Below, in pieces: positions 1 through 64,000 of a stretch of 64,000 bases of DNA. The translations under genes and the position numbers were made by a program. Origin of the DNA: Daucus carota subsp. sativus (lineage: Eukaryota; Streptophyta; Magnoliopsida; Apiales; Apiaceae); the NCBI RefSeq assembly GCF_001625215.2, contig NC_030384.2, positions 41,946,390 through 42,010,389 on the forward strand. The letters run 5' to 3'. Position 1 is the first letter of the stretch, and every line of letters starts with the position of its first letter. The notes beneath the pieces were generated by a model that was given only the letters and a program-made list of their open reading frames with translations, did no database searches and was not told the DNA's origin.

Positions 1-1
1 G

Positions 2-706
2 TCATCAAACGCGGCATCCACTTCATCATTCTGCAATAAACTAACCGGCCTCAACGAATTGTTTGAGTGTCTGGATGACTTGCTCCAGTCACAAACTATG
101 CAGTCTTCTGATTCTGAAGATGTTCTCAGGGCATCTATTAGGCTATTGGAATTGTGCAACTCTACTAAAGATGCATTTTCACTAATGAGATCTTCTGTTC
201 AAAATCTTGAGTCATCTCTACGAAGAAGAGAAGCTGATGTATCAAGCAAAGTTGGAAACTACTTGATCTGTGTGAAAAAAGTCAACAAAATGGTTTCTAA
301 GAGCTTTACTAATTTCAAGAAATCTCATGATAAAAACCGTGACTCTCCTGCTATTCTGAGCCTCCTAAAACAAGTTGAAGAAGTCAGTATAACTGTATTC
401 GAGTCCCTCTTCTCATCAGTCTTTCCTGCAACATCAAAGCAAAACAAGTGGTCAATGGTTTTCAAGTCGACACAATCCAAGCATCTACATAAAGACAATA
501 ACAACCAAGTTGATAAAATACAATTGAACTTGGAAGCTCTGTACCAGCAGAAAAGAAATTCGCAATCTGATCTGTTGAGAATTCAAGAAACGCAAAAGTG
601 TTTGATGGGATTGGACATGAACATGCAACAAGTTGAGGAGGATCTGAATAGTCTTTACAGATCTTTGATCAAGACCAGGGTCTCTATTCTAAATAGCATC
701 CTTTAG
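2..706 (+). CDS. DUF241 family protein, 5' part outside the window
   Basis: The reading frame is open from base 2 to a TAG at 704-706 (234 residues visible), so the true start lies left of the window. The visible protein begins with a Ser-rich stretch, then GLNELFECLDDLLQ. It continues as a mostly helical, Leu/Lys-rich protein and ends RSLIKTRVSILNSIL. The early L-x-x-L-x-x-C-x-D-x-L-L block and the final L-I-x-T-R-V-S-L-L-N-I-type tail are hallmarks of the plant DUF241 family, usually about 280-300 residues and encoded by a single exon. The family's biochemical function is not known to me. A second family member lies 2.8 kb downstream on the same strand, which suggests a tandem pair. No intron is seen. 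Confidence 0.85.
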   Translation, partial: SSNAASTSSFCNKLTGLNELFECLDDLLQSQTMQSSDSEDVLRASIRLLELCNSTKDAFSLMRSSVQNLESSLRRREADVSSKVGNYLICVKKVNKMVSKSFTNFKKSHDKNRDSPAILSLLKQVEEVSITVFESLFSSVFPATSKQNKWSMVFKSTQSKHLHKDNNNQVDKIQLNLEALYQQKRNSQSDLLRIQETQKCLMGLDMNMQQVEEDLNSLYRSLIKTRVSILNSIL

Positions 707-1589
707 TTTTTCTGTATGGGGAACAAATGTGTAAATGAATTGAACTCAAAGTCAATATACATTACATAAAAATAGTTCAGCTTCATATCCAGATCTGTTA
801 TACTCTCTTATTGCAGTTATTTGAGCAACATCTAAAAGTTGAAATTTCAGGTCTATTTTCTCATGATTTAAAGAAAAAGTGTGCAGCTATATTAGCTCGT
901 AACATCTTGGGTGGCAATGTCAGACCCCAAACCTAATTGACCCGAAATCGACCCAAAATATCGAAAAAGAATTTCATTCCTAAAAAGATTATCAATTTTA
1001 CTAAATTTTAAGTGATTTTATCTTGAGCCAAAATCGACCCGTTTATCGACTTACCCAAACACCACTGTTGCTGCTTCTATGCAGATGTTTATGATCTTAA
1101 CCAGGTCAACTTTGCTGGCTAGCTCAAACAACTCTAATTATGAGCGAGGTGATGCAGAACGATGAAAGATTCTTAATGTTGTAGCGGTGGGCTACATTAG
1201 ATAGGTTTTTATTGGACAATATCTTGTCGTCCCTGTGCATATGGTTAAGAAGCATGCACTCGTGGGCATCACTAATTTAATCACAAAAATTGATCTAACT
1301 GCTGATAAGCATGATCTTCATATATGGATCATGCCCATTGTTAATCCAACACAGACTGTTAAGGTTCCTTCTGTCTGCAAAAATTATGCTAGCATTAATA
1401 TATGCACGCTCAGCAACAGCAATTTGGTTTTCATGAGATAAACAAAGCCAGCGTTGGGGTTTTAATACGAGTTTAATGCCTAAAAATATTAGCTTCCTGG
1501 GCCTGTGCCCCAAGAGGAGAAGCTGATCTTTTATAATTGAAATAAGACCTTCAATTTAGATTGATAAACTGAGTAGAACTCCCAACAGA
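707..1589. other. 3' flank and intergenic DNA
   Basis: No convincing coding sequence. The open frames here are short and match no family I know. Around 930-1055 there are loose repeats of a GACCCGAAATCGACCC-like motif that could be a decayed repeat, but I see no terminal inverted repeats or target-site duplication. Confidence 0.5.
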
Positions 1590-1662
1590 TCCGTTGTAGT
1601 CTAGTTGGTCAGGATACTCGGCTCTCACCCGAGAGACCCGGGTTCAAGTCCCGGCAACGGAA
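1590..1662 (+). tRNA. trnE-CUC: tRNA-Glu (anticodon CTC)
   Basis: A complete nuclear-type cloverleaf. The acceptor stem TCCGTTG (1590-1596) pairs with CAACGGA (1655-1661), and the discriminator base is A at 1662. The D arm contains AGTTGGTCAGGAT. The anticodon stem CTCGG/CCGAG (1617-1621 and 1629-1633) closes the loop CTCTCAC, giving anticodon CTC at 1624-1626, which reads GAG (Glu). The T arm holds GGGTTCAAGTCCC. There is no intron. A run of T at 1666-1671 just downstream is the expected RNA polymerase III terminator. Confidence 0.97.
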
Positions 1663-1663
1663 A

Positions 1664-1671
1664 TCTTTTTT
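1664..1671 (+). terminator. Pol III terminator of tRNA-Glu
   Basis: Six consecutive T residues (1666-1671) begin four bases after the tRNA 3' end, the usual RNA polymerase III stop signal. Confidence 0.85.
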
Positions 1672-1840
1672 ACTTCCCTTTTTCTTGGGCTGGTTTTTTG
1701 AATCTCCGTAGTATACTAGTAATCTAGTATGTAGCCCTCAAACTTTGTCCAATATAAAATTGGGCCGAGTTTCAGAATTTGAATTCATGGTACCGATATG
1801 AACTCAAACTTAAGTTCATCAAAGATAACTGGGCTGGGCT

Positions 1841-2439
1841 TAGGGCTGAGCAAACGGTCGGTTCGGTCGAAAACCGAACCGAAATAACCGAAAACCGAAC
1901 TTTCATATTTTTTGAAACCGCACCGAACCGTACTTATCATTCAAACCGAACCGAACCGAACCGAAATTACTTCGGTTTTTCCGGTTCGGTTCGGTTAAAA
2001 CCGAACTTGCAGCTTCCGGTCTCGAAGACTCGAACTTGCAGCTTGAACTTGAATCGGAAGTCTGGTGCCGGTGGTCAGGTGGTGCGCCGGTGCGATGGTC
2101 AGGCGCTGGGGCTTGGGCCGTGGCTTATAGAGATAAGGTTAAGATATGTATTCGATTAGCCGATTAGATCATAGTAACTCATAAGACTGTAATGTATATG
2201 AATATTATTTATATATTTATATAAATATAATTTAATTTTTTTAATTATATATATAAAACTTCGGTTATTTCGGTTAAACCGAAGTTTTGTTTTTAAAAAC
2301 CGGACCGAACCGAACTAAAAGTTCGGTTATAACCGAAAACCGAACTAACCGGAATTTTAAAAAATTCCAAACCAAACCGAACCGAAATTGTACGATTCGG
2401 TTCGGTTAATTCGGTTTGGTTCGGTTTTGCTCACCCCTA
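1841..2439. mobile_element. Non-autonomous hAT element, 599 bp
   Basis: The left end TAGGGCTGAGCAAAC and right end GTTTTGCTCACCCCTA are imperfect inverted copies. The element is flanked by a perfect 8-bp direct repeat GCTGGGCT (1833-1840 and 2440-2447). Eight-base duplications with TAGGG-type ends are the signature of hAT transposons. The inside is built largely from AACCGAACCGAA in one half and the complementary TTCGGTTCGGTT in the other, so a single strand could fold into a long imperfect hairpin. An open frame across it codes only for repeated N-R-T-E residues and is not a gene. Confidence 0.93.
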
Positions 2440-2734
2440 GCTGGGCTTAACCATGATATGCGGACCAAAGTATTCACGGGCAGTGGCACCACAATTTCCA
2501 AGCATACGAACTTACGGTGATCAAAGAAAGAAAAATAAACGTGAAATAATTCTGGGTGACGAATAAAATAACACATTTTCTAAATTATTCCCGGTGAATC
2601 TTATCAGCTTTGCATAAAACTTGAAACTTTGCTTACCATAAAATTGTGATTATTTTTCAACAAAGGGAAGGAGAGCGATGAAAATGAAATGTTTTCAAAT
2701 CATATTATATTTCTCTACTTCTCATAGTTAACTA

Positions 2735-2966
2735 CTCCCTCCGTCCCACCAGATTCTTTACAGTTTTCTTATTTGGCTGTCCCACCCATTTCTTTACATC
2801 ACAAAACTTTCCTAAAATAGTTAATGGGTCCCACCACTTTCTCACTTTTTCTTCCCTTTCACACTACTTTTACTTCACCAACTCCCTTTTATATATTAAA
2901 AATCAATGGGTCCCACCACCCTCCGTGCCCAAACCCAATGTAAAGAATTGGGTGGGACGGAGGGAG
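2735..2966. mobile_element. Stowaway (Tc1/Mariner) MITE, 232 bp
   Basis: The ends CTCCCTCCGTCCCACC and GGTGGGACGGAGGGAG are perfect 16-bp inverted repeats flanked by TA (2733-2734 and 2967-2968), the classic Stowaway structure. It has no coding capacity. It lies about 0.8 kb upstream of the second DUF241 gene. Confidence 0.95.
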
Positions 2967-2968
2967 TA

Positions 2969-3523
2969 ATTATTGATCAGAATTTAGATACTCTTACCAT
3001 GTAATCTGAATTTCCTGGAAGCTCCGCAAAGAAGCGTTCCAGCTAGCCACAAGCTGAATTCAAGATTTATCGTTGAATAATACACACTCGTGTTTGTCAA
3101 TAGATAAAGAGAGTCAATCACGTACATGAGTACACACACATGAAGATTATATCAGTAGTTTATGCACAAGTTTGTGATCACTACTGATAGAGCTTAGCTC
3201 AGACTTTGCAACATATTGTCTGCTATACACCAGATTACACAGCCTGTAACCTCTCACTCTCCTGCATGCATCAGCTTACTCTGTTAAACTCTGTCCGAGA
3301 CTAAACGTAAGTTCCTGCAAACAATAATAGTATCCCCAGCTGTTCTCATTTATGTCAACCCCGTACACAAATGGATACTTCGTCCCTCCTTCCTTAAAAT
3401 CTTAGATCTCATGTTGTGCACCGTACTGTCCAACGATGTAATCTTACCGTACATGCCTATTTATAACTCATCAAACAAGTGCATAGTCATCTACTCATCT
3501 CAAATATTTCATCCAGTCAAGTG
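2969..3523 (+). promoter_or_regulatory. Upstream region and TATA-like box of the second DUF241 gene
   Basis: A TATA-like TATTTATAAC occurs at about 3458-3467, close to 60 bases before the first in-frame ATG. No other element is recognised in this stretch. The assignment rests on position and base composition only. Confidence 0.4.
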
Positions 3524-4219
3524 ATGTCGCATTCGGGTTTTGAAGCTCTCAAAGAAATTCACGACATAGCAAACAATTTGCTGCACTCACCAGCCATCAA
3601 ACAAGCCCTTGTCCAGAACCAGCAGGAGAAACATGTGCATGAGATATCCGAAGAATCTCTGTGCATGTTGGATGCCTGTGGAACTACTAAAGATGTTCTT
3701 TTGTTAGTCAAAGACCATCTCCACCAGCTTCAATCAACTTTTCGCAGGATCAGCATTGGTGAAACCACGGCCACTGAGAACAAGCTTGCCGGCTTCTATA
3801 TCCACCGAAAGAAGTTAAAGAATGAGCTGCTGAATTGCTTGAGGTCATTGAAGGGGTTGAAGAACAATTGTATTACCAACAGTGATAGCGACGGCCCCAT
3901 TGATCCCAACCTTGTGGTGGTTGTCAATGTGCTCAGAGAAGTGAGAGTATCAGCTATTTCGATTGTGGAATCACTAATGTCATTAATGTCCATGCCGAGT
4001 CCTGTTTGTAAATCAAACAGAGGGTCATTTAGGTCAAAATTCATGCGAGTGAATAGCCTAAGCCTGTGGGAAAATTGTGACAGGAAAACATTCCAAACAG
4101 GCAACAAAATATTGGAAGCTGTAGAGATTGCTATTGAGGATCTTGAAGCTGAATTAGAATGTATTTTCAGAAGGTTGATTCAAACCCGAGTTTCCCTTCT
4201 CAACATATTCACCACCTAA
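3524..4219 (+). CDS. DUF241 family protein, short N-terminus
   Basis: A single-exon frame. An in-frame stop at 3464-3466 precedes it, and the first ATG is at 3524, giving 231 residues. The protein starts MSHSGFEALKEIHDIANNLL, equivalent to the 'GL-x-x-L-x-x-C-x-D-x-LL' block of DUF241 proteins. It ends with the characteristic RRLIQTRVSLLNIF tail. Family members normally carry about 40 further N-terminal residues (a Ser/Pro-rich SFP-R-S-H-P type segment), which are absent here. Either this is a naturally short paralogue or an N-terminal piece was lost. The family is plant-specific with no function I can state. The first DUF241 gene, on the same strand about 2.8 kb to the left, is probably its tandem sister. 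Confidence 0.85.
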   Translation: MSHSGFEALKEIHDIANNLLHSPAIKQALVQNQQEKHVHEISEESLCMLDACGTTKDVLLLVKDHLHQLQSTFRRISIGETTATENKLAGFYIHRKKLKNELLNCLRSLKGLKNNCITNSDSDGPIDPNLVVVVNVLREVRVSAISIVESLMSLMSMPSPVCKSNRGSFRSKFMRVNSLSLWENCDRKTFQTGNKILEAVEIAIEDLEAELECIFRRLIQTRVSLLNIFTT

Positions 4220-4870
4220 CCGAAAAATAGTCAATTTAACCAATCTGTTATATACTGTTCTCCTTACACCTCAAGTCAAAGCTTTTAGAAGCGCACACAG
4301 TTGATTACTTATAACTATACGTTGATTCTTTACATTTCTTTCAGCTAATTATTCTTTGCATTGTTATATGTTAAGATAAATAATATTCATTATTTTGAAC
4401 TTCGTCAAACAATTCTTTCATTGCATGTATATTTGTCCTGTCGGTTCCTACAATAATAATGCTTTTTTCACTGGACAAGCTTGGTAACAAATCCGACCTT
4501 CAGTAATCATGTATGGTCAGTTTGCAACAATATACTAACATTAAAGTGACAAGATGTTTTATAAGTTGTATATAGCCAGTAAAAAGGCTATTGCTGCTAT
4601 ATAGTATGAACATAGTAAGAAGTTCCGGTTCAGCTCTTGTATACAGGATTCTGGACTATCACAAGTTTGGTTCGTCCCATCTAGAAACGTAAACCTGTGG
4701 GGGTTTTTTAAGCTTTTCTTTCAACAGATGCTAAAATGAGATTGAGTTTCATATTATGGCATCAAGACATTGTCATGCCATCTGTCACTTATACAATTAC
4801 ACACGTAAAAATCTTAAGGAATGAAACCAACAAATAGGAAGTACAAATATTTCAGGATCACGCAGTTGAA
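4220..4870. other. Convergent intergenic region
   Basis: AT-rich 3' flanks of the + strand DUF241 gene and the - strand NDUFB2 gene. I see no coding sequence and no repeat with recognisable ends. Confidence 0.5.
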
Positions 4871-5179
4871 TGCTTCTTGAATAGCTCCATAACAAGGTTC
4901 AGAGGCAGCTTCTACCTTAATTGTCTTGTTCAAAAGTTGACAAGGTGAAGATACATAAATAAATAAACACACTTAGGGACAAAACAAGTAATAGCACAAA
5001 CAGATTTTGTATAGTTGTGCACATTGAAAAAAGTCACCAAAATAAGAACAAAAGGGTCCAACATTGAGTAATACAGCAGTTGATTTATTCAACACAACTA
5101 CAAGTGCAAATACCAACTGTACCAAGGTCCTCCGGCAGAACACTGTATTGTTTTGTCCTTGAGCAATTTATAAGGATAC
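4871..5179 (-). other. Probable 3' UTR exon of the NDUFB2-like gene
   Basis: On the minus strand a good acceptor (TTGGTTTCAG) ends at 5180, and a good donor (GTATGT) starts at 6009, five bases after the stop codon. This suggests an intron of about 830 bases inside the 3' UTR. The 3' end is not fixed by the sequence; the left boundary given is approximate. Confidence 0.4.
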
Positions 5180-6014
5180 CTGAAACCAATGTAAGAACAC
5201 AATAATAAAAAATCTTAATTTCTTAGATTCCCCAAAAAAAAAAAAAAAGCAGCTCAGTTTGATATTGTTCTGTTTCGAAAAGAACCATCGAAAAAAATAT
5301 TTCACGCTTCATTCAACTGCAAGTTAATAGTTATTTGGGTAGAATAGGCCCAATAAACCAGGACTATATCCCTGACGAACAACAGTTCAATCCTAGCTTT
5401 CTGTCCCCTCTTTCCAATACACAAAACCTAGGTAATAATGGAGGTAGGGTTCCTCACTCCTGAGTTGAAGTGTGAAACTTAGATAGGGATTATCGGGGTA
5501 CACGTAACTTACAATGTTAACTTGTTTATCACAGGATCGAGAGATAGGGATGGTCAAATATTAGTACCTGTCCCCTTAACTGACAAAACAGACCTTCAAT
5601 GCACAGCTGAGGAAGCTTAGGGTGACTATAGGAGAAAAATCATTCTACAATATATGATAATGGTTAGCCTAGGCACCTTCTCTATGGTCGTTTCATGTTT
5701 AAGTAAACAGCCATGCTCATCAAGAATTAATTAAGTTCCTTTAATTGGTATGACTATAAAGGAGAAGAAGGGTAGTGATACTTTGTATGCAGATTGCAGA
5801 TTTTTGCAGACTTAAACTACACTCTGTTATCTTTAAAACTACATATGTTGTACGGCTGCAGACGGGTCAAATGGTCGGCTTGCTAGGCTAACATTTTTTA
5901 GACTCTCTTATAATATATTTGACACGGTAACAGATGATCATGCCGAAGATGTAAAATTTAAATGCACCTTAAAATAAAATATTCCCAACAGGAATCATTC
6001 AAGACATACCAAAG

Positions 6015-6962
6015 CTAATGCCCATGGCTACTGGAATGATCGTCATGGCCTTCCCAAGGATGTCGCCAGCCCTATAAGATATTCCAATGAAATTAGAGAG
6101 AATGATAACTAAAGGCAACAAAATCGAAGCTGAATGAAATAAGTTGCTTCTACTCACCAATACTACAGGACCATCCTGCTTGGCCCTGTACAAAATCCAA
6201 AACCTGAAGCACAGACACACTAAAAATCTTAGTACCTATTATAGCAACTGATTTTATATTTACGCCCAAGAAAACTGATACTGAGTATATCATCCAAACA
6301 AACAGACAATTATGTGAAAATGAATCATTTTGTGTTCTATGCAAGTCACTTGGTGACGATATGTTTTTCAATTCTATGACCACTATAATCTGTCCGTCAG
6401 AAGCATCACAATCACACTAGACCACAACTCCACACTACATAACAAAAATGCCAAGTTTTCGGTTGAGGAGGTTGCCAAGTTTTCGGTTGAGGAGGTATGA
6501 GATACAGTATGACATTAAAATGTAGTGGAAAACCAAATGAACAAATCGTAGATATCAGTAGCATAACAATAGGCTTCCTAACAATACAAAGTCAGTTCCT
6601 TCCCATAAATTATAAACACATAGTAAAGTGAAATGCTGAAGTGCTAAACACAAACTCGAAACTTCTAACTCATAACAGCTGCGCTTATCAATATATAGGT
6701 AAATTAACACCACAATCGCCCTATCAGCAATAGATCGTCACAATTAGAGCTTTTAACATTACTAAATTAACGATCCTAGAATCTATTTCATATATATCAT
6801 AGTAGAATTTTTTTTTAAAGGATAAAATTAAATAGAGGGGAAAATGAAGAAAAGCTACCACATCATGGCGCACATGCCCTTGCCAGTAACAGTGTGCCAG
6901 CGCTTGGGTTGATGTATAGTTACACCTTTGTATGTAACGCCACCGTGTCCTCCGCCTCCCAT
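6015..6962 (-). CDS. NDUFB2: NADH dehydrogenase (complex I) NDUFB2-like subunit, 68 aa
   Basis: Three coding exons on the minus strand: 6859-6962, 6158-6203 and 6015-6071 (stop TAG at 6015-6017). All junctions are GT-AG and in phase (104+46+57 = 207 nt). The protein starts MGGGGHGGVTYKGVT and contains PKRWHTVTGKGMCAMMW, FWILYRAKQDGPVVL and GWRHPWEGHDDHSSSHGH. This is the pattern of the small plant subunit of mitochondrial respiratory complex I related to animal NDUFB2: a Gly/His-rich N-terminus, a short hydrophobic middle segment, then a His-rich C-terminus. It would sit in the membrane arm at the inner mitochondrial membrane. The long 5' intron (6204-6858) holds a 24-bp tandem duplication. 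A further intron probably lies in the 3' UTR: donor right after 6010, acceptor before 5179. The call rests on remembered Arabidopsis sequence but matches along the whole length. Confidence 0.9.
6450..6497. repeat. 24-bp tandem duplication in NDUFB2 intron
   Basis: GCCAAGTTTTCGGTTGAGGA plus the bases GGTT occurs twice head to tail with no mismatch (6450-6473 and 6474-6497). It is a recent local duplication with no evident function. Confidence 0.9.
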
Positions 6963-8456
6963 TTCAACCAATTACACCACTCCTTCAATTGTCGAGCCCT
7001 AATTTTCAATTTCTTTCGTCTCCCGATTGATACACAGCAAAACAAAACCGGTCTTCTTGTTTTAGCCCTTTTGATTATTTTGGCTGAACCGGTGATCAAG
7101 GTAACTTTGTTTTATCTCCTTCATTTTTATTTTCTTTTAAGCTTTTTGGTTAATCTCCTATTGCTTTTATAAAATATTTATTGATTTGATTTTTAAAATT
7201 TATTGTTGTAAGAAAATTATCTAATCAAAATAATTTATCATAAATACATTAAATATATGAATACTATTATATTATCTGAAATATTTTGTTGATTAATAAA
7301 TTTTTATTATGAATTAATTAATTCTAATTTATAAATTTATAATCATCAATAGAACTTGATTATATAATCTTTAGGATGAATCATAAAATAAAACAATCAT
7401 ACAACAGAGACATAAAATCTAGAGATTTATTTCAACCCGACATCCGTAAAAATTGTTTATATTACAATCATACAATATAAATTAGACAAGGGACATCATA
7501 TTGAGAGATTGGTGTCAACCGAAATTCTCAAAAATTATTAATATTTTTTTATATAAAATTTTATGGGTCATTTGAACTAAATACTGGATTTCCTATTGGA
7601 CCGAATATATTTCAGTGCAATTTACAAATACAAATTAAAAGGTTGGGCAAATATAATGGTGAATAAAACAAAGATATATAAAATAAGTTGAAATTATATA
7701 TTTTTTATCTTAAATTAAATGAGGAAAATGGACAAAATTATTTCACTTACCTATATTAATCGAAGACTCGAAACAACTTAGGAGTTGATTCGGTTGTATG
7801 AAAAATAAGGTACGGGTATGAAATGAACCAAACCCATATCTAAATGTTTGGTTGGATTTTTTTTATCTTCTTATCCATACCTTCATACTTTGAATCTCCT
7901 GATTATGACTTCTTGAAAGTCTAAGTGTTGAGGTGGATATATGATGATGGTATGGATATTATTATTAATGTTCTCTCTTATTTTTCAAATAAATAGTAAT
8001 GACAAAAAAATATTTTTATATAAAAATGAATGTTATTAATAATAATAATAAAATTATTTATATTTCTTTATTTAATAAAATAATTTAATTTAATAAATAA
8101 CATGATAATATTTTAAATTAAATAGATTCATTTCAACATTCAACCAAATATATGATATTAGAAATGATATCAAAAAATTTAGTGTATACATGATATTAGA
8201 AAATGATATCAAAATTCAAAAGATTTATGTTCGGTTTTTAGCATGAATATGTAAACACAACAGCCGCATGGATAATTTTCATGTCATAACCAAATGAACA
8301 GAAAACTGTTATTGATGCTTTTATTTATTTATAAAGTTTAGAAATATAGAAAACTACCGACAGCAAAAGGATAAGAATGTTTATTCTCGACAATTTATAA
8401 ATCCAAATAGCAGCCTTGTTGTCTCGATGACAGATGCGTAGTGTATAAAATATATA
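6963..8456. other. AT-rich intergenic region
   Basis: No coding sequence is supported. A possible decayed MITE spans about 7785-8305: its left part (TTCGGTTGTATGA) and right part (TCATAACCAAATGAA) are loosely complementary and the interior is AT-rich. No duplicated flank is visible, so it is not called separately. Confidence 0.45.
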
Positions 8457-9006
8457 GGGAAATTATGAATGGTACCATTGTGTAATTGGCTTTTACAAGT
8501 GGTACCACTTCGAGTTTTTGACTTACAAGTGGTACCATCGTGTTTAAATATTAAAGCTACGCAACCATTCCGTCGAGCAACCGTCAAGTAAACGTTTGTA
8601 CAAGTGTATTAAATGGTGTATTAGCAGTTGAAAATAAATAAAGAATACGGTCTGAATACAGAGACACGTGTTGAGCAGCCGATAAAAACAAAAAGCCCAA
8701 AAAAGAAACATTTTAACGGGCAAAACCCTTCTTCTTCTTCTTCTTCTCTAATTGAACATAGGGTTTAAGCGGAGCTGTGTGTGTTTTGTCGTTGCGTGCA
8801 TCCTCTGATCTCTCAACCTCGATCACAGATTCACAGGTATTGATTGTTGCTCTCTTCTTGCTCGTGTAATACATTTGTGACTAGCCGTAGAGATTGTTTG
8901 AAAAAAGATGCATGCACATATATATACATATCTGTTCTTGTAGGGATTTGTTTGTGTTTTCCTCGTTATTTGTTAGTTTATTGTTAGTTTTTCATATATT
9001 TGCAGA

Positions 9007-9987
9007 ATGGGTGATAACAAAGTGTTGAGATTCTTTTGGAGGGCCAGTGTGATTGAAATTAGAGTAGATATAGATGAGTGTAATATTATGGATGTTGTTA
9101 TTGACTATGAAGATGAGGCTAAAAAAAGAGGGGTGAAGTTGGATTTTGCATTTCCAACATTTAGATATGCTTATAAGGGCGAACACCAACTGCTTGTAAC
9201 AGATAAGGATTTAATGAAAATGTTTGAGAGATTGGCTGAGAAAGAGGTGATACATATATGTGTTGGGACTACTGTTAGGCCTAATGAATTGTACAAGACA
9301 GTGTTGAATTTTAGGAGAAGAAGTGAACTTAAGGAGAAGCAAGGGGAAACAGAGGGAAATGGGGAAAATGAGGGAAAGCAAGGGGAATCAGAGGGAAATG
9401 GGGAAAATGAGGGAAAGCAAGGGGAAACAGAGGGAGATCCTTTTTCTCAAATGTTGGATAATGAAGGTGATGCACAAGTATTTGAGCCTGGGCCTTCCAA
9501 AACCAAGGGGAAAAAAGGTAAGAAAACCCCTAAAAGACAACAGAAAACAAGAGCTAAATCAGCAAATGTTACACTACCAGCACCAATTACACCCAAAACT
9601 GCTTTCAAGAGTTTACCTGTAAGGAAGAGTCCCAGATTCTCTCCAGTCCAAACCAACGCAGCAACAGCTAGGCCTACAGTTGTGACAGAACATAGATTGT
9701 TCAAGAAAAAAGTTCCAAAGACAACAGCAAGAAGGAAGGGGTTGAGTACTACTCAGGATGATGATTCAGCAGGACAGACTGGAAATGAGGAGAATGCATT
9801 TGAAGAAGAACAAGCAAGTGACAGAGTGGAATCAAGTAAGAAGAGGAAAGCAGTCAAAAGGAAGGTATCATTTGATGATTCTGAAGAACAAGCAAGTGAT
9901 GGTGATACAAGTGATCATGATCTTGATGGGGTGGACACAAGTTCTGATGGAGTAACTTCAGTGCCTAAAGTGAAAGACAACTGGTGA
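9007..9987 (+). CDS. MULE transposase, N-terminal region (326 aa)
   Basis: Translation starts at the ATG right after a probable 5' UTR intron (donor CACAG/GT at 8837, acceptor TTGCAG ending at 9005). The frame closes with TGA at 9985-9987. Residues 1 to about 100 look like the PB1-like N-terminal domain that plant MuDR proteins carry. Residues about 113-144 are an acidic GETEGNGENEGKQ repeat, encoded by two full copies and one partial copy of a 39-bp unit (9343-9437). Residues about 155-240 are Lys/Pro-rich with several nuclear-localisation-like clusters, and the C-terminus is acidic. In intact relatives this leads into the MULE catalytic domain, which is absent here. The codons after the stop do not resume the transposase until 10061. 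Whether the protein is made, and has any function, is unknown. Confidence 0.75.
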   Translation: MGDNKVLRFFWRASVIEIRVDIDECNIMDVVIDYEDEAKKRGVKLDFAFPTFRYAYKGEHQLLVTDKDLMKMFERLAEKEVIHICVGTTVRPNELYKTVLNFRRRSELKEKQGETEGNGENEGKQGESEGNGENEGKQGETEGDPFSQMLDNEGDAQVFEPGPSKTKGKKGKKTPKRQQKTRAKSANVTLPAPITPKTAFKSLPVRKSPRFSPVQTNAATARPTVVTEHRLFKKKVPKTTARRKGLSTTQDDDSAGQTGNEENAFEEEQASDRVESSKKRKAVKRKVSFDDSEEQASDGDTSDHDLDGVDTSSDGVTSVPKVKDNW

Positions 9988-10060
9988 TACTTGTACTATG
10001 TTTGTGGTATGCTTGTGCTATGTTTTTTCTCCTAATGTTTGCTATTTTTTCTCCGAGCAG

Positions 10061-10800
10061 GAATCAGGAGAGTGTGTATGGTTAGGATGGCAACTAGAGC
10101 TGAAAGAGCAAGACTTTGGAAGGATGATGATCTATGTCCCAAGATTGGGAAGCTGCTCAAATCTATAAGCAAGGACATCATTACCTGCAAGGCTTTTATG
10201 TCTAGTCCTGGGGAATATGAGATTCATGAAGGTAAATCTCAGTTTCCATTGTCACTTAATAACAAGATATGTTCTTGTGGAGCATGGCAGATCTCTGGGA
10301 TCCCTTGCAGGCATGCAATCAGGGCAATGATTCATGCAAAGATTGATCCACAGAAGGTGGTTAGTACTTGGTTTCATGTCAGCACTTACAAACAAATCTA
10401 CAACTACAGTATTTCACCTATTCCTGATAAAGAACAGTGGCAAACCTATGAGGACTTACCTGTTCTGAGTCCACCTACTATGAAGAGAGGTGTTGGAAGG
10501 CCATGTAGAAACAGGAGGAGGGAAGAGGGGGAAGATCAGAAAGGAAAGAGATCCAAGACTGTCAAATGCAAGAAGTGTGAATGTTATGGACACAATGCTA
10601 GGACCTGCAAGGGGGGGCTAACTGAGAAGCAAAAAAAGGAAATGCAGGCCACTGGAAAGCCTCTACTGATTCGAAATCCTAGGGTGAGGGATCAAAGTAA
10701 TGCAGCTAAAGCGGCAAAGGCGTCAAGGGACACAGCAACTCAGGCATCGCAGACCAATACCACACGCTGCACTCCTTCACAGTCTCAGTCACAGATTTAG
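10061..10800 (+). pseudogene. MULE transposase, C-terminal remnant (SWIM finger and zinc knuckle)
   Basis: The frame is readable from an acceptor-like TTTTTTCTCCGAGCAG ending at 10060 to TAG at 10798-10800. It encodes GIRRVCMVRMATRAERARLW, then CPKI, a SWIM zinc finger CSCGAWQISGIPCRH (C-x-C-x(n)-C-x-H), and PPTMKRGVGRPCRNRRR. A CCHC zinc knuckle CKKCECYGHNARTCK follows, and the tail is Ser/Gln-rich. This is the standard C-terminal third of MURA/MuDR transposases. The preceding DDE catalytic domain of several hundred residues is missing: only about 75 T-rich bases separate this part from the N-terminal frame. Those bases look like the end of an intron, so the deletion probably removed the central exon together with part of an intron. 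No GT donor clearly restores the frame. Confidence 0.85.
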
Positions 10801-11141
10801 TTTCCATGTTGTTTTTCATGTTGTTATTTAACATGTTTTTGATGTCTGGTAGTTACTTTTGTTGGATTTGAAACTATTGCATGCTTGGTTTTTGTTGGAG
10901 ACTGTCTTCATATATGTTTTGTTGGATTGTTGGTTAAAAGCCCGGGAAATTTGAAGTTTCCTGTACTTAACATGTCTATTTCTAAGATTTAACGGCTGTT
11001 TAAACGTTTGCTTCACAGAATGTTATTTTTAACAGGTTGTCAAATACACGATGGTACCACTTGTAAGTCAAAAACTCGAAGTGGTACCACTTGTAAAAGC
11101 CAATTACACAATGGTACCATTCATAATTTCCCAAATATATA

Positions 11142-11802
11142 TGTTGATTATATCAAGAGATACAAAATTATACTCATGGCTCTCGTGACACGAACTGAAA
11201 TCAGAATAAACCTATAAAATATACTAGGCATCAGGCATTATTCATTTAAACAATTCATGTAGCTTATATAATATATCAAATTATATAGTACTTTATAAAA
11301 AAGTTTATTTATCTAAATATTTTCAAAATGTTTATTTATTAAGATACACCAGGGAATTATACTCGCGCTTCGCGAGCTCTCATTAAAATTGTTTTAATAA
11401 TTTCAAAATTTGCATAAAAGTGGACACATAATATATTATAAAATTAATATGTGTTAATTTTTTATTAGAATAAGTTGTGGTGTTCATACATATGGTACCA
11501 ACTAAAATATTGCATCTCAGATATCATTTTCTTTAATTTTATGTCCAATTTTAAATATTTTTTTATAATTATTTAAAATATTTTAGAGGCTCAACAAATT
11601 TTATTTAAGTTTAATTTAACCCATGACACTTTGACACTCTCGGGAGGGGCAATTTAAATATTCAATCAGTTTTCGTTCAAATGGCCCCGTATTTTGAGGA
11701 ATAATTTACGATGCATTTGAAGTTTAAACAAACAAGCCACCGATATATATAATTCGAAATGATAAGTTGTTAATTTACCTGCAAAGAAAGTCTAGTTGAT
11801 AT
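11142..11802 (+). promoter_or_regulatory. Upstream region of the OPCL1-type gene
   Basis: AT-rich DNA with a TATA-like TATATATAA at about 11743-11751, roughly 55 bases before the ATG. No further motif is claimed. Confidence 0.4.
11349..11376 (-). mobile_element. Possible Helitron 3' end fragment
   Basis: Read on the minus strand, a perfect hairpin CTCGCG-AAG-CGCGAG (11362-11376) is followed by a short spacer and CTGG, then T. This matches the Helitron terminal pattern hairpin + CTRR + T. No 5' end was found, so only a fragment can be proposed. Confidence 0.35.
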
Positions 11803-14800
11803 ATGGCTGCTGAGCTTATCATCGACCCCAATAGTGGATTCTGTAAATCCAACTCTACTTTCTATAGCAAACGGGGTCCAATTTCATTACCGGTTGATGA
11901 AACCATCAACCTCACCACCTTCATCTCCTCCCATCCCCACCACGGAACCACCGCACTCATCGATGCCGCCACCGGCCAACACCTCTCCTTCCCGGAGTTC
12001 TGGACCTCCGTCGAAGCCCTGGCCACCTCACTCTCCGTCGATCTCGGCATACGTAAGGGTCACGTCATCCTCATCCTCTCCCCAAACTCCATCTACTTCC
12101 CTCTCATCAGTCTCTCCATTATGTCACTAGGCGCTATTATCACAACTTGTAACCCACTCAACACCAAATCCGAGATTAATAAACAGATATCCGATTCGAA
12201 ACCCGTTCTCGCTTTCACGACACCCGAACTCGTACCGAAACTCGAGGATTCGAATCTCCCTATCGTATTAATCGGGGACCCTGAATCACCACCTCCCACA
12301 AAAATCAAAATCATTAGCACTCTAACCACAATGATGAAAACAAAACCTAGGCAATCCCGAGTGGCCGAAAGAGTCACGCAGAGCGACACTGCGTCACTCT
12401 TGTACTCCTCGGGCACTACAGGAAATAGCAAAGGAGTCGTATCATCTCACGGGAATTATATAGGCGTAGTACAAACAATAACAAGTTTATTGAAATTAGC
12501 TGAAGGCGAGCTAGAATTAGGTAACAAAACGTTCATCTGCACCGTGCCGATGTTTCACATATACGGCGTCGCTTGGTTCGTCGCGACGCTGCTAGCCTGC
12601 GGCACAACCGCCGTGGTGCTGCCGAAATTCGACATGCATGAAATGTTGAAGGCGGTGGAGAAGTACAAGGTGACGCATTTACCATTAGTGCCGCCGATTG
12701 TGGTGTCCATTATAAACAGTGCCGATGAGATAAAGAAGAAGTATGATTTGAGTAGCTTGACGGCGGTGTTGAGCGGAGGAGCGCCGCTGAGTCGGGAGGT
12801 GGTGGAGGGGTTCGTGGAGAAGTTTCCGGCGATGAAAATCTTGCAGGGGTATGGGTTGACCGAGTCAGCGGGGATAGGGTCTTCGACGTATTCGTTGGAG
12901 GAGAGTCGGAGGTATGGGTCGGCGGGGTTGTTGGCGTCGAGCATGGAGGCGAAGATTGTTGATCCCGAGACCGGAGAGTGTTTGCCGGTGAATCGGCAGG
13001 GGGAGCTTTGGCTCAAAGGCCCCACCATTATGAAAGGTATGTTTATGAAACATTTTTATAATATTTTGTTAATACTGTATTTTATGCATGTAAACAGTAA
13101 TTAGCAGGGATTGATTAATATTTCTTGTGGCAGTTAGTAAGTAAAAGTAGCGAAGCACACAAACCCCCATGTCACATCTGAATAGGTCCCGTTTAAAGTA
13201 AGAGATTTGAGTAAAAATTAGAGGTTTGAGATGGTTCAGAGGTTTGACCACTAGAATCCGTCAATTTTAGTGTTTGGTAGTTAGCGGAGAAATAGAGGTT
13301 TGAGTCCAAAAAATTAATTTTGAAAAAGTTATCTTGAGGAGTTTTTTTGATCAGAGGTTATGGTTTGTGTCAGAAAAAACTAATCAATCAGCTATTTACC
13401 AAACAGTTTTATGAGAAACAGCTAATCAAATCCGCTAGTCAAAACATCTAATTCAATCGGCTAGTCAAAATATCTAATTCAATCCGCTAATAATTAACCG
13501 TTAATCCCCAAACAGGGTTTTTTTAGTTGGAACCGGTAGAAGTGATGAATGCATTATTTGAAATGGAGCTACCAAACTCGGTTGAAACCTGACTTGGCTT
13601 CTGTAATAAACACATGTGCCCCGGGCCCCGGCCACTAATGGGTTGTCGTGTGCTTAAGTATATAGAGTACTCCCTCCGTTTCTTTTTTCTTTTCCTATTT
13701 GTGATGTCGGTACTGTTCATAACATGAGATAAATTACTAATTTACATCTAATCTATAAAACTAAATATAGTCATGAGTGATCTTGTTAGATTCGTATTCA
13801 CGAGTACTTTAATACGGTGAAGTTTTTATATTTAATGCTACTACGAAATGAAAGATATGAACGATCAAAAGTGTGTGTTGGCAAACGTGAAAAGTACAAA
13901 CAAGAAAAGTATTTAGAGACGGAGGGAGTACTTTTTTACACATAATCCTGGCAAGTAGATTACAAATAATTATGTTAGATTAGTGGAATTCGGAGGGAGC
14001 CTTGTACTAATCTCACATAATTATATATATACATTTGTACTGGTCTTGTTTGGAAAGGTTTATTAGTTTAGTAGTTTACTGCTTGGAAAGGCATGTTTGT
14101 AGAATGTTTTCCGGCAGCTTTCGCGTACTGTTTGTGCAGAGAGGCGATGAGTCAACTTCTAATTTATAAGATTGAAAATCATAACTTCTTTGGATGGCTT
14201 AGTTTTTCCTTAAAACAAAACTGACTTTGTAAAGAAAGGTTGATTGCTCGTATTCAGTTTTTGTGCGGCAAAATTGTGTGGGCTCTCAGTTGAATCAATC
14301 CTGAGTTGACTTATAAGTAGTTTAATAAAATGGTAACTTGATTGATAAATTACTTTTTTGATTCTGCAAACTCGAAGTCTCGATCTTCATAGTAACCTGT
14401 ACAGCTTGAATTGATGCGTAATGTTTTGCAGGTTATTTCAGTAATGCAGAAGCAACTGCAAATACTCTCGATTCACAAGGTTGGTTAAAAACCGGAGACC
14501 TTTGCTACATTGACGAAGATGGTTTCATTTTTGTGGTTGATAGGTTGAAAGAGCTCATCAAGTACAAAGGCTATCAGGTAAATTCATATGCTATCTGCGT
14601 CTATGGACACTGCACCCATTTATAAGACATGTTTTTTACATGTTGAATCTACATCACAAGATTGTTGCTTCCCTTTAATTTTTACCCGAAACTTTATGTT
14701 AATATGTTAGGTTGCTCCAGCGGAGTTAGAGGCTCTGTTATTAGCACACCCAGAAATCGCTGATGCTGCTGTTATTCCGTAAGATGTCTCAACTGATCAT

Positions 14801-15255
14801 GTGGATATATACGAATTGTGAAGATTGTTGCTCGTAAATTTATATAAGATAATGCAATATTTAACAAATTTCCACTGCTAAATGATATGCAACAAACTTT
14901 CAGATTCCCGGACAGGGATGCTGGGCAGTTCCCAATGGCGTATATTGTACGAAAAGCTGGAAGTCATATATCAGAGAGTGGAGTCATGAATTTCATTGCT
15001 CATCAGGTACTATACACAAGTTTCTGTATATGATGAATTGGTTATGATGTCTCGCGCGGTTTAGCATAATAAGCAGGTTATAAGTTAATTACACGTTTCA
15101 CTAATCACTGAAAATGTACTTTAATCTGAAATTTCTTACAGGTTGCTCCATATAAGAAGATAAGAAAGGTGGCATTTGTGACATCCGTTCCAAAAACTCC
15201 TTCAGGCAAGATTCTGAGGAAGGACTTGATAAAGCTGGCTACTTCCAAACTCTGA
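11803..15255 (+). CDS. OPCL1: Peroxisomal 4-coumarate:CoA ligase-like / OPC-8:0 CoA ligase, 554 aa
   Basis: Five exons: 11803-13036, 14432-14577, 14711-14778, 14904-15006 and 15142-15255. All junctions are GT-AG and in phase (1,665 nt). The protein is an ATP-dependent adenylate-forming ligase. Box [14 protein letters not shown], is at about residues 201-213; GYGLTES (box II) at about 349-355; the hinge region reads [20 protein letters not shown]; and PSGKILRK, with the C-terminal catalytic Lys, lies near the end. The last three residues are SKL, a canonical type-1 peroxisome targeting signal. The start ([14 protein letters not shown]) and the whole sequence follow Arabidopsis OPCL1 (4CL-like 5), which activates the jasmonate precursor OPC-8:0 for peroxisomal beta-oxidation. 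Closely related peroxisomal 4CL-like enzymes accept other acyl chains, so the substrate is inferred. Exon 1 is distinctly GC-richer than its surroundings. Intron 1 (1.4 kb) contains a Stowaway element. Confidence 0.92.
13186..13517. repeat. Probable decayed MITE in OPCL1 intron 1
   Basis: The left end GGTCCCGTTT and right end CCAAACAGGG are roughly complementary, as in many plant MITEs that begin with a CCCTGTTTGG-like motif. Inside the right half a unit of about 26 bp (GCTAGTCAAAACATCTAATT plus TCAATC) is repeated in tandem at about 13433-13490. No convincing target-site duplication was found. Confidence 0.35.
13670..13928. mobile_element. Stowaway MITE in OPCL1 intron 1, 259 bp
   Basis: The ends CTCCCTCCGTTTCTT and GACGGAGGGAG are inverted copies flanked by TA on both sides (13668-13669 and 13929-13930). 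The interior is non-coding and AT-rich. Confidence 0.9.
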
Positions 15256-16006
15256 ATAGAATTATTGAATCCCCAGACTCTTTTTCTCCACTCAGATTGT
15301 ATTTTTACCTGGAGAACCGAGGTCCACAATTTCTATTAAGTAGTGTTGATGTATATCAAATAAAACGGGCTCAAGTTTGTGTTAGTTTAACGAGTCCATT
15401 TGATCTGGGATGTATTAATGTTTTGTACATTGATTATTATCATCTGTGGCAAAATCTTGGCTTACTAAGGTAAATGTGGGTGTGCTGACAAGCGTCTCTG
15501 GCTCACTGTATCACTGCATCTGGTTATGAGGAAAGTCTCACGCCAGGCAATGAGCATGACCATGAGTTATCACAGTCACTCCCTTCTGATTTCTATGGCA
15601 GGTCTATCACAAAAGATGAAATTATGTGACAAGTTTTTGTATGATAAACCGGGTCAAATCCTACAGTTTTTTTGAAAATCAGTCAAGTCTCGTATGCTGA
15701 ATTCGAAAATATGTTAAAATATCCGGGTCAAATATAACAATTGGTTAATTCTCAAATCCACTAAACTCAAAAAAATAATGCAATTGATAATTGTACTCGT
15801 AAACTGAACTAGTGTCTCTCGACGTGGGACTAGTATGTTACATTGTGAGCATTGAAGATTTGTTTGAAGAATAGCAGTGGAATATTAGCAGTACAATTAA
15901 GTCAGATATGATACAGATTACACAGGACGGGGATCAAAATAGGTAGATTAGACCCAACACAGGAGTCATGAGACCCATGACCACTACTTATCTGTTTATT
16001 TAACCA
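15256..16006. other. 3' flank of OPCL1-type gene and intergenic DNA
   Basis: This holds the probable 3' UTR (to about 15,450) and then non-coding DNA. Nothing else is recognised. Confidence 0.5.
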
Positions 16007-16952
16007 CTAGCTTATAGCCCGTGCCTTGCACGAGAGTTTTTTAATTATTTATAAATTTTTAAATATATTTTAAATAATGTGAAAAAATTTAATTTATAAA
16101 TAATAAATTAAAATTGTATGTATCATGTCAAAATATTAAATTCTTTCTATCAAATTTTAAATTATTTTAAGTAGAATATGTGACGCCAACTCCTGTTAGA
16201 TTATATTTACAAATGTATTTTATATTAGAATTATTATAATGTGATTTAAATATTTTTCTGAAAAATTTTGTGGTTCGAGATTAAAATTGATAAACACAAT
16301 TTGTTTTGAATTAAGAAGATGAATCATAAACATGCAATAAGATGGTAGAATTTGTTTTGGATTAAGAAAAAGTTTTTGTATTCGTTCCTCACATAAATCA
16401 GACTTATTAATTTTAAAATATATTACATAAAAATAATTTTTGACGGTGCGATTTATATGATTCTACAAATAAAATTGGTAGAAAATATTTATTTTGGATT
16501 AAAAAAAATCATAAACACGTGAAATACAGAATTTGTTTTGGATTCAGAAAAGGAATTACAAACATGCAAGTATATATCAGTTGTCTTATGGAACAGAAGT
16601 TCATTTTGTTCTAATATAACGGTGCTTATTTGTTCAATATACGATCCGATTGATAAAGATAATTTTGTGACGGTTCGATTTATACGATTCTACAATTAAA
16701 ATTTGTAAGAAATATTTATTTGGATTAAAAAAAAACCAAAAACACGTGAAAGACAGAATTTGTTTTGGATTCAGAAAAAGAATTATAAACATGCAAGTAG
16801 ATGTCAGTTTCCTTATAGAACATAATTTAATTTTGTTCTAATCTAACGGTGCTTATTTGTTCAATATACGATCGAACGGACGATAAGTTTTTGGGCCATA
16901 GGACCATGCGACCAAATTATCTCCCTTACGCTTATTATATATAAGTATATAA
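16007..16952 (-). mobile_element. Degenerate non-autonomous Helitron-like element
   Basis: Read on the minus strand, the element ends in a GC-rich imperfect hairpin (CTCGTGCAAGGCACGGGC) followed by a short spacer and CTAG, inserted after A. The opposite end carries TATACTTATATATAA, which resembles the 5' ends of the two other Helitron-like elements in the window, although the diagnostic TC appears mutated. The right boundary is approximate. The interior contains a two-copy tandem repeat of 227 bp and no coding sequence. Confidence 0.6.
16442..16877. repeat. 227-bp tandem repeat, two copies, inside the Helitron-like element
   Basis: GACGGTGCGATTTATA at 16442 recurs as GACGGTTCGATTTATA at 16669. 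Many shared landmarks (AAACACGTGAAA, GGTGCTTATTTGTTCAATAT, ATACGATC) keep the same 227-base offset. The copies have diverged by substitutions and small indels. A weaker related stretch precedes them near 16290-16380. Confidence 0.85.
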
Positions 16953-17227
16953 TGGGAAAAGCACCATAAAAAAAAAAAAAACCATGGGAAAAGCTACATT
17001 CCGATAAAAGAAAAAAGACCAAGTAATTCAAAAAAATCATTATTCACTTTAGAAAAGAAGAAACTAAAATCATTAGTCCAATTGTGTGCTAATTTTAATT
17101 ACCTAATTAATGATGATTTAGTATATCTAAATAATTAATAATTACTACGTTATTCAATCTTTCTTTGGGAGAATATTAATTACATACATTTTATTACCTT
17201 GACATGTAAAGTACAGCTTTATAAAAT

Positions 17228-17420
17228 CGGTTTTTCTAGTATGTGCCCATGGGCACATGCTAAGCGCGGACTTTTATAAATTTGGGAGGTTTTGATTGGC
17301 TTTTGCATGTTAATAATGGTGGACCCCCCTGCAAATGCAACAACCACACCAATCAAAACCTCCCAAACTTATAAAACTCCGCGCTTAGAATGTGCCCATG
17401 GGCACACACTAGACAAACCC
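17228..17420. mobile_element. Mutator-type MITE, 193 bp
   Basis: The arms of about 80 bp are inverted copies of each other, sharing the blocks TGTGCCCATGGGCACA, TAAGCGCGGA and GGGAGGTTTTGATTGG. The element is flanked by a perfect 9-bp duplication TTATAAAAT (17219-17227 and 17421-17429). The duplication length places it with Mutator-type elements. It lies about 0.6 kb upstream of the BAG6-like gene. Confidence 0.93.
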
Positions 17421-17864
17421 TTATAAAATAACTGTCTCAACACCAAAATTTTGAAATTGAAAATAACTTTATTCATAGTACACTAAAATTGAAATTAAAT
17501 TATTTACTCATATAAAAGAAAGCGAGAAGAACCACTTTTGAAAAATTACTTTTAAAATGGAATACCAACATAGCATATATCATATATGTTTCTAAAACGA
17601 AAATCATAAGATATATAATATAAACCACGATATGAAAATAAAGAAAAAAATGTGTAGAGAAAAAGAAGAGAAAAAGAAAAAGAAATGCAGGTCAACAAGT
17701 CAAAGGGGGCAGTATCGAAGTCCATTAGATCCTTCTGGAACGGACGGATCCGCACGCGCGTAGGTAATAGAAAAACCTCAAACCACCCAAAGACCCAAAC
17801 CAAAACAACAACAATAGGCAATAGCATCTCTTGTTTCATCGGAATCTACAAAACCCCCCTCCTC

Positions 17865-17897
17865 GTCCTTCCTCTTTCTTCTTCTCTCCGATTCCTC
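17865..17897 (+). other. Non-coding first exon (5' UTR) of the BAG6-like gene
   Basis: A CT-rich leader (CTTCCTCTTTCTTCTTCTC) ends at a strong donor CTC/GTAAGT after 17897. The intron runs to TTTGTAG at 18444, and the ATG follows in the next exon. The transcription start given is approximate. Confidence 0.55.
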
Positions 17898-18457
17898 GTA
17901 AGTTTCCCTGTCTTAATCCTGCTAATTTTATCTGCTTCAACTCTTTTTTGTCATTTTTATGTCTAGTTTAAGTCAATGATTGAATTCAATTTTTATATCT
18001 TTGTTTTATGTTGATCTCAAGATTGTAACTGTATTGCAAGATTTGTTTTATTAGCCAGCATTGCTTGTTTCTTTGTGTTTTAAGCTGTCAAGATTGAATT
18101 CATGATTGAATTATTGCTACAGTTCTGTATTATTCAGCTTATTAGGGCACAATGGGGTTATTTCTTGATTCTTTTATTGTTTCCAGAGGTTGCAATCATT
18201 TTTGCTGAATTGTACTTGCGATGTGAAATCACGAATAACTATTTGGTTGGGTTTGTAGAAAAGTTGCCGATAGTTTTTGTTTAACCAAGTGGTGTTTAGT
18301 TTTTGTTTTAGGCATTAAGGCTTCGTATGGTTTCTTTTTGCTTCATTTTTGATTCGTATGTGATTGTGTCTGACGGATGTCAGTCCAGTTCGTTTGACTT
18401 GTTTAGGTGCTTCATCTGTATCTGATAAGTTTTGTAATTTGTAGCTAACTGTACTAC

Positions 18458-21400
18458 ATGGCGGAACCCCATCCATCTGAAGGCTCAAGCTCGGCAAGTG
18501 CTTCTGCTGGAAGTTCTGATTCCATAGTTGAGCTCAATATCAAGACACTGGATTCACAAATGTACAGCTTTCAAGTGGACAAAAATGTATTTTTTTAATC
18601 CCAGTATTGCTGTAAATCCTATTTATACCCCGCTTCTTGTTATATGAATACCTTTGGATTATTTTTTGAGACAATCTTTCTGACAAGAAAATGTCATATC
18701 AATTGATTTTCTTGATGTTTGCCAATCCAGAAGAACCTATCTCATCAGGGATCAACTATGTATATTAAAGCGTGTGAAATTTTTTATTAAGTAGGAATTT
18801 ATAATGTGCAAAAACTTTAATTTGGATTTTGTTATGAGCATGTGATGTCTTTTTTGCTTTTTAATTTGTATCTTCCTTGTAAAAACAGATTCCAGTTTCA
18901 GTATTTAAGGAGAATGTAGCTAGCAAAACTGGAGTTCCAGTTGAACAGCAACGGCTGATCTTCAGGGGAAAAGTCCTGAAGGATAATCACCTTCTTTCTG
19001 AGTATCGTATCCTGCATATTACTTTTGCTTTAATTAGAGCCAGTGCAATGACGTTCATCGACACAAATCTTGATCACTTATCATCCTACTTTTGTCAATA
19101 ATTTTTTGTCATAACATTTTTACCTTTTGTCCCTAATCTACTGCCGGAGAAAAGAGAAAAATATATTGCATTTGTAGAAACTTGGTAATAACCCGTGTCT
19201 CTTTATAAATGCTAAAATATCAAAAAAAAAAAAAACCCCGTTTATCTGGAACTTAAGAACTTGTTACATGGCCTAAAAGTTATTAATTTTAGTGTATTTC
19301 GTGACCTGTGGTGGATAATGGATAAGTAATATAATTGCGAGTATGGTATCAAATAGCTTGCTTTCAATGAACCAAAAACATGGTTTGTTGAAAACGGTAG
19401 ACCCTACAAGTTGATATCCTGGACCTCGTTTCCAATGGATAAATTTCTCTGCTCGGTACAATGTTTAAGAATTTAAAGAAAGCGGATTATTTTCAGTTCT
19501 TCAAAAATTTAAACAGTGTAGGAACATTCCATCTTTAGGCTCTTATTTGCACAGGGATATAGTTGTCAACTTGTCTGTTCATCAATTTGCATTATAGAGT
19601 CTTGAATCCTTGACGGTATGCAGAAGTGGATAATGGGCATACACTGCATTTAGTAGCTCGACAGCCTTCTCAACCACAATCCTCATCTGGTACCAGCAGT
19701 GCGGAAACAACTACTGATGCTGGTAATAGAGGTAAAACTTTGTATTATACAATTATGTCCTTGTTCTTGTATTTAGTGTTAGATCTGGATTTTGGACTAC
19801 ATCAAGTAATATTTCTTGTTCTTAAATATTCTCAGCAGGACAAGAAACTAATACTGGGGTGCCACGTAGTCGTGTTGGGCAAGTTTCGCACAGTGTTTTA
19901 CTTGGGTCCTTCAATGTTGGGGATCAACTAGATAACTCCATACCTGATCTAAGTCGGGTAAACTTCCACAGCTCTTAATACATATTTTTACGCAGTTATT
20001 TTAATTGTGTGATTTTGTGAAACTTGATGCAGTGTAAGCTGAAATATGCTGTTTTTCTTTATTAAAACTAGGTCATTGGTGCGGTTTTGAATTCAATCGG
20101 AGTCGGAAACCAAACTGCTTTTAATGGTTCTAGTGGCACACAACCCGCAACGATGGTGGGTTTTCCAAACATTTTTCATCCTTGTATTTCTTTCCTTATT
20201 TTTAATTTGGTAATACATTTAGACCTATAAACTTGTACATGCAGTATGTAATCATTTACATGACCAACATACAACATATTTAGTGAAGCTTGACATATTG
20301 TTGCAACCAAAAACAAGATGTCACATCAGTTTTTTTTTTTTTTTTTTTATGTTGTGTTTGGTTGGGGAGAATGGAATGGAATGAGTAAAATTACTTGGAA
20401 CTAATAGAGATAGGAGGGGAAGTTTTGGAATAAATGTAAGTGAGGGCAAAATTGCTATGATGAGATTTGAGAAGAAATTGGGGGTAGGAGAGAATAGAGC
20501 ATTCCATCTCAAATTGAAGGTTTGATCTCTAGCATATAATGTGAGGAATGGAATGGAGGAAAGAATGAAATTTGTTAACAATTGCCCATAATATAGTTCA
20601 TTTTTCATTCCATTCCTTCCGGAATCATTCACCCCAACCAAACACAACATTAGTTCATCCGCATGCATGTATCTTCTATCTGGTTCTGTTTGTGGCCCAT
20701 AACAATTTGAAATAGTTCTCATGTATATTTGCTATTGTCTGGAAACAGTTTATGCATTTGGCTAAATGCTCTATATCTATCTGCTGTTTGATTCTCTTGT
20801 GCAGGCTCCTCAAGGTAATGAAGCAGAAGGGAGACAAGGCCCCACAGCTGATCAGATCCGAGATATAAATCAATTGCTTCGGGGACAGGTACCTTCTGGT
20901 CAATCTATGCCTCAAGTATTGCAAATACCCCTAGGAGCAGCAATACCCTTTCCTTTCATTAATCAGGTTAGACTGATTGCATTCAGTTCAAGCATAATAT
21001 GCGAACTACCTTCTGATTGTACTGCTTATGTTTTCTTTGAACAGCCAATTCCCGATTCTTTGCACACTCTTTCTGAGTTCATGAACCGCATGGAACTGAC
21101 ACTGTCACAAAATGGTGATTCTTGTTGTTATTGTAGTATTAGATATACTATGTTGAGCCTTCATCTAAACTCAAACATGGGGTGAAACATAAAAAACTGA
21201 CACCCGCCGATCTTTCAATGTCTGATGCAGCCAGTCAGTCAGCTCAACCATTGAACGATACAGGAGTTCAGCCACCTGTTAATTTGCCTGCTAATACACG
21301 GGGTGTGCCTACACCTGAAGCGCTGGTTGCTGTTCTGAGACATGCAGAGCGTCTTTTCAGTGGCCATGCTATTAGTGCTCTATCTGTATGTACTACAATC

Positions 21401-24400
21401 TGATCTCTTACCTTATATATTAATGTTAGTTTTTTTTCGCTTTTATATCCCTCTTATGGAGTCCCCAAGGGAAATTGGTTAGGCATCGTGTCACATCTGC
21501 AATTGAATTTTACTATATCCTGTATCTTCTGATGCGTAGATTTTGTGCCTGTTTATATGGCCAAGATTTATAATATAATTTTTTGATGTGATTGAGAGGA
21601 AGTTAAACTTTCCTTATTGGTTTTTCATATGATTTTATGAGATTTTTATATTACATACATATAGTGAATGCATCTTACTAAGATAACATTGTTTAATATG
21701 GATCTCTATGTTCTAATAGAGGATTTTGTATGACTTGAAGAAGTGTATATTTAATTTTGTATTTAGTTGCTGTTAGTCAAGTTGTCAGGGGGTCGTGTTA
21801 ACTTAAAGTGCCTTTTAAATAAATTTATGCATTGATCATATATATAGTCTTCTGCGAGAGGAATTGAATTTGAAGTTGCATATCTCAAGGCATTAAAATA
21901 ATTGCTTGCTATATATAGGAAGTTAGTTTTGTCGGGAATTGTATTTGCATGTTCTGTTGAATTGGGTTTTTTATTTAAAAGTACATAAGAACAAAAATGA
22001 TAATGTTATTTGTAATTTGCTGCAATGGCGTAGCGTATTGCAGGTAGATTAGAGCAAGAAGGAGGTTCTACTGATCCTACAATTCGGACCCAGATTCAAT
22101 CTGAATCAATGCGAGTAGGCCTTGTGATGCAACATTTAGGCGCTCTTCTTCTAGAACTAGGCCGAACAATGTTAACACTTCGTATGGGACAGTCCTCGGT
22201 ATATTAATTTCCTTAAACCTTCTAATTTTTAACTTTGAGTTTCTGTGTTTAACCAAGTGCATTTTGCAGTCTGAATCTTCTGTAAATGCTGGGCCAGCAG
22301 TTTACATATCTCCCTCGGGGCCAAACCCTATAATGGTTCAGGTTTGTTAATGATCTTGGTAGAATAACATGTCTGTTTCACAAGTTTACATCTTTTCGCT
22401 TCCATATTCTACGTTGCCACCTATTTAAGAATTTTAATGTCGTTTGTGGTATATGTTTTTAATAAGTTTCTGTTGGATTTTTTCGAAGATGACATGTGCT
22501 AGGCCATATTTTTGTGAAACTTGTTTCTATTTGCAAATTAGTTGTTCCACTGCTAATTGTTCGGTGAGCTACTCATTAAAAGTATATAAAAGAGTTGATA
22601 AGAAGTTGCGTTTGAAATTCAAATAATATGAATTTTGTGGTAATCTCTTCAAAATTGAAGTCATTACATTGGCGAATTTATTGAAGATATACGTCAGAAA
22701 GTATAATCAAGATTATGTAAAATGATGTTCTAGTTATTTCGGCAATCTCTTTCCTGTTATTGAGGTAGAAATCATTTCTGTCGCCATTTTTACGACTAAC
22801 AACAAGACTCAACATCATGAACGTAGTTTGCTACTGTTGCTATTATGTGGTTTCGCTGCTTAAATTTATGATGTTGTTAACCTGCTGTTGCAGCCTTCAT
22901 CTCTTCAAACTGGTTCTCTCTTTGGTGGTCCTGTTGCTCCTCCCCTGAATTCTGGTGTTTTTGTTCCTGGGGGTGTTGGACCTACTGCAAGACATGTGAA
23001 CATACATATACATACTGGTACTGGAAAATTCCATTTTTTGCTGCTCTATCCCAAGTAACAATCATAGTTGGTAATCATGCATTTTTTCATGGAGGCTTAA
23101 ATTTAATCTGTTCTTCAGCAGTCGGTTCTAGGACAACTAATGGTGAAGGAATGCATGGAGATCATGGGAGTGGAATCACTTCTGCTGATCCTGCTCAACC
23201 ACGTGTACTTCCTGTGAGGAACATTGTTACAGCAGCTGTCCCATCACAACCTGCTGTTGTTTCTGTTACAAATGCAGTACCCGGTGGCGGTAATCTTGCA
23301 CAGCAATCTGTTAGTTCTGTTCCATTATCTACTATTATAGCTGGAGTTGGGTCACAAATCAGAAATTACGCCGGCAACATGCAGAGCCAAGATCTTGGAT
23401 CATCAGGTGTCTAAATACACATAGTGTACAGTACGGTATTTTAAATGGCAGTTAAGCTTTATTTGTATTTGACTGCTGCTCTCTTTTGACATATAGCCCA
23501 TCAAGAGAGTCCAGGCAATCAAGATCAATCTGTTGTGTCTGGTGCGGGAAACAATGAAAGAGGTAATGACATTACAAGCCTACTTGACACCATCAGAGAG
23601 TTTCCTTTACCAGGTCAATCGTCTGATACCAGCAGCCATATGGTATGTGTTGTCCCCTTGTGTCAAATTTTGCAAAGTTTTTTCTTTTAATTATGAAAAT
23701 CTAAAAGAGGGACCACTTCCCTTCTAACTGACAGGCGCAAGGGGAGGGCCAGAAATCATGCAAGAAAGAGGATAAAGAAAATGCAGTCAGAGCAGAAGAG
23801 CCTTCTAGTAGCTCAATGAAAGGAATTGATAACCAAGTCAGCTCATCAGATAATACCAATTCTGCCCCATCATCTGATCAACGGGTTGATGTTCCTCTTG
23901 GGCTGGGACTGGGAGGCTTACAACCCAGGGTGAGCAAATTAATTTCATCACATTTTTTTTTCTTTTTGTTACTTTGTTTTCTCAATATGAGGTAATTTAA
24001 CTTGCTCTTGTTTATGCACTAATTTTCAAAGTTACATCCAGAGCATACTTATATAATATTAATTAGAAATAGGTTTTGTATTAAATTATGAAACCAATAT
24101 AAATGGGAATCTTTGCATATATCTTTGTTTATATTTTCTCCCACTTAGGCTCTGAGTGAGATGAGAATAACAAGAGATATATACATTGCTGACTGTTTTT
24201 TGTAGCTTGTCCTTTTTATGCTGTAAATATAATGCTGTTGTATCTTTCCTGGACCTCTGTGTTATTCCAAATCTCTGTGGTGCAGAGGAGAAGTAGAGTT
24301 TCAAATTCACGAGGAGTTGTGGGTTCTGGTGTAACTTCTAATATGCCTAACAATCACAATCAACCCAGTAGATCCTATGGGCTTTCGGCTGGGCAGCTTG

Positions 24401-25596
24401 CAGGGGCTGGTGGGACAGTCATACCAACTGTACCAATGGAAGGGCTTGTTGCTGGGGACCAAGATGATACTGCAAATGTCATGTCTCAGGTTCTGAGCAG
24501 TCCTGCTATGGATGGACTTTTAGCTGGTGTTTCAAGACAAACAGGAGTAGGATCTCCTGATGTTTTAAGAAATATGTTGGGACAACTTACTCAGAACCCG
24601 GCAATGATGAATACTGTTAACCAGATTGCTCAACAGATGGAAGGCCAAGATTTGGGAAGCATGTTTGGAGGTGTAGGTGGTAGCCGAAGTGGTGGCATTG
24701 ATCTATCAAGAATGTTCCAGCAGATGATGCCCATTGTTTCTCAAGCTCTTGGTGGTGGTTCAGCATTTCCCCAACCAGCACCATTTCCCCAACCAACACC
24801 TGCAGTAGAGCGTGAGGCTCAACCAACAAACAGTGGTACAAGGCTTAGCAGAGACGAGAAACACAGTGACCAAAGCTCTCAGGTTTGTACTGATTAAATA
24901 AGCACAAGAACTGGGCTATATGAAATATAAGCACACGTGTTCTTACTTTCAAAATTGGTTATATTGACCAGGAATGACAAAAATAAACAGAAAAAGGTTG
25001 TCAGTCTTCTGATGGTGTTTTTTTGTTGTGTCTTTGATACTTGCATAAATTGTCTTCTGATCCTCAGGAACAATTTTGTAGTTCATTTTCTAGTTTGTGA
25101 CTGCCTCTAAATCTTTTCCTCATAATATGTTGTCTTTTGTAGAGCCTAATTATTAGTTTTGGGAAACAACTTTTTGCTGTAACTGATTATTGAATTTTGT
25201 TGCTTGTATTTAGATTGACCTTCAGCAGGTGGTTCAGGGGCTCGAACATGAGAATCCACCTGAAGAAGTTCTTCGTTCTGTAGCTGAAAGTGTTCTCAGT
25301 TCTAGTGACTATGGTAGTGGTGCCGAAGGTCTAGTGAATGAACTGTGTGCTGAAGATGGTCTCGCAAGTGTATGTATCTTGTCTTTGGTTACTGTTTGAT
25401 ATCCCTGTCACTAAAGCTAGTTGAATTCTAAATTAATGAATTCACAAAAAGAAAAGGGACGGGCTTTAAATTTCATCGATAATCGGAAATATGAAATAAC
25501 TATTTTTTTTGGGCTTTTCAGGAGTTCATGGAAATGCTATTGCATGATCTTTCACAGCGAGTTCAAAATGAAACGGATTCTACTGCTGAGTCATGA
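18458..25596 (+). CDS. BAG6: BAG6/CIP73-like ubiquitin-domain protein, about 920 aa
   Basis: Seventeen coding exons in consistent phase: 18458-18586, 18889-19006, 19624-19731, 19839-19957, 20072-20155, 20805-20966, 21045-21114, 21231-21385, 22034-22198, 22270-22341, 22894-23017, 23119-23406, 23497-23642, 23735-23929, 24286-24882, 25214-25369 and 25522-25596. Residues about 22-97 form a ubiquitin-like domain (IVELNIKTLDSQMYSFQVDK, then QQRLIFRGKVLKDNHLLSEY). A long Pro/Gly/Ser/Gln-rich region follows, with a conserved helix block RLEQEGGSTDPTIRTQIQSE and LGALLLELGRTMLTLRMGQ. Near residues 710-765 an STI1-like segment contains LRNMLGQLTQNPAMMNTVNQ. This is the architecture of plant proteins annotated as large proline-rich BAG6-like or CIP73: chaperone/ubiquitin-pathway adaptors of nucleus and cytosol. 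The acceptor of the exon at 23119 could instead be three bases downstream. The partner proteins cannot be read from sequence. Confidence 0.88.
20350..20649. mobile_element. PIF/Harbinger (Tourist-like) MITE in BAG6-like intron, 300 bp
   Basis: The ends TGTTGTGTTTGGTTGGGG and CCCCAACCAAACACAACA are perfect 18-bp inverted repeats flanked by TTA on both sides (20347-20349 and 20650-20652). The interior is purine-rich on the + strand with repeated GGAATGGAATG and has no coding capacity. It sits in the intron between the exons ending at 20155 and starting at 20805. Confidence 0.93.
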
Positions 25597-26867
25597 TTTT
25601 TTTTTTTTTAATACAACATGTAATCTAGTACATAGTTAAAATGGTGGCATTTATTTGCCTGCTGTGATATTGATGGATTAGGTGTTTTTGCTTCTAGTTA
25701 AAAAATTCTTGTACATTCTGGGTTGGGGGTTAATCTGTTTCATGCTTATTCTATACTATAGTAGTACTTCTACAAGATTTCTTTCTATAAAGGGTTGAGT
25801 CTTGTTTTGGATTGAGGTTGAATTATTTTGTTGTACTATTTAGGCCAATTTTTTGTTTCCTTTTTCAGTCTCCACTTGGTGGCTCCGTTCTTCAATGGCA
25901 TCGAAGTGGTGTATTAAGAAATAAGAATGCCACTAATTGCCAATGAATACTAGAGATATTTGCTGGTGAATATTAAAAGAGTTTGCAATACGCTGGGTGA
26001 TTAGTATTTTGTTTGGTAAATAATAGTAATGCTAATATGTTGGTCAGTGGCAAATATCTCTAGTCTAACAAGTATAGGGAAAATAGGGGAGCGGTATAGT
26101 TATCAACTTATCATCTGCTATTAGATATAGGTTGAATTTAAAAAATTGAATCTTATATTTATTTGATGTAAAAAAATTGTAATTTAATGAATAGATTTGT
26201 TATAGAAGTAAAATAAACCAGAGAGAGCTCCGTAGTTGTATTAGTCTTAGATTTATAAGATTCTAATATTACTCCAAACCCTGAAATCAAATTGATACTA
26301 GAAATAAGATTCTGATATGAAACCCACCTTGAAATCAAAATTGGTAAAAATTATTCTACAAAATGTTGTTTATTTACACCTTATAACTTATAAATTTTTT
26401 TTTGGTCAGGATAAAGTCAACAATTATATGTTTGACTTTAATTAGTAATACTCTATTAAATTTTGACCAACAATTGCGCATATTATATAAAAAAAAGTAA
26501 ATTATATCAATAAAAATTATATCATTCAAAATTATTTTTATTTTATTATGAAAATATATTTATCAATTTTAAAAATTATAAAAATTCCTTTTATTTACAA
26601 TGAAAAATTGATCAATTTTAATATTAATGAGTCTCCTTCGTACTTTTTTGGTATTTTGTTTCACCAATGTTACCATAATCACTCTACAGTATCAAGCGAA
26701 CAAAAAGTCCTTAATAGAGATGCCCGTGTGCGACCCGTCATCTCATCTCTCCCGCTTAAAAGTCAGTGAGAGGCCCCAACTAATAATACAATTCTTCACG
26801 CTTGTATAACAATCAAGGCTACTAATACAACTATTTGTGATTGTCTTTGTTCAATCTCTCAGGTCTG
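25597..26867. other. Intergenic region between BAG6-like gene and ECH2
   Basis: This contains the 3' UTR of the BAG6-like gene (to about 25,800), AT-rich non-coding DNA, and the promoter and leader of ECH2. No repeat with intact ends and no further coding region was found. The open frames near 26,550-26,810 are not gene-like. Confidence 0.5.
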
Positions 26868-29199
26868 ATGGAGGACAGCTCTCTAATTAATCCTGAGCTC
26901 GTTGTTAACTACAAATATCCAGAGGTTCAATTTCTTCCTTCTCTTTTGAATTGGCTATCAGTTTAGTTAAATCGAATTGTTACGATTTGGTATTGTTGCG
27001 ATCCTGTTCTTTATTTGACTATTTGAATTGTTTGCTGTATGTATGTGATCAACTGCAGAGATTATTCACTTATGATGAGAGGTAAATCCTTGGAGCAACA
27101 TTTATGTGTTTTTTCTGATACGTATATCTAGGGATTGGATCGAATCATAACCAGTTAAAATTTGATGAATAAAAGCTGTTTTGAACATGTACGTGTTGAA
27201 ACTTACTCGTGTTAGATTTTATAGATTACTTATAGTGCGCCTCAAATTTACCTTATTCAGTCTTGTAATTGAAAATCTAACCGTGTGCTTGTGAATGCCA
27301 ACTGAAACCAAGTAATATGTTTGTCTTCATACAAGTTAGTAACGTGTATTAATCCGGTTTAACAAAAAATTTACAAACAATCTTTACCGTCGGAATTACA
27401 TGGGAACATATAAGGGTGTCATATCAAAGTGGCCGCCATTCTTGTCAAAATATGACTTAGCTACCCGATCTTAACGGGGACTCATTTTACGTACTCAAAT
27501 CACTATGTATATCACTCTGTTAAATTTTGGAAAAAAGATTAACATAATTGGAGATTTTTTTTCTAATAGGTAGTTTCAGACATGCAATTTGGGTTTTCTA
27601 GTTTGATCACCCAAAAGCAAGTCCAAGAACAGATTAAGCTTGAATGTTGAGTGAATGTTTTTAAAGAAAGACATATTTCTGTGTTCATATATGTCTTTTA
27701 AAGTGTATAATTGCGATATCTATTAATTATATAAGCCACCTGTAGTGCACTTCGCCTTGTGACTAGGATCCCGTTAAGTTTTCTATATATATATTTTTAG
27801 ATTTAACCTAATGATAATATAGTGATTTGAGTATTTAAAATGAGCCCCCGTGGAAATAGGGTAACTAGGTGAGATATTTTAACGAGAGTAGTGGCCACTT
27901 TGATATGAAACCCGAAAATATAATCACTATGCAATCAATGTTCTTCAACTTAAATTTACATATTAAAAACATTATACCATAATTTTATGACATAATTTTC
28001 ACCTCAGCAGGGTCGAACCGTTAAAAGATGGTCCTCACATATCATTATGAGCTGCGCAAATAGTGAATTTGTCTAGTGTGCCTTAAGTGTAACACCCCCA
28101 TCTTAAATTAAGACCAGGAGTTACCAACAAATCCAAAACCTGCAAACAGAGCGCTAATATATTCGAAACAATAATAAACAGGTCTAATAAATCCTAAAAT
28201 GATATAAATCCTCGAAAATATTTAAATACGAATATTGCGAATAAATAGAATTTCTAAACAGTAAAATTGAATAACTGCTAGAAGTCCATAAATCCTAATT
28301 AATGAAAAAGGGTGGGCTGCTCTCCATCACAAGTCCCGAATCCCCCTAAGTACCTGCCAGAAGAAGGATACGGCATGAGCCCAGTGCCCAGTACAAATTG
28401 GAAGCATTTACAAAAAAAGAAACATTTAAAAATACTTTGACGATAATATAAAACAGTTATTTTAAAATATCAGGCTACGAGGGGTTAGGATATTTCATAC
28501 CGAGATCAGACAGAACAGATACAAATACACAAATCATAGGGTACTTAATGCGTGCAACAAACCGAATAACGTGTACAACATATACAACGTCACCGCCAAA
28601 TCACAAATCAAATCAAAACTGGGTGCACCCACGTATCCTGAACAAATAGTCATAATGGCCAAAGCTCCTCCCAAGAGCTAACAGAAGGATACGCCGTGAC
28701 CAATAACACTGCCACGAAAGTGTCATGTCACCGGTGCCGCAATGACATGGCTGTAGTACCCCTACAGCTGGTTAACTCGGTATACCATATATCTCTCTAA
28801 GGGTTTAAAACATATATTTTTCACAGTTTTAAAATCACATGGTACAAATATTTTAAATAAACTGAACAAATCGCAATTTGTAAAATTTTCGAAAAATCGC
28901 ATAATAAATATTTGAATATCTCAAAACAGATTTTTGAAAATATTTTTCGGAAATTAAAACAGTCAAATAAATAGCACAAAACAAACTTAGCAAATCGGAC
29001 AGATCACAACAGGACAGATCAAAATTATTTAATACCGAAAGGAGTAGCGCTGAATAAAAGGAATAGAATCCGTACCTCGAAAATAGCTAATCGAACACTC
29101 ACGAGAAGCCGTAAATAATCCGCTAAGCTCCCGACTCCGAACCTAAATATAAGATTATAATTTATGATTAATATATGTCGCACTGCTTGCACCTTAAAT

Positions 29200-29270
<71 letters not shown>

Positions 29271-32200
29271 CACACATATGTCCTTTTCACTTTAGCAAAA
29301 TAAATCATATAATTAATAAATAAATCAAATAAAGCATGTCTTACTGCTCGGCCATTGTTCCCCTGTACTCTAAGTCACGCACCTGATTACCCAGTTAATG
29401 CATTAACCAAACTGATTATCACACATGTGCTCAGACTCAATTTATTATTATAAAATTCAATGATCACCACTCCTGAACAAATCAAAACTCTCACCTATAT
29501 TAGTAATTATATACACATGAACTCTAATTCGGATTTTAAAGACTAAACCTACAAATTGGAGCCCTAAAATAAAATATAATCTTATAATTTAAACAAGTAT
29601 CTTGACAACAATACAAACTTAATACTATAAGTGACACTCTGTTCCTCCGCATGTTATCATCAATTCCTTTACACACATTAATTAAGAATAATTGTACACC
29701 ACCTGTACCCAATGTTCATATGCCAAATAAGTCATGCGCCAATCAACAACCAAAATAACGTAAATCTTAATTAACTAATATGTCCTGAAAGTATATATTA
29801 AACATAGAACATGATATCACTAATAAGCAGTAGAGTACCTCTTGCTTATAATCTTCACGACACAAACCTCTTCCCTGGCCTGCTCTCTCTCTCGCCGTGG
29901 CTATTCACTTGTTTCTTAGGGTTTTGTTAACAACAATATGTTTATATAAATAGCTTTTTAAATATCCTATGACTAGCAGGACTCTAACAATTAATATTAA
30001 TATTCTTATAATCTAATTACTAGTTCTATTTTAAATCAATTCATTTTAAAACAAATACTATTATTAACTGAAATTACTAATTCTTTTACCAATCAAGTTA
30101 CTAAACTAATATTATTAATTCTATTCTAATTCAGATATATTAATAATAATAAATAAATACGGATATTACATTAAGATTCTCATTTCCCTTATATTTATTG
30201 CCAACTATTATTTTGGAGGTTGGCGGTCCACAATTATTGTATTCATATCTGATATTAAATTATTAATTGTTAAAAATGGTTTGTTTGATTGTAACATTGT
30301 TAAATGTATATATACTTAAGGTTCAACACTCATATTTTGTTGAACCTCTATTATGCAACACCTTGGTGAAAGTTTCAGTTATTTAAAGAAATGCTGCCAT
30401 GGTGGTTGTATACAAGCTCACTTATTTACAACGATTTAACAGTTGATATAACAAACTTTCAATTAATTTCATAAATGTCACCACACCCGGTGCAGCACAT
30501 GTTTAACGAGTGGTCAACATTTTTAAAAAAGTTTCTTAATCTTCTACAGCAACCTCTACCTTTAATTGTGTGTGTGTGTGTTTGTATATAAATATTTATT
30601 TTAAACAGGGCATGTTTTGAATGATTTTGTGTAGTCTTGCTCTTCTGTTGTAGTTCATATTTTATCAACATTTTTAAAAAAGTTTCTTAATATTCTATAG
30701 TTCTTAATCTTCTATAGTAACCTATCCCTTTTTATTGTTTATATGCGTGTGTGTGTGTGTGTGTTTGTATATAAATATATATTTTAAACAGGACATGTTT
30801 TGAATGATTTTGCGTGGTCTTGCTCTTCTGTTGTAGTTCATATTTTGTTATTTTGATTAAGAGTTCTTTCTTTGAATAGAGATGCTACCTTGTATGCTCT
30901 TGGTGTTGGAGCATGTGCAACAAATGCTTTAGATGAAAAAGAGCTCAAATATGTTTACCACGAAGATGGGCAGAAATTCATTAAGGTACTACAAAGTTGC
31001 CAAGTGATTGGCTATATCAGTAGATGAGAAACCTACCACTTCTTGTATTCGATATAGTTGATTGGTGATGCCTCTTATTCAATGTATGTTGTGTGGGTTT
31101 GTAGCTTCAAATTGCAAGTAGTCTAGGAAAGTAGTTTGTAAAATTTCTAAGTTCTATATTCATCTTAATTAATTTAATGCTGGTAGAGATATTATTATTA
31201 TTATTTCTAACTCTTACATATCTTGTACAAACTTTCTGCTTGTAGGTCTTGCCAACTTTTGCAGCTATATACTCACTTGGATCAATAAATATTGGGGAAA
31301 TACCTGGAATGTCGTAAGTATACCTATCATGTACTCTACTCTGTCTCTTTTTTTTTTAACTGTATTTTTGCCCAAGTGAGCAGAACAATATTTATTGTTG
31401 CTAGATTTGATCCGCGTCTATTATTGCATGGACAACAATTCATAGAAATCTACAGGCCATTGCCTACTCATGGTTGTGTAAGGTTCTCAACCTCAAGTTT
31501 TATATTATAAGAAGTTTGTGATTTCCAAGGATATGCATGGCCTCTTTTTTAGGTTGGTGTGCAAATTTGAGATTATACTTTCTTGTATATGGATTAATAA
31601 TACTCTCTATTGGAGTCTTGGAGAATTTTCAGTTTATGGGTGTCTGTTCAATTATTTAAAAAAAGAAGGAAAAAGAATTAAAGAATCCATTTCTGCTACC
31701 TATCATGAATTTTAATTACCAACATTTATTGTTACAAATTCTGAAATTTCTTGTTGATGCAGATACGGAATAAAACCAGTGTTGTAGGACTTCATGATAA
31801 AGGTTTGTTTTTGAGTCAATATTAAGAGCACAGCAAATATTATTTGTATGACGTTTTTTCAGAGTTCATATTCTATGTATATTATAATTAGTTTTAGTGC
31901 AGTGATGGTAGACTGGTTGCGATATTATTATTACCTATAGGCAACTAGTTTATTAAGTTCTCATATTCCTAGACATATATGTAATCTGATTGGTGTTACC
32001 TATTAAATAAACTCTCTTTTGTTTATATTCCGGCATGCCTTCTTTTAGGTAAAGCTGCCATTATGGAACTTGAAGTTACAAGTTATGGGGAGTCCTCTGA
32101 TGAGCCAATCTGCATGAACCGGCAAGTTCCTAAACAGTGATTGATGTATATATGAGTTATATGCACTTTAGTTACCAAGTATCTTTGCAGGTTGACTCTA

Positions 32201-35200
32201 TTTTTACGGGGCGCAGGTGGCTTCTCAAAATCACCACACCCATATTCTTACACAAACTATTCCGCAAATCAGAACTTAGCTTTTAAACATCCTAAAAGCC
32301 GGCCATTTGCAGTTCATGAGGAATGTACGCAGCCCTCCCAGGTACGTCACATGTTTTTATGGTCTTTGACTTTTTGCTAATACTGGAACTGTTCATTTTT
32401 CTTTATTATGGATTTATCTTGATTGTAATCCTACCGTGGTCGATAGTGTTGAGACTTTGAGAGTGTTGACATTTGAAGTAGATGAATATGGATTTGATGA
32501 TAAATGATGAGAATTGCTTGATTCGCTTCAGTTTATGTTTATAAAAATGGGGATCATTGCACCATGTTAAGAAAACCTATCAGTGATTTTATCTCATATA
32601 GTAACTTCCTGTAATTTGAATTAAGAACACAAATAACTTTTACACGTCAATAAAAAAAAACATTAGGAATCAAGAGGAATAACGCCAAGTTATTTTACTT
32701 TTTCTTACATTTTTCTCCTGTTTGACGAGGCAATTATGCCCCTAGTGTGTGTAGCTCTGTAGCTAATATATACTCGCTTTGTAATATGTATGACCAAATA
32801 AAGTAGTATATAACATAAAACAAGGACAGAGAGACATGGAGGTACCATAAAATACTGACTGATGTGAATATCGAGCAGGGTGAGATTGTTTGGTCGCATT
32901 GAGCTTAGATTTCAAAATGAGAAGTGAGGATGAGTAATAGACTAAAAATCAATCTTAATAAAGAAATATCTGAACACAAGTAGTATCACGCTGCTTCACT
33001 TTTGTACCTTTAGTAGCAGTAGCAGAGGGCCGAATTTGTCATATTAGGCTCACCTTAAAGGAAAAGGCAGTTACGAACTGTTACCGGAAACTGACTCTGA
33101 CTAGCTTGGGAGTTGAACATGACAAACCCTAAAAATTTGTGAGCTTCAAGTCTCAAAAAGTAATGTCCAAAATTGATGCAGGACAAGGTTAAGAAAAAGG
33201 GGTAAAAAAGGAATAGGAAAAAATACATGGTATATTATTAGATTAAATATTTATCGATTCGTTATATATAATTATGTCAAACAACAAAGTTTACAGTTAT
33301 TTTTATATAGATCCTAAAAGTTGGAGGAAAAGTACAAATTTTAAGTTAAAGGATACTAATTTAAAGAATTATTTAGTTTCAGAATACGTAACTATTACCC
33401 TATGTGTAGATTATAAAATAGTCCTAATTAGATAATACAATTATTTAATTATAAATACAGGTATATATAAATAATAATATATAAATTTTAACGACTTGTA
33501 TAATTGTTTTTTGCTTTGCATCTCTCCTGAAAAACAACCCGAACTCGAGTTTTGAAGTGAAGAATAGGGGGGAAAAAAAGAAGAGAGGCTCGAACAAGGC
33601 TAAACAGAGGATGTACATAATAACGCGACCAGGAGCAATTGATTGAATGAAATCCTGGAAGCAAGGGTATATGTCAAATTTATGTTTGACTTCATTATTT
33701 CCCTGTGACATCTGGCATGTTCATGGAGAAACTTCAATTCACTGACATTCTTGTATGGTGTCCACATTATCAACTTAGACCTGGTCAGATAGATGAAGAA
33801 CTAGAACATCAAATTTAGGATAAACAAGCTCTTTAATACTTGCACTGCCAAATTATCTCTAAATCTGGTAATAATATTTGGAGATGTCTTATGGAATTCC
33901 TCGACATTACAAGGTTTTACAGGAGATACAAGTTTTATCAACTACATGCATAACTTATCTTATAGCTTCTCCTGATTCGTCTTAGATGTCTCTTAAAGTC
34001 ATACTCGTTCAATTGTTTACGGTCCATCTCCTATACTTCATATTTACCACTTATCAGTGACTGCATAATACTCGCAATCTTACATAATATACTAAGAATT
34101 TTGGCTCTTAGTATCATTTGATGCAGGGCAAAATTAGGTAAAGGGTAGACATAGGTGTGAACAAGGTCAAACAAAGGGATAAAACCTATCTGCGGCGAGT
34201 CCATGAAGACAAATACAACCTTAAATTTATTATAATATATGTTTATATATGCTATTTATATGGGAAAAGGGTTTCTAATAAATATATTTATAATATCAAA
34301 CTCTGTCAAAGAATAAATATTACAACTGTTTGAATGGAGATCCTAAAGATTTGGTGAATGAGTAAAAATCCTAAATGGACACAAAATTTAACAACTATCT
34401 TATTTTCTGATGATAATTATTACCATATATCTAATTGTTAAACATTCTTGATCAGAAATAACTATATAGAAAGATCAACTGTTTTGATCCTTCTACACAT
34501 CAATGATATATTTGCAGCTGACATGAACGTTTTTGCTTTCTGTAATCTGTTCGAATTTCTTTAGAAATCCTGAAATTAAATGTTGCTGTTGTGCAGGCGT
34601 TGGTCTACAGGCTCTCTGGTGACTATAACCCTTTGCACTCTGATCCAAAATTTGCAGGAACGGCAGGGTAAGTGCATTAACCAATTGCAGACTAAACATT
34701 TTTCTCCTCATACAAGTAATGTTTTTCTTAGTTGGTACATCCTATTGTTGGGGCAGCAATTCTAACCCAAAAATACATTACTCCTCTCAGTTTATAATTA
34801 TATGGATCTCCTTTTGGCCTGTGTTACGGATCTTAGCTAATTGGATTGGTAAAGTGAAAAACAATAGTTTTCTTGTCCCCCTCCCTAACTTTATATCTAA
34901 ATTTACATTGTCAAGATTTTCTCGCCCTATACTGCACGGACTGTGCACTCTTGGTTTTGCGGTTAGAGCTATTATTAGATGTATATGTGGAGGAGACCCA
35001 GACATTGTCAAGAGCATATCAGGTCGATTACTTCTGCATGTGTACCCTGGCGAAACATTGATAACTGAAATGTGGCTAGAAGGCTTGAGGTGTTGTATTA
35101 TGTTACATTCTAATGATCTGATTTCTGTATGGTCTTTATTCTAGGACTTACAAAAAAATTGAATGTGCAGTGTTATGTATCAAGTGAAGGTGAAAGAACG

Positions 35201-35258
35201 AAATAAGACAGTCCTGTCTGGTATTGTGAATCTCAACCGTCCGGCTTCAACTTTGTGA
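26868..35258 (+). CDS. ECH2: Enoyl-CoA hydratase 2, peroxisomal, 307 aa
   Basis: Eleven exons in phase: 26868-26924, 27059-27081, 30880-30985, 31246-31313, 31405-31477, 31763-31802, 32049-32121, 32191-32341, 34597-34667, 34916-35089 and 35171-35258 (924 nt). The protein follows Arabidopsis ECH2 from end to end, including RDATLYALGVGACATNALDE, FDPRLLLHGQQFIEIYRPLP and RPILHGLCTLGFAV. The hydratase-2 signature YRLSGDYNPLHSDPKFA lies near residues 201-217, with its Asp (about 206) and His (about 211) as catalytic residues. The enzyme adds water to 2-trans-enoyl-CoA to give the (R)-3-hydroxyacyl-CoA, serving peroxisomal breakdown of fatty acids with even-numbered cis double bonds. It ends in STL, where Arabidopsis (from memory) ends in SSL, so peroxisomal import would rely on a weak C-terminal signal. 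The intron after 32121 has a GC donor. Intron 2 (3.8 kb) holds a solo LTR and a MITE. Confidence 0.93.
27413..27913. mobile_element. Mutator-type MITE in ECH2 intron 2, 501 bp
   Basis: The ends AGGGTGTCATATCAAAGTGG and the complement of GGCCACTTTGATATGAAACCC match. Inverted similarity continues for about 115 bp (for example TACTCAAATCACTAT in both arms). The flanks GAACATATA (27404-27412) and GAAAATATA (27914-27922) are a 9-bp duplication with one mismatch. There is no coding region. Confidence 0.82.
28088..30170 (-). mobile_element. Solo LTR (retrotransposon) in ECH2 intron 2, 2,083 bp
   Basis: The sequence starts TGTAACACCCC and ends GGATATTACA, so it has the TG...CA termini with longer inverted TGTAA/TTACA ends. 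It is flanked by a perfect 5-bp duplication TTAAG (28083-28087 and 30171-30175). No internal retrotransposon genes and no second LTR are present. Read on the minus strand it has a TATA box (CTATTTATATAAAC, about 29,942-29,955), followed by an AAAACCCTAAG leader and a GA-rich tract, so its own promoter points against the ECH2 gene. A (TA)28 run at 29205-29260 followed by (CA)n lies within it. A Ty3/gypsy origin is likely from size and ends, but unproven. Confidence 0.88.
29205..29276. repeat. (TA)n(CA)n microsatellite
   Basis: Twenty-eight uninterrupted TA units are followed directly by a short CA tract, inside the solo LTR. Confidence 0.95.
30524..30848. repeat. Tandem duplication with GT microsatellites before ECH2 exon 3
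   Basis: A segment starting TCAACATTTTTAAAAAAGTT at 30524 restarts at 30665. Both copies contain a (GT)n tract, TTTGTATATAAATAT, TTTTAAACAGG and TTGCTCTTCTGTTGTAGTTC in the same order. The second copy is longer through a small internal duplication (AGTTCTTAATCTTCTATAG) and an expanded GT tract. It ends about 30 bases before the exon 3 acceptor at 30879. Confidence 0.9.
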
Positions 35259-37127
35259 ACTCTATGCTGCGTACTATCATTCCTGAAGGGTGTTGGGACC
35301 TTGATTGTGTAAAATGATCTGTGTATGAAATGCTGTAGCGGATACTTTGAAATAAAAATTGGACTACCACAACACCAAATTACATGTATAATAATAGTTT
35401 TTGTACGAGTACATGTGTAAATGCAGTTCAATTGTATTCTATAGACAATTTGATGAAGTTGCCTCAAGTTTTAGGCCGAGTAAAAGAGGTACTGCATAGG
35501 TTAGCCGATGCCAGGCAGCGCTTGAACTTTTTCACTCTCAATATCTATTGTCAAATGAGTTAATTGTAGAACTTGTCTTTTGATTTGGTCCAATTACATT
35601 TTATTACCTAAATTTTAAATAATTTATTATTATTATTATCATTATTATAACATCTATATTTATGCTACTTTAAGATGTATTTTTACTCATTACCGGTTAA
35701 AGTTGGTCAATTTGCCAATAAAGTGTTGGTGCGTTGGTTAAGCTGGGTGTGCAAGTGTAATCAATTAGCAAAAAAAAAATTGGTTAATCGATTATAAAAA
35801 ATCAAACAAGATAAAAGAAGTGAGACGATCCATCCACGGAAAAGAACTACAACGGAGAGATCAGAAGGTAACCCTACATGTTTGACATAAAAAGTGTATG
35901 TATTACTACTATATTCGGTCCATAGAATCGCAATAATGATAAGAAGCGTCGTCTTCCTCGGCTTAATGATTCATGTCTTGAAACTCAACGCATCACTACT
36001 TTCCCCCACCATTCCTTCATCGATCTCTTCAAATTTCAAGCAAACAAACATCTCTCTGACTCTCTCTCTCCCCCTCACGTGACAAACAGTAGTGTTCCAT
36101 GCATCATCCATCATCACGCACATATAATTGAGAGTAGTAATTGCTTTCATGTCCTCAACTTTTGTGTGATCTTTTTAGTTTCTGCATGCTGTCCATGTCC
36201 CTCTCATGCAATAATTTCTTCAGTATGTTTGGATATTGGGCTGTTTATGAAAACTTTACAAGAACGAGGAACACATATTCATTACAAATTTACAAGTATC
36301 ATTAATACACACTCGCATGCATGCTGCATGCACAATAAGTAATGGGAGTCCTACGCTTTACGAGTCTCTTGGGCCCAACCTTTTTCTCAAGACAATGTGC
36401 TGCTTCGTTTGAGAGAAGTAGAAGCCGCTTCTGACCTGTGATTTTCTTGACTCGTTTGTATAAATAAGTGAAGTATTTTTAAGAAGTTGAAAATATTAGT
36501 TTTTTCTCGAAACTCCTGACATTTTATTAATTAATTTATTTTTCATTTTTGATCTACTTATTTTAAACAAAAAATTATTTTTTTAAATTTGACCGAATAA
36601 TTCCTGTGATTCTGTGAACAAGACTGACATGTCAAAACTAGTTCTTTCACGATTACACTGGCAGTAATATGAATACAATTGGAAGATGGGTAGATATGAA
36701 TTACTGATGAAGCAATAAATTAAGTAGAAGTAGGGGGTGGGCAGCTACAGCCTATAGGGCTATAGCTAGTTAGTTAGTAGTTGTAGAGCAGCGCTACGAC
36801 ATCAATACAGACTCAGGCTATGCATTTATTCTGCACGCATGATCTTTCATCTCCCTTAGATAGCTCAACGATTCAACTTTTAACTTTGAAGCTTTTCTCA
36901 ACACTGGCTGCTTAATATTGAGTCGGAATCATATGTAGCAACGATTTAACTGATTATTTATCGATATCATGAGTTGAAAATATTTCAGTTTATACTTTAC
37001 ACATTCATTTTCGCAAATCAGTGAAACAGTGGAAGAATTGAAGAGAAAGTGAAAGAAAGAAAAGTACAGTAGTCGATAAGAGCTTCATTGAACGTTGGTG
37101 CTAACTAAAATTGCTTGAAAAGATAAA
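35259..37127. other. 3' flank of ECH2 and intergenic DNA
   Basis: ECH2 3' UTR to about 35,480, then non-coding DNA. A stretch near 36,390-36,530 rich in AGAAGCAGAAGC-like words resembles 59,280-59,510 and may be a shared old repeat. No gene is supported. Confidence 0.45.
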
Positions 37128-38022
37128 GGGAAATCTACAAAATTATCTACCTTTTTTTTTATTATTTTCAAAAATACTACTTTCCAGAATTATTTTTAAA
37201 AATACCTTTTCATAAATTTTTTTTTTAAAATACTGTTTGCAACTTTTGCAACCTCATTTGCAACTACAGGCGGCGCCAGCCGTGTTGCAACCTGATTTCA
37301 AGTTCCAGTTTTCAAATGTCATTTTCGACCTCATTTTCGGAATCGATATATAATATATCGATTCCGAAAATGAGGTCGAAAATGACATTTGAAAACTGGA
37401 ACTTGAAATCAGGATTTGTAATTGCATATATGGTTGCATATGGTTGTATTCAGTTGCATATGGTTGCATTCAGTTGATTCTATTGTAATCTAATGGCCCC
37501 GCTAGGGGCACACCATACATCTGTTGTTACTTACAGTTTTCAGTTGCATTTAGTTGCAACTGAGGTTGCAAAAGTTGCAACTGCAGTTGCAACCTCATTT
37601 GCAACTTTTGCAACCTCATTTACAACTATATATAGTTTTCAGTTGCATTTAGTTGCAACTGAGGTTGCAAATGAAGTTGCAACTGCAGTTGCAAAGTTGC
37701 AACTGCAGTTGCAACCTCTTTTGCAACCTCATTTGCAACTTTTGCAACTTACAGTTTTCAGTTGAACTAGTTGCAATTGCAGTTGCAACAGTTGCAACTT
37801 TCCATTTTTATTTGCAATTTTTGCAACCTCATTTGCAACTTTTGCAAACTCATTTGCAACTTTTACGGCTGCGCCGCTCAAGGTTGCAAATGAGGTTGCA
37901 AAAGTTGCAAATCGTATTTTTGAAAAAAAAATTTTATGAAAAGGTATTTTTAAAAACAATGAAAAAGATGGTAGTATTTTTAAAAAAATAATTTTACAGA
38001 TGGGTATTTTTAAAAAGATCCC
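37128..38022. mobile_element. Non-autonomous Mutator-type element, 895 bp, with internal palindrome
   Basis: A perfect 9-bp duplication AAAGATAAA (37119-37127 and 38023-38031) flanks ends that are loosely inverted: GGGAAATCTACAAAATTATC on the left and, complemented, GGGATCTTTTTAAAAATACC on the right. Both arms carry A/T-rich AAAATAC words, then TTTGCAACTTTTGCAACCTC. The centre is an array of TTGCAA-containing words in both orientations (about 37,238-37,910) and a 123-bp perfect palindrome. The reading frames through the array are Leu/Gln or Ala/Thr repeats and not genes. Confidence 0.88.
37291..37413. repeat. Perfect 61-bp inverted repeat with 1-base spacer
   Basis: The left arm starts CCTGATTTCAAGTTCCAG (37291) and the right arm ends CTGGAACTTGAAATCAGG (37413). 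All 61 base pairs match, centred on the A at 37352. A transcript could form an uninterrupted hairpin. It lies inside the 895-bp Mutator-type element. Confidence 0.97.
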
Positions 38023-39103
38023 AAAGATAAATTATCAAAATTATTATTATTTTATTTTCTCTCTCTTTGTTTGTATTTTTTGACAATTTTTACATAAAAA
38101 ATTATTCCAATGGCTGGCATCCAAAATTGACACATATTTAAACAAGTATAATAAGATATATTTTTTAGGGTCATATATACAATTTTTTATATTTTAGGAG
38201 AGTGCTAAAAGCTGACAATTTTACTTGACACTTCTTGCACTATGATGGAAGCTAACAAAAGTGTCATGACACATGACATTTTAGCACTTTTTTTACACTC
38301 TCGTTGGAGTTGCTCCGATTGGTGCGGTAAATAATGAGGCAGGAGGGAGAGGAGAGATGGTCACGACTCACAAGGGAAGCTGGCTATGGAGGGGTTGTGG
38401 ACGTGATGAGTGCGACGTCTCAGACGACAAAAGAGATGGAAACAAACCAACTTATTTATTGATGCCTGCTGCTTCTGCTTCTGCATTCAGGATTCGTATC
38501 TCTCTCTATCCTCATCTCCTGGTCAAGGATTCATATGTTGAGCTGGGCTGGTTGGGGGGTTTATTTGTCTTGGAAAAGGAGATGCATCAATGCTAATGCC
38601 ATCATTCATACCATCTCACCTACCTACCATTACCATTATACTGGATTACAAAGGGATGTTACGAGTTACAAAAATCGGACTTAATCGGTGGAGTCACTGA
38701 ACAAGGATTAATCTGTGGTCAATTGGATTGATCGGATTAATCGGACGATTAATGAAATAATCGGATATTTAATCAGTTTATCCAGGGATAGAACAGAGAT
38801 TAATCGTGATTAATCACTGATTTTCGGAACATAACAAGCAACTAAAAGAATTTAAAAATTTGCGTCAAACACCCCTATAATATTATTAGACTTAAGAGAA
38901 AGACTCCAATTTAGAAATAAAATATTCAAATTGCCTGCAGGCTGCATGCATGAGCATCAAGCCATTAACCAACAACTCAACGAGAAGTGATGAAATGAAT
39001 CTAAAGAAATACTCCACACACTACCGTAGAGAAAGACTGTAGTCATATCTTCACTGGGTGCAGGCAGAAAAGCAGCAAAGACAACTGTATAGTATGTCTT
39101 ATT
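38023..39103. other. Intergenic DNA with a probable decayed MITE
   Basis: At about 38,200-38,317 the words AGTGCTAAAA and TTTTAGCACT form an inverted pair, and the right side ends GTTGGAGTTGCTCC, a motif common at MITE ends. The matching left end is missing. The stretch 38,340-38,600 is GC-richer with an open frame of 79 codons that resembles nothing I know. At 38,670-38,820 GATTAATC words recur. No gene is supported. Confidence 0.4.
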
Positions 39104-39568
39104 TAGGAGTGTAAACGAGTCAAACTATTCGTGAAACTATTCGTGAGATATTCGAGCTCGACTTGTGAAGTGTTCGGATTTGATTTAGTAATAATCAAGC
39201 CGAGCTCGATCTATTTGAATATTTTACCGAGCCAAGCTCGAGCTTTGAATCACTCGGCTCATAAGGTTCGCGAGCGTTAGAGAGCCTCTAATATATTTTT
39301 TTAATTTTTTATTATAAATATATTATTACAAAAATATTTAATATTTGATTTATAATTTATATATTTTAATCGAATCAAACTCGAGCAGAACCGATCATAT
39401 TTTGAGTTTTTATCAATATTTGGTGATCACTTGATTCGAGTTTTCGAGTCGAAGTCGAAGCTATCGAACGAGTACTTGCAAGCCACTTGAGCTCGAGTCC
39501 TGGACTTCTCAGTTAAGGTCGAACCAAGCCTGACAATGTTCAACTCGACTCGGCTCGATTACACCCTA
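39104..39568. mobile_element. Non-autonomous hAT element, 465 bp
   Basis: The left end TAGGAGTGTAAACGAGTC and the complemented right end TAGGGTGTAATCGAGCC are imperfect inverted copies of the TAGGGGTG type. The flanks GTCTTATT and GTCATACT could be an aged 8-bp duplication (six of eight bases agree). The interior is full of GAGCTCG/CGAGCTCGA words in both orientations, parallel in design to the CCGAAC-rich hAT element at 1841-2439. Confidence 0.75.
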
Positions 39569-40262
39569 GTCATACTACACTGCTGCACAATCCTACGTGG
39601 TATCCGTCGTCTAAGGCAGATATAGAGAGAAGCTACCCTCTTGCATGCTGTCTGTCTGCTGTTATGCTTCCGACTTTCCGAGTGATGGATGGTTTCAACC
39701 TCATTATCATTTGCCCATTTGACTATAACCTACCTACGTACGTACTCTCGCCATCCTTTCAAATCAGACAACCAGCACCTCCGGTCTCTAACAATAATTA
39801 GCGGGGTTTTTTGGGAATAATTTACTTTTAATATTTTGATATAAATATATGTATAAAGATCATTCTTTCCTGTTCTATTAAATTTTATATGCGGTCGGAT
39901 TTATACTAAAATTTTGAAATATTCGAGTACAGAGAGGTCATAATTTTTCAGTTTAATCATGAATAAATTTTTAATTATCTAAATTTATTATTTACATATA
40001 ATTTATCATTTATAAGGAGTTTTAAACATAATGATCAATTAATTATTAATATTTTTCAACTTCAACGAAAGTTAAGATTATTGTTCTACCTATAAATTAT
40101 ATTATAGAACATAGTGCGATATGATTTATAAAAATAAATATTTTATCTTTTAATTACAATAATCATGTTTATGTTATACGACACCGAAAAGAGTATTACT
40201 GTATTATATACACGGAAAAGAGTATAAAAGCTAATCCATGTACTAGTACCACTTCATCACTG

Positions 40263-40418
40263 TATTATATACACTTTGAGCTTCACTCACACCGGCCTAG
40301 CTCTCCAAAGAGTGGTGATAGTTAGAAGATTGCTTCAGTGTGTAAAATCAAGATTGGTGCAATCGCAGATACGATAACATACGTAGGCGGTGGTCACTGG
40401 TGGTTTAACAAAGGGCTT
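40263..40418 (+). promoter_or_regulatory. Putative MIR394 promoter and primary-transcript start
   Basis: A TATA box (TATTATATACAC, about 40,263-40,274) is followed about 30 bases later by a CA-containing start region, roughly 150 bases upstream of the microRNA hairpin. The spacing suits a Pol II microRNA gene. The assignment is by position and motif only. Confidence 0.45.
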
Positions 40419-40558
40419 CTTACATGAGTTGTTTTGGCATTCTGTCCACCTCCACTTTGATAAATATATATTTTCACTACTCTACTTTAAATCTTTATAT
40501 ATATCCAGCTAGACTGGGAAAGATGGAGGTGGGTATGCTGCCAACAGACCTCTGTTAG
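40419..40558 (+). ncRNA. MIR394: MIR394 microRNA precursor
   Basis: The 20-nt sequence TTGGCATTCTGTCCACCTCC at 40434-40453 is identical to mature plant miR394. Its opposite strand is GGAGGTGGGTATGCTGCCAA at 40525-40544. It pairs along the whole length with two mismatches and a few G-U pairs, and the offset copy at 40527-40546 (AGGTGGGTATGCTGCCAACA) is the expected star strand with a two-base 3' overhang. The pairing continues below the duplex (CTTACATGAG against CTCTGTTAG), and the loop is about 70 AT-rich bases. In known plants miR394 acts on the F-box gene LCR, is made in the outer cell layer of the shoot meristem, and affects stem-cell competence and leaf shape. The target is not in this window. 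Confidence 0.96.
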
Positions 40559-40618
40559 TCTCTCTTTGCAAAACCCCTTGTGATCCTTTTTCAAATCCTT
40601 CATCTCTATGTATAATCA

Positions 40619-40634
40619 CTCTCTCTCTCTCTCT
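40619..40634. repeat. (CT)8 microsatellite downstream of MIR394
   Basis: Eight uninterrupted CT units occur about 60 bases past the precursor. They may lie within the primary microRNA transcript. Confidence 0.85.
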
Positions 40635-41994
40635 ATCTACACTGTTCCGTTAGCTCTCACTATATATATGTGCTCGTTTGAGAATTTTCCATTTTAACTA
40701 ATTAATCATTTGTATTTTCCTTGATTTATTCTTCTCAGTCTCCTCCCGTTTCACTTGTCTGGTTTAAAAATTTGGCCCGACTTGTTGACACAACTCTTGT
40801 GAAAAGAGACCAATTTTTTGCTTCCTCATCTCTTGTGCAGATGTATATATAGTCTCCTACAGCAAAAAGCTAAAAGCTCCAGAATTCGGTGAAGGCGGTA
40901 TACATACATTAGATGATGTTATGGCTGGATTTACAAGTCACTAACAATCCTTGAAGTTCTAATCTAGTGCTATTTTTAGTTTGTCCGTCTCCTAATTGAT
41001 TGTTATACTAATAAATTATCAGTTATTTTCCTATATTTTTTTAATAAAATATCACGAATAAATTATAAGAATCGAACTTTTATGTATAAGTTGGTTTAGA
41101 GCATCCGGAGGATAAGTTGCTTTAGATCATATGGGGGATGTAAATCCTTAGCAATATCCTGCCGGCGACCACTCTTAAGAATGCGTAAAACCAAACCGAT
41201 AACAATATATTTCAATAATTTTTGTTGAATAAACCCTAATGATTATATTTACCCAATTTCTGCGGCGACTCTAGCAAAACTACTCTTACTTTCAAAATAT
41301 TTTTGATTTCCACATCGGTTCTTTACATGATCATAAATCATAATGGTATGATATAAGGAAAGTTACTCTACATGCAAAATATTTTAAATTTCTGCATCCA
41401 TTCAATAACTATACATGAACAGTATGACATGATATACACGCTTCTATTTATCATAATAATATAATATAAAATATGATTTCTATACATACGCTTCCATTTA
41501 TGATAATAATATGATATAAAATACGATTTCTATATATTAATATTGATATCGTAAAAAATTATTATTTCAAAGTTGGTCTTTTTTTTTTAAATAATATTTC
41601 AGAGTTAGTCTTTGAATGTATAAAAAGATAAATACTCTCCATCATCTTTTATATGTTCATATTAAAAAAAAGTTGTTTGTATAATTTTTTTTTCAATATC
41701 CCTAATTAATGTCTATAAAAGTAATAAATTCAATTAAGTTTTATAAATATAAATTATGGTGATACATTTGAAAATGTACGTAAAAGAGTACAGAGGGAGC
41801 AATTTGGTTGAATTCAAAGTAAGCATTCTCCTTTCCAACCCGCTTCATTTAAGCAATGAATATTATTTTCTATCATTATATCAAAATATCTACTATTTTA
41901 CGAAACTAAATTAGATATAAATGTTGACTAAGTATTGTATGTTCGTTATTTAGCAGAAAAAATAAGAATTTATTTCAAGAGAAAATAATTATAA
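40635..41994. other. Intergenic DNA downstream of MIR394
   Basis: AT-rich and non-coding. Two similar stretches (ATACGCTTCCATTTATGATAATAATATGAT and its neighbour) repeat at about 41,428-41,480 and 41,484-41,535, a short local duplication. Nothing else is recognised. Confidence 0.45.
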
Positions 41995-43326
41995 CTAGTT
42001 GAGAAGCCGCGCGTTGCGGCGGCCTATAAAAATTATATTAATGATTCAATATCAATATTTGTAGAATAAAATAATTTTGTGACTGTCTATAAAGTGTATA
42101 TTAATGTTTCAAAATTAATATTTGTAGGATAAAATAAATTTTATATTATAAAAATCTTGATGTAATACCAATACTGATATATAAAATTACAAAATTGGAC
42201 TATAATTTATGGTGAAAAAATGAAAATAAATTTTATTTGTGCTTCTTTTTTTTTAAAAAAGTAATCATATTCTTACATTGTCACCTTCCTTCAATTTTTT
42301 TGGATTGATTGTGCACAAAAATATCTAACTTAAATTTATGAGATAGCGGTCTATAACTATCCTTGCTTATAACAACCACTTAAAAGTTGCTTGAACGGAG
42401 CAAACAGATTATGCATGAATAATTTTTTCCCGTATACAAAGTAAATCAATATACTTATATCAAGGAGAAGCGAGGGGCGTGTAGGTGGCGCTTCTCACAT
42501 CGCTTCGTTCTATTTTTCTAATTTTCTGGAATTTTTGGATGAAAAATATCAAAAATTAGAACTATCTTTTTTAGTTTCGGGTATATTAGAAGTAGGTTTC
42601 TTCTATTTCATATTATTTATGGAATATAGTAGCTTGAAATTTTTAATCTGATTTTGTTTCTAATTATTTAATTATGAGAAAGAGTATATCATAGGGTTTT
42701 GGATCATCTAAACACAATCTTCTCTCTTTCAATAATTATTTAATTATAATATTTGTTTTGTTCATCGGACATGTTTGTTGTTGTTAATTTTTATATAATT
42801 TACTTTGTATATTATAAAAGAATAACCAACAAACATACATCACTAATAGTTAATTTGTTGATATCATCCATCAATATCATGTCAAGACTATATTCTTTTC
42901 CCGTATTTGGATTTGTCGACTCCCACATAACAGTCTATAACTACCTTTGCTTGCAACAACTTTTATTTTTTTTAATACTGTATAAATAGCCTTCACTTAT
43001 CGTTGCAGAAGAACGGCACCACCGAGTTAGAAATCAAGTAAGAGAACTATCACGAGAGAGAGGTAGGGTTGTGATACCTACGATATACTCTTTCTCATAA
43101 TTAAATAATTAGAAACAAAATCAGATTAAAAATTTCAAGCTACTATATTCCATAAATAATATGAAAGAGAAGAAACTTACTTATAATATACCCGAAACTA
43201 AAAAAGATAGTCCTAATTTTTGATATTTTTCATCCAAAAATTCCAGAAAATTAGAAAAATAGAACGAAGCGATGTGATAAGCGCCACCTACACGCCCATC
43301 GCTTCTCCTTTATATAAGTATATTGA
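41995..43326 (-). mobile_element. Helitron-like element with internal fold-back, 1,332 bp
   Basis: Read on the minus strand, the element begins TCAATATACTTATATAAAGG after an A (right edge 43326). It ends with the hairpin GCCGC-AACGC-GCGGC, a short spacer and CTAG, followed by T (left edge 41995). This is the Helitron plan: 5' TC, 3' hairpin plus CTRR, insertion between A and T, no duplication. Inside, the first 252 or so bases of the 5' end are present again in opposite orientation (42444-42695 against 43077-43328), making a large inverted repeat. No helicase gene is present, so it is non-autonomous. Confidence 0.75.
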
Positions 43327-43328
43327 TT
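42444..43328. repeat. Long inverted repeat, arms about 252 bp, loop 381 bp
   Basis: The left arm 42444-42695 and right arm 43077-43328 are near-perfect complements. Examples are AATCAATATACTTATAT with ATATAAGTATATTGATT, and GAGAAAGAGTATATC with GATATACTCTTTCTC. A handful of substitutions and small indels separate them. Part of the loop (AGTCTATAACTACCTTTGCT, about 42,931) resembles sequence just left of the repeat (GGTCTATAACTATCCTTGCT, about 42,350). Confidence 0.93.
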
Positions 43329-43816
43329 TTATATACTTTTTTGCTAAGTAAGTTCTTATTTCTGAAAAATAAAGTTAGCTAAACGGTCACTTATCTCTAG
43401 AGAACATAAGGCCAATACTTGAGAGATACTAAAGAATATACACGCAGCGACAAAGGTGAGTGTCACAGAATTATCCAAACAAGTAACGAGTTGAAACACA
43501 ACCGGAAGTATTATGATGGACTCATTTATGCAATGCCAGAGCCCAGAGGTGGGTATTAAGTAGCTTCTCCAAACCAATTTCAATGCAAAACTAGCTACTT
43601 GTCCTGCAGGTTAAAAGTGTAATAAATGATGAAGGAATTATTCAAAATTTCCAACTGCCCCGTTTTGGCATTTTCCCTTGGTCATGTCATTGAAGTTCAG
43701 TTTGTGTGCGCCAAAATTGCCATATTCAAATAATCAAATTAACAATTACTATAGCCTCTTCTCTGATTGTCTTTAGTTAAATTTGCCTAACTGTAGATGG
43801 CATTTCCAGCGAAAGA
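43327..43816. other. 3' flank of PUS10
   Basis: Downstream of the PUS10 stop codon (minus strand). It includes the likely 3' UTR and non-coding DNA, and no separate feature is seen. Confidence 0.5.
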
Positions 43817-46800
43817 CTACTGGATTTTCTCCGCTAGAAAGCAATCCATTTTTACATCTGTGACATCAAGTTGCAGTATCTCAGCTCTGCACCCCAGAAG
43901 TGAACCGATGCTGAAACAATTGAAAGTAAAAAGTTGTTCTCAATTCTACAAACTAGAAAAGCATTATGTGAAAGACTTGCGAGAACATGCTGTAAACGAT
44001 AAAAAAACTGCACATCTATTATGAGTGAAGAAAGCCAGAATCGTTACACTTCCAAATTCCAAACTGGATCCATATAAGAAAATGCCAAAACTGTTGCGAG
44101 ACACATTTACTGTACATCAATTGTACGAAGGAGAATAATATACTACACTAAACTGGTCCATACCTAGGATAAGTGCGTCCAAGATCTCCGTGAACAAATT
44201 CCTTAATATATGTCCCGGCCTGCATCAAAATACAATTTTCAGTCTGAAGAATATTTTTACCAGATACCAGATTTTAGTTTTTCTTTAACTGTCCTAGAGT
44301 CCGTGAAAAAGGTCATTTTCATCCCTCTAAGCTAGAGTATTCATTTCTCAATCCCCATACTAAACTTCCTCAAATACTAGTCAGTCATAACAGTGGGGAA
44401 TGGAGGAAATAATAGGATACATGAGAGGAAAGCAGGCAATAGTTGTCATTAGAACATTGCTTTACATCTTTATAGTTTATAAAAGAAAACCTCGTTTTTC
44501 TATCCAACAGAATATTCAGAAATTTGATATATATATTTTATACTAAAGAAAATATATTTATACCAAGGGAAACAATTTTTGCAGCCTGGTGGTATAATAG
44601 GCGTGCATTAATCGGCAACCGGATGTAAAATGAAAGAGAAGGTATAGATTGTACCTGGGTACAAAGATGCAAGAGGAAATACTGAGAACTTGCAGCAATT
44701 TTCTCAATTTTCATCCTGGTTTTAAAAAATTGTTCCAAATAGGCATTTAATATTAATAATCCATATATCTAACTAAGTAACCGGAACTGCAGAGGTGTAA
44801 ATCATATTACCAATGTATAATCTTTTCACGCTCTAGTGGACTTCGACGGTGGAGAACCCTTACGGGCGTCTTCTGCAACAATTTCTGGAGAATAAAGAAG
44901 AAAAAAGTGTACTAAAAATGATTATAATAACATGAAAATCTAATAAAAGAGCACACAAAATTACAAACCCATGAAAATTTCTCATTATGGCAACTTAGGT
45001 AAGCAAGAAAACAATATTAAAGATTTGGAAATTTCACATAAAAAAATCAATGAATTCCCGGAAAAATTCCACAATCTGATTGCAAGCATAACCGTTGTAT
45101 GCACAAGATGAATTGTACATAAAAAAAGAGAACAAGATAAAGCCACTCTTTAAACTGTAAATTAGAGGTCAGCACAGCAGCAATACCCAACATATAAAGG
45201 GTGTTAAGAATAAGAAGTATCTAACCATGTCTTTGAATGATGATATAGTCTCCAAATCATCATCCTTGAGAACGCGAGAAATCCAGACTAGAGCAACATA
45301 TTGTTTCTGCATGAAATGCACGGGATAGAAATATGCCTATATCCTGAGTTACAATACCACTAGAACTATGTGCAGCCAAACTACTAACTATGAAAAACTG
45401 AATCTCACCTGCTTTTCTGCTTCTCCTTCACGCATCAAGTTCCATGCTTCACTACCTAGGACCTTGAGATTTTTCACCATAACCTGGTTGCGGCAATGTG
45501 TTAAAGGCTTAAATGAAAAAGGAGTCCTGGCAAGAAAAAAAGGAAGTGAATGTGCAAGACAACTCACATGTCTACTCTCATGGCAATTTATTCTACTTTC
45601 TATTTCACATATAGATACATCAGAAGGGGCCAGCCGTGCATTTTGAATCTCGATCAGGAAAGGCCTACCTGAACCCAACATCCGGACCTGAAGAAGTAAA
45701 TCAATGGTCAGCTCAGAAGTAAAATTTTGTAGTAACATGCATATACAAGCTACATTCTATACATCAATATCCTCTCTGCCAGCTGCATGAAATTTGTAAC
45801 CGTCACCCAGGCACGTAGGAAGGATATTGCCACCTATAATTTCCTACAAAGAATCCAAGTTGAATTATTTATATGTCCAAAACCTACTTCAAAAATAAAC
45901 ACAACATAATCAGCTAATAAAACCACTGTACTTCAACAGATGCTTCTCCCATCCTCTCATCATCAATTATCCATCGACTCTGGCTTACATTTCGTGAGTA
46001 CTGCATTGGAAATGAATATCATTATATCAACTGAAAAGTAGACCTAAGATGGTAAAAAAATGTACTATTTAATTTAATGTCAGAATATGCAGTTACACAA
46101 CTTGATATATGTAAGAAAACTCCTGAAGCTTGTACATGCCCACATCATGATGTACTTGGGGTACAAAAATATTTGTTGATTATATCAAGCAAAGCCATGC
46201 GAATTTACCAACCAATGCCTAATGAGTCCAATCAAGATTTAAATAAAACATGAAGTGGCCAGACTTCAAAACTTTATATATACAATATTATTCTTGTCAA
46301 AAGTTTCTGAGCTTGTAACTACATTCCAAAGGAAACACCTCAAAACACCGGATATTAAGCCTTAGCTTTCAATCATGAGATATGGTATCATTGTGCCTCT
46401 AGATGCACTAATCAACAGAAACATCAACACATACTAGGTAGTATCTGCCCACAAATAAACAGTCTATGTCTGGTACATAATACACATGGCCTCTTTTACA
46501 CATTCCTTAAATTCATATTTTCTTTTAACAAACCACCACAAGCCAATGTAAAGTGTGAGAGACTTTTTTTCTACTATTAGGTGCAAGAGACTATTGTAAC
46601 ATGCATTTAGTCTTGTAAATTGTGTTAAGGCAAATTTAATGACCCAACAATCCTTGGCTGAGGCTCAAGCAATTCCGTCCAGGTCGGGCTTTGACACCAC
46701 AGTCCAAAATCACTTGCCTAAAACAGAAACAATTTGAGGTCAACAAGCTTACATCATTTGTTGTTGTCCTTAGAATTATATTTTAGTCTGACATGCTGAT

Positions 46801-49800
46801 AACTTATCAGCACGTTCCACATATTGCAATGTGGAACAGTGTCCTTACTAACTCCCCCTCTTAAACTTGCGACATATTGCAATGTCACCATCACTATCTC
46901 ACCCCGCTAATTTCGTACCTATTCGTTGCCCCATTAAATGAACTATGTGCGACCAGTTGAAAGTTATATGCATTGCTAATAAAACAAATATCTTATCACA
47001 TATTTTACTCATCAATTTCAGTAATATATAGATTTTTATCACTAAGTATTGATTGTTATTCAATTTGGGGATTATACTTGGGGTAGAGATTTGTTCTAGC
47101 CTCTACGGTTCAAATCTCCACACTATATGTATATACAAGTGTTGTCCTACATCATATACCCAATTAAGAGTTTTATAAATCAATATCATATCACTTGTAA
47201 GAAGGTCTTGGTCTCTAACTATAACCAAAGTATAAACTTCTCCATTGTTTAGTACACATCCAAAAATATGTTTATCACATTACTGACATTGTCCAGCATG
47301 TATTATATCAGATTCTACTATAAAGGTGCAAATTAAATGTCTTAATCACTAAAGAAAATGTGACACAAAGTTTCATAAATTCTTATTTGTAACATTCATT
47401 GACTACATAAACATAGAGGATTCCTATTTTCCAACCTCAGAACATTTTGTAGAATTGATAGTAGTTAAATAATTCTGTAACACCTTTTTCGTCTAAAACG
47501 ATCCTTTTACATGCGACAGCTTTAACAGCATTAGACAAATCATGGATGCTTGATATCAGGAAATGTCGGAACTCGGAAGTTATTCCACTTATAGCCATAC
47601 TAAATTAGAATTTTGAACAGGTCACCATACCTTCAAGTATCTCCCTCCAATGTACATAGGAGCCCTAGAGCAAGCAAATGTCAGGTGACATGGTTGGTTG
47701 ACCTAAAACAAAAAACGTCAACAGATAAAAAGCACCATCAAATCGATTTACCTTGTTAAAATAATAATAGATGCCGAGCTAGAAGGCTTGGGATACACTA
47801 AAATTCAACATTTAAGATACATGACAAAAAAGTACTCTATCAAGGGTATAGCGGTGTCAAAACTAGAACTATAAATTAAAAATGTGAGAGTACCTTCTCC
47901 AAATGGCAATCAGGATTTTCATGATTTTCCAACCCTTTAGCAGGAAAACTTTCCAGGGACCCATGTTCTTCACTGGCGCCTACATTTGAATTTTCAGTGT
48001 CAGCAGTAGGCACTATAGAATTGGAGTCCACTCCATCTGCACCTTTCCATTACGAACAGTTGATTGAACATTAAAAGTTGTTGGTAAACAAGGTTGCACC
48101 ACAGAATAAACACAGCGCGAAAAAGAACATATTACAAAATTTATATACTTAAAAGTAACATATATCGTATATATTCAAGCTCTTATGGCTGCTATTACAA
48201 TAAGCTAGAAAGTGCAAATATACATCAGATTTTAATTTCTTTACTTTATTGTATTAGCCATCAAGCTTGCATTGTTTTTGTATGCTGCATTTCTCCAGAT
48301 TATATTATCAAGAAAATTTTAGAGCAACAATACAATAAACTAGTACTGTGAACAAAAAATATATACCTATTATCCATTTATCCCACAAATAATGGCATGG
48401 AGTATATGGTTTAAAGGTGTAAGTATCGTATATGGATTAGAGTCAATGGGTGGATTTCCTTGATACATTTTCAGCAAATACATTTGAGCACCTATAAGCC
48501 AAATACATTCCTACTCAAGAGCGTAAGTTAACAACATAATTTGATGCATAGAAAGATAGAACTAGAATAGACGTGCCTGTTTTCCTTCTCTTATTACACT
48601 GAATTTTCTCAGCAGTACTCTTTCCGTTCTTTGAAGCATCAAGATTAGTGTAGGTCAAACGAATTCGGAAAGAGCTCAGACCAGATTTAACACCCTGCAC
48701 AACACAAACTTTTATTTAGGAAATAGCCAGCCAATAATACTGCTACCTATCATTTTAGAACAGAAAAATTTGAAATTATGCTTTTCAGACAGAATTTTTT
48801 CAAGAAAAAAAAAATAATCAAAGAAATAAGGAAAGAACATGATACAGATTACCATTAGCGATTCAAGAGGACTTGTCAAAGACAGTTTGAAGACATCTTT
48901 TGTTGATATGAGTTCAGATTTAACAATTTTTTGATACCATTCTTCAGAGTGGTACTTCTTTTTAATAATGGACCTGAAATAATGTGGCAATGGCTAAATG
49001 CTTAATTTATTCTCTAATTAAAATTCTCTAATGAGAGAACACAAAATCATAAATACTTAAGAGGACTAAAAATTGTAAAGAGTGGACTTTAAGTCTCCAA
49101 GTACCAGGGTCGAAATGGGTTTTTCTAAGACTATGAAATAAGAAGAAAAGAAAGACATGACTAAGTTTTATAGTCCATACCTAATGCACACTCAGATGAA
49201 CTATGACTAGCACACATGTTGAAACTACTCCACTGACACTAAGAATTTCAATGTCGTTATAAGCCGCCATTTCACTTAACTGCTTGCAGGATCTTGTACC
49301 AAACTGGTTCTAAGTTAGTGTAGTTATAGACATGATATGTCCTAATAAACTTATTTATATTAAAAACTCCTAGAGTTGCTATCCTGGATAATAAAATCAA
49401 GAATACAAGGAAAACTCAAAAGACAACTCACCAAACTAAATTTTCATTTTCAGAGATGAGTGGCGGTAGGGAGACTTCAAGAGAAAAACTATCAACAAGA
49501 TGGCCTTCTTTCTTTACAGCATCAGCAATCATCAAAGCAAAGTCCCTGGCAGAATCACTTTTCACCAACACATTTTGTTGGTCATAGTACACAAACTGTA
49601 AGATACCTAAACAAATTCTACAGACATAATCCTCATTGATATTCAATTCCCCTTCCGACTCCGATCCGTTTTCAATATTAGAATATAACAGTGACGGAGA
49701 GAGCTTAGCACAAGAATATAAACACTCGTGTACAAGAAATATCCGGAAGATGCACCGAACGCACACCTACATTAAAACAATAGAAATAAAATCCAAACAC

Positions 49801-50332
49801 TTCCGTTTATGACTATACATATCACAGTAGCTGAAGGTAAAACTCTTGACGGATATTTAACCTAATTGGACTTCAAATTAACACACACTCATGTACAGCA
49901 TCAAATACCACGCATTTTCATGATCAAACTGATGAGTTAATACCGAGAAGAAAGCAAAAAACAGTGTAAAGTTTATTATATAGCAAAAAAATTCTAAAGT
50001 GGATAAAATATGTGCGCAAGAGAGATAGCGTTAATTAGATTAGTTTCAATACTGGATTAAATTATAGCGATTTTATAGCAAGCTATTGATGCGTGAGAAT
50101 TTAAATGAATTTGAAATAATGATAAAGACAGGGAAGAGAGAGAGAGAGAGAGAGAGAGAGATGAATTGGTGAATGGATGAACCTTGAGCGATAAAAGATG
50201 TTTGAGAGCCGGGTGAGGCAAGGAACGGACGGCGTCAATTAAAAGCTTCAAGTCGTTGCCGGCGGGGAGAGAGTCAGTTACAGACTTGTCGTGACCGTTG
50301 AGAGGGTCCGTCGTTGCGGCGGTGTTGGCCAT
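43817..50332 (-). CDS. PUS10: tRNA pseudouridine synthase PUS10, 551 aa
   Basis: Fifteen minus-strand exons, all in phase (1,656 nt): 50183-50332, 49432-49766, 48853-48973, 48577-48694, 47894-48042, 47631-47702, 45932-46000, 45763-45843, 45568-45687, 45409-45483, 45226-45306, 44811-44884, 44655-44715, 44164-44219 and 43817-43910. The N-terminal part has two CxxC pairs (Cys 52/55 and 99/102) that bind zinc in PUS10 proteins. The catalytic core follows: APMYIGGRYLKYSRNVSQSR, then AGREDIDVRMLGSGRPFLIE, where the Asp in GRED (about 363) is the likely nucleophile. Near the end come KTPVRVLHRRSPLEREKI and GTYIKEFVHGDLGRTYP. In archaea and animals PUS10 makes pseudouridine 54/55 in tRNA. Exon 4 ends at a GC donor (ACAG/GCACGT). 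Intron 6 is 1.6 kb. A (CT)n tract lies in intron 1. Confidence 0.93.
50135..50160. repeat. (AG)13 microsatellite in PUS10 intron 1
   Basis: Thirteen uninterrupted AG units lie about 20 bases inside the intron from the exon 1 donor. Confidence 0.9.
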
Positions 50333-51285
50333 CCTATGCTCTGTATACAGTCTTACGGCGGGATGCTCACTCGTTTTAGTTTTACAGAACCAGGCTATAC
50401 TGTATTCTCTTGCAGCAAAGACTACATAGTCTTTTTCACTGATGATAATAATAATAATATGCACATTATGTTCTGCAACATAAACATCGTGATCAAATGG
50501 TAGAATAATTATTTTTATAAATTATAGGACTCGTTCTGCAATATAACTAATAAGCAGAACAATAATCTTAATACTTGTTAAAGTTGAAATATATTAATGA
50601 TTAATTGACAATTATGTGCAAGACAACTTATAAATGATAGATTATATCAAAATTTGGATAATCATAGATATTATATAGGATCAAACTAAAAAATTATGAT
50701 TTGTACTCCAATACTCCAATATTTTTATGTACTCCATAGAACTTAATATATGTATTTTAAAAGGTGGTGAATATGCTTCAAATTGGGAGTAATATTAGCA
50801 GATACTCCCACCGGAATCAAATTGATTTGTGAGTAAGCATTAGAATTTAGAAATCGTAGTTCAAGGGTAATATTTAAAAAAAAAAAATTATTTTGAAAAA
50901 AGAGGACAAATATTTTCTAATAATTTTGAAAAAAGACATGTAAGATGAAATAACATATAAAAGATATGAAAATATGTTTAAAATTATTAGTAAATAAATA
51001 CTCTTTCAATAATTAAATAATCTTCTCAAGTATGTAACATTCAAAAAATATTTTGCGATGATTATTTAAAAAAAGAAACATGTAAAAAGAAACAATAACA
51101 TATTACATATAAATGATATGAAGTTATATTTTAAAATTACTAATTACTAATATATAAATACTCCTTCAGTAATTAAATAATCTTCTCAAGTATATATGTT
51201 TTTAAATTTGTATTCATTCACTGAGGTTCCCTGGTATATGTGTGACAAAATATATAGAAACGTGAGTCATGATTTCATTTGTAAA
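50333..51285. other. Upstream region of PUS10, AT-rich
   Basis: Non-coding. An imperfect duplication is visible: TACTCTTTCAATAATTAAATAATCTTCTCAAGTAT at about 51,000 recurs as TACTCCTTCAGTAATTAAATAATCTTCTCAAGTAT at about 51,160, with GATATGAA... stretches before each. No gene is supported. Confidence 0.5.
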
Positions 51286-53602
51286 CTAGCATAAAAGCCC
51301 GTGCGAGGCACGGGCCTCTAGTTTTTACTGTGTTTTGTATCATCATATTGTCCTTGTACTGGCCTTGAGTTTGTATTGTGTTTTAAATAATATCATATGT
51401 CATCATATTGTTTCGAGCGTAACTGTTACGTTTTATTTTTTGACAAAATGTGTAAATATGAAAAATGCAATATTTGCAACCTTATAGCATTAGTAGTAAT
51501 AATAAGTACTATTTCCTCCGTCCCATTTTATATGACCCTTATTTTTTTGGGACATCTTTAAAATAATAAACTTATTATACTTACTATTTTTGAATACTAC
51601 TTTTCATTGTTACACCCACCACTTCTCTATTTTATACTCTTTTTTTATTAATAAACACTATTACACTCACTGCTTACTTCCACTATCTCAAATTTATTAT
51701 TAAATTTTGATATTTTCCACCACATTACCCACTTTCCAACTAAATTTACTCTTTTTTTACTACCTTTTTCTTAAATTCCGTGAAACTCAAATATGGTCAC
51801 TTAAAATGGGGCGAAGGGTATATATTTTTTTTAAAAAAATTATGGATAAAAAACTACATTTGAACTGATATTTTTATATTCAAATTCGTTAGGATATAGA
51901 GACCATTATCATATTATCTACGTTCAAAATTATATTCGAAATTAATACTGAAACTTTTAGATTTTAAATATATTATACCTCATTAAAAGTATCTGTAATT
52001 TATTGTTGAAAATATTAAATTATTTCATCTAATATAACCATGATTTTGATGATAACTTGATTTTGTATGTGAATTACGATATGCTAAATCATGATTAGAT
52101 GAAGATGTGTGGTCCGCGTTGTCTTACATTTATTTCTTCTTTTTTGAGTGTACGTTTGTGTAATGGTTAAGTGATACATGATGAGCGGATCATCAACACA
52201 TTCTTTTTAGCATACGTTGCACACAGTTTGTATAAATAGAAATTAAAACATATGTTATATGTAAAAATACTCATACCTTAATTTATCATAAAAGCATCTA
52301 TCGAACTACTAACTTTATAATTGTACCCAAAAAATTCCAACACGTTTGATGTGGCTTACCCTTTTAATTTTCATATCAATTATATAGCACTTCAATGTCT
52401 TAGATTTTTATTGTTAATTTAAAACATTAGATGATTACTTTGATACAATGTTATAATATTGTCCTGTTATAAAATTTTAATTTTTTATCATTAGTTGTCT
52501 GAGCTTGTTGATTAAGACTTTTAATGATTTGTCATGTAATTGTTATAAACCAGATCTCAAAATGATTTTCTGGAATTTCAAATAACAAAAAGAGTGTAGA
52601 TATGAGTTAGGCCCCATGAAATTCATAAAAACATGAAATATTTAGTTTAATTAGTCGTGTAGTTACTTTTTATATTTGTGCAAACTCACATTTTTAAATA
52701 TTTTTGATACTCGTATTTCTTTGGGGTGAGCAATGTTATATATCATGTTCAATTGTTAAAGATCATATCAGTTGTTAAAGATCATATCAGGTGTTGTTCG
52801 ATATTCTCTGGATTATGGAAAAAATATTCTTGTTGTAGTCCCGTTTAATCAGATATTAGTTTTCACCGTATCACGTTGGATTATCCGGTTCAGAATTAAT
52901 TATATTTTTTTAGTTTGATTAGTAAATGATTGATTAGTTTAATTGTAATTTGAATCATTTTGTTTAACTGGTATGTTATATATTGATGGATGACATATTA
53001 AAATTATATTTTTAAAACTCTAATATACATAACTTATTTCTATGTGTTATTTTATTTTAACCAAGTAAAATTCATAATTCAATTCTTTTTAGCAGGTCTC
53101 ATAAACGCGTTTTATATTCATTTGGTTGAATTTTGAGCAACAATATAGAATTTCCCGAAATTTATCGTCATATCACAAGTTATAATATTTCAAATTCATA
53201 TATCATCAAAATTATATTATTGAGATATATTTTTTAGTATCAAATTTGATGTCTTTCTCACTATTCTTATATCTATAATATTTTTTTAAAAAAAGTTTAG
53301 TTACACGTGTAATTCTGAATTCATAAGTTTAAATAAAAAGTAATTTGAATAAGTTTAGTAAGTTTTAATGTATGTAGTTAATGCTTTTTGAATAACAAAC
53401 TAATTGATTGTGTAGTTGAAGTGGTGTGAGTGGTGTATTTGCATTTGAGAGGTCTTGGGTTCGATTCTAATGATTAACATCTTTTTTATATTTATGAAGA
53501 GGAGTTAGGTTCGGAGTTAGGCTCAGACTCGGAGCTAGGTAATTTATTTGCTCAGGAGGGAGGCTTGACACTTGGGTTACTATATATATAAGTAGAAGTA
53601 GA
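51286..53602 (-). mobile_element. Non-autonomous Helitron, 2,317 bp
   Basis: Read on the minus strand, the right end starts TCTACTTCTACTTATATATA with T beyond it on the + strand. The left end is a perfect hairpin GCCCGTGC-CTC-GCACGGGC, followed by TTTTATG and CTAG, then T. This matches Helitron ends and an A/T insertion site. There is no helicase or replication-initiator coding region. A degenerate Stowaway copy lies inside it at 51509-51818. Near the right end (about 53,412-53,475) GGTTCGATTCT resembles a tRNA B box, a possible SINE trace. Confidence 0.82.
51509..51818. mobile_element. Degenerate Stowaway-like MITE within the Helitron
   Basis: The left end CTATTTCCTCCGTCCCATTTTA and the complemented right end CCCTTCGCCCCATTTTAA are recognisable inverted copies flanked by TA (51507-51508 and 51819-51820). 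It is more diverged than the other Stowaway copies in the window. Confidence 0.75.
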
Positions 53603-54208
53603 TCTCCTTGCACTTATAATTTCTTTTTTAAGTATATCTCTTAATGTCGTGTTTGTTTTTTAAATAATGATTCGTAAATCATACATTTTGCATCTGACCA
53701 GTTTATAATGGTGGGCAACTGAGAAGGCGCATCTCTTGAGAACCTACTTATTTCAAGTTACTGGTGTTCTTGAAGAGCCTCCTCAAATAGCAGAAAAGAA
53801 AGCCTGCCGGGACCGGCTTTAGGCATCAGAACTTAAGAAGTCACGGCCACAAATCGAAATAAACAAATTCAGTGAACATCAAGAGGATCGACACTTATGG
53901 TTATGATCAAGAGGAGCCATAAGCAGCTGCCACACTAGAATGCCCAGTTCCATACAGGAAGCACTAAATAAGTGTCCAACTCTTCTACCAGCTACCTTGT
54001 ATTTACATTATAGTTCTTTTACTACAAGTTTTCAAATATAGGTCAGCATTTAACCATCCATTCTCAGTTGAAACAACATAACTTCTCAATTACGCGATGT
54101 TTCCTTATTTGCTCATCTGGTAGGCCTCCTTTCTTTGCCTCTGCTGGCGGTGCATGGAAAAGGGGTACATAATATGTTGTTTTACTTCTAAATCTGTATG
54201 CATCTTCA
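53603..54208. other. 3' flank of the MSL gene
   Basis: Probable 3' UTR of the minus-strand channel gene in the right part. The rest is non-coding, with nothing else recognised. Confidence 0.5.
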
Positions 54209-57200
54209 TCAATTGCCACAAGCTAACCAATTGGAAGGAACTCTGGTGGAGGTCACAGCTGGCATATTGCGGACATTGACATCAACAGGTAGCATACGAT
54301 ATTCAATATCAAGCTCTCTGCAGACTTTGATCATCTCTTCAACCAGTAAGGCTCTCCTTACCCACCGTTCACCCATGTCCTGGAAGTTCATTCGGTGTGA
54401 GAGCCATATTGATATCTTCAGCCTGTTCATGTCATCCAAGTCCCGAAGAACAATCAATGGAGCTGGATACCAGTGATCGGTCCTGTTCTCTATATACCTG
54501 CAAATGAAGTCGCCATAACAAATAAAGAATTTGATACAGTGTATATCAGTATACAAATGCAGAACTAAAAGAGATCATATACCTCGTGATCCTTTCTTTC
54601 ATTGTAGCAACCTTTTCTACTGGAGTTGAAATGTGGATACAAAAATCAATAGCATCTCCCATATCTGGACTTCGGTAAAAGTTACTTATGGGTTTGGTAG
54701 CTAAGACGCTGTTTGGATACATGATCTTCTGGTTATCATACCTCAAAAATATTGTAGTCAATATATTCATCTCTTCAACAACCATCTAAATAAAATCAGA
54801 GAGGGAAATAAGTTGCGACCTCAAACATCTAAACCATGTTCTGTAATACAAGTATAGATACTGCTTATCATCACATTACCTGAACACCGTCCACTTCACA
54901 ACGATCACCGACATCAAAAGGATGCATCACAAATAAGAAGATGATTGCCTCAAATGTTGTTTTGCATGTATTTCCAAACACAAAGACAACCAAAAGAAGC
55001 TGGGAGCTGATAAAGACAAAGAAATGGGTTGTTGCAACTTTAAGTATAAGAAGCCAAATAACCACCACCATGATTCCTACAAAGATGTTCAACATCTGAT
55101 GGAGTTTGTTTACTGCCGTTTTAGTATCGTTGAGTGACAATGCAAGAGCTCTTCGCTCCCTGAACGCATTAACCTGCAGAGATCCAAAACATGGAGACAA
55201 ATCAATCCTATAATCAGTTTCATGTTACTAGCTATCTGGGTTGAGAAAGTAGATTTGTTCAACTTGGCCCAAGTCTCTGTTTAATCAAACAGCAGGTAAC
55301 TATCAATCATGTAAAGATGTCAAGATATTACTTCTAGCAACGATAGTTCTAATGTTAAAATTGCCCCATATCAGATCTAAATTGTTATTATCTCACAAGT
55401 CACAATTCACCAACGCAACTAGACAATCTTCTAAACAAATACATTTGCAAAAATGTTGACACTAATATGTGACCATAAATATGGGTAATCATGAGATGTA
55501 TATTTACCACCCAATTCTTTAGAGCTCTCCTGCTTATTCCTTTGCCTTCACTCGCTCCTTCAAATAGACGAATAGTTTTTGATGCTTCATCTTCTTGCAT
55601 AAACCGCATCAAATCTTCCTCATGGATGTACCTGAAAACAAGCGAACAAACTTATGTTAAATTAGAATTCAGATGCATAAAGTAAATGTTAATTTAAATC
55701 TTAGTCAGATATCCAGGTGAAGATCAGTAAGTTTTTGCTTTAACTCGTGGAGCACATGACCCAGTAACTAAATTCAGTTTTTAGTCACACGAGTAGTGCA
55801 CCATTCCAGGCACTATGTTTTTTCATCTGCTTGTAATAAAGCCTTAAGATTGATAGTCTATACAAACACATATGCCATGGTCATGGACAAAGAATTAAAA
55901 ATTTACTTGGAGCCCGGTTTAGCCACATTGGAGAATATTTTCTTAGCTGCAACTTTTGCCTGATATTCATTTGTGATCTGCACTTCGGATTCATCCTCAC
56001 CAGTCGAGGCCTGTAATTGCTCATCTAAAGTTGATAGTGTCCCTTTGCGAATAATATTCATCAATCTTTTCATGTTCCAAGCTGATATATTCTTCTGATT
56101 CAGTCTATGCAAGTGATCAATTGTAATAGCCTCATCATCCTTCTTATTGAAATTAGTCGAAATACCAGGACTCTTCCCAGCTACAGAGCTCTTCCGGGGT
56201 GTGTTTGCAGCAGTACCAATCACTTTCCCACTCTTTGGAAAAATAGTTGCCTTAAGCTCAGCAGGCATAGAAGCCCCAGCACTCTGAAACTTCTCTACCT
56301 CAACCATGACTCTCTCCTCCTCTTCCTTCTCTTGTTGGATCTCAACTAATGGCTGCCCTGACAACGTCTGAATCACATACTGATTAAACAAAGACTCCTG
56401 AATCCGATCAAAAAATGTGCTCACATGAAACGACGAAGCAAGAACCTTAACAAGAAGCGTCTTCACAAGCCACACCAAAGTACCCACTAACAAACACACC
56501 CAAATTCTAGTGACATAAGGCAAAACCTTCCTATCCGTCGCCTTCTCAACTCTCTTATCAAAAATTAACTGCCAAGCAATCAAAACCAGCGCCAACCAAA
56601 TACAATTCTGAACCGCACTCCTCAACCCATACACAAAATACAAAACCCTTTTCCGCAACATGAAATTCCTCTCCACAAAAAACACAACCACCCTAATCCC
56701 CCACCCTGAAACCAACCTCCCACATATCAAAACCAACACCATCAAATACCATTTCCACAACTCAAGCCCAAACAAGTGCTTTTTCTTGAAAAAATTAATC
56801 GTAAGACTACAAACTAAAGCAGCAATAATCAAAATCAAACTGAAAAACTGAAGCACACTCCACTTACTAAACTTCATCCTCTTGTACTCCTCAGGCAAAT
56901 CATCTTCAAGAAACGGATCATCCTCATCCAACTCACTTCCTTTCCCAATTACACCAGACTTCACCACTCTCTGAGACCTCCCATCCATCTCCGGCGGATC
57001 CATCAGCCTCGACTTCGTCTTCATCCTCAGCAAACTCGATTTCCTTCGAAACGAAGAATTCGAACTACAAGTCACAACCTCATCAGAATTATTACCGTTA
57101 CCATTACCATTACCACCGCCTAGCCCGGACCGCCGCCGAAGATTCTCATTGAATGGAGCCCTAGCTTGCTGATGAGTAGGGCTCTCAACGATTCTCGACA

Positions 57201-57528
57201 ATGGCGAGGGCTGAGAAGCCGGAGACTCCGTGTGGAAGTCGAAGTCACTAGAAGTATCGTTCGTGAAATCGTAGCTACTGTCTCTCCACATCTTGTTCGC
57301 CGGCGACTGGCCGGAGACTTTCGAAGTCAGTTCAGCTTCCGGGCTACTCTGGCCGGAGATTTTCACAACAACTTCATTATTATTATTATTATTACCACTA
57401 CTAACACCTTGCTTCGCTGCCATGGTGCTTTCTTGCTGCTCCAACAAGATTTGACGCTCTTCTTCAGATTGAGGCCGCTGAGCGTGTGAATCACCGGGCG
57501 ATTTAAAAGATTTTCTCAACATCTCCAT
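54209..57528 (-). CDS. Mechanosensitive ion channel MSL4/5/6-type, 843 aa
   Basis: Five minus-strand exons in phase: 55907-57528, 55508-55631, 54880-55173, 54583-54785 and 54209-54497 (2,532 nt). The long acidic, Ser/Asn-rich cytosolic N-terminus (residues 1 to about 220) includes DPPEMDGRSQRVVKSG and DEDDPFLEDDLPEEYK, both typical of this plant group. Four hydrophobic segments follow at about 223-247, 258-283, 296-322 and 337-362. After a long cytosolic loop come TM5 (about 609-628) and the pore-lining TM6 region that runs into HPFDVGDRCEVDGVQMVVEE, the MscS-domain core. The C-terminus ends in a soluble part (ENRTDHWYPAP onward). Such channels open on membrane tension, mostly at the plasma membrane, and pass anions. 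Assignment to the MSL4/5/6 group rather than MSL10 rests on length and motifs and is not final. Confidence 0.92.
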
Positions 57529-58299
57529 CGAACACTTGTATTTATACGACTGTTTTTTTTAATGCGAAGGTGTTTACGGGAATAGTTTAACGAGTGAAAG
57601 AAGATGAATCAGCAGGATAAAACTTGTTTATCTTGGGGAGCGGGTGAAAAGAAGCTAGAAGGGGTGAGCTGGCATTGGGAATCGCGAATGGGGCAGCGCC
57701 ATTAACGCCGATGGAGATGTGTTTTTAAATTTGGTAGAGGAGTGTTTAGTTCTCAGACAGAGATGGTAAAAAGTACGGGGCCGCGAGAATAATGTTTTTG
57801 TTTAGGTTAAGGTCGCTGACAGGTGTTCGCTTCCCTGTGTTTAAACTTGTTTAATTAATGGGACTGGTTTGTTTTTGTTTGACTTGTTTCAATTGCCTAT
57901 CAACTTCTTTTTCTTTTTTTAATTATTTGCGGGGTACAATAATTTTGGTAACATGATCGCGATGGGTTAATGGTTATGGGTTATGGCCTATCTTCGTTCA
58001 TATTGAAATTTATTTAATATTTTTTTATCATATTTTTTGAAATTTATTGATCAAATTTTAATCTCAAACATAAATTTATTCTTTGATGTTTTTTTGAGTT
58101 AAAAATTTGAACCTTATAATATACTGAATATTGTTTATGATCATAATTTTTAAATAATAATTATTATAATAGAATATAAATTATTTTCATTATAGAGCCG
58201 TTCAATTCGATCAAAATAATAAACTAAACTGAACGATGGAGTGTTAAATTTTGTTTTGAGATACTTAGCTGGATTTGGGGATATCCATTTAACCATATA
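57529..58299 (-). promoter_or_regulatory. Upstream region of the MSL gene
   Basis: Divergent non-coding DNA containing the leader and promoter of the minus-strand channel gene. No specific motif is strong enough to name. Confidence 0.4.
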
Positions 58300-58562
58300 C
58301 TCCCTCCGTCCCACAATACATGTCTCTTTTGGAAAAAAAATTTGTCCCACAATACATGTCTACTTTTAGTTTCCAATGCAAATATATTGCAAATATTTCA
58401 AAATTACCCTTCTTGAAAGTTGTATAACAATTAATGTAGGTTGAATAAGAGTCTACATTCATGCATTTATTAGGGGTAGAGGTGAGAAAATTTTATCTAA
58501 TCAATGCTTTCTTAATATGCGTAATTTTTTCAAAAGAGACATGTATTGTGGGACGGAGGGAG
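58300..58562. mobile_element. Stowaway MITE with duplicated end, 263 bp
   Basis: The ends CTCCCTCCGTCCCACAATAC and GTATTGTGGGACGGAGGGAG are perfect 20-bp inverted copies, and the match continues inward. TA flanks both sides (58298-58299 and 58563-58564). The left arm repeats its own inner part: GTCCCACAATACATGTCT occurs at 58308 and again near 58344. Confidence 0.95.
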
Positions 58563-58786
58563 TAGATATATAGAGTTTGAATCTCCGGTTCAGATGAGTT
58601 CACATGCGTCTCTGGTAAGAGTAAAAAATGAATCATTTTGGTGATGGGCTAGAATTTTCCATTTTGGTATGTACGTGTCTACTGTTTGCTGGACCTTGTG
58701 CCTATAAAAAAGTGGAAAACAACTAAGAGGCAGCCACGATGTTTGTACACAAGTTGGACCATATTCAATGCGATCGCATTCCGTTA

Positions 58787-59180
58787 GAGCAAGTCCAATG
58801 CTAGATGCTATATATCTATTGCTATTGCTATAATATAGCACCAAAAAGTGTTTTTTGGTGCTAAAATAAAACTTGCACTCCAATGCCAAGTTCTATAACT
58901 AGTTTCAAATTTAACCAACTCATTAACTTTTACCTAACTTCTATATAGAACCAACTCATTAACTTTTACCTAACTCATTAACTCATAACTAGTTTTCAAT
59001 TTCTAGTTATTGATGATGTGGCAACATGGATGGATCCATCCTTGGTTTCAAATATAGAACCAAGGATGCATCTAGGCATGGATGCATCCAAATATAGCAT
59101 CCCTTTGGAGTTGAGTTTTTTTACTTTTGATGCTATAATATAGCAATAGAACCAAGTATATCATTGCATTGGAGTTGCTC
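58787..59180. mobile_element. PIF/Harbinger-type MITE, 394 bp
   Basis: The ends GAGCAAGTCCAATGC and GCATTGGAGTTGCTC are 15-bp inverted repeats with one mismatch, flanked by TTA on both sides (58784-58786 and 59181-59183). Further in, both arms contain TATAGCA words. In the middle TTAACTTTTACCTAACT is duplicated, and GGATGCATC-type palindromes occur. There is no coding region. Confidence 0.92.
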
Positions 59181-61379
59181 TTAAACGCCTGCTTATAGCA
59201 CTGCGAATTTAGGAGCGGTGTAACATGTGTATTGCAGTCCGAAAACAAAGTGGGGACACCGAAGAAAAGAAAGAAATACATATAGTGCCTGAGAACCCGA
59301 AGCAACTTCTGCTTCTGCTTTTCTTAATCCATTTGTGTAAAAAAATAAAAATATTTTTAAGAAGCTGATAATGCTAATTTCTCTCTCATCGCTTCTGCTT
59401 ATTTACAAACACTTTATTAACTTATTTGCTTCTGACCTCTGCTCCACTTTTTTACTATAAGCAAAGAATCACTTTTTATAAACTTGGCCAAACGGCTCCC
59501 TATCTTACTCCAAAATCATTTAAAACGTTCAGGGGAGGAACACTCTGAGTGCACAGTGCACACAGCGTCCATTATACGCACGAATCATGATCCTTGAATT
59601 CTCGTAACGATTCAGCCGTTTCTATCAGAGTATCCGCCCATGTCCTAAAAATGTCATGACTACTTACTGGACCATGCAAATACGTACACGTAAAATGAAA
59701 TACGTTCCTTCATTATAACATCCGTATACACTATGCAAATAATGTTTGTTAGCGCAATTTGCTAGACAAACACTCAGCGTCAAGTCACGGTCGACGAGAG
59801 CAGAGATTTGGTGCCGGTGTGTCGTTTTCTTTTTGACATTTTATACGCCTCATTGTCCAGGATGTTTCGTTTCGCTCACTTTGCTTCATAGATGATATAT
59901 ATGTTACTTTTTACGGGTTCTTTTAGTGCTGATTCAAATATATACGTTCTAATAATTACATTTTTATTAACTACAAACTTATTAATAATTACAGTTTTGT
60001 ATGCACTCTTTATTAAACAAAATATATAATTTAATGAAAATTATTATTGAACACGCCAAAGAGACCATTTTTATTATACATCAATTTTATTGCGTGTCAT
60101 TGGTTTTAATATTTTATAAACTTAGATTATGTTACTTCCTTCTATTTTTATTATATATTAGTTATTGCATGTTCATACATACTAGAGTTTTTCTTATTAC
60201 TTCCGGAAATATGCGTTTTGAAAACCTATTAAATTAAGTTGAATTCAAAACTAACTCCCAATTAGTATTTATGAATAACTCATATACAAAATATTCGAAT
60301 TTCAAAAATTTATAAAATTTTCAAAACCAAATTATTTCAATTAAGCTCATATATAATTAATACTTATTTTATACTAGATACTGATAAAACATGCATGCTA
60401 CGGTCTTTAAAAGAGAAATCATGTAGAACATGCATGTCTTCACCTTTTCGAAGAAAAGAATAGTGGAGAAGCATCAAGGAACTTAAGGAACTTCCGAGTG
60501 AGGTCCTGTAAAATGATACACACATTATAGCTGCGTGTAAATGAATATCATAAAAGCTAATTGTACATTTCTTTAGATACATAAACACAGCAAGTAGTAA
60601 TAATAACACGCCTATTTCTCACAATCTGATCTGTTTTCATTTTATCAAATTCTGACCCGTCCTCATTTTTCGGTATTTTGAGGTTTTGAACCCCAGAAAA
60701 AGAATATTTTAATTATTTTCAAGTTCTAAAATATTAACGGCGATCAAGTTATGCAAAAAATTGGGTTTAATCTTGATTTTATTTTTAACATTTTATCTTT
60801 ACTTGGCATGAATGTGTGTTCAGAATTCAATTTCAAATGATTCTTTAAGCATGAGCTAGGAGTGAGGCTCCTTTGGTATTGTGGCAGACAAAATTATTTT
60901 TGCTTAAAAGTAAATGAAAAATTATATGATAAATTTAAAAATTATTTTCGAAAAAATTATTGTTTTTAGAAAAAACATGTTCTCAGTATTTTTGAAAAAA
61001 AATGTTTTTCAGCTTCCGAGGAATACTGCTGCTACAAATTTTACTATCAAATCTCGCCCAAAATATTATTTTATAATATTATATTTTCAAAATAAAAATA
61101 TCGAATAAATTAGCTGATTTTTGCTACAACATATATTTTCCGGCACTTTTCAACGACACTACTCTTAAACCGAAGTATTTTCACCTTGCTTCTCTGGGGG
61201 GGCGGTTGCACCAACGTTGGTTAGTGCTCTGTCCAACTTTAAGGTTCTAAAGATCAAACTTAAAGCAACTATAACATTTTCTGTTCAACAGATCACATTC
61301 ACTTATCAGACATGAACGCGGCAACCATTTATACAATGTACCCCTTTACCTTACCAGTGCACAGACATCGGACGTTGCA
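59181..61379. other. Long AT-rich intergenic region
   Basis: No gene or repeat with intact ends was found. Short open frames in both strands (for example near 60,000 and 60,900) have the composition of AT-rich non-coding DNA. Confidence 0.5.
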
Positions 61380-63613
61380 CTAGTTCTCTTCACTTTTCAC
61401 TGAGCACCCTTGTCTGAGCTGAGAGTACTCTCCTACACGATTCCTTCTCTTGACGGGTTTCTCTTCTTCTCCTACCTATTTCAAGTACCATATGTGATCA
61501 TATCAGTTGAATGCAGACACAGAGCTACATACTTGGAAGTTGGAATAAAGGTTTTGTTTACATTACCGTCTTTGCTATATGCTGCAAGATATCTATAATC
61601 TCTGAAAACTCTGGCCGCAAAAAAGGGTCTTGCTGCCAGCATTTCTCAAGCAATTCGACAATTAATGGATGAGTTTGCTGTGGTATAATAGGCCTCATAC
61701 CCTACAACAAGTGCCAACACATTAATTAGATCGTCAAGTGGTCTTAAGTGTGACCTACAGTAAATGAATATAACCAAGGGGTTCAATTATCAATATGAGG
61801 TGTTTAGTCTGCCAAGTTATAGGCAGATGACCTTCTGCACTACTCCAACGGCTGCCTGAAGTGGCGTCAAATTCTCATAAGGAACCTAGATGATTAGCCA
61901 GATTAGATGATGATTAGCATCCGGAAGACTATAGTTTCGTATATATAAGAGACTGCAGGGCAGGAAAATACAAGATGCAATGCTTTTCAATAAAATATAC
62001 AACCTTTCCTGTCAGCAGCTCCCACAGCACGATCCCGAAACTGAAAATGTCAGCCTTATGATCATATGGCCTATGTTCAATAACCTACCCAGTATAACAA
62101 CAGAAGAAGTCAGAGTCAAGATTACGATGAATAAATCAAGCTTATGATTTTTTATTGCATTTTGTACCAGGGCTGGTAGTGCTACATGAAGTCATGAAAT
62201 GTAGATAGTTTGCTAGGAAGTAGTGTGTTGCAATTTGAAGTAAATTAAGTAACATGTTATTTCAATGAAGTGTTCTTATTGCAATTTAAGAAAGAAACAA
62301 AATCAGTAATTTGACAGATATGAAAAGGACAAAAGATACGGACCTCGGGAGCCATCCAGCGGTATGTTCCAGTCTCTGCAGTCATCACTCCAGACTGAGT
62401 TTGCACTCTAGCAACACCAAAGTCAGCAACCTTAACAACCTGTAGGATGAAAACATCATACATCAGATATATATCATATATGACCCATGAATCATTCTTA
62501 ATAAACTATATCTCAGAACATGGAAAGACAAAGGATCGTGAATCTGCTAAGTACTGGCAAAATGAGTACAGTGCTGAAGTATACTTAGAATGCAAGCATC
62601 AGGAAGTTACATGCCAAATCTAATTCAGTTTAAGATTTTTTAGTATAATTGATATGAAAATCTTATTTTAAGTAAGATGTAGAAAGTGCAGATTCATTTG
62701 GGCTGAAGATCAGAGAGAAACCCTATAGTACCAACCCTTCTACAATTAAATTTGGCCTCAGTTCTAATTACCACAAGAACTGGTTCTCAAATACTCAGGA
62801 TATGCAAAGGAGAGGATAACAATAAATTTTAAATAGAGGGACTACAAGTTATAAGTGGCATTTGAGGTATATATGTCGCAGCTTTTATCTATGAATGCAA
62901 ATAATTATATTCTAAAACCTTGCGACAATTAATTCATCCAACTGGTTTTACGAATGTGATAGGCTTCTCTATACGCAACACTCCAAGTGGGAACTTTTGT
63001 ACCCAACTATTTGAGTAGTGATCAAATCATTCTGGACATGTATGCAATAAGTTAACATATATATAAGATCCATGACTGGCAGTCTGGCACTAAAGGATAA
63101 AACTATATGCTCAGCATTATGGATGTTTAGTTTACAAGACTTGGCTGATGCAATGTGAAGAACACAGACAACAATAATATCATTAGAAAAGTTCAGGGAA
63201 AACACCAATTATGGAGAATAACATATGATAAACTTAAGATGGATAGACAATAGCTGAAACTTCTTACTTCATGTTCATCCATCAGAAGATTGGCAGCCTT
63301 AAGGTCCCGATGTACTATATTGTTTTGATGCAAATAGTTCATCCCTTTCGAAACATCTATCGCTACTTTGAGTATGGCTGGGAGCTTGAAGAATCCCTTT
63401 TGCTTATGCAGAAAGTCGTACACGCTTCCGCCAGACATAAATTCTAATTTGGTATACAGGAAGTAAAATGAATGAAGCAAAATCATCTAAATTACAAGTC
63501 AGAAGATATTGAAACAAAGTAAAGTGGTTTGACAACTACCAGTCACTATACAGAGACTTGGGGATCTTGTACAAGCACCAATAAATTGCACAACATTCTT
63601 GTGTCGGACCTTT
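61380..63613 (-). CDS. Raf-like (STY-type) protein kinase, C-terminal part
   Basis: Seven minus-strand exons in phase: 63540-63613, 63268-63443, 62344-62439, 62004-62084, 61832-61885, 61567-61701 and 61380-61475 (stop TAG). They encode 236 residues. Visible motifs are [15 protein letters not shown] (around subdomain IV), [10 protein letters not shown] (catalytic loop), [20 protein letters not shown] (activation segment with DFG) and [29 protein letters not shown] is also present, then a basic tail ending VKSEEN. This is the pattern of plant group C Raf-like kinases with an N-terminal ACT domain (STY8/17/46 group), which in Arabidopsis phosphorylate chloroplast precursor proteins. The glycine-rich loop, the ATP-anchoring Lys and any ACT domain should lie upstream on the minus strand. 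I did not find them in the 387 bases left before the window edge, so the gene is partial here. Intactness cannot be judged. Confidence 0.88.
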
Positions 63614-64000
63614 CTGCAAATAACGGATTTATCATGGACAGACAGGGCAAAGGTACAGAGTAAATCAAGAGCACATGGTCCTACCACTCTGTCCAGAGGT
63701 ATTAGATATTCTGGCATGTCAGCAATAATATTTTGTATCAAATTTTTTTAATTATTTTATAGGCATATCATCGTATGTAAATGTAAATTTGCTAGCAAGC
63801 AAGAGCACAATCAACATCAGCTAGTATCTCTTGGATGACCAAGAAGTCAGAAACTACGCTACCTCTATATGTTGTGATTATTCCACTTCAAGGGATATAC
63901 TGAACGTCGTGATAAACAAAAACATTATAGCAAGGAGGAAGCAACAGATTTACCTAATACCAGCGACTGTCTAAATTGTGACCATTTGGGGGCCCCATCT
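63614..64000 (-). other. Probable intron of the kinase gene up to the window edge
   Basis: The acceptor TTATTTGCAG for the first visible kinase exon ends at 63614. No exon encoding the expected A-x-K lysine region can be read here. A short open stretch at the very edge (about 63,957-64,000, minus strand) is followed by a GTAAAT donor and might be an upstream exon, but matches no kinase segment I know. Confidence 0.4.

Follow-up and report, generated by a model that had tools for sequence, protein, structure and literature searches.

An intergenic MIR394 gene between ECH2 and PUS10

Introduction

Among plant small RNAs, miR394 is well known for modulating shoot stem cells and the shape of leaves. 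Within the 64-kb stretch of DNA analysed here (the window), a sequence identical to it lies on the + strand in an interval devoid of recognizable proteins, raising the question of whether the locus is a genuine and working MIR394 gene or something that only resembles one. We find that it is a genuine MIR394 gene, an ordinary new locus of a known family, and that, with transcription and function judged from that family, it is very likely a functional MIR394 gene of a plant, most probably of a flowering plant.

Results

Identity of the mature strand and family match

An earlier note on this DNA had equated 20 bases of the window with mature miR394. The correspondence is exact: TTGGCATTCTGTCCACCTCC shows no mismatch to miR394 and is the sole match with three or fewer mismatches on either strand of the window, where the mean expected by chance is 0.01 (1 of 100 shuffles gave a match). 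Exact scans for TTGGCATTCTGTCCACCTCC returned 0 stretches in viral contigs and 0 in genome contigs, records of the window's own genome possibly being excluded from these scans, which indicates that the 20-mer is not common. In Table 3 of PMC6376759, 65 sequences, drawn from 40 species, carry this same mature form.

The Rfam MIR394 model RF00688 aligns over its entire length (positions 1-109 of 109) to the + strand with 72.8 bits (E 2.1e-13), compared with a curated gathering score of 60 bits, and the interval that it matches coincides to the base with the one delimited in the earlier note (40419-40558). Above gathering scores, the whole window contains one further Rfam match, a tRNA at 1590-1662 typed by ARAGORN as tRNA-Glu(CTC). 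In a permissive Rfam scan the opposite strand of the hairpin reached 45.6 bits, a difference that favours the + strand. The locus shares with the RF00688 family (Arabidopsis, poplar, soybean, grasses and others) the mature 20-mer, its place on the 5′ arm, the duplex mismatches and the star. It differs in length, with 140 bases matched to the 109-position model and the excess mainly in the AT-rich loop, and at miR position 12, where the Rfam consensus has C whereas the window and published miR394 have U.

Table 1 Features of the MIR394 locus and its surroundings (window coordinates)
Feature	Position	Strand	Remarks
Left neighbour, peroxisomal enoyl-CoA hydratase 2 (ECH2)	30836..35258	+	First matched stretch to stop
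AT-rich dispersed repeat	39908..40169	+	Ends 265 bases upstream of miR394; inverted copy 50477-50725, 75% identical
Best TATA-box candidate, TATAAAA	40223..40229	+	211 bases upstream of miR394; weak, not above background
Lower stem, 5′ side	40402..40433	+	MFE pair table: 40419-40433, 3x3 loop at 40416-40418, then 40402-40415
MIR394 precursor hairpin	40419..40558	+	Extent of RF00688 match
Mature miR394, 5′ arm	40434..40453	+	0 mismatches; identical to sequence common to most species
Upper stem and AT-rich terminal loop	40454..40526	+	73 nt
miR394* / miR394-3p, 3′ arm	40527..40546	+	2-nt 3′ overhang register
Lower stem, 3′ side	40547..40575	+	MFE pair table; contains poplar miR394-3p match
Right neighbour, PUS10 pseudouridine synthase	44163..49622	-	Span of matched domains

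Hairpin and star strand

Folding 40400-40580, the check that had been proposed, gave the expected hairpin at -52.6 kcal/mol (z -3.92; 0 of 200 shuffles equally good); the antisense strand folds equally well (-53.6 kcal/mol). Among 1596 sampled + strand stretches of 181 nt (one per 40 bases, overlapping, with the hairpin's own stretches included), 53 reach -52.6 kcal/mol or lower, and the lowest energies belong to repeat hairpins near 37.2-37.8 kb. Because so many sampled stretches fold equally well, folding energy alone was dropped as evidence for MIR394.

In the overhang register of the star arm, AGGTGGGTATGCTGCCAACA, miR394 lies opposite 40525-40544 with 15 Watson-Crick pairs, 3 G-U pairs and 2 mismatches, so that 18 of 20 positions can pair, in keeping with the near-complementary star claimed downstream on the same strand. 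The arms start 93 bases apart rather than the 91 given in the earlier note, whose own coordinates (40434 and 40527) also yield 93; the roughly 70-base, AT-rich loop that it described corresponds to the 73 AT-rich nucleotides between miR and star. The two mismatches, at miR positions 7 and 9, fall within the 3x3 internal loop of the Rfam consensus, and the MFE structure pairs 17 of the 20 miR bases, all with the star arm, leaving positions 7-9 as the same internal loop. Large bulges across the duplex had been named in advance as a sign against the gene, and none was found beyond this 3x3 loop with its two true mismatches. Pairing between miR394 and the star arm recurs in each of the four extents folded (140 to 505 nt), with a mean pairing probability of 0.80.

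Annotation of plant MIRNA genes calls for a hairpin shorter than 300 nt with at most five duplex mismatches and without large bulges. Including its lower stem, the hairpin measures 174 nt (40402-40575), has 2 duplex mismatches and forms a 3x3 internal loop in the MFE structure, and thus conforms structurally in length, mismatches and bulges.

Published star-register forms are identical to the star arm at 16 to 18 of 20 positions (16 of 19 for one), compared with 13 to 15 at their best places elsewhere in the window, a sequence comparison that also puts the overhang register in line with the star start known from the literature. Relative to the Rfam consensus, the star changes within the duplex only by C-to-U and A-to-G, both still G-U compatible and the second within the internal loop. 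Of the published forms in Table 3 of PMC6376759, one also has the U at star position 8; no star-register form in that table has the G at position 11.

Lower stem and predicted processing

Pairing was said to continue below the duplex, and the MFE pair table bears this out, with interruptions: a 15-nt lower stem (40419-40433) is followed by a 3x3 internal loop (40416-40418 / 40559-40561) and by further pairs beneath it. On the 3′ side, 40552-40571 is identical at 18 of 20 positions to poplar miR394-3p, a published small RNA that belongs to the lower stem, with 0 of 20000 simulated 221-nt stretches exceeding 16 and a best score of 14 elsewhere on the + strand. This match lies beyond the extent of the Rfam model, indicating that conservation extends past it. 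Soybean miR394a-3p was set aside as a second lower-stem match, since at 14 of 20 it scores no better here than at its best place in the rest of the window and provides no evidence. Collectively, the Rfam threshold passed, the correct fold with miR394 on the 5′ arm and a lower stem like poplar miR394-3p support the identification as MIR394.

According to PMC8688358, the first cut of base-to-loop processing is guided by an internal bulge that lies 15-17 bp beneath the duplex; miR394 is listed there as one of 14 families whose processing mode is conserved. The lower stem here is 15 nt long and so agrees with this rule in length, but 10 of its 15 bases are paired in the MFE structure. As the passages concerned name no mode for miR394, a base-to-loop mode is our inference. 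Of looser relevance, PMC9023350 names Arabidopsis pri-miR394b as one of the transcripts that are hardly processed co-transcriptionally. By family precedent, RNA polymerase II would produce a primary transcript from the + strand, in which the 15-nt lower stem above the internal loop would place DCL1 so that it cuts first at the base of the miR/miR* duplex, in the base-to-loop direction. A second cut would then free the duplex 40434-40453 / 40527-40546, the 5′ strand would be loaded into AGO1 as miR394, and the resulting complex would cleave or repress an LCR-like F-box mRNA, as in Arabidopsis.

Flanking genes

MIR394 is intergenic, lying between ECH2 and PUS10. ECH2 was recognized by its MaoC domain and by matches to PDB 7mku in three frames (E 9.8e-28, 5.3e-26 and 2.8e-06), and PUS10, on the - strand, by Pus10_C in three frames (47.7, 36.5 and 30.6 bits, above 27) together with Pus10_N_euk at 19.6 bits, below its cut-off of 26.5. 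The ECH2 stop codon occupies 35256-35258, and when 35250-43900 was scanned in six frames, a single Pfam match reached E<=0.1, at 0.08 (13.3 bits compared with a cut-off of 27). With this stop codon and the scan lacking a valid match, the description of 35.3-43.8 kb as protein-free stands. ECH2 apparently ends in PASTL plus stop (35241-35258), unlike the SKL-type tail that we take to be typical of peroxisomal targeting signals.

The wider neighbourhood comprises two BPS1-family open frames, a SWIM zinc finger, an AMP-binding enzyme, a ubiquitin-like domain and a protein kinase. Long open frames at 8977-10797, the second of which carries the SWIM zinc finger (10036-10797) as, we presume, Mutator-like transposases do, are probably a transposon. 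On the - strand, a 551-codon open frame at 55906-57558 has no Pfam match at E 0.01; it is possibly an MSL-type N-terminal exon, because a weak mechanosensitive-channel match lies on the same strand at about 54678-54782 (19.3 bits compared with a cut-off of 20.2). Also outside the gap are a very stable hairpin at 17241-17421 (-100 kcal/mol in 181 nt) and a 227-nt unit present in two tandem copies at 16427-16873 (89% matching).

Comparison with the Arabidopsis MIR394 loci

We take Arabidopsis MIR394A to be At1g20375 and MIR394B to be At1g76135, tags that were not found in the literature searched. Published coordinates place AtPUS10, AT1G20410, at Chr1:7079049-7082504, AT1G20370 at 7051846-7053588 and AT1G76120 at 28558813-28560294 (PMC8910892), and a mutation in ECH2, AT1G76150, at 28575546 (PMC4756126). 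AtPUS10 is thus about 25 kb from AT1G20370, which adjoins the place assumed for MIR394A, and ECH2 is about 15 kb from AT1G76120, near the place assumed for MIR394B. At1g20370 and At1g76120 were themselves ruled out as PUS10, both being TruA-type (PMC8910892). No match to a TruA-type synthase or a prolyl oligopeptidase came from the parts of the window that were scanned, coverage being limited to single open frames or none on the - strand of 13-35 kb, on the + strand of 43.9-60 kb and over most of 1-13 kb.

Whereas ECH2 and PUS10 flank one MIR394 in the window, Arabidopsis appears to split these neighbours over two duplicated segments. Since each Arabidopsis copy keeps one of the two window neighbours nearby, if the assumed positions hold, the published coordinates point to a probable history in which one unsplit ECH2-MIR394-PUS10 locus was ancestral to MIR394A and MIR394B and the neighbours were lost reciprocally after duplication. 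The literature matches listed for miR394 synteny contain no published statement of the ECH2-MIR394-PUS10 order, and our searches found no paper joining miR394 with pseudouridine synthase and enoyl-CoA hydratase, or combining any two of At1g20510, At1g20520, At1g76210 and DUF241. A search for MIR394B with At1g76 led to PMC6409982, in passages that do not concern position; PMC2947979, loosely relevant, describes At1g20370 as a source of phased siRNAs in passages that do not mention miR394.

Upstream region

The claim that the gene has its own TATA box about 150 bases upstream is weak. TATATA occurs 168 (at 40266) and 229 bases upstream of miR394, and TATAWAW 211, 307 and 343 bases upstream. With 182 occurrences on the + strand of the window, or 1.42 per 500 bases, about 1.5 TATAWAW would be expected in the 535 bases of 39900-40434, which contain 3. 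A TATA box was rejected as evidence for the gene's own promoter because the motif is near its background frequency, and by TATA-motif counts 39900-40434 contains no convincing promoter.

The best TATA candidate starts 54 bases after the end of the dispersed repeat in this region; the repeat has no inverted repeat longer than 12 nt. About 855 bases separate its copy at 50477-50725 (-) from the first matched PUS10 domain, and the two copies share their relative orientation, one upstream of MIR394 (+) and the other upstream of that domain (-). Conceivably, though we think it unlikely, the repeat could be a transposon-derived control region common to MIR394 and PUS10; were this true, it would give the lineage its own miR394 expression pattern.

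The promoter signal, not above background, and the repeat ending 265 bases upstream would also suit a decayed or silent paralogue, in which the hairpin is intact and no longer transcribed while another MIR394 copy does the work, and many species have two or more MIR394 sequences (PMC6376759, Table 3). A silent copy would, however, be expected to accumulate changes in the mature strand, whereas here the mature strand, star, duplex mismatches and lower stem retain the features of the family, and the flanking ECH2 and PUS10 resemble a conserved locus on an Arabidopsis map that is partly assumed. We therefore regard a silent paralogue as improbable and favour a functional MIR394 gene.

Repeats and foldbacks in the gap

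The gap had also been called repeat-filled. Repeats are indeed present, but those detectable within the window, by internal comparison rather than with a repeat library, cover 1792 of its 8501 bases and none of 40419-40558. Two of its elements are strong foldbacks. The first, at 37159-37991, consists of nested TTGCAAC/GTTGCAA repeats with inverted ends (37159-37290 and 37854-37991, 81%) and contains a perfect 61-bp palindrome with a 1-nt spacer (37291-37413). No other sampled stretch folds into a stronger hairpin (about -117 kcal/mol per 181 nt here), and the element is a possible young siRNA or proto-MIR source. The second, at 42443-43329, is an inverted repeat with 253-nt arms, 97% complementary, that folds at -451 kcal/mol; its 381-nt spacer contains a TATAAATAG site, and it is possibly a hairpin siRNA locus or a foldback transposon.

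The permissive Rfam scan listed 50 matches; at 37.29-37.92 kb in the gap they include MIR1319, MIR7807, MIR5185 and many more. These were rejected as other microRNA families: all fall below gathering scores and several score alike on both strands, indicating that they reflect perfect foldbacks and not families. A decayed second MIR394 hairpin was likewise rejected, as the arm 11-mers found outside the hairpin (43546, 43662 and 44081) are attributable to chance: 30 simulations gave 0 to 5 of them, 1.4 on average, compared with 3 in the window.

The presence of two such foldbacks in the same gap raises the possibility of a transposon-derived or inverted-repeat siRNA locus that resembles miR394 by accident. 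We consider this extremely improbable, given that no base of the hairpin falls within a repeat copy in the window, the miR394 20-mer is unique there, the imperfections of the arms are family-specific and the Rfam scores differ between strands (72.8 and 45.6 bits), whereas the best match of the 37.3-kb perfect foldback scores 81.9 and 80.7 bits on its two strands. A chance 20-mer match, for which only the shortness of miR394 speaks, has a negligible probability beside an expectation of 0.01 even at three mismatches, the full-length covariance match and the additional conserved lower stem.

Targets and significance

The site expected to match miR394 in F-box (LCR-like) transcripts is GGAGGTNGACAGAATGCCAA; apart from MIR394 itself, no miR394 site with three or fewer mismatches occurs in the 64-kb window. 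F-box genes are the main predicted miR394 targets across species (PMC6376759), and over-expression of MIR394a lowers LCR protein in Arabidopsis (PMC3870963). The latter source also ascribes to miR394 roles in responses to salt, drought and ABA and, citing other work, calls it a mobile signal of the protoderm. By family membership, this MIR394 would be expected to act in the meristem, the leaf and stress responses.

The locus places a regulator of stem cells and leaf shape where a protein-only annotation would miss one. The earlier note was right on this point, which is an ordinary one, as it applies to any MIR gene between protein genes. If confirmed across species, the order ECH2-MIR394-PUS10 would provide a landmark separating true MIR394 orthologues from stray copies.
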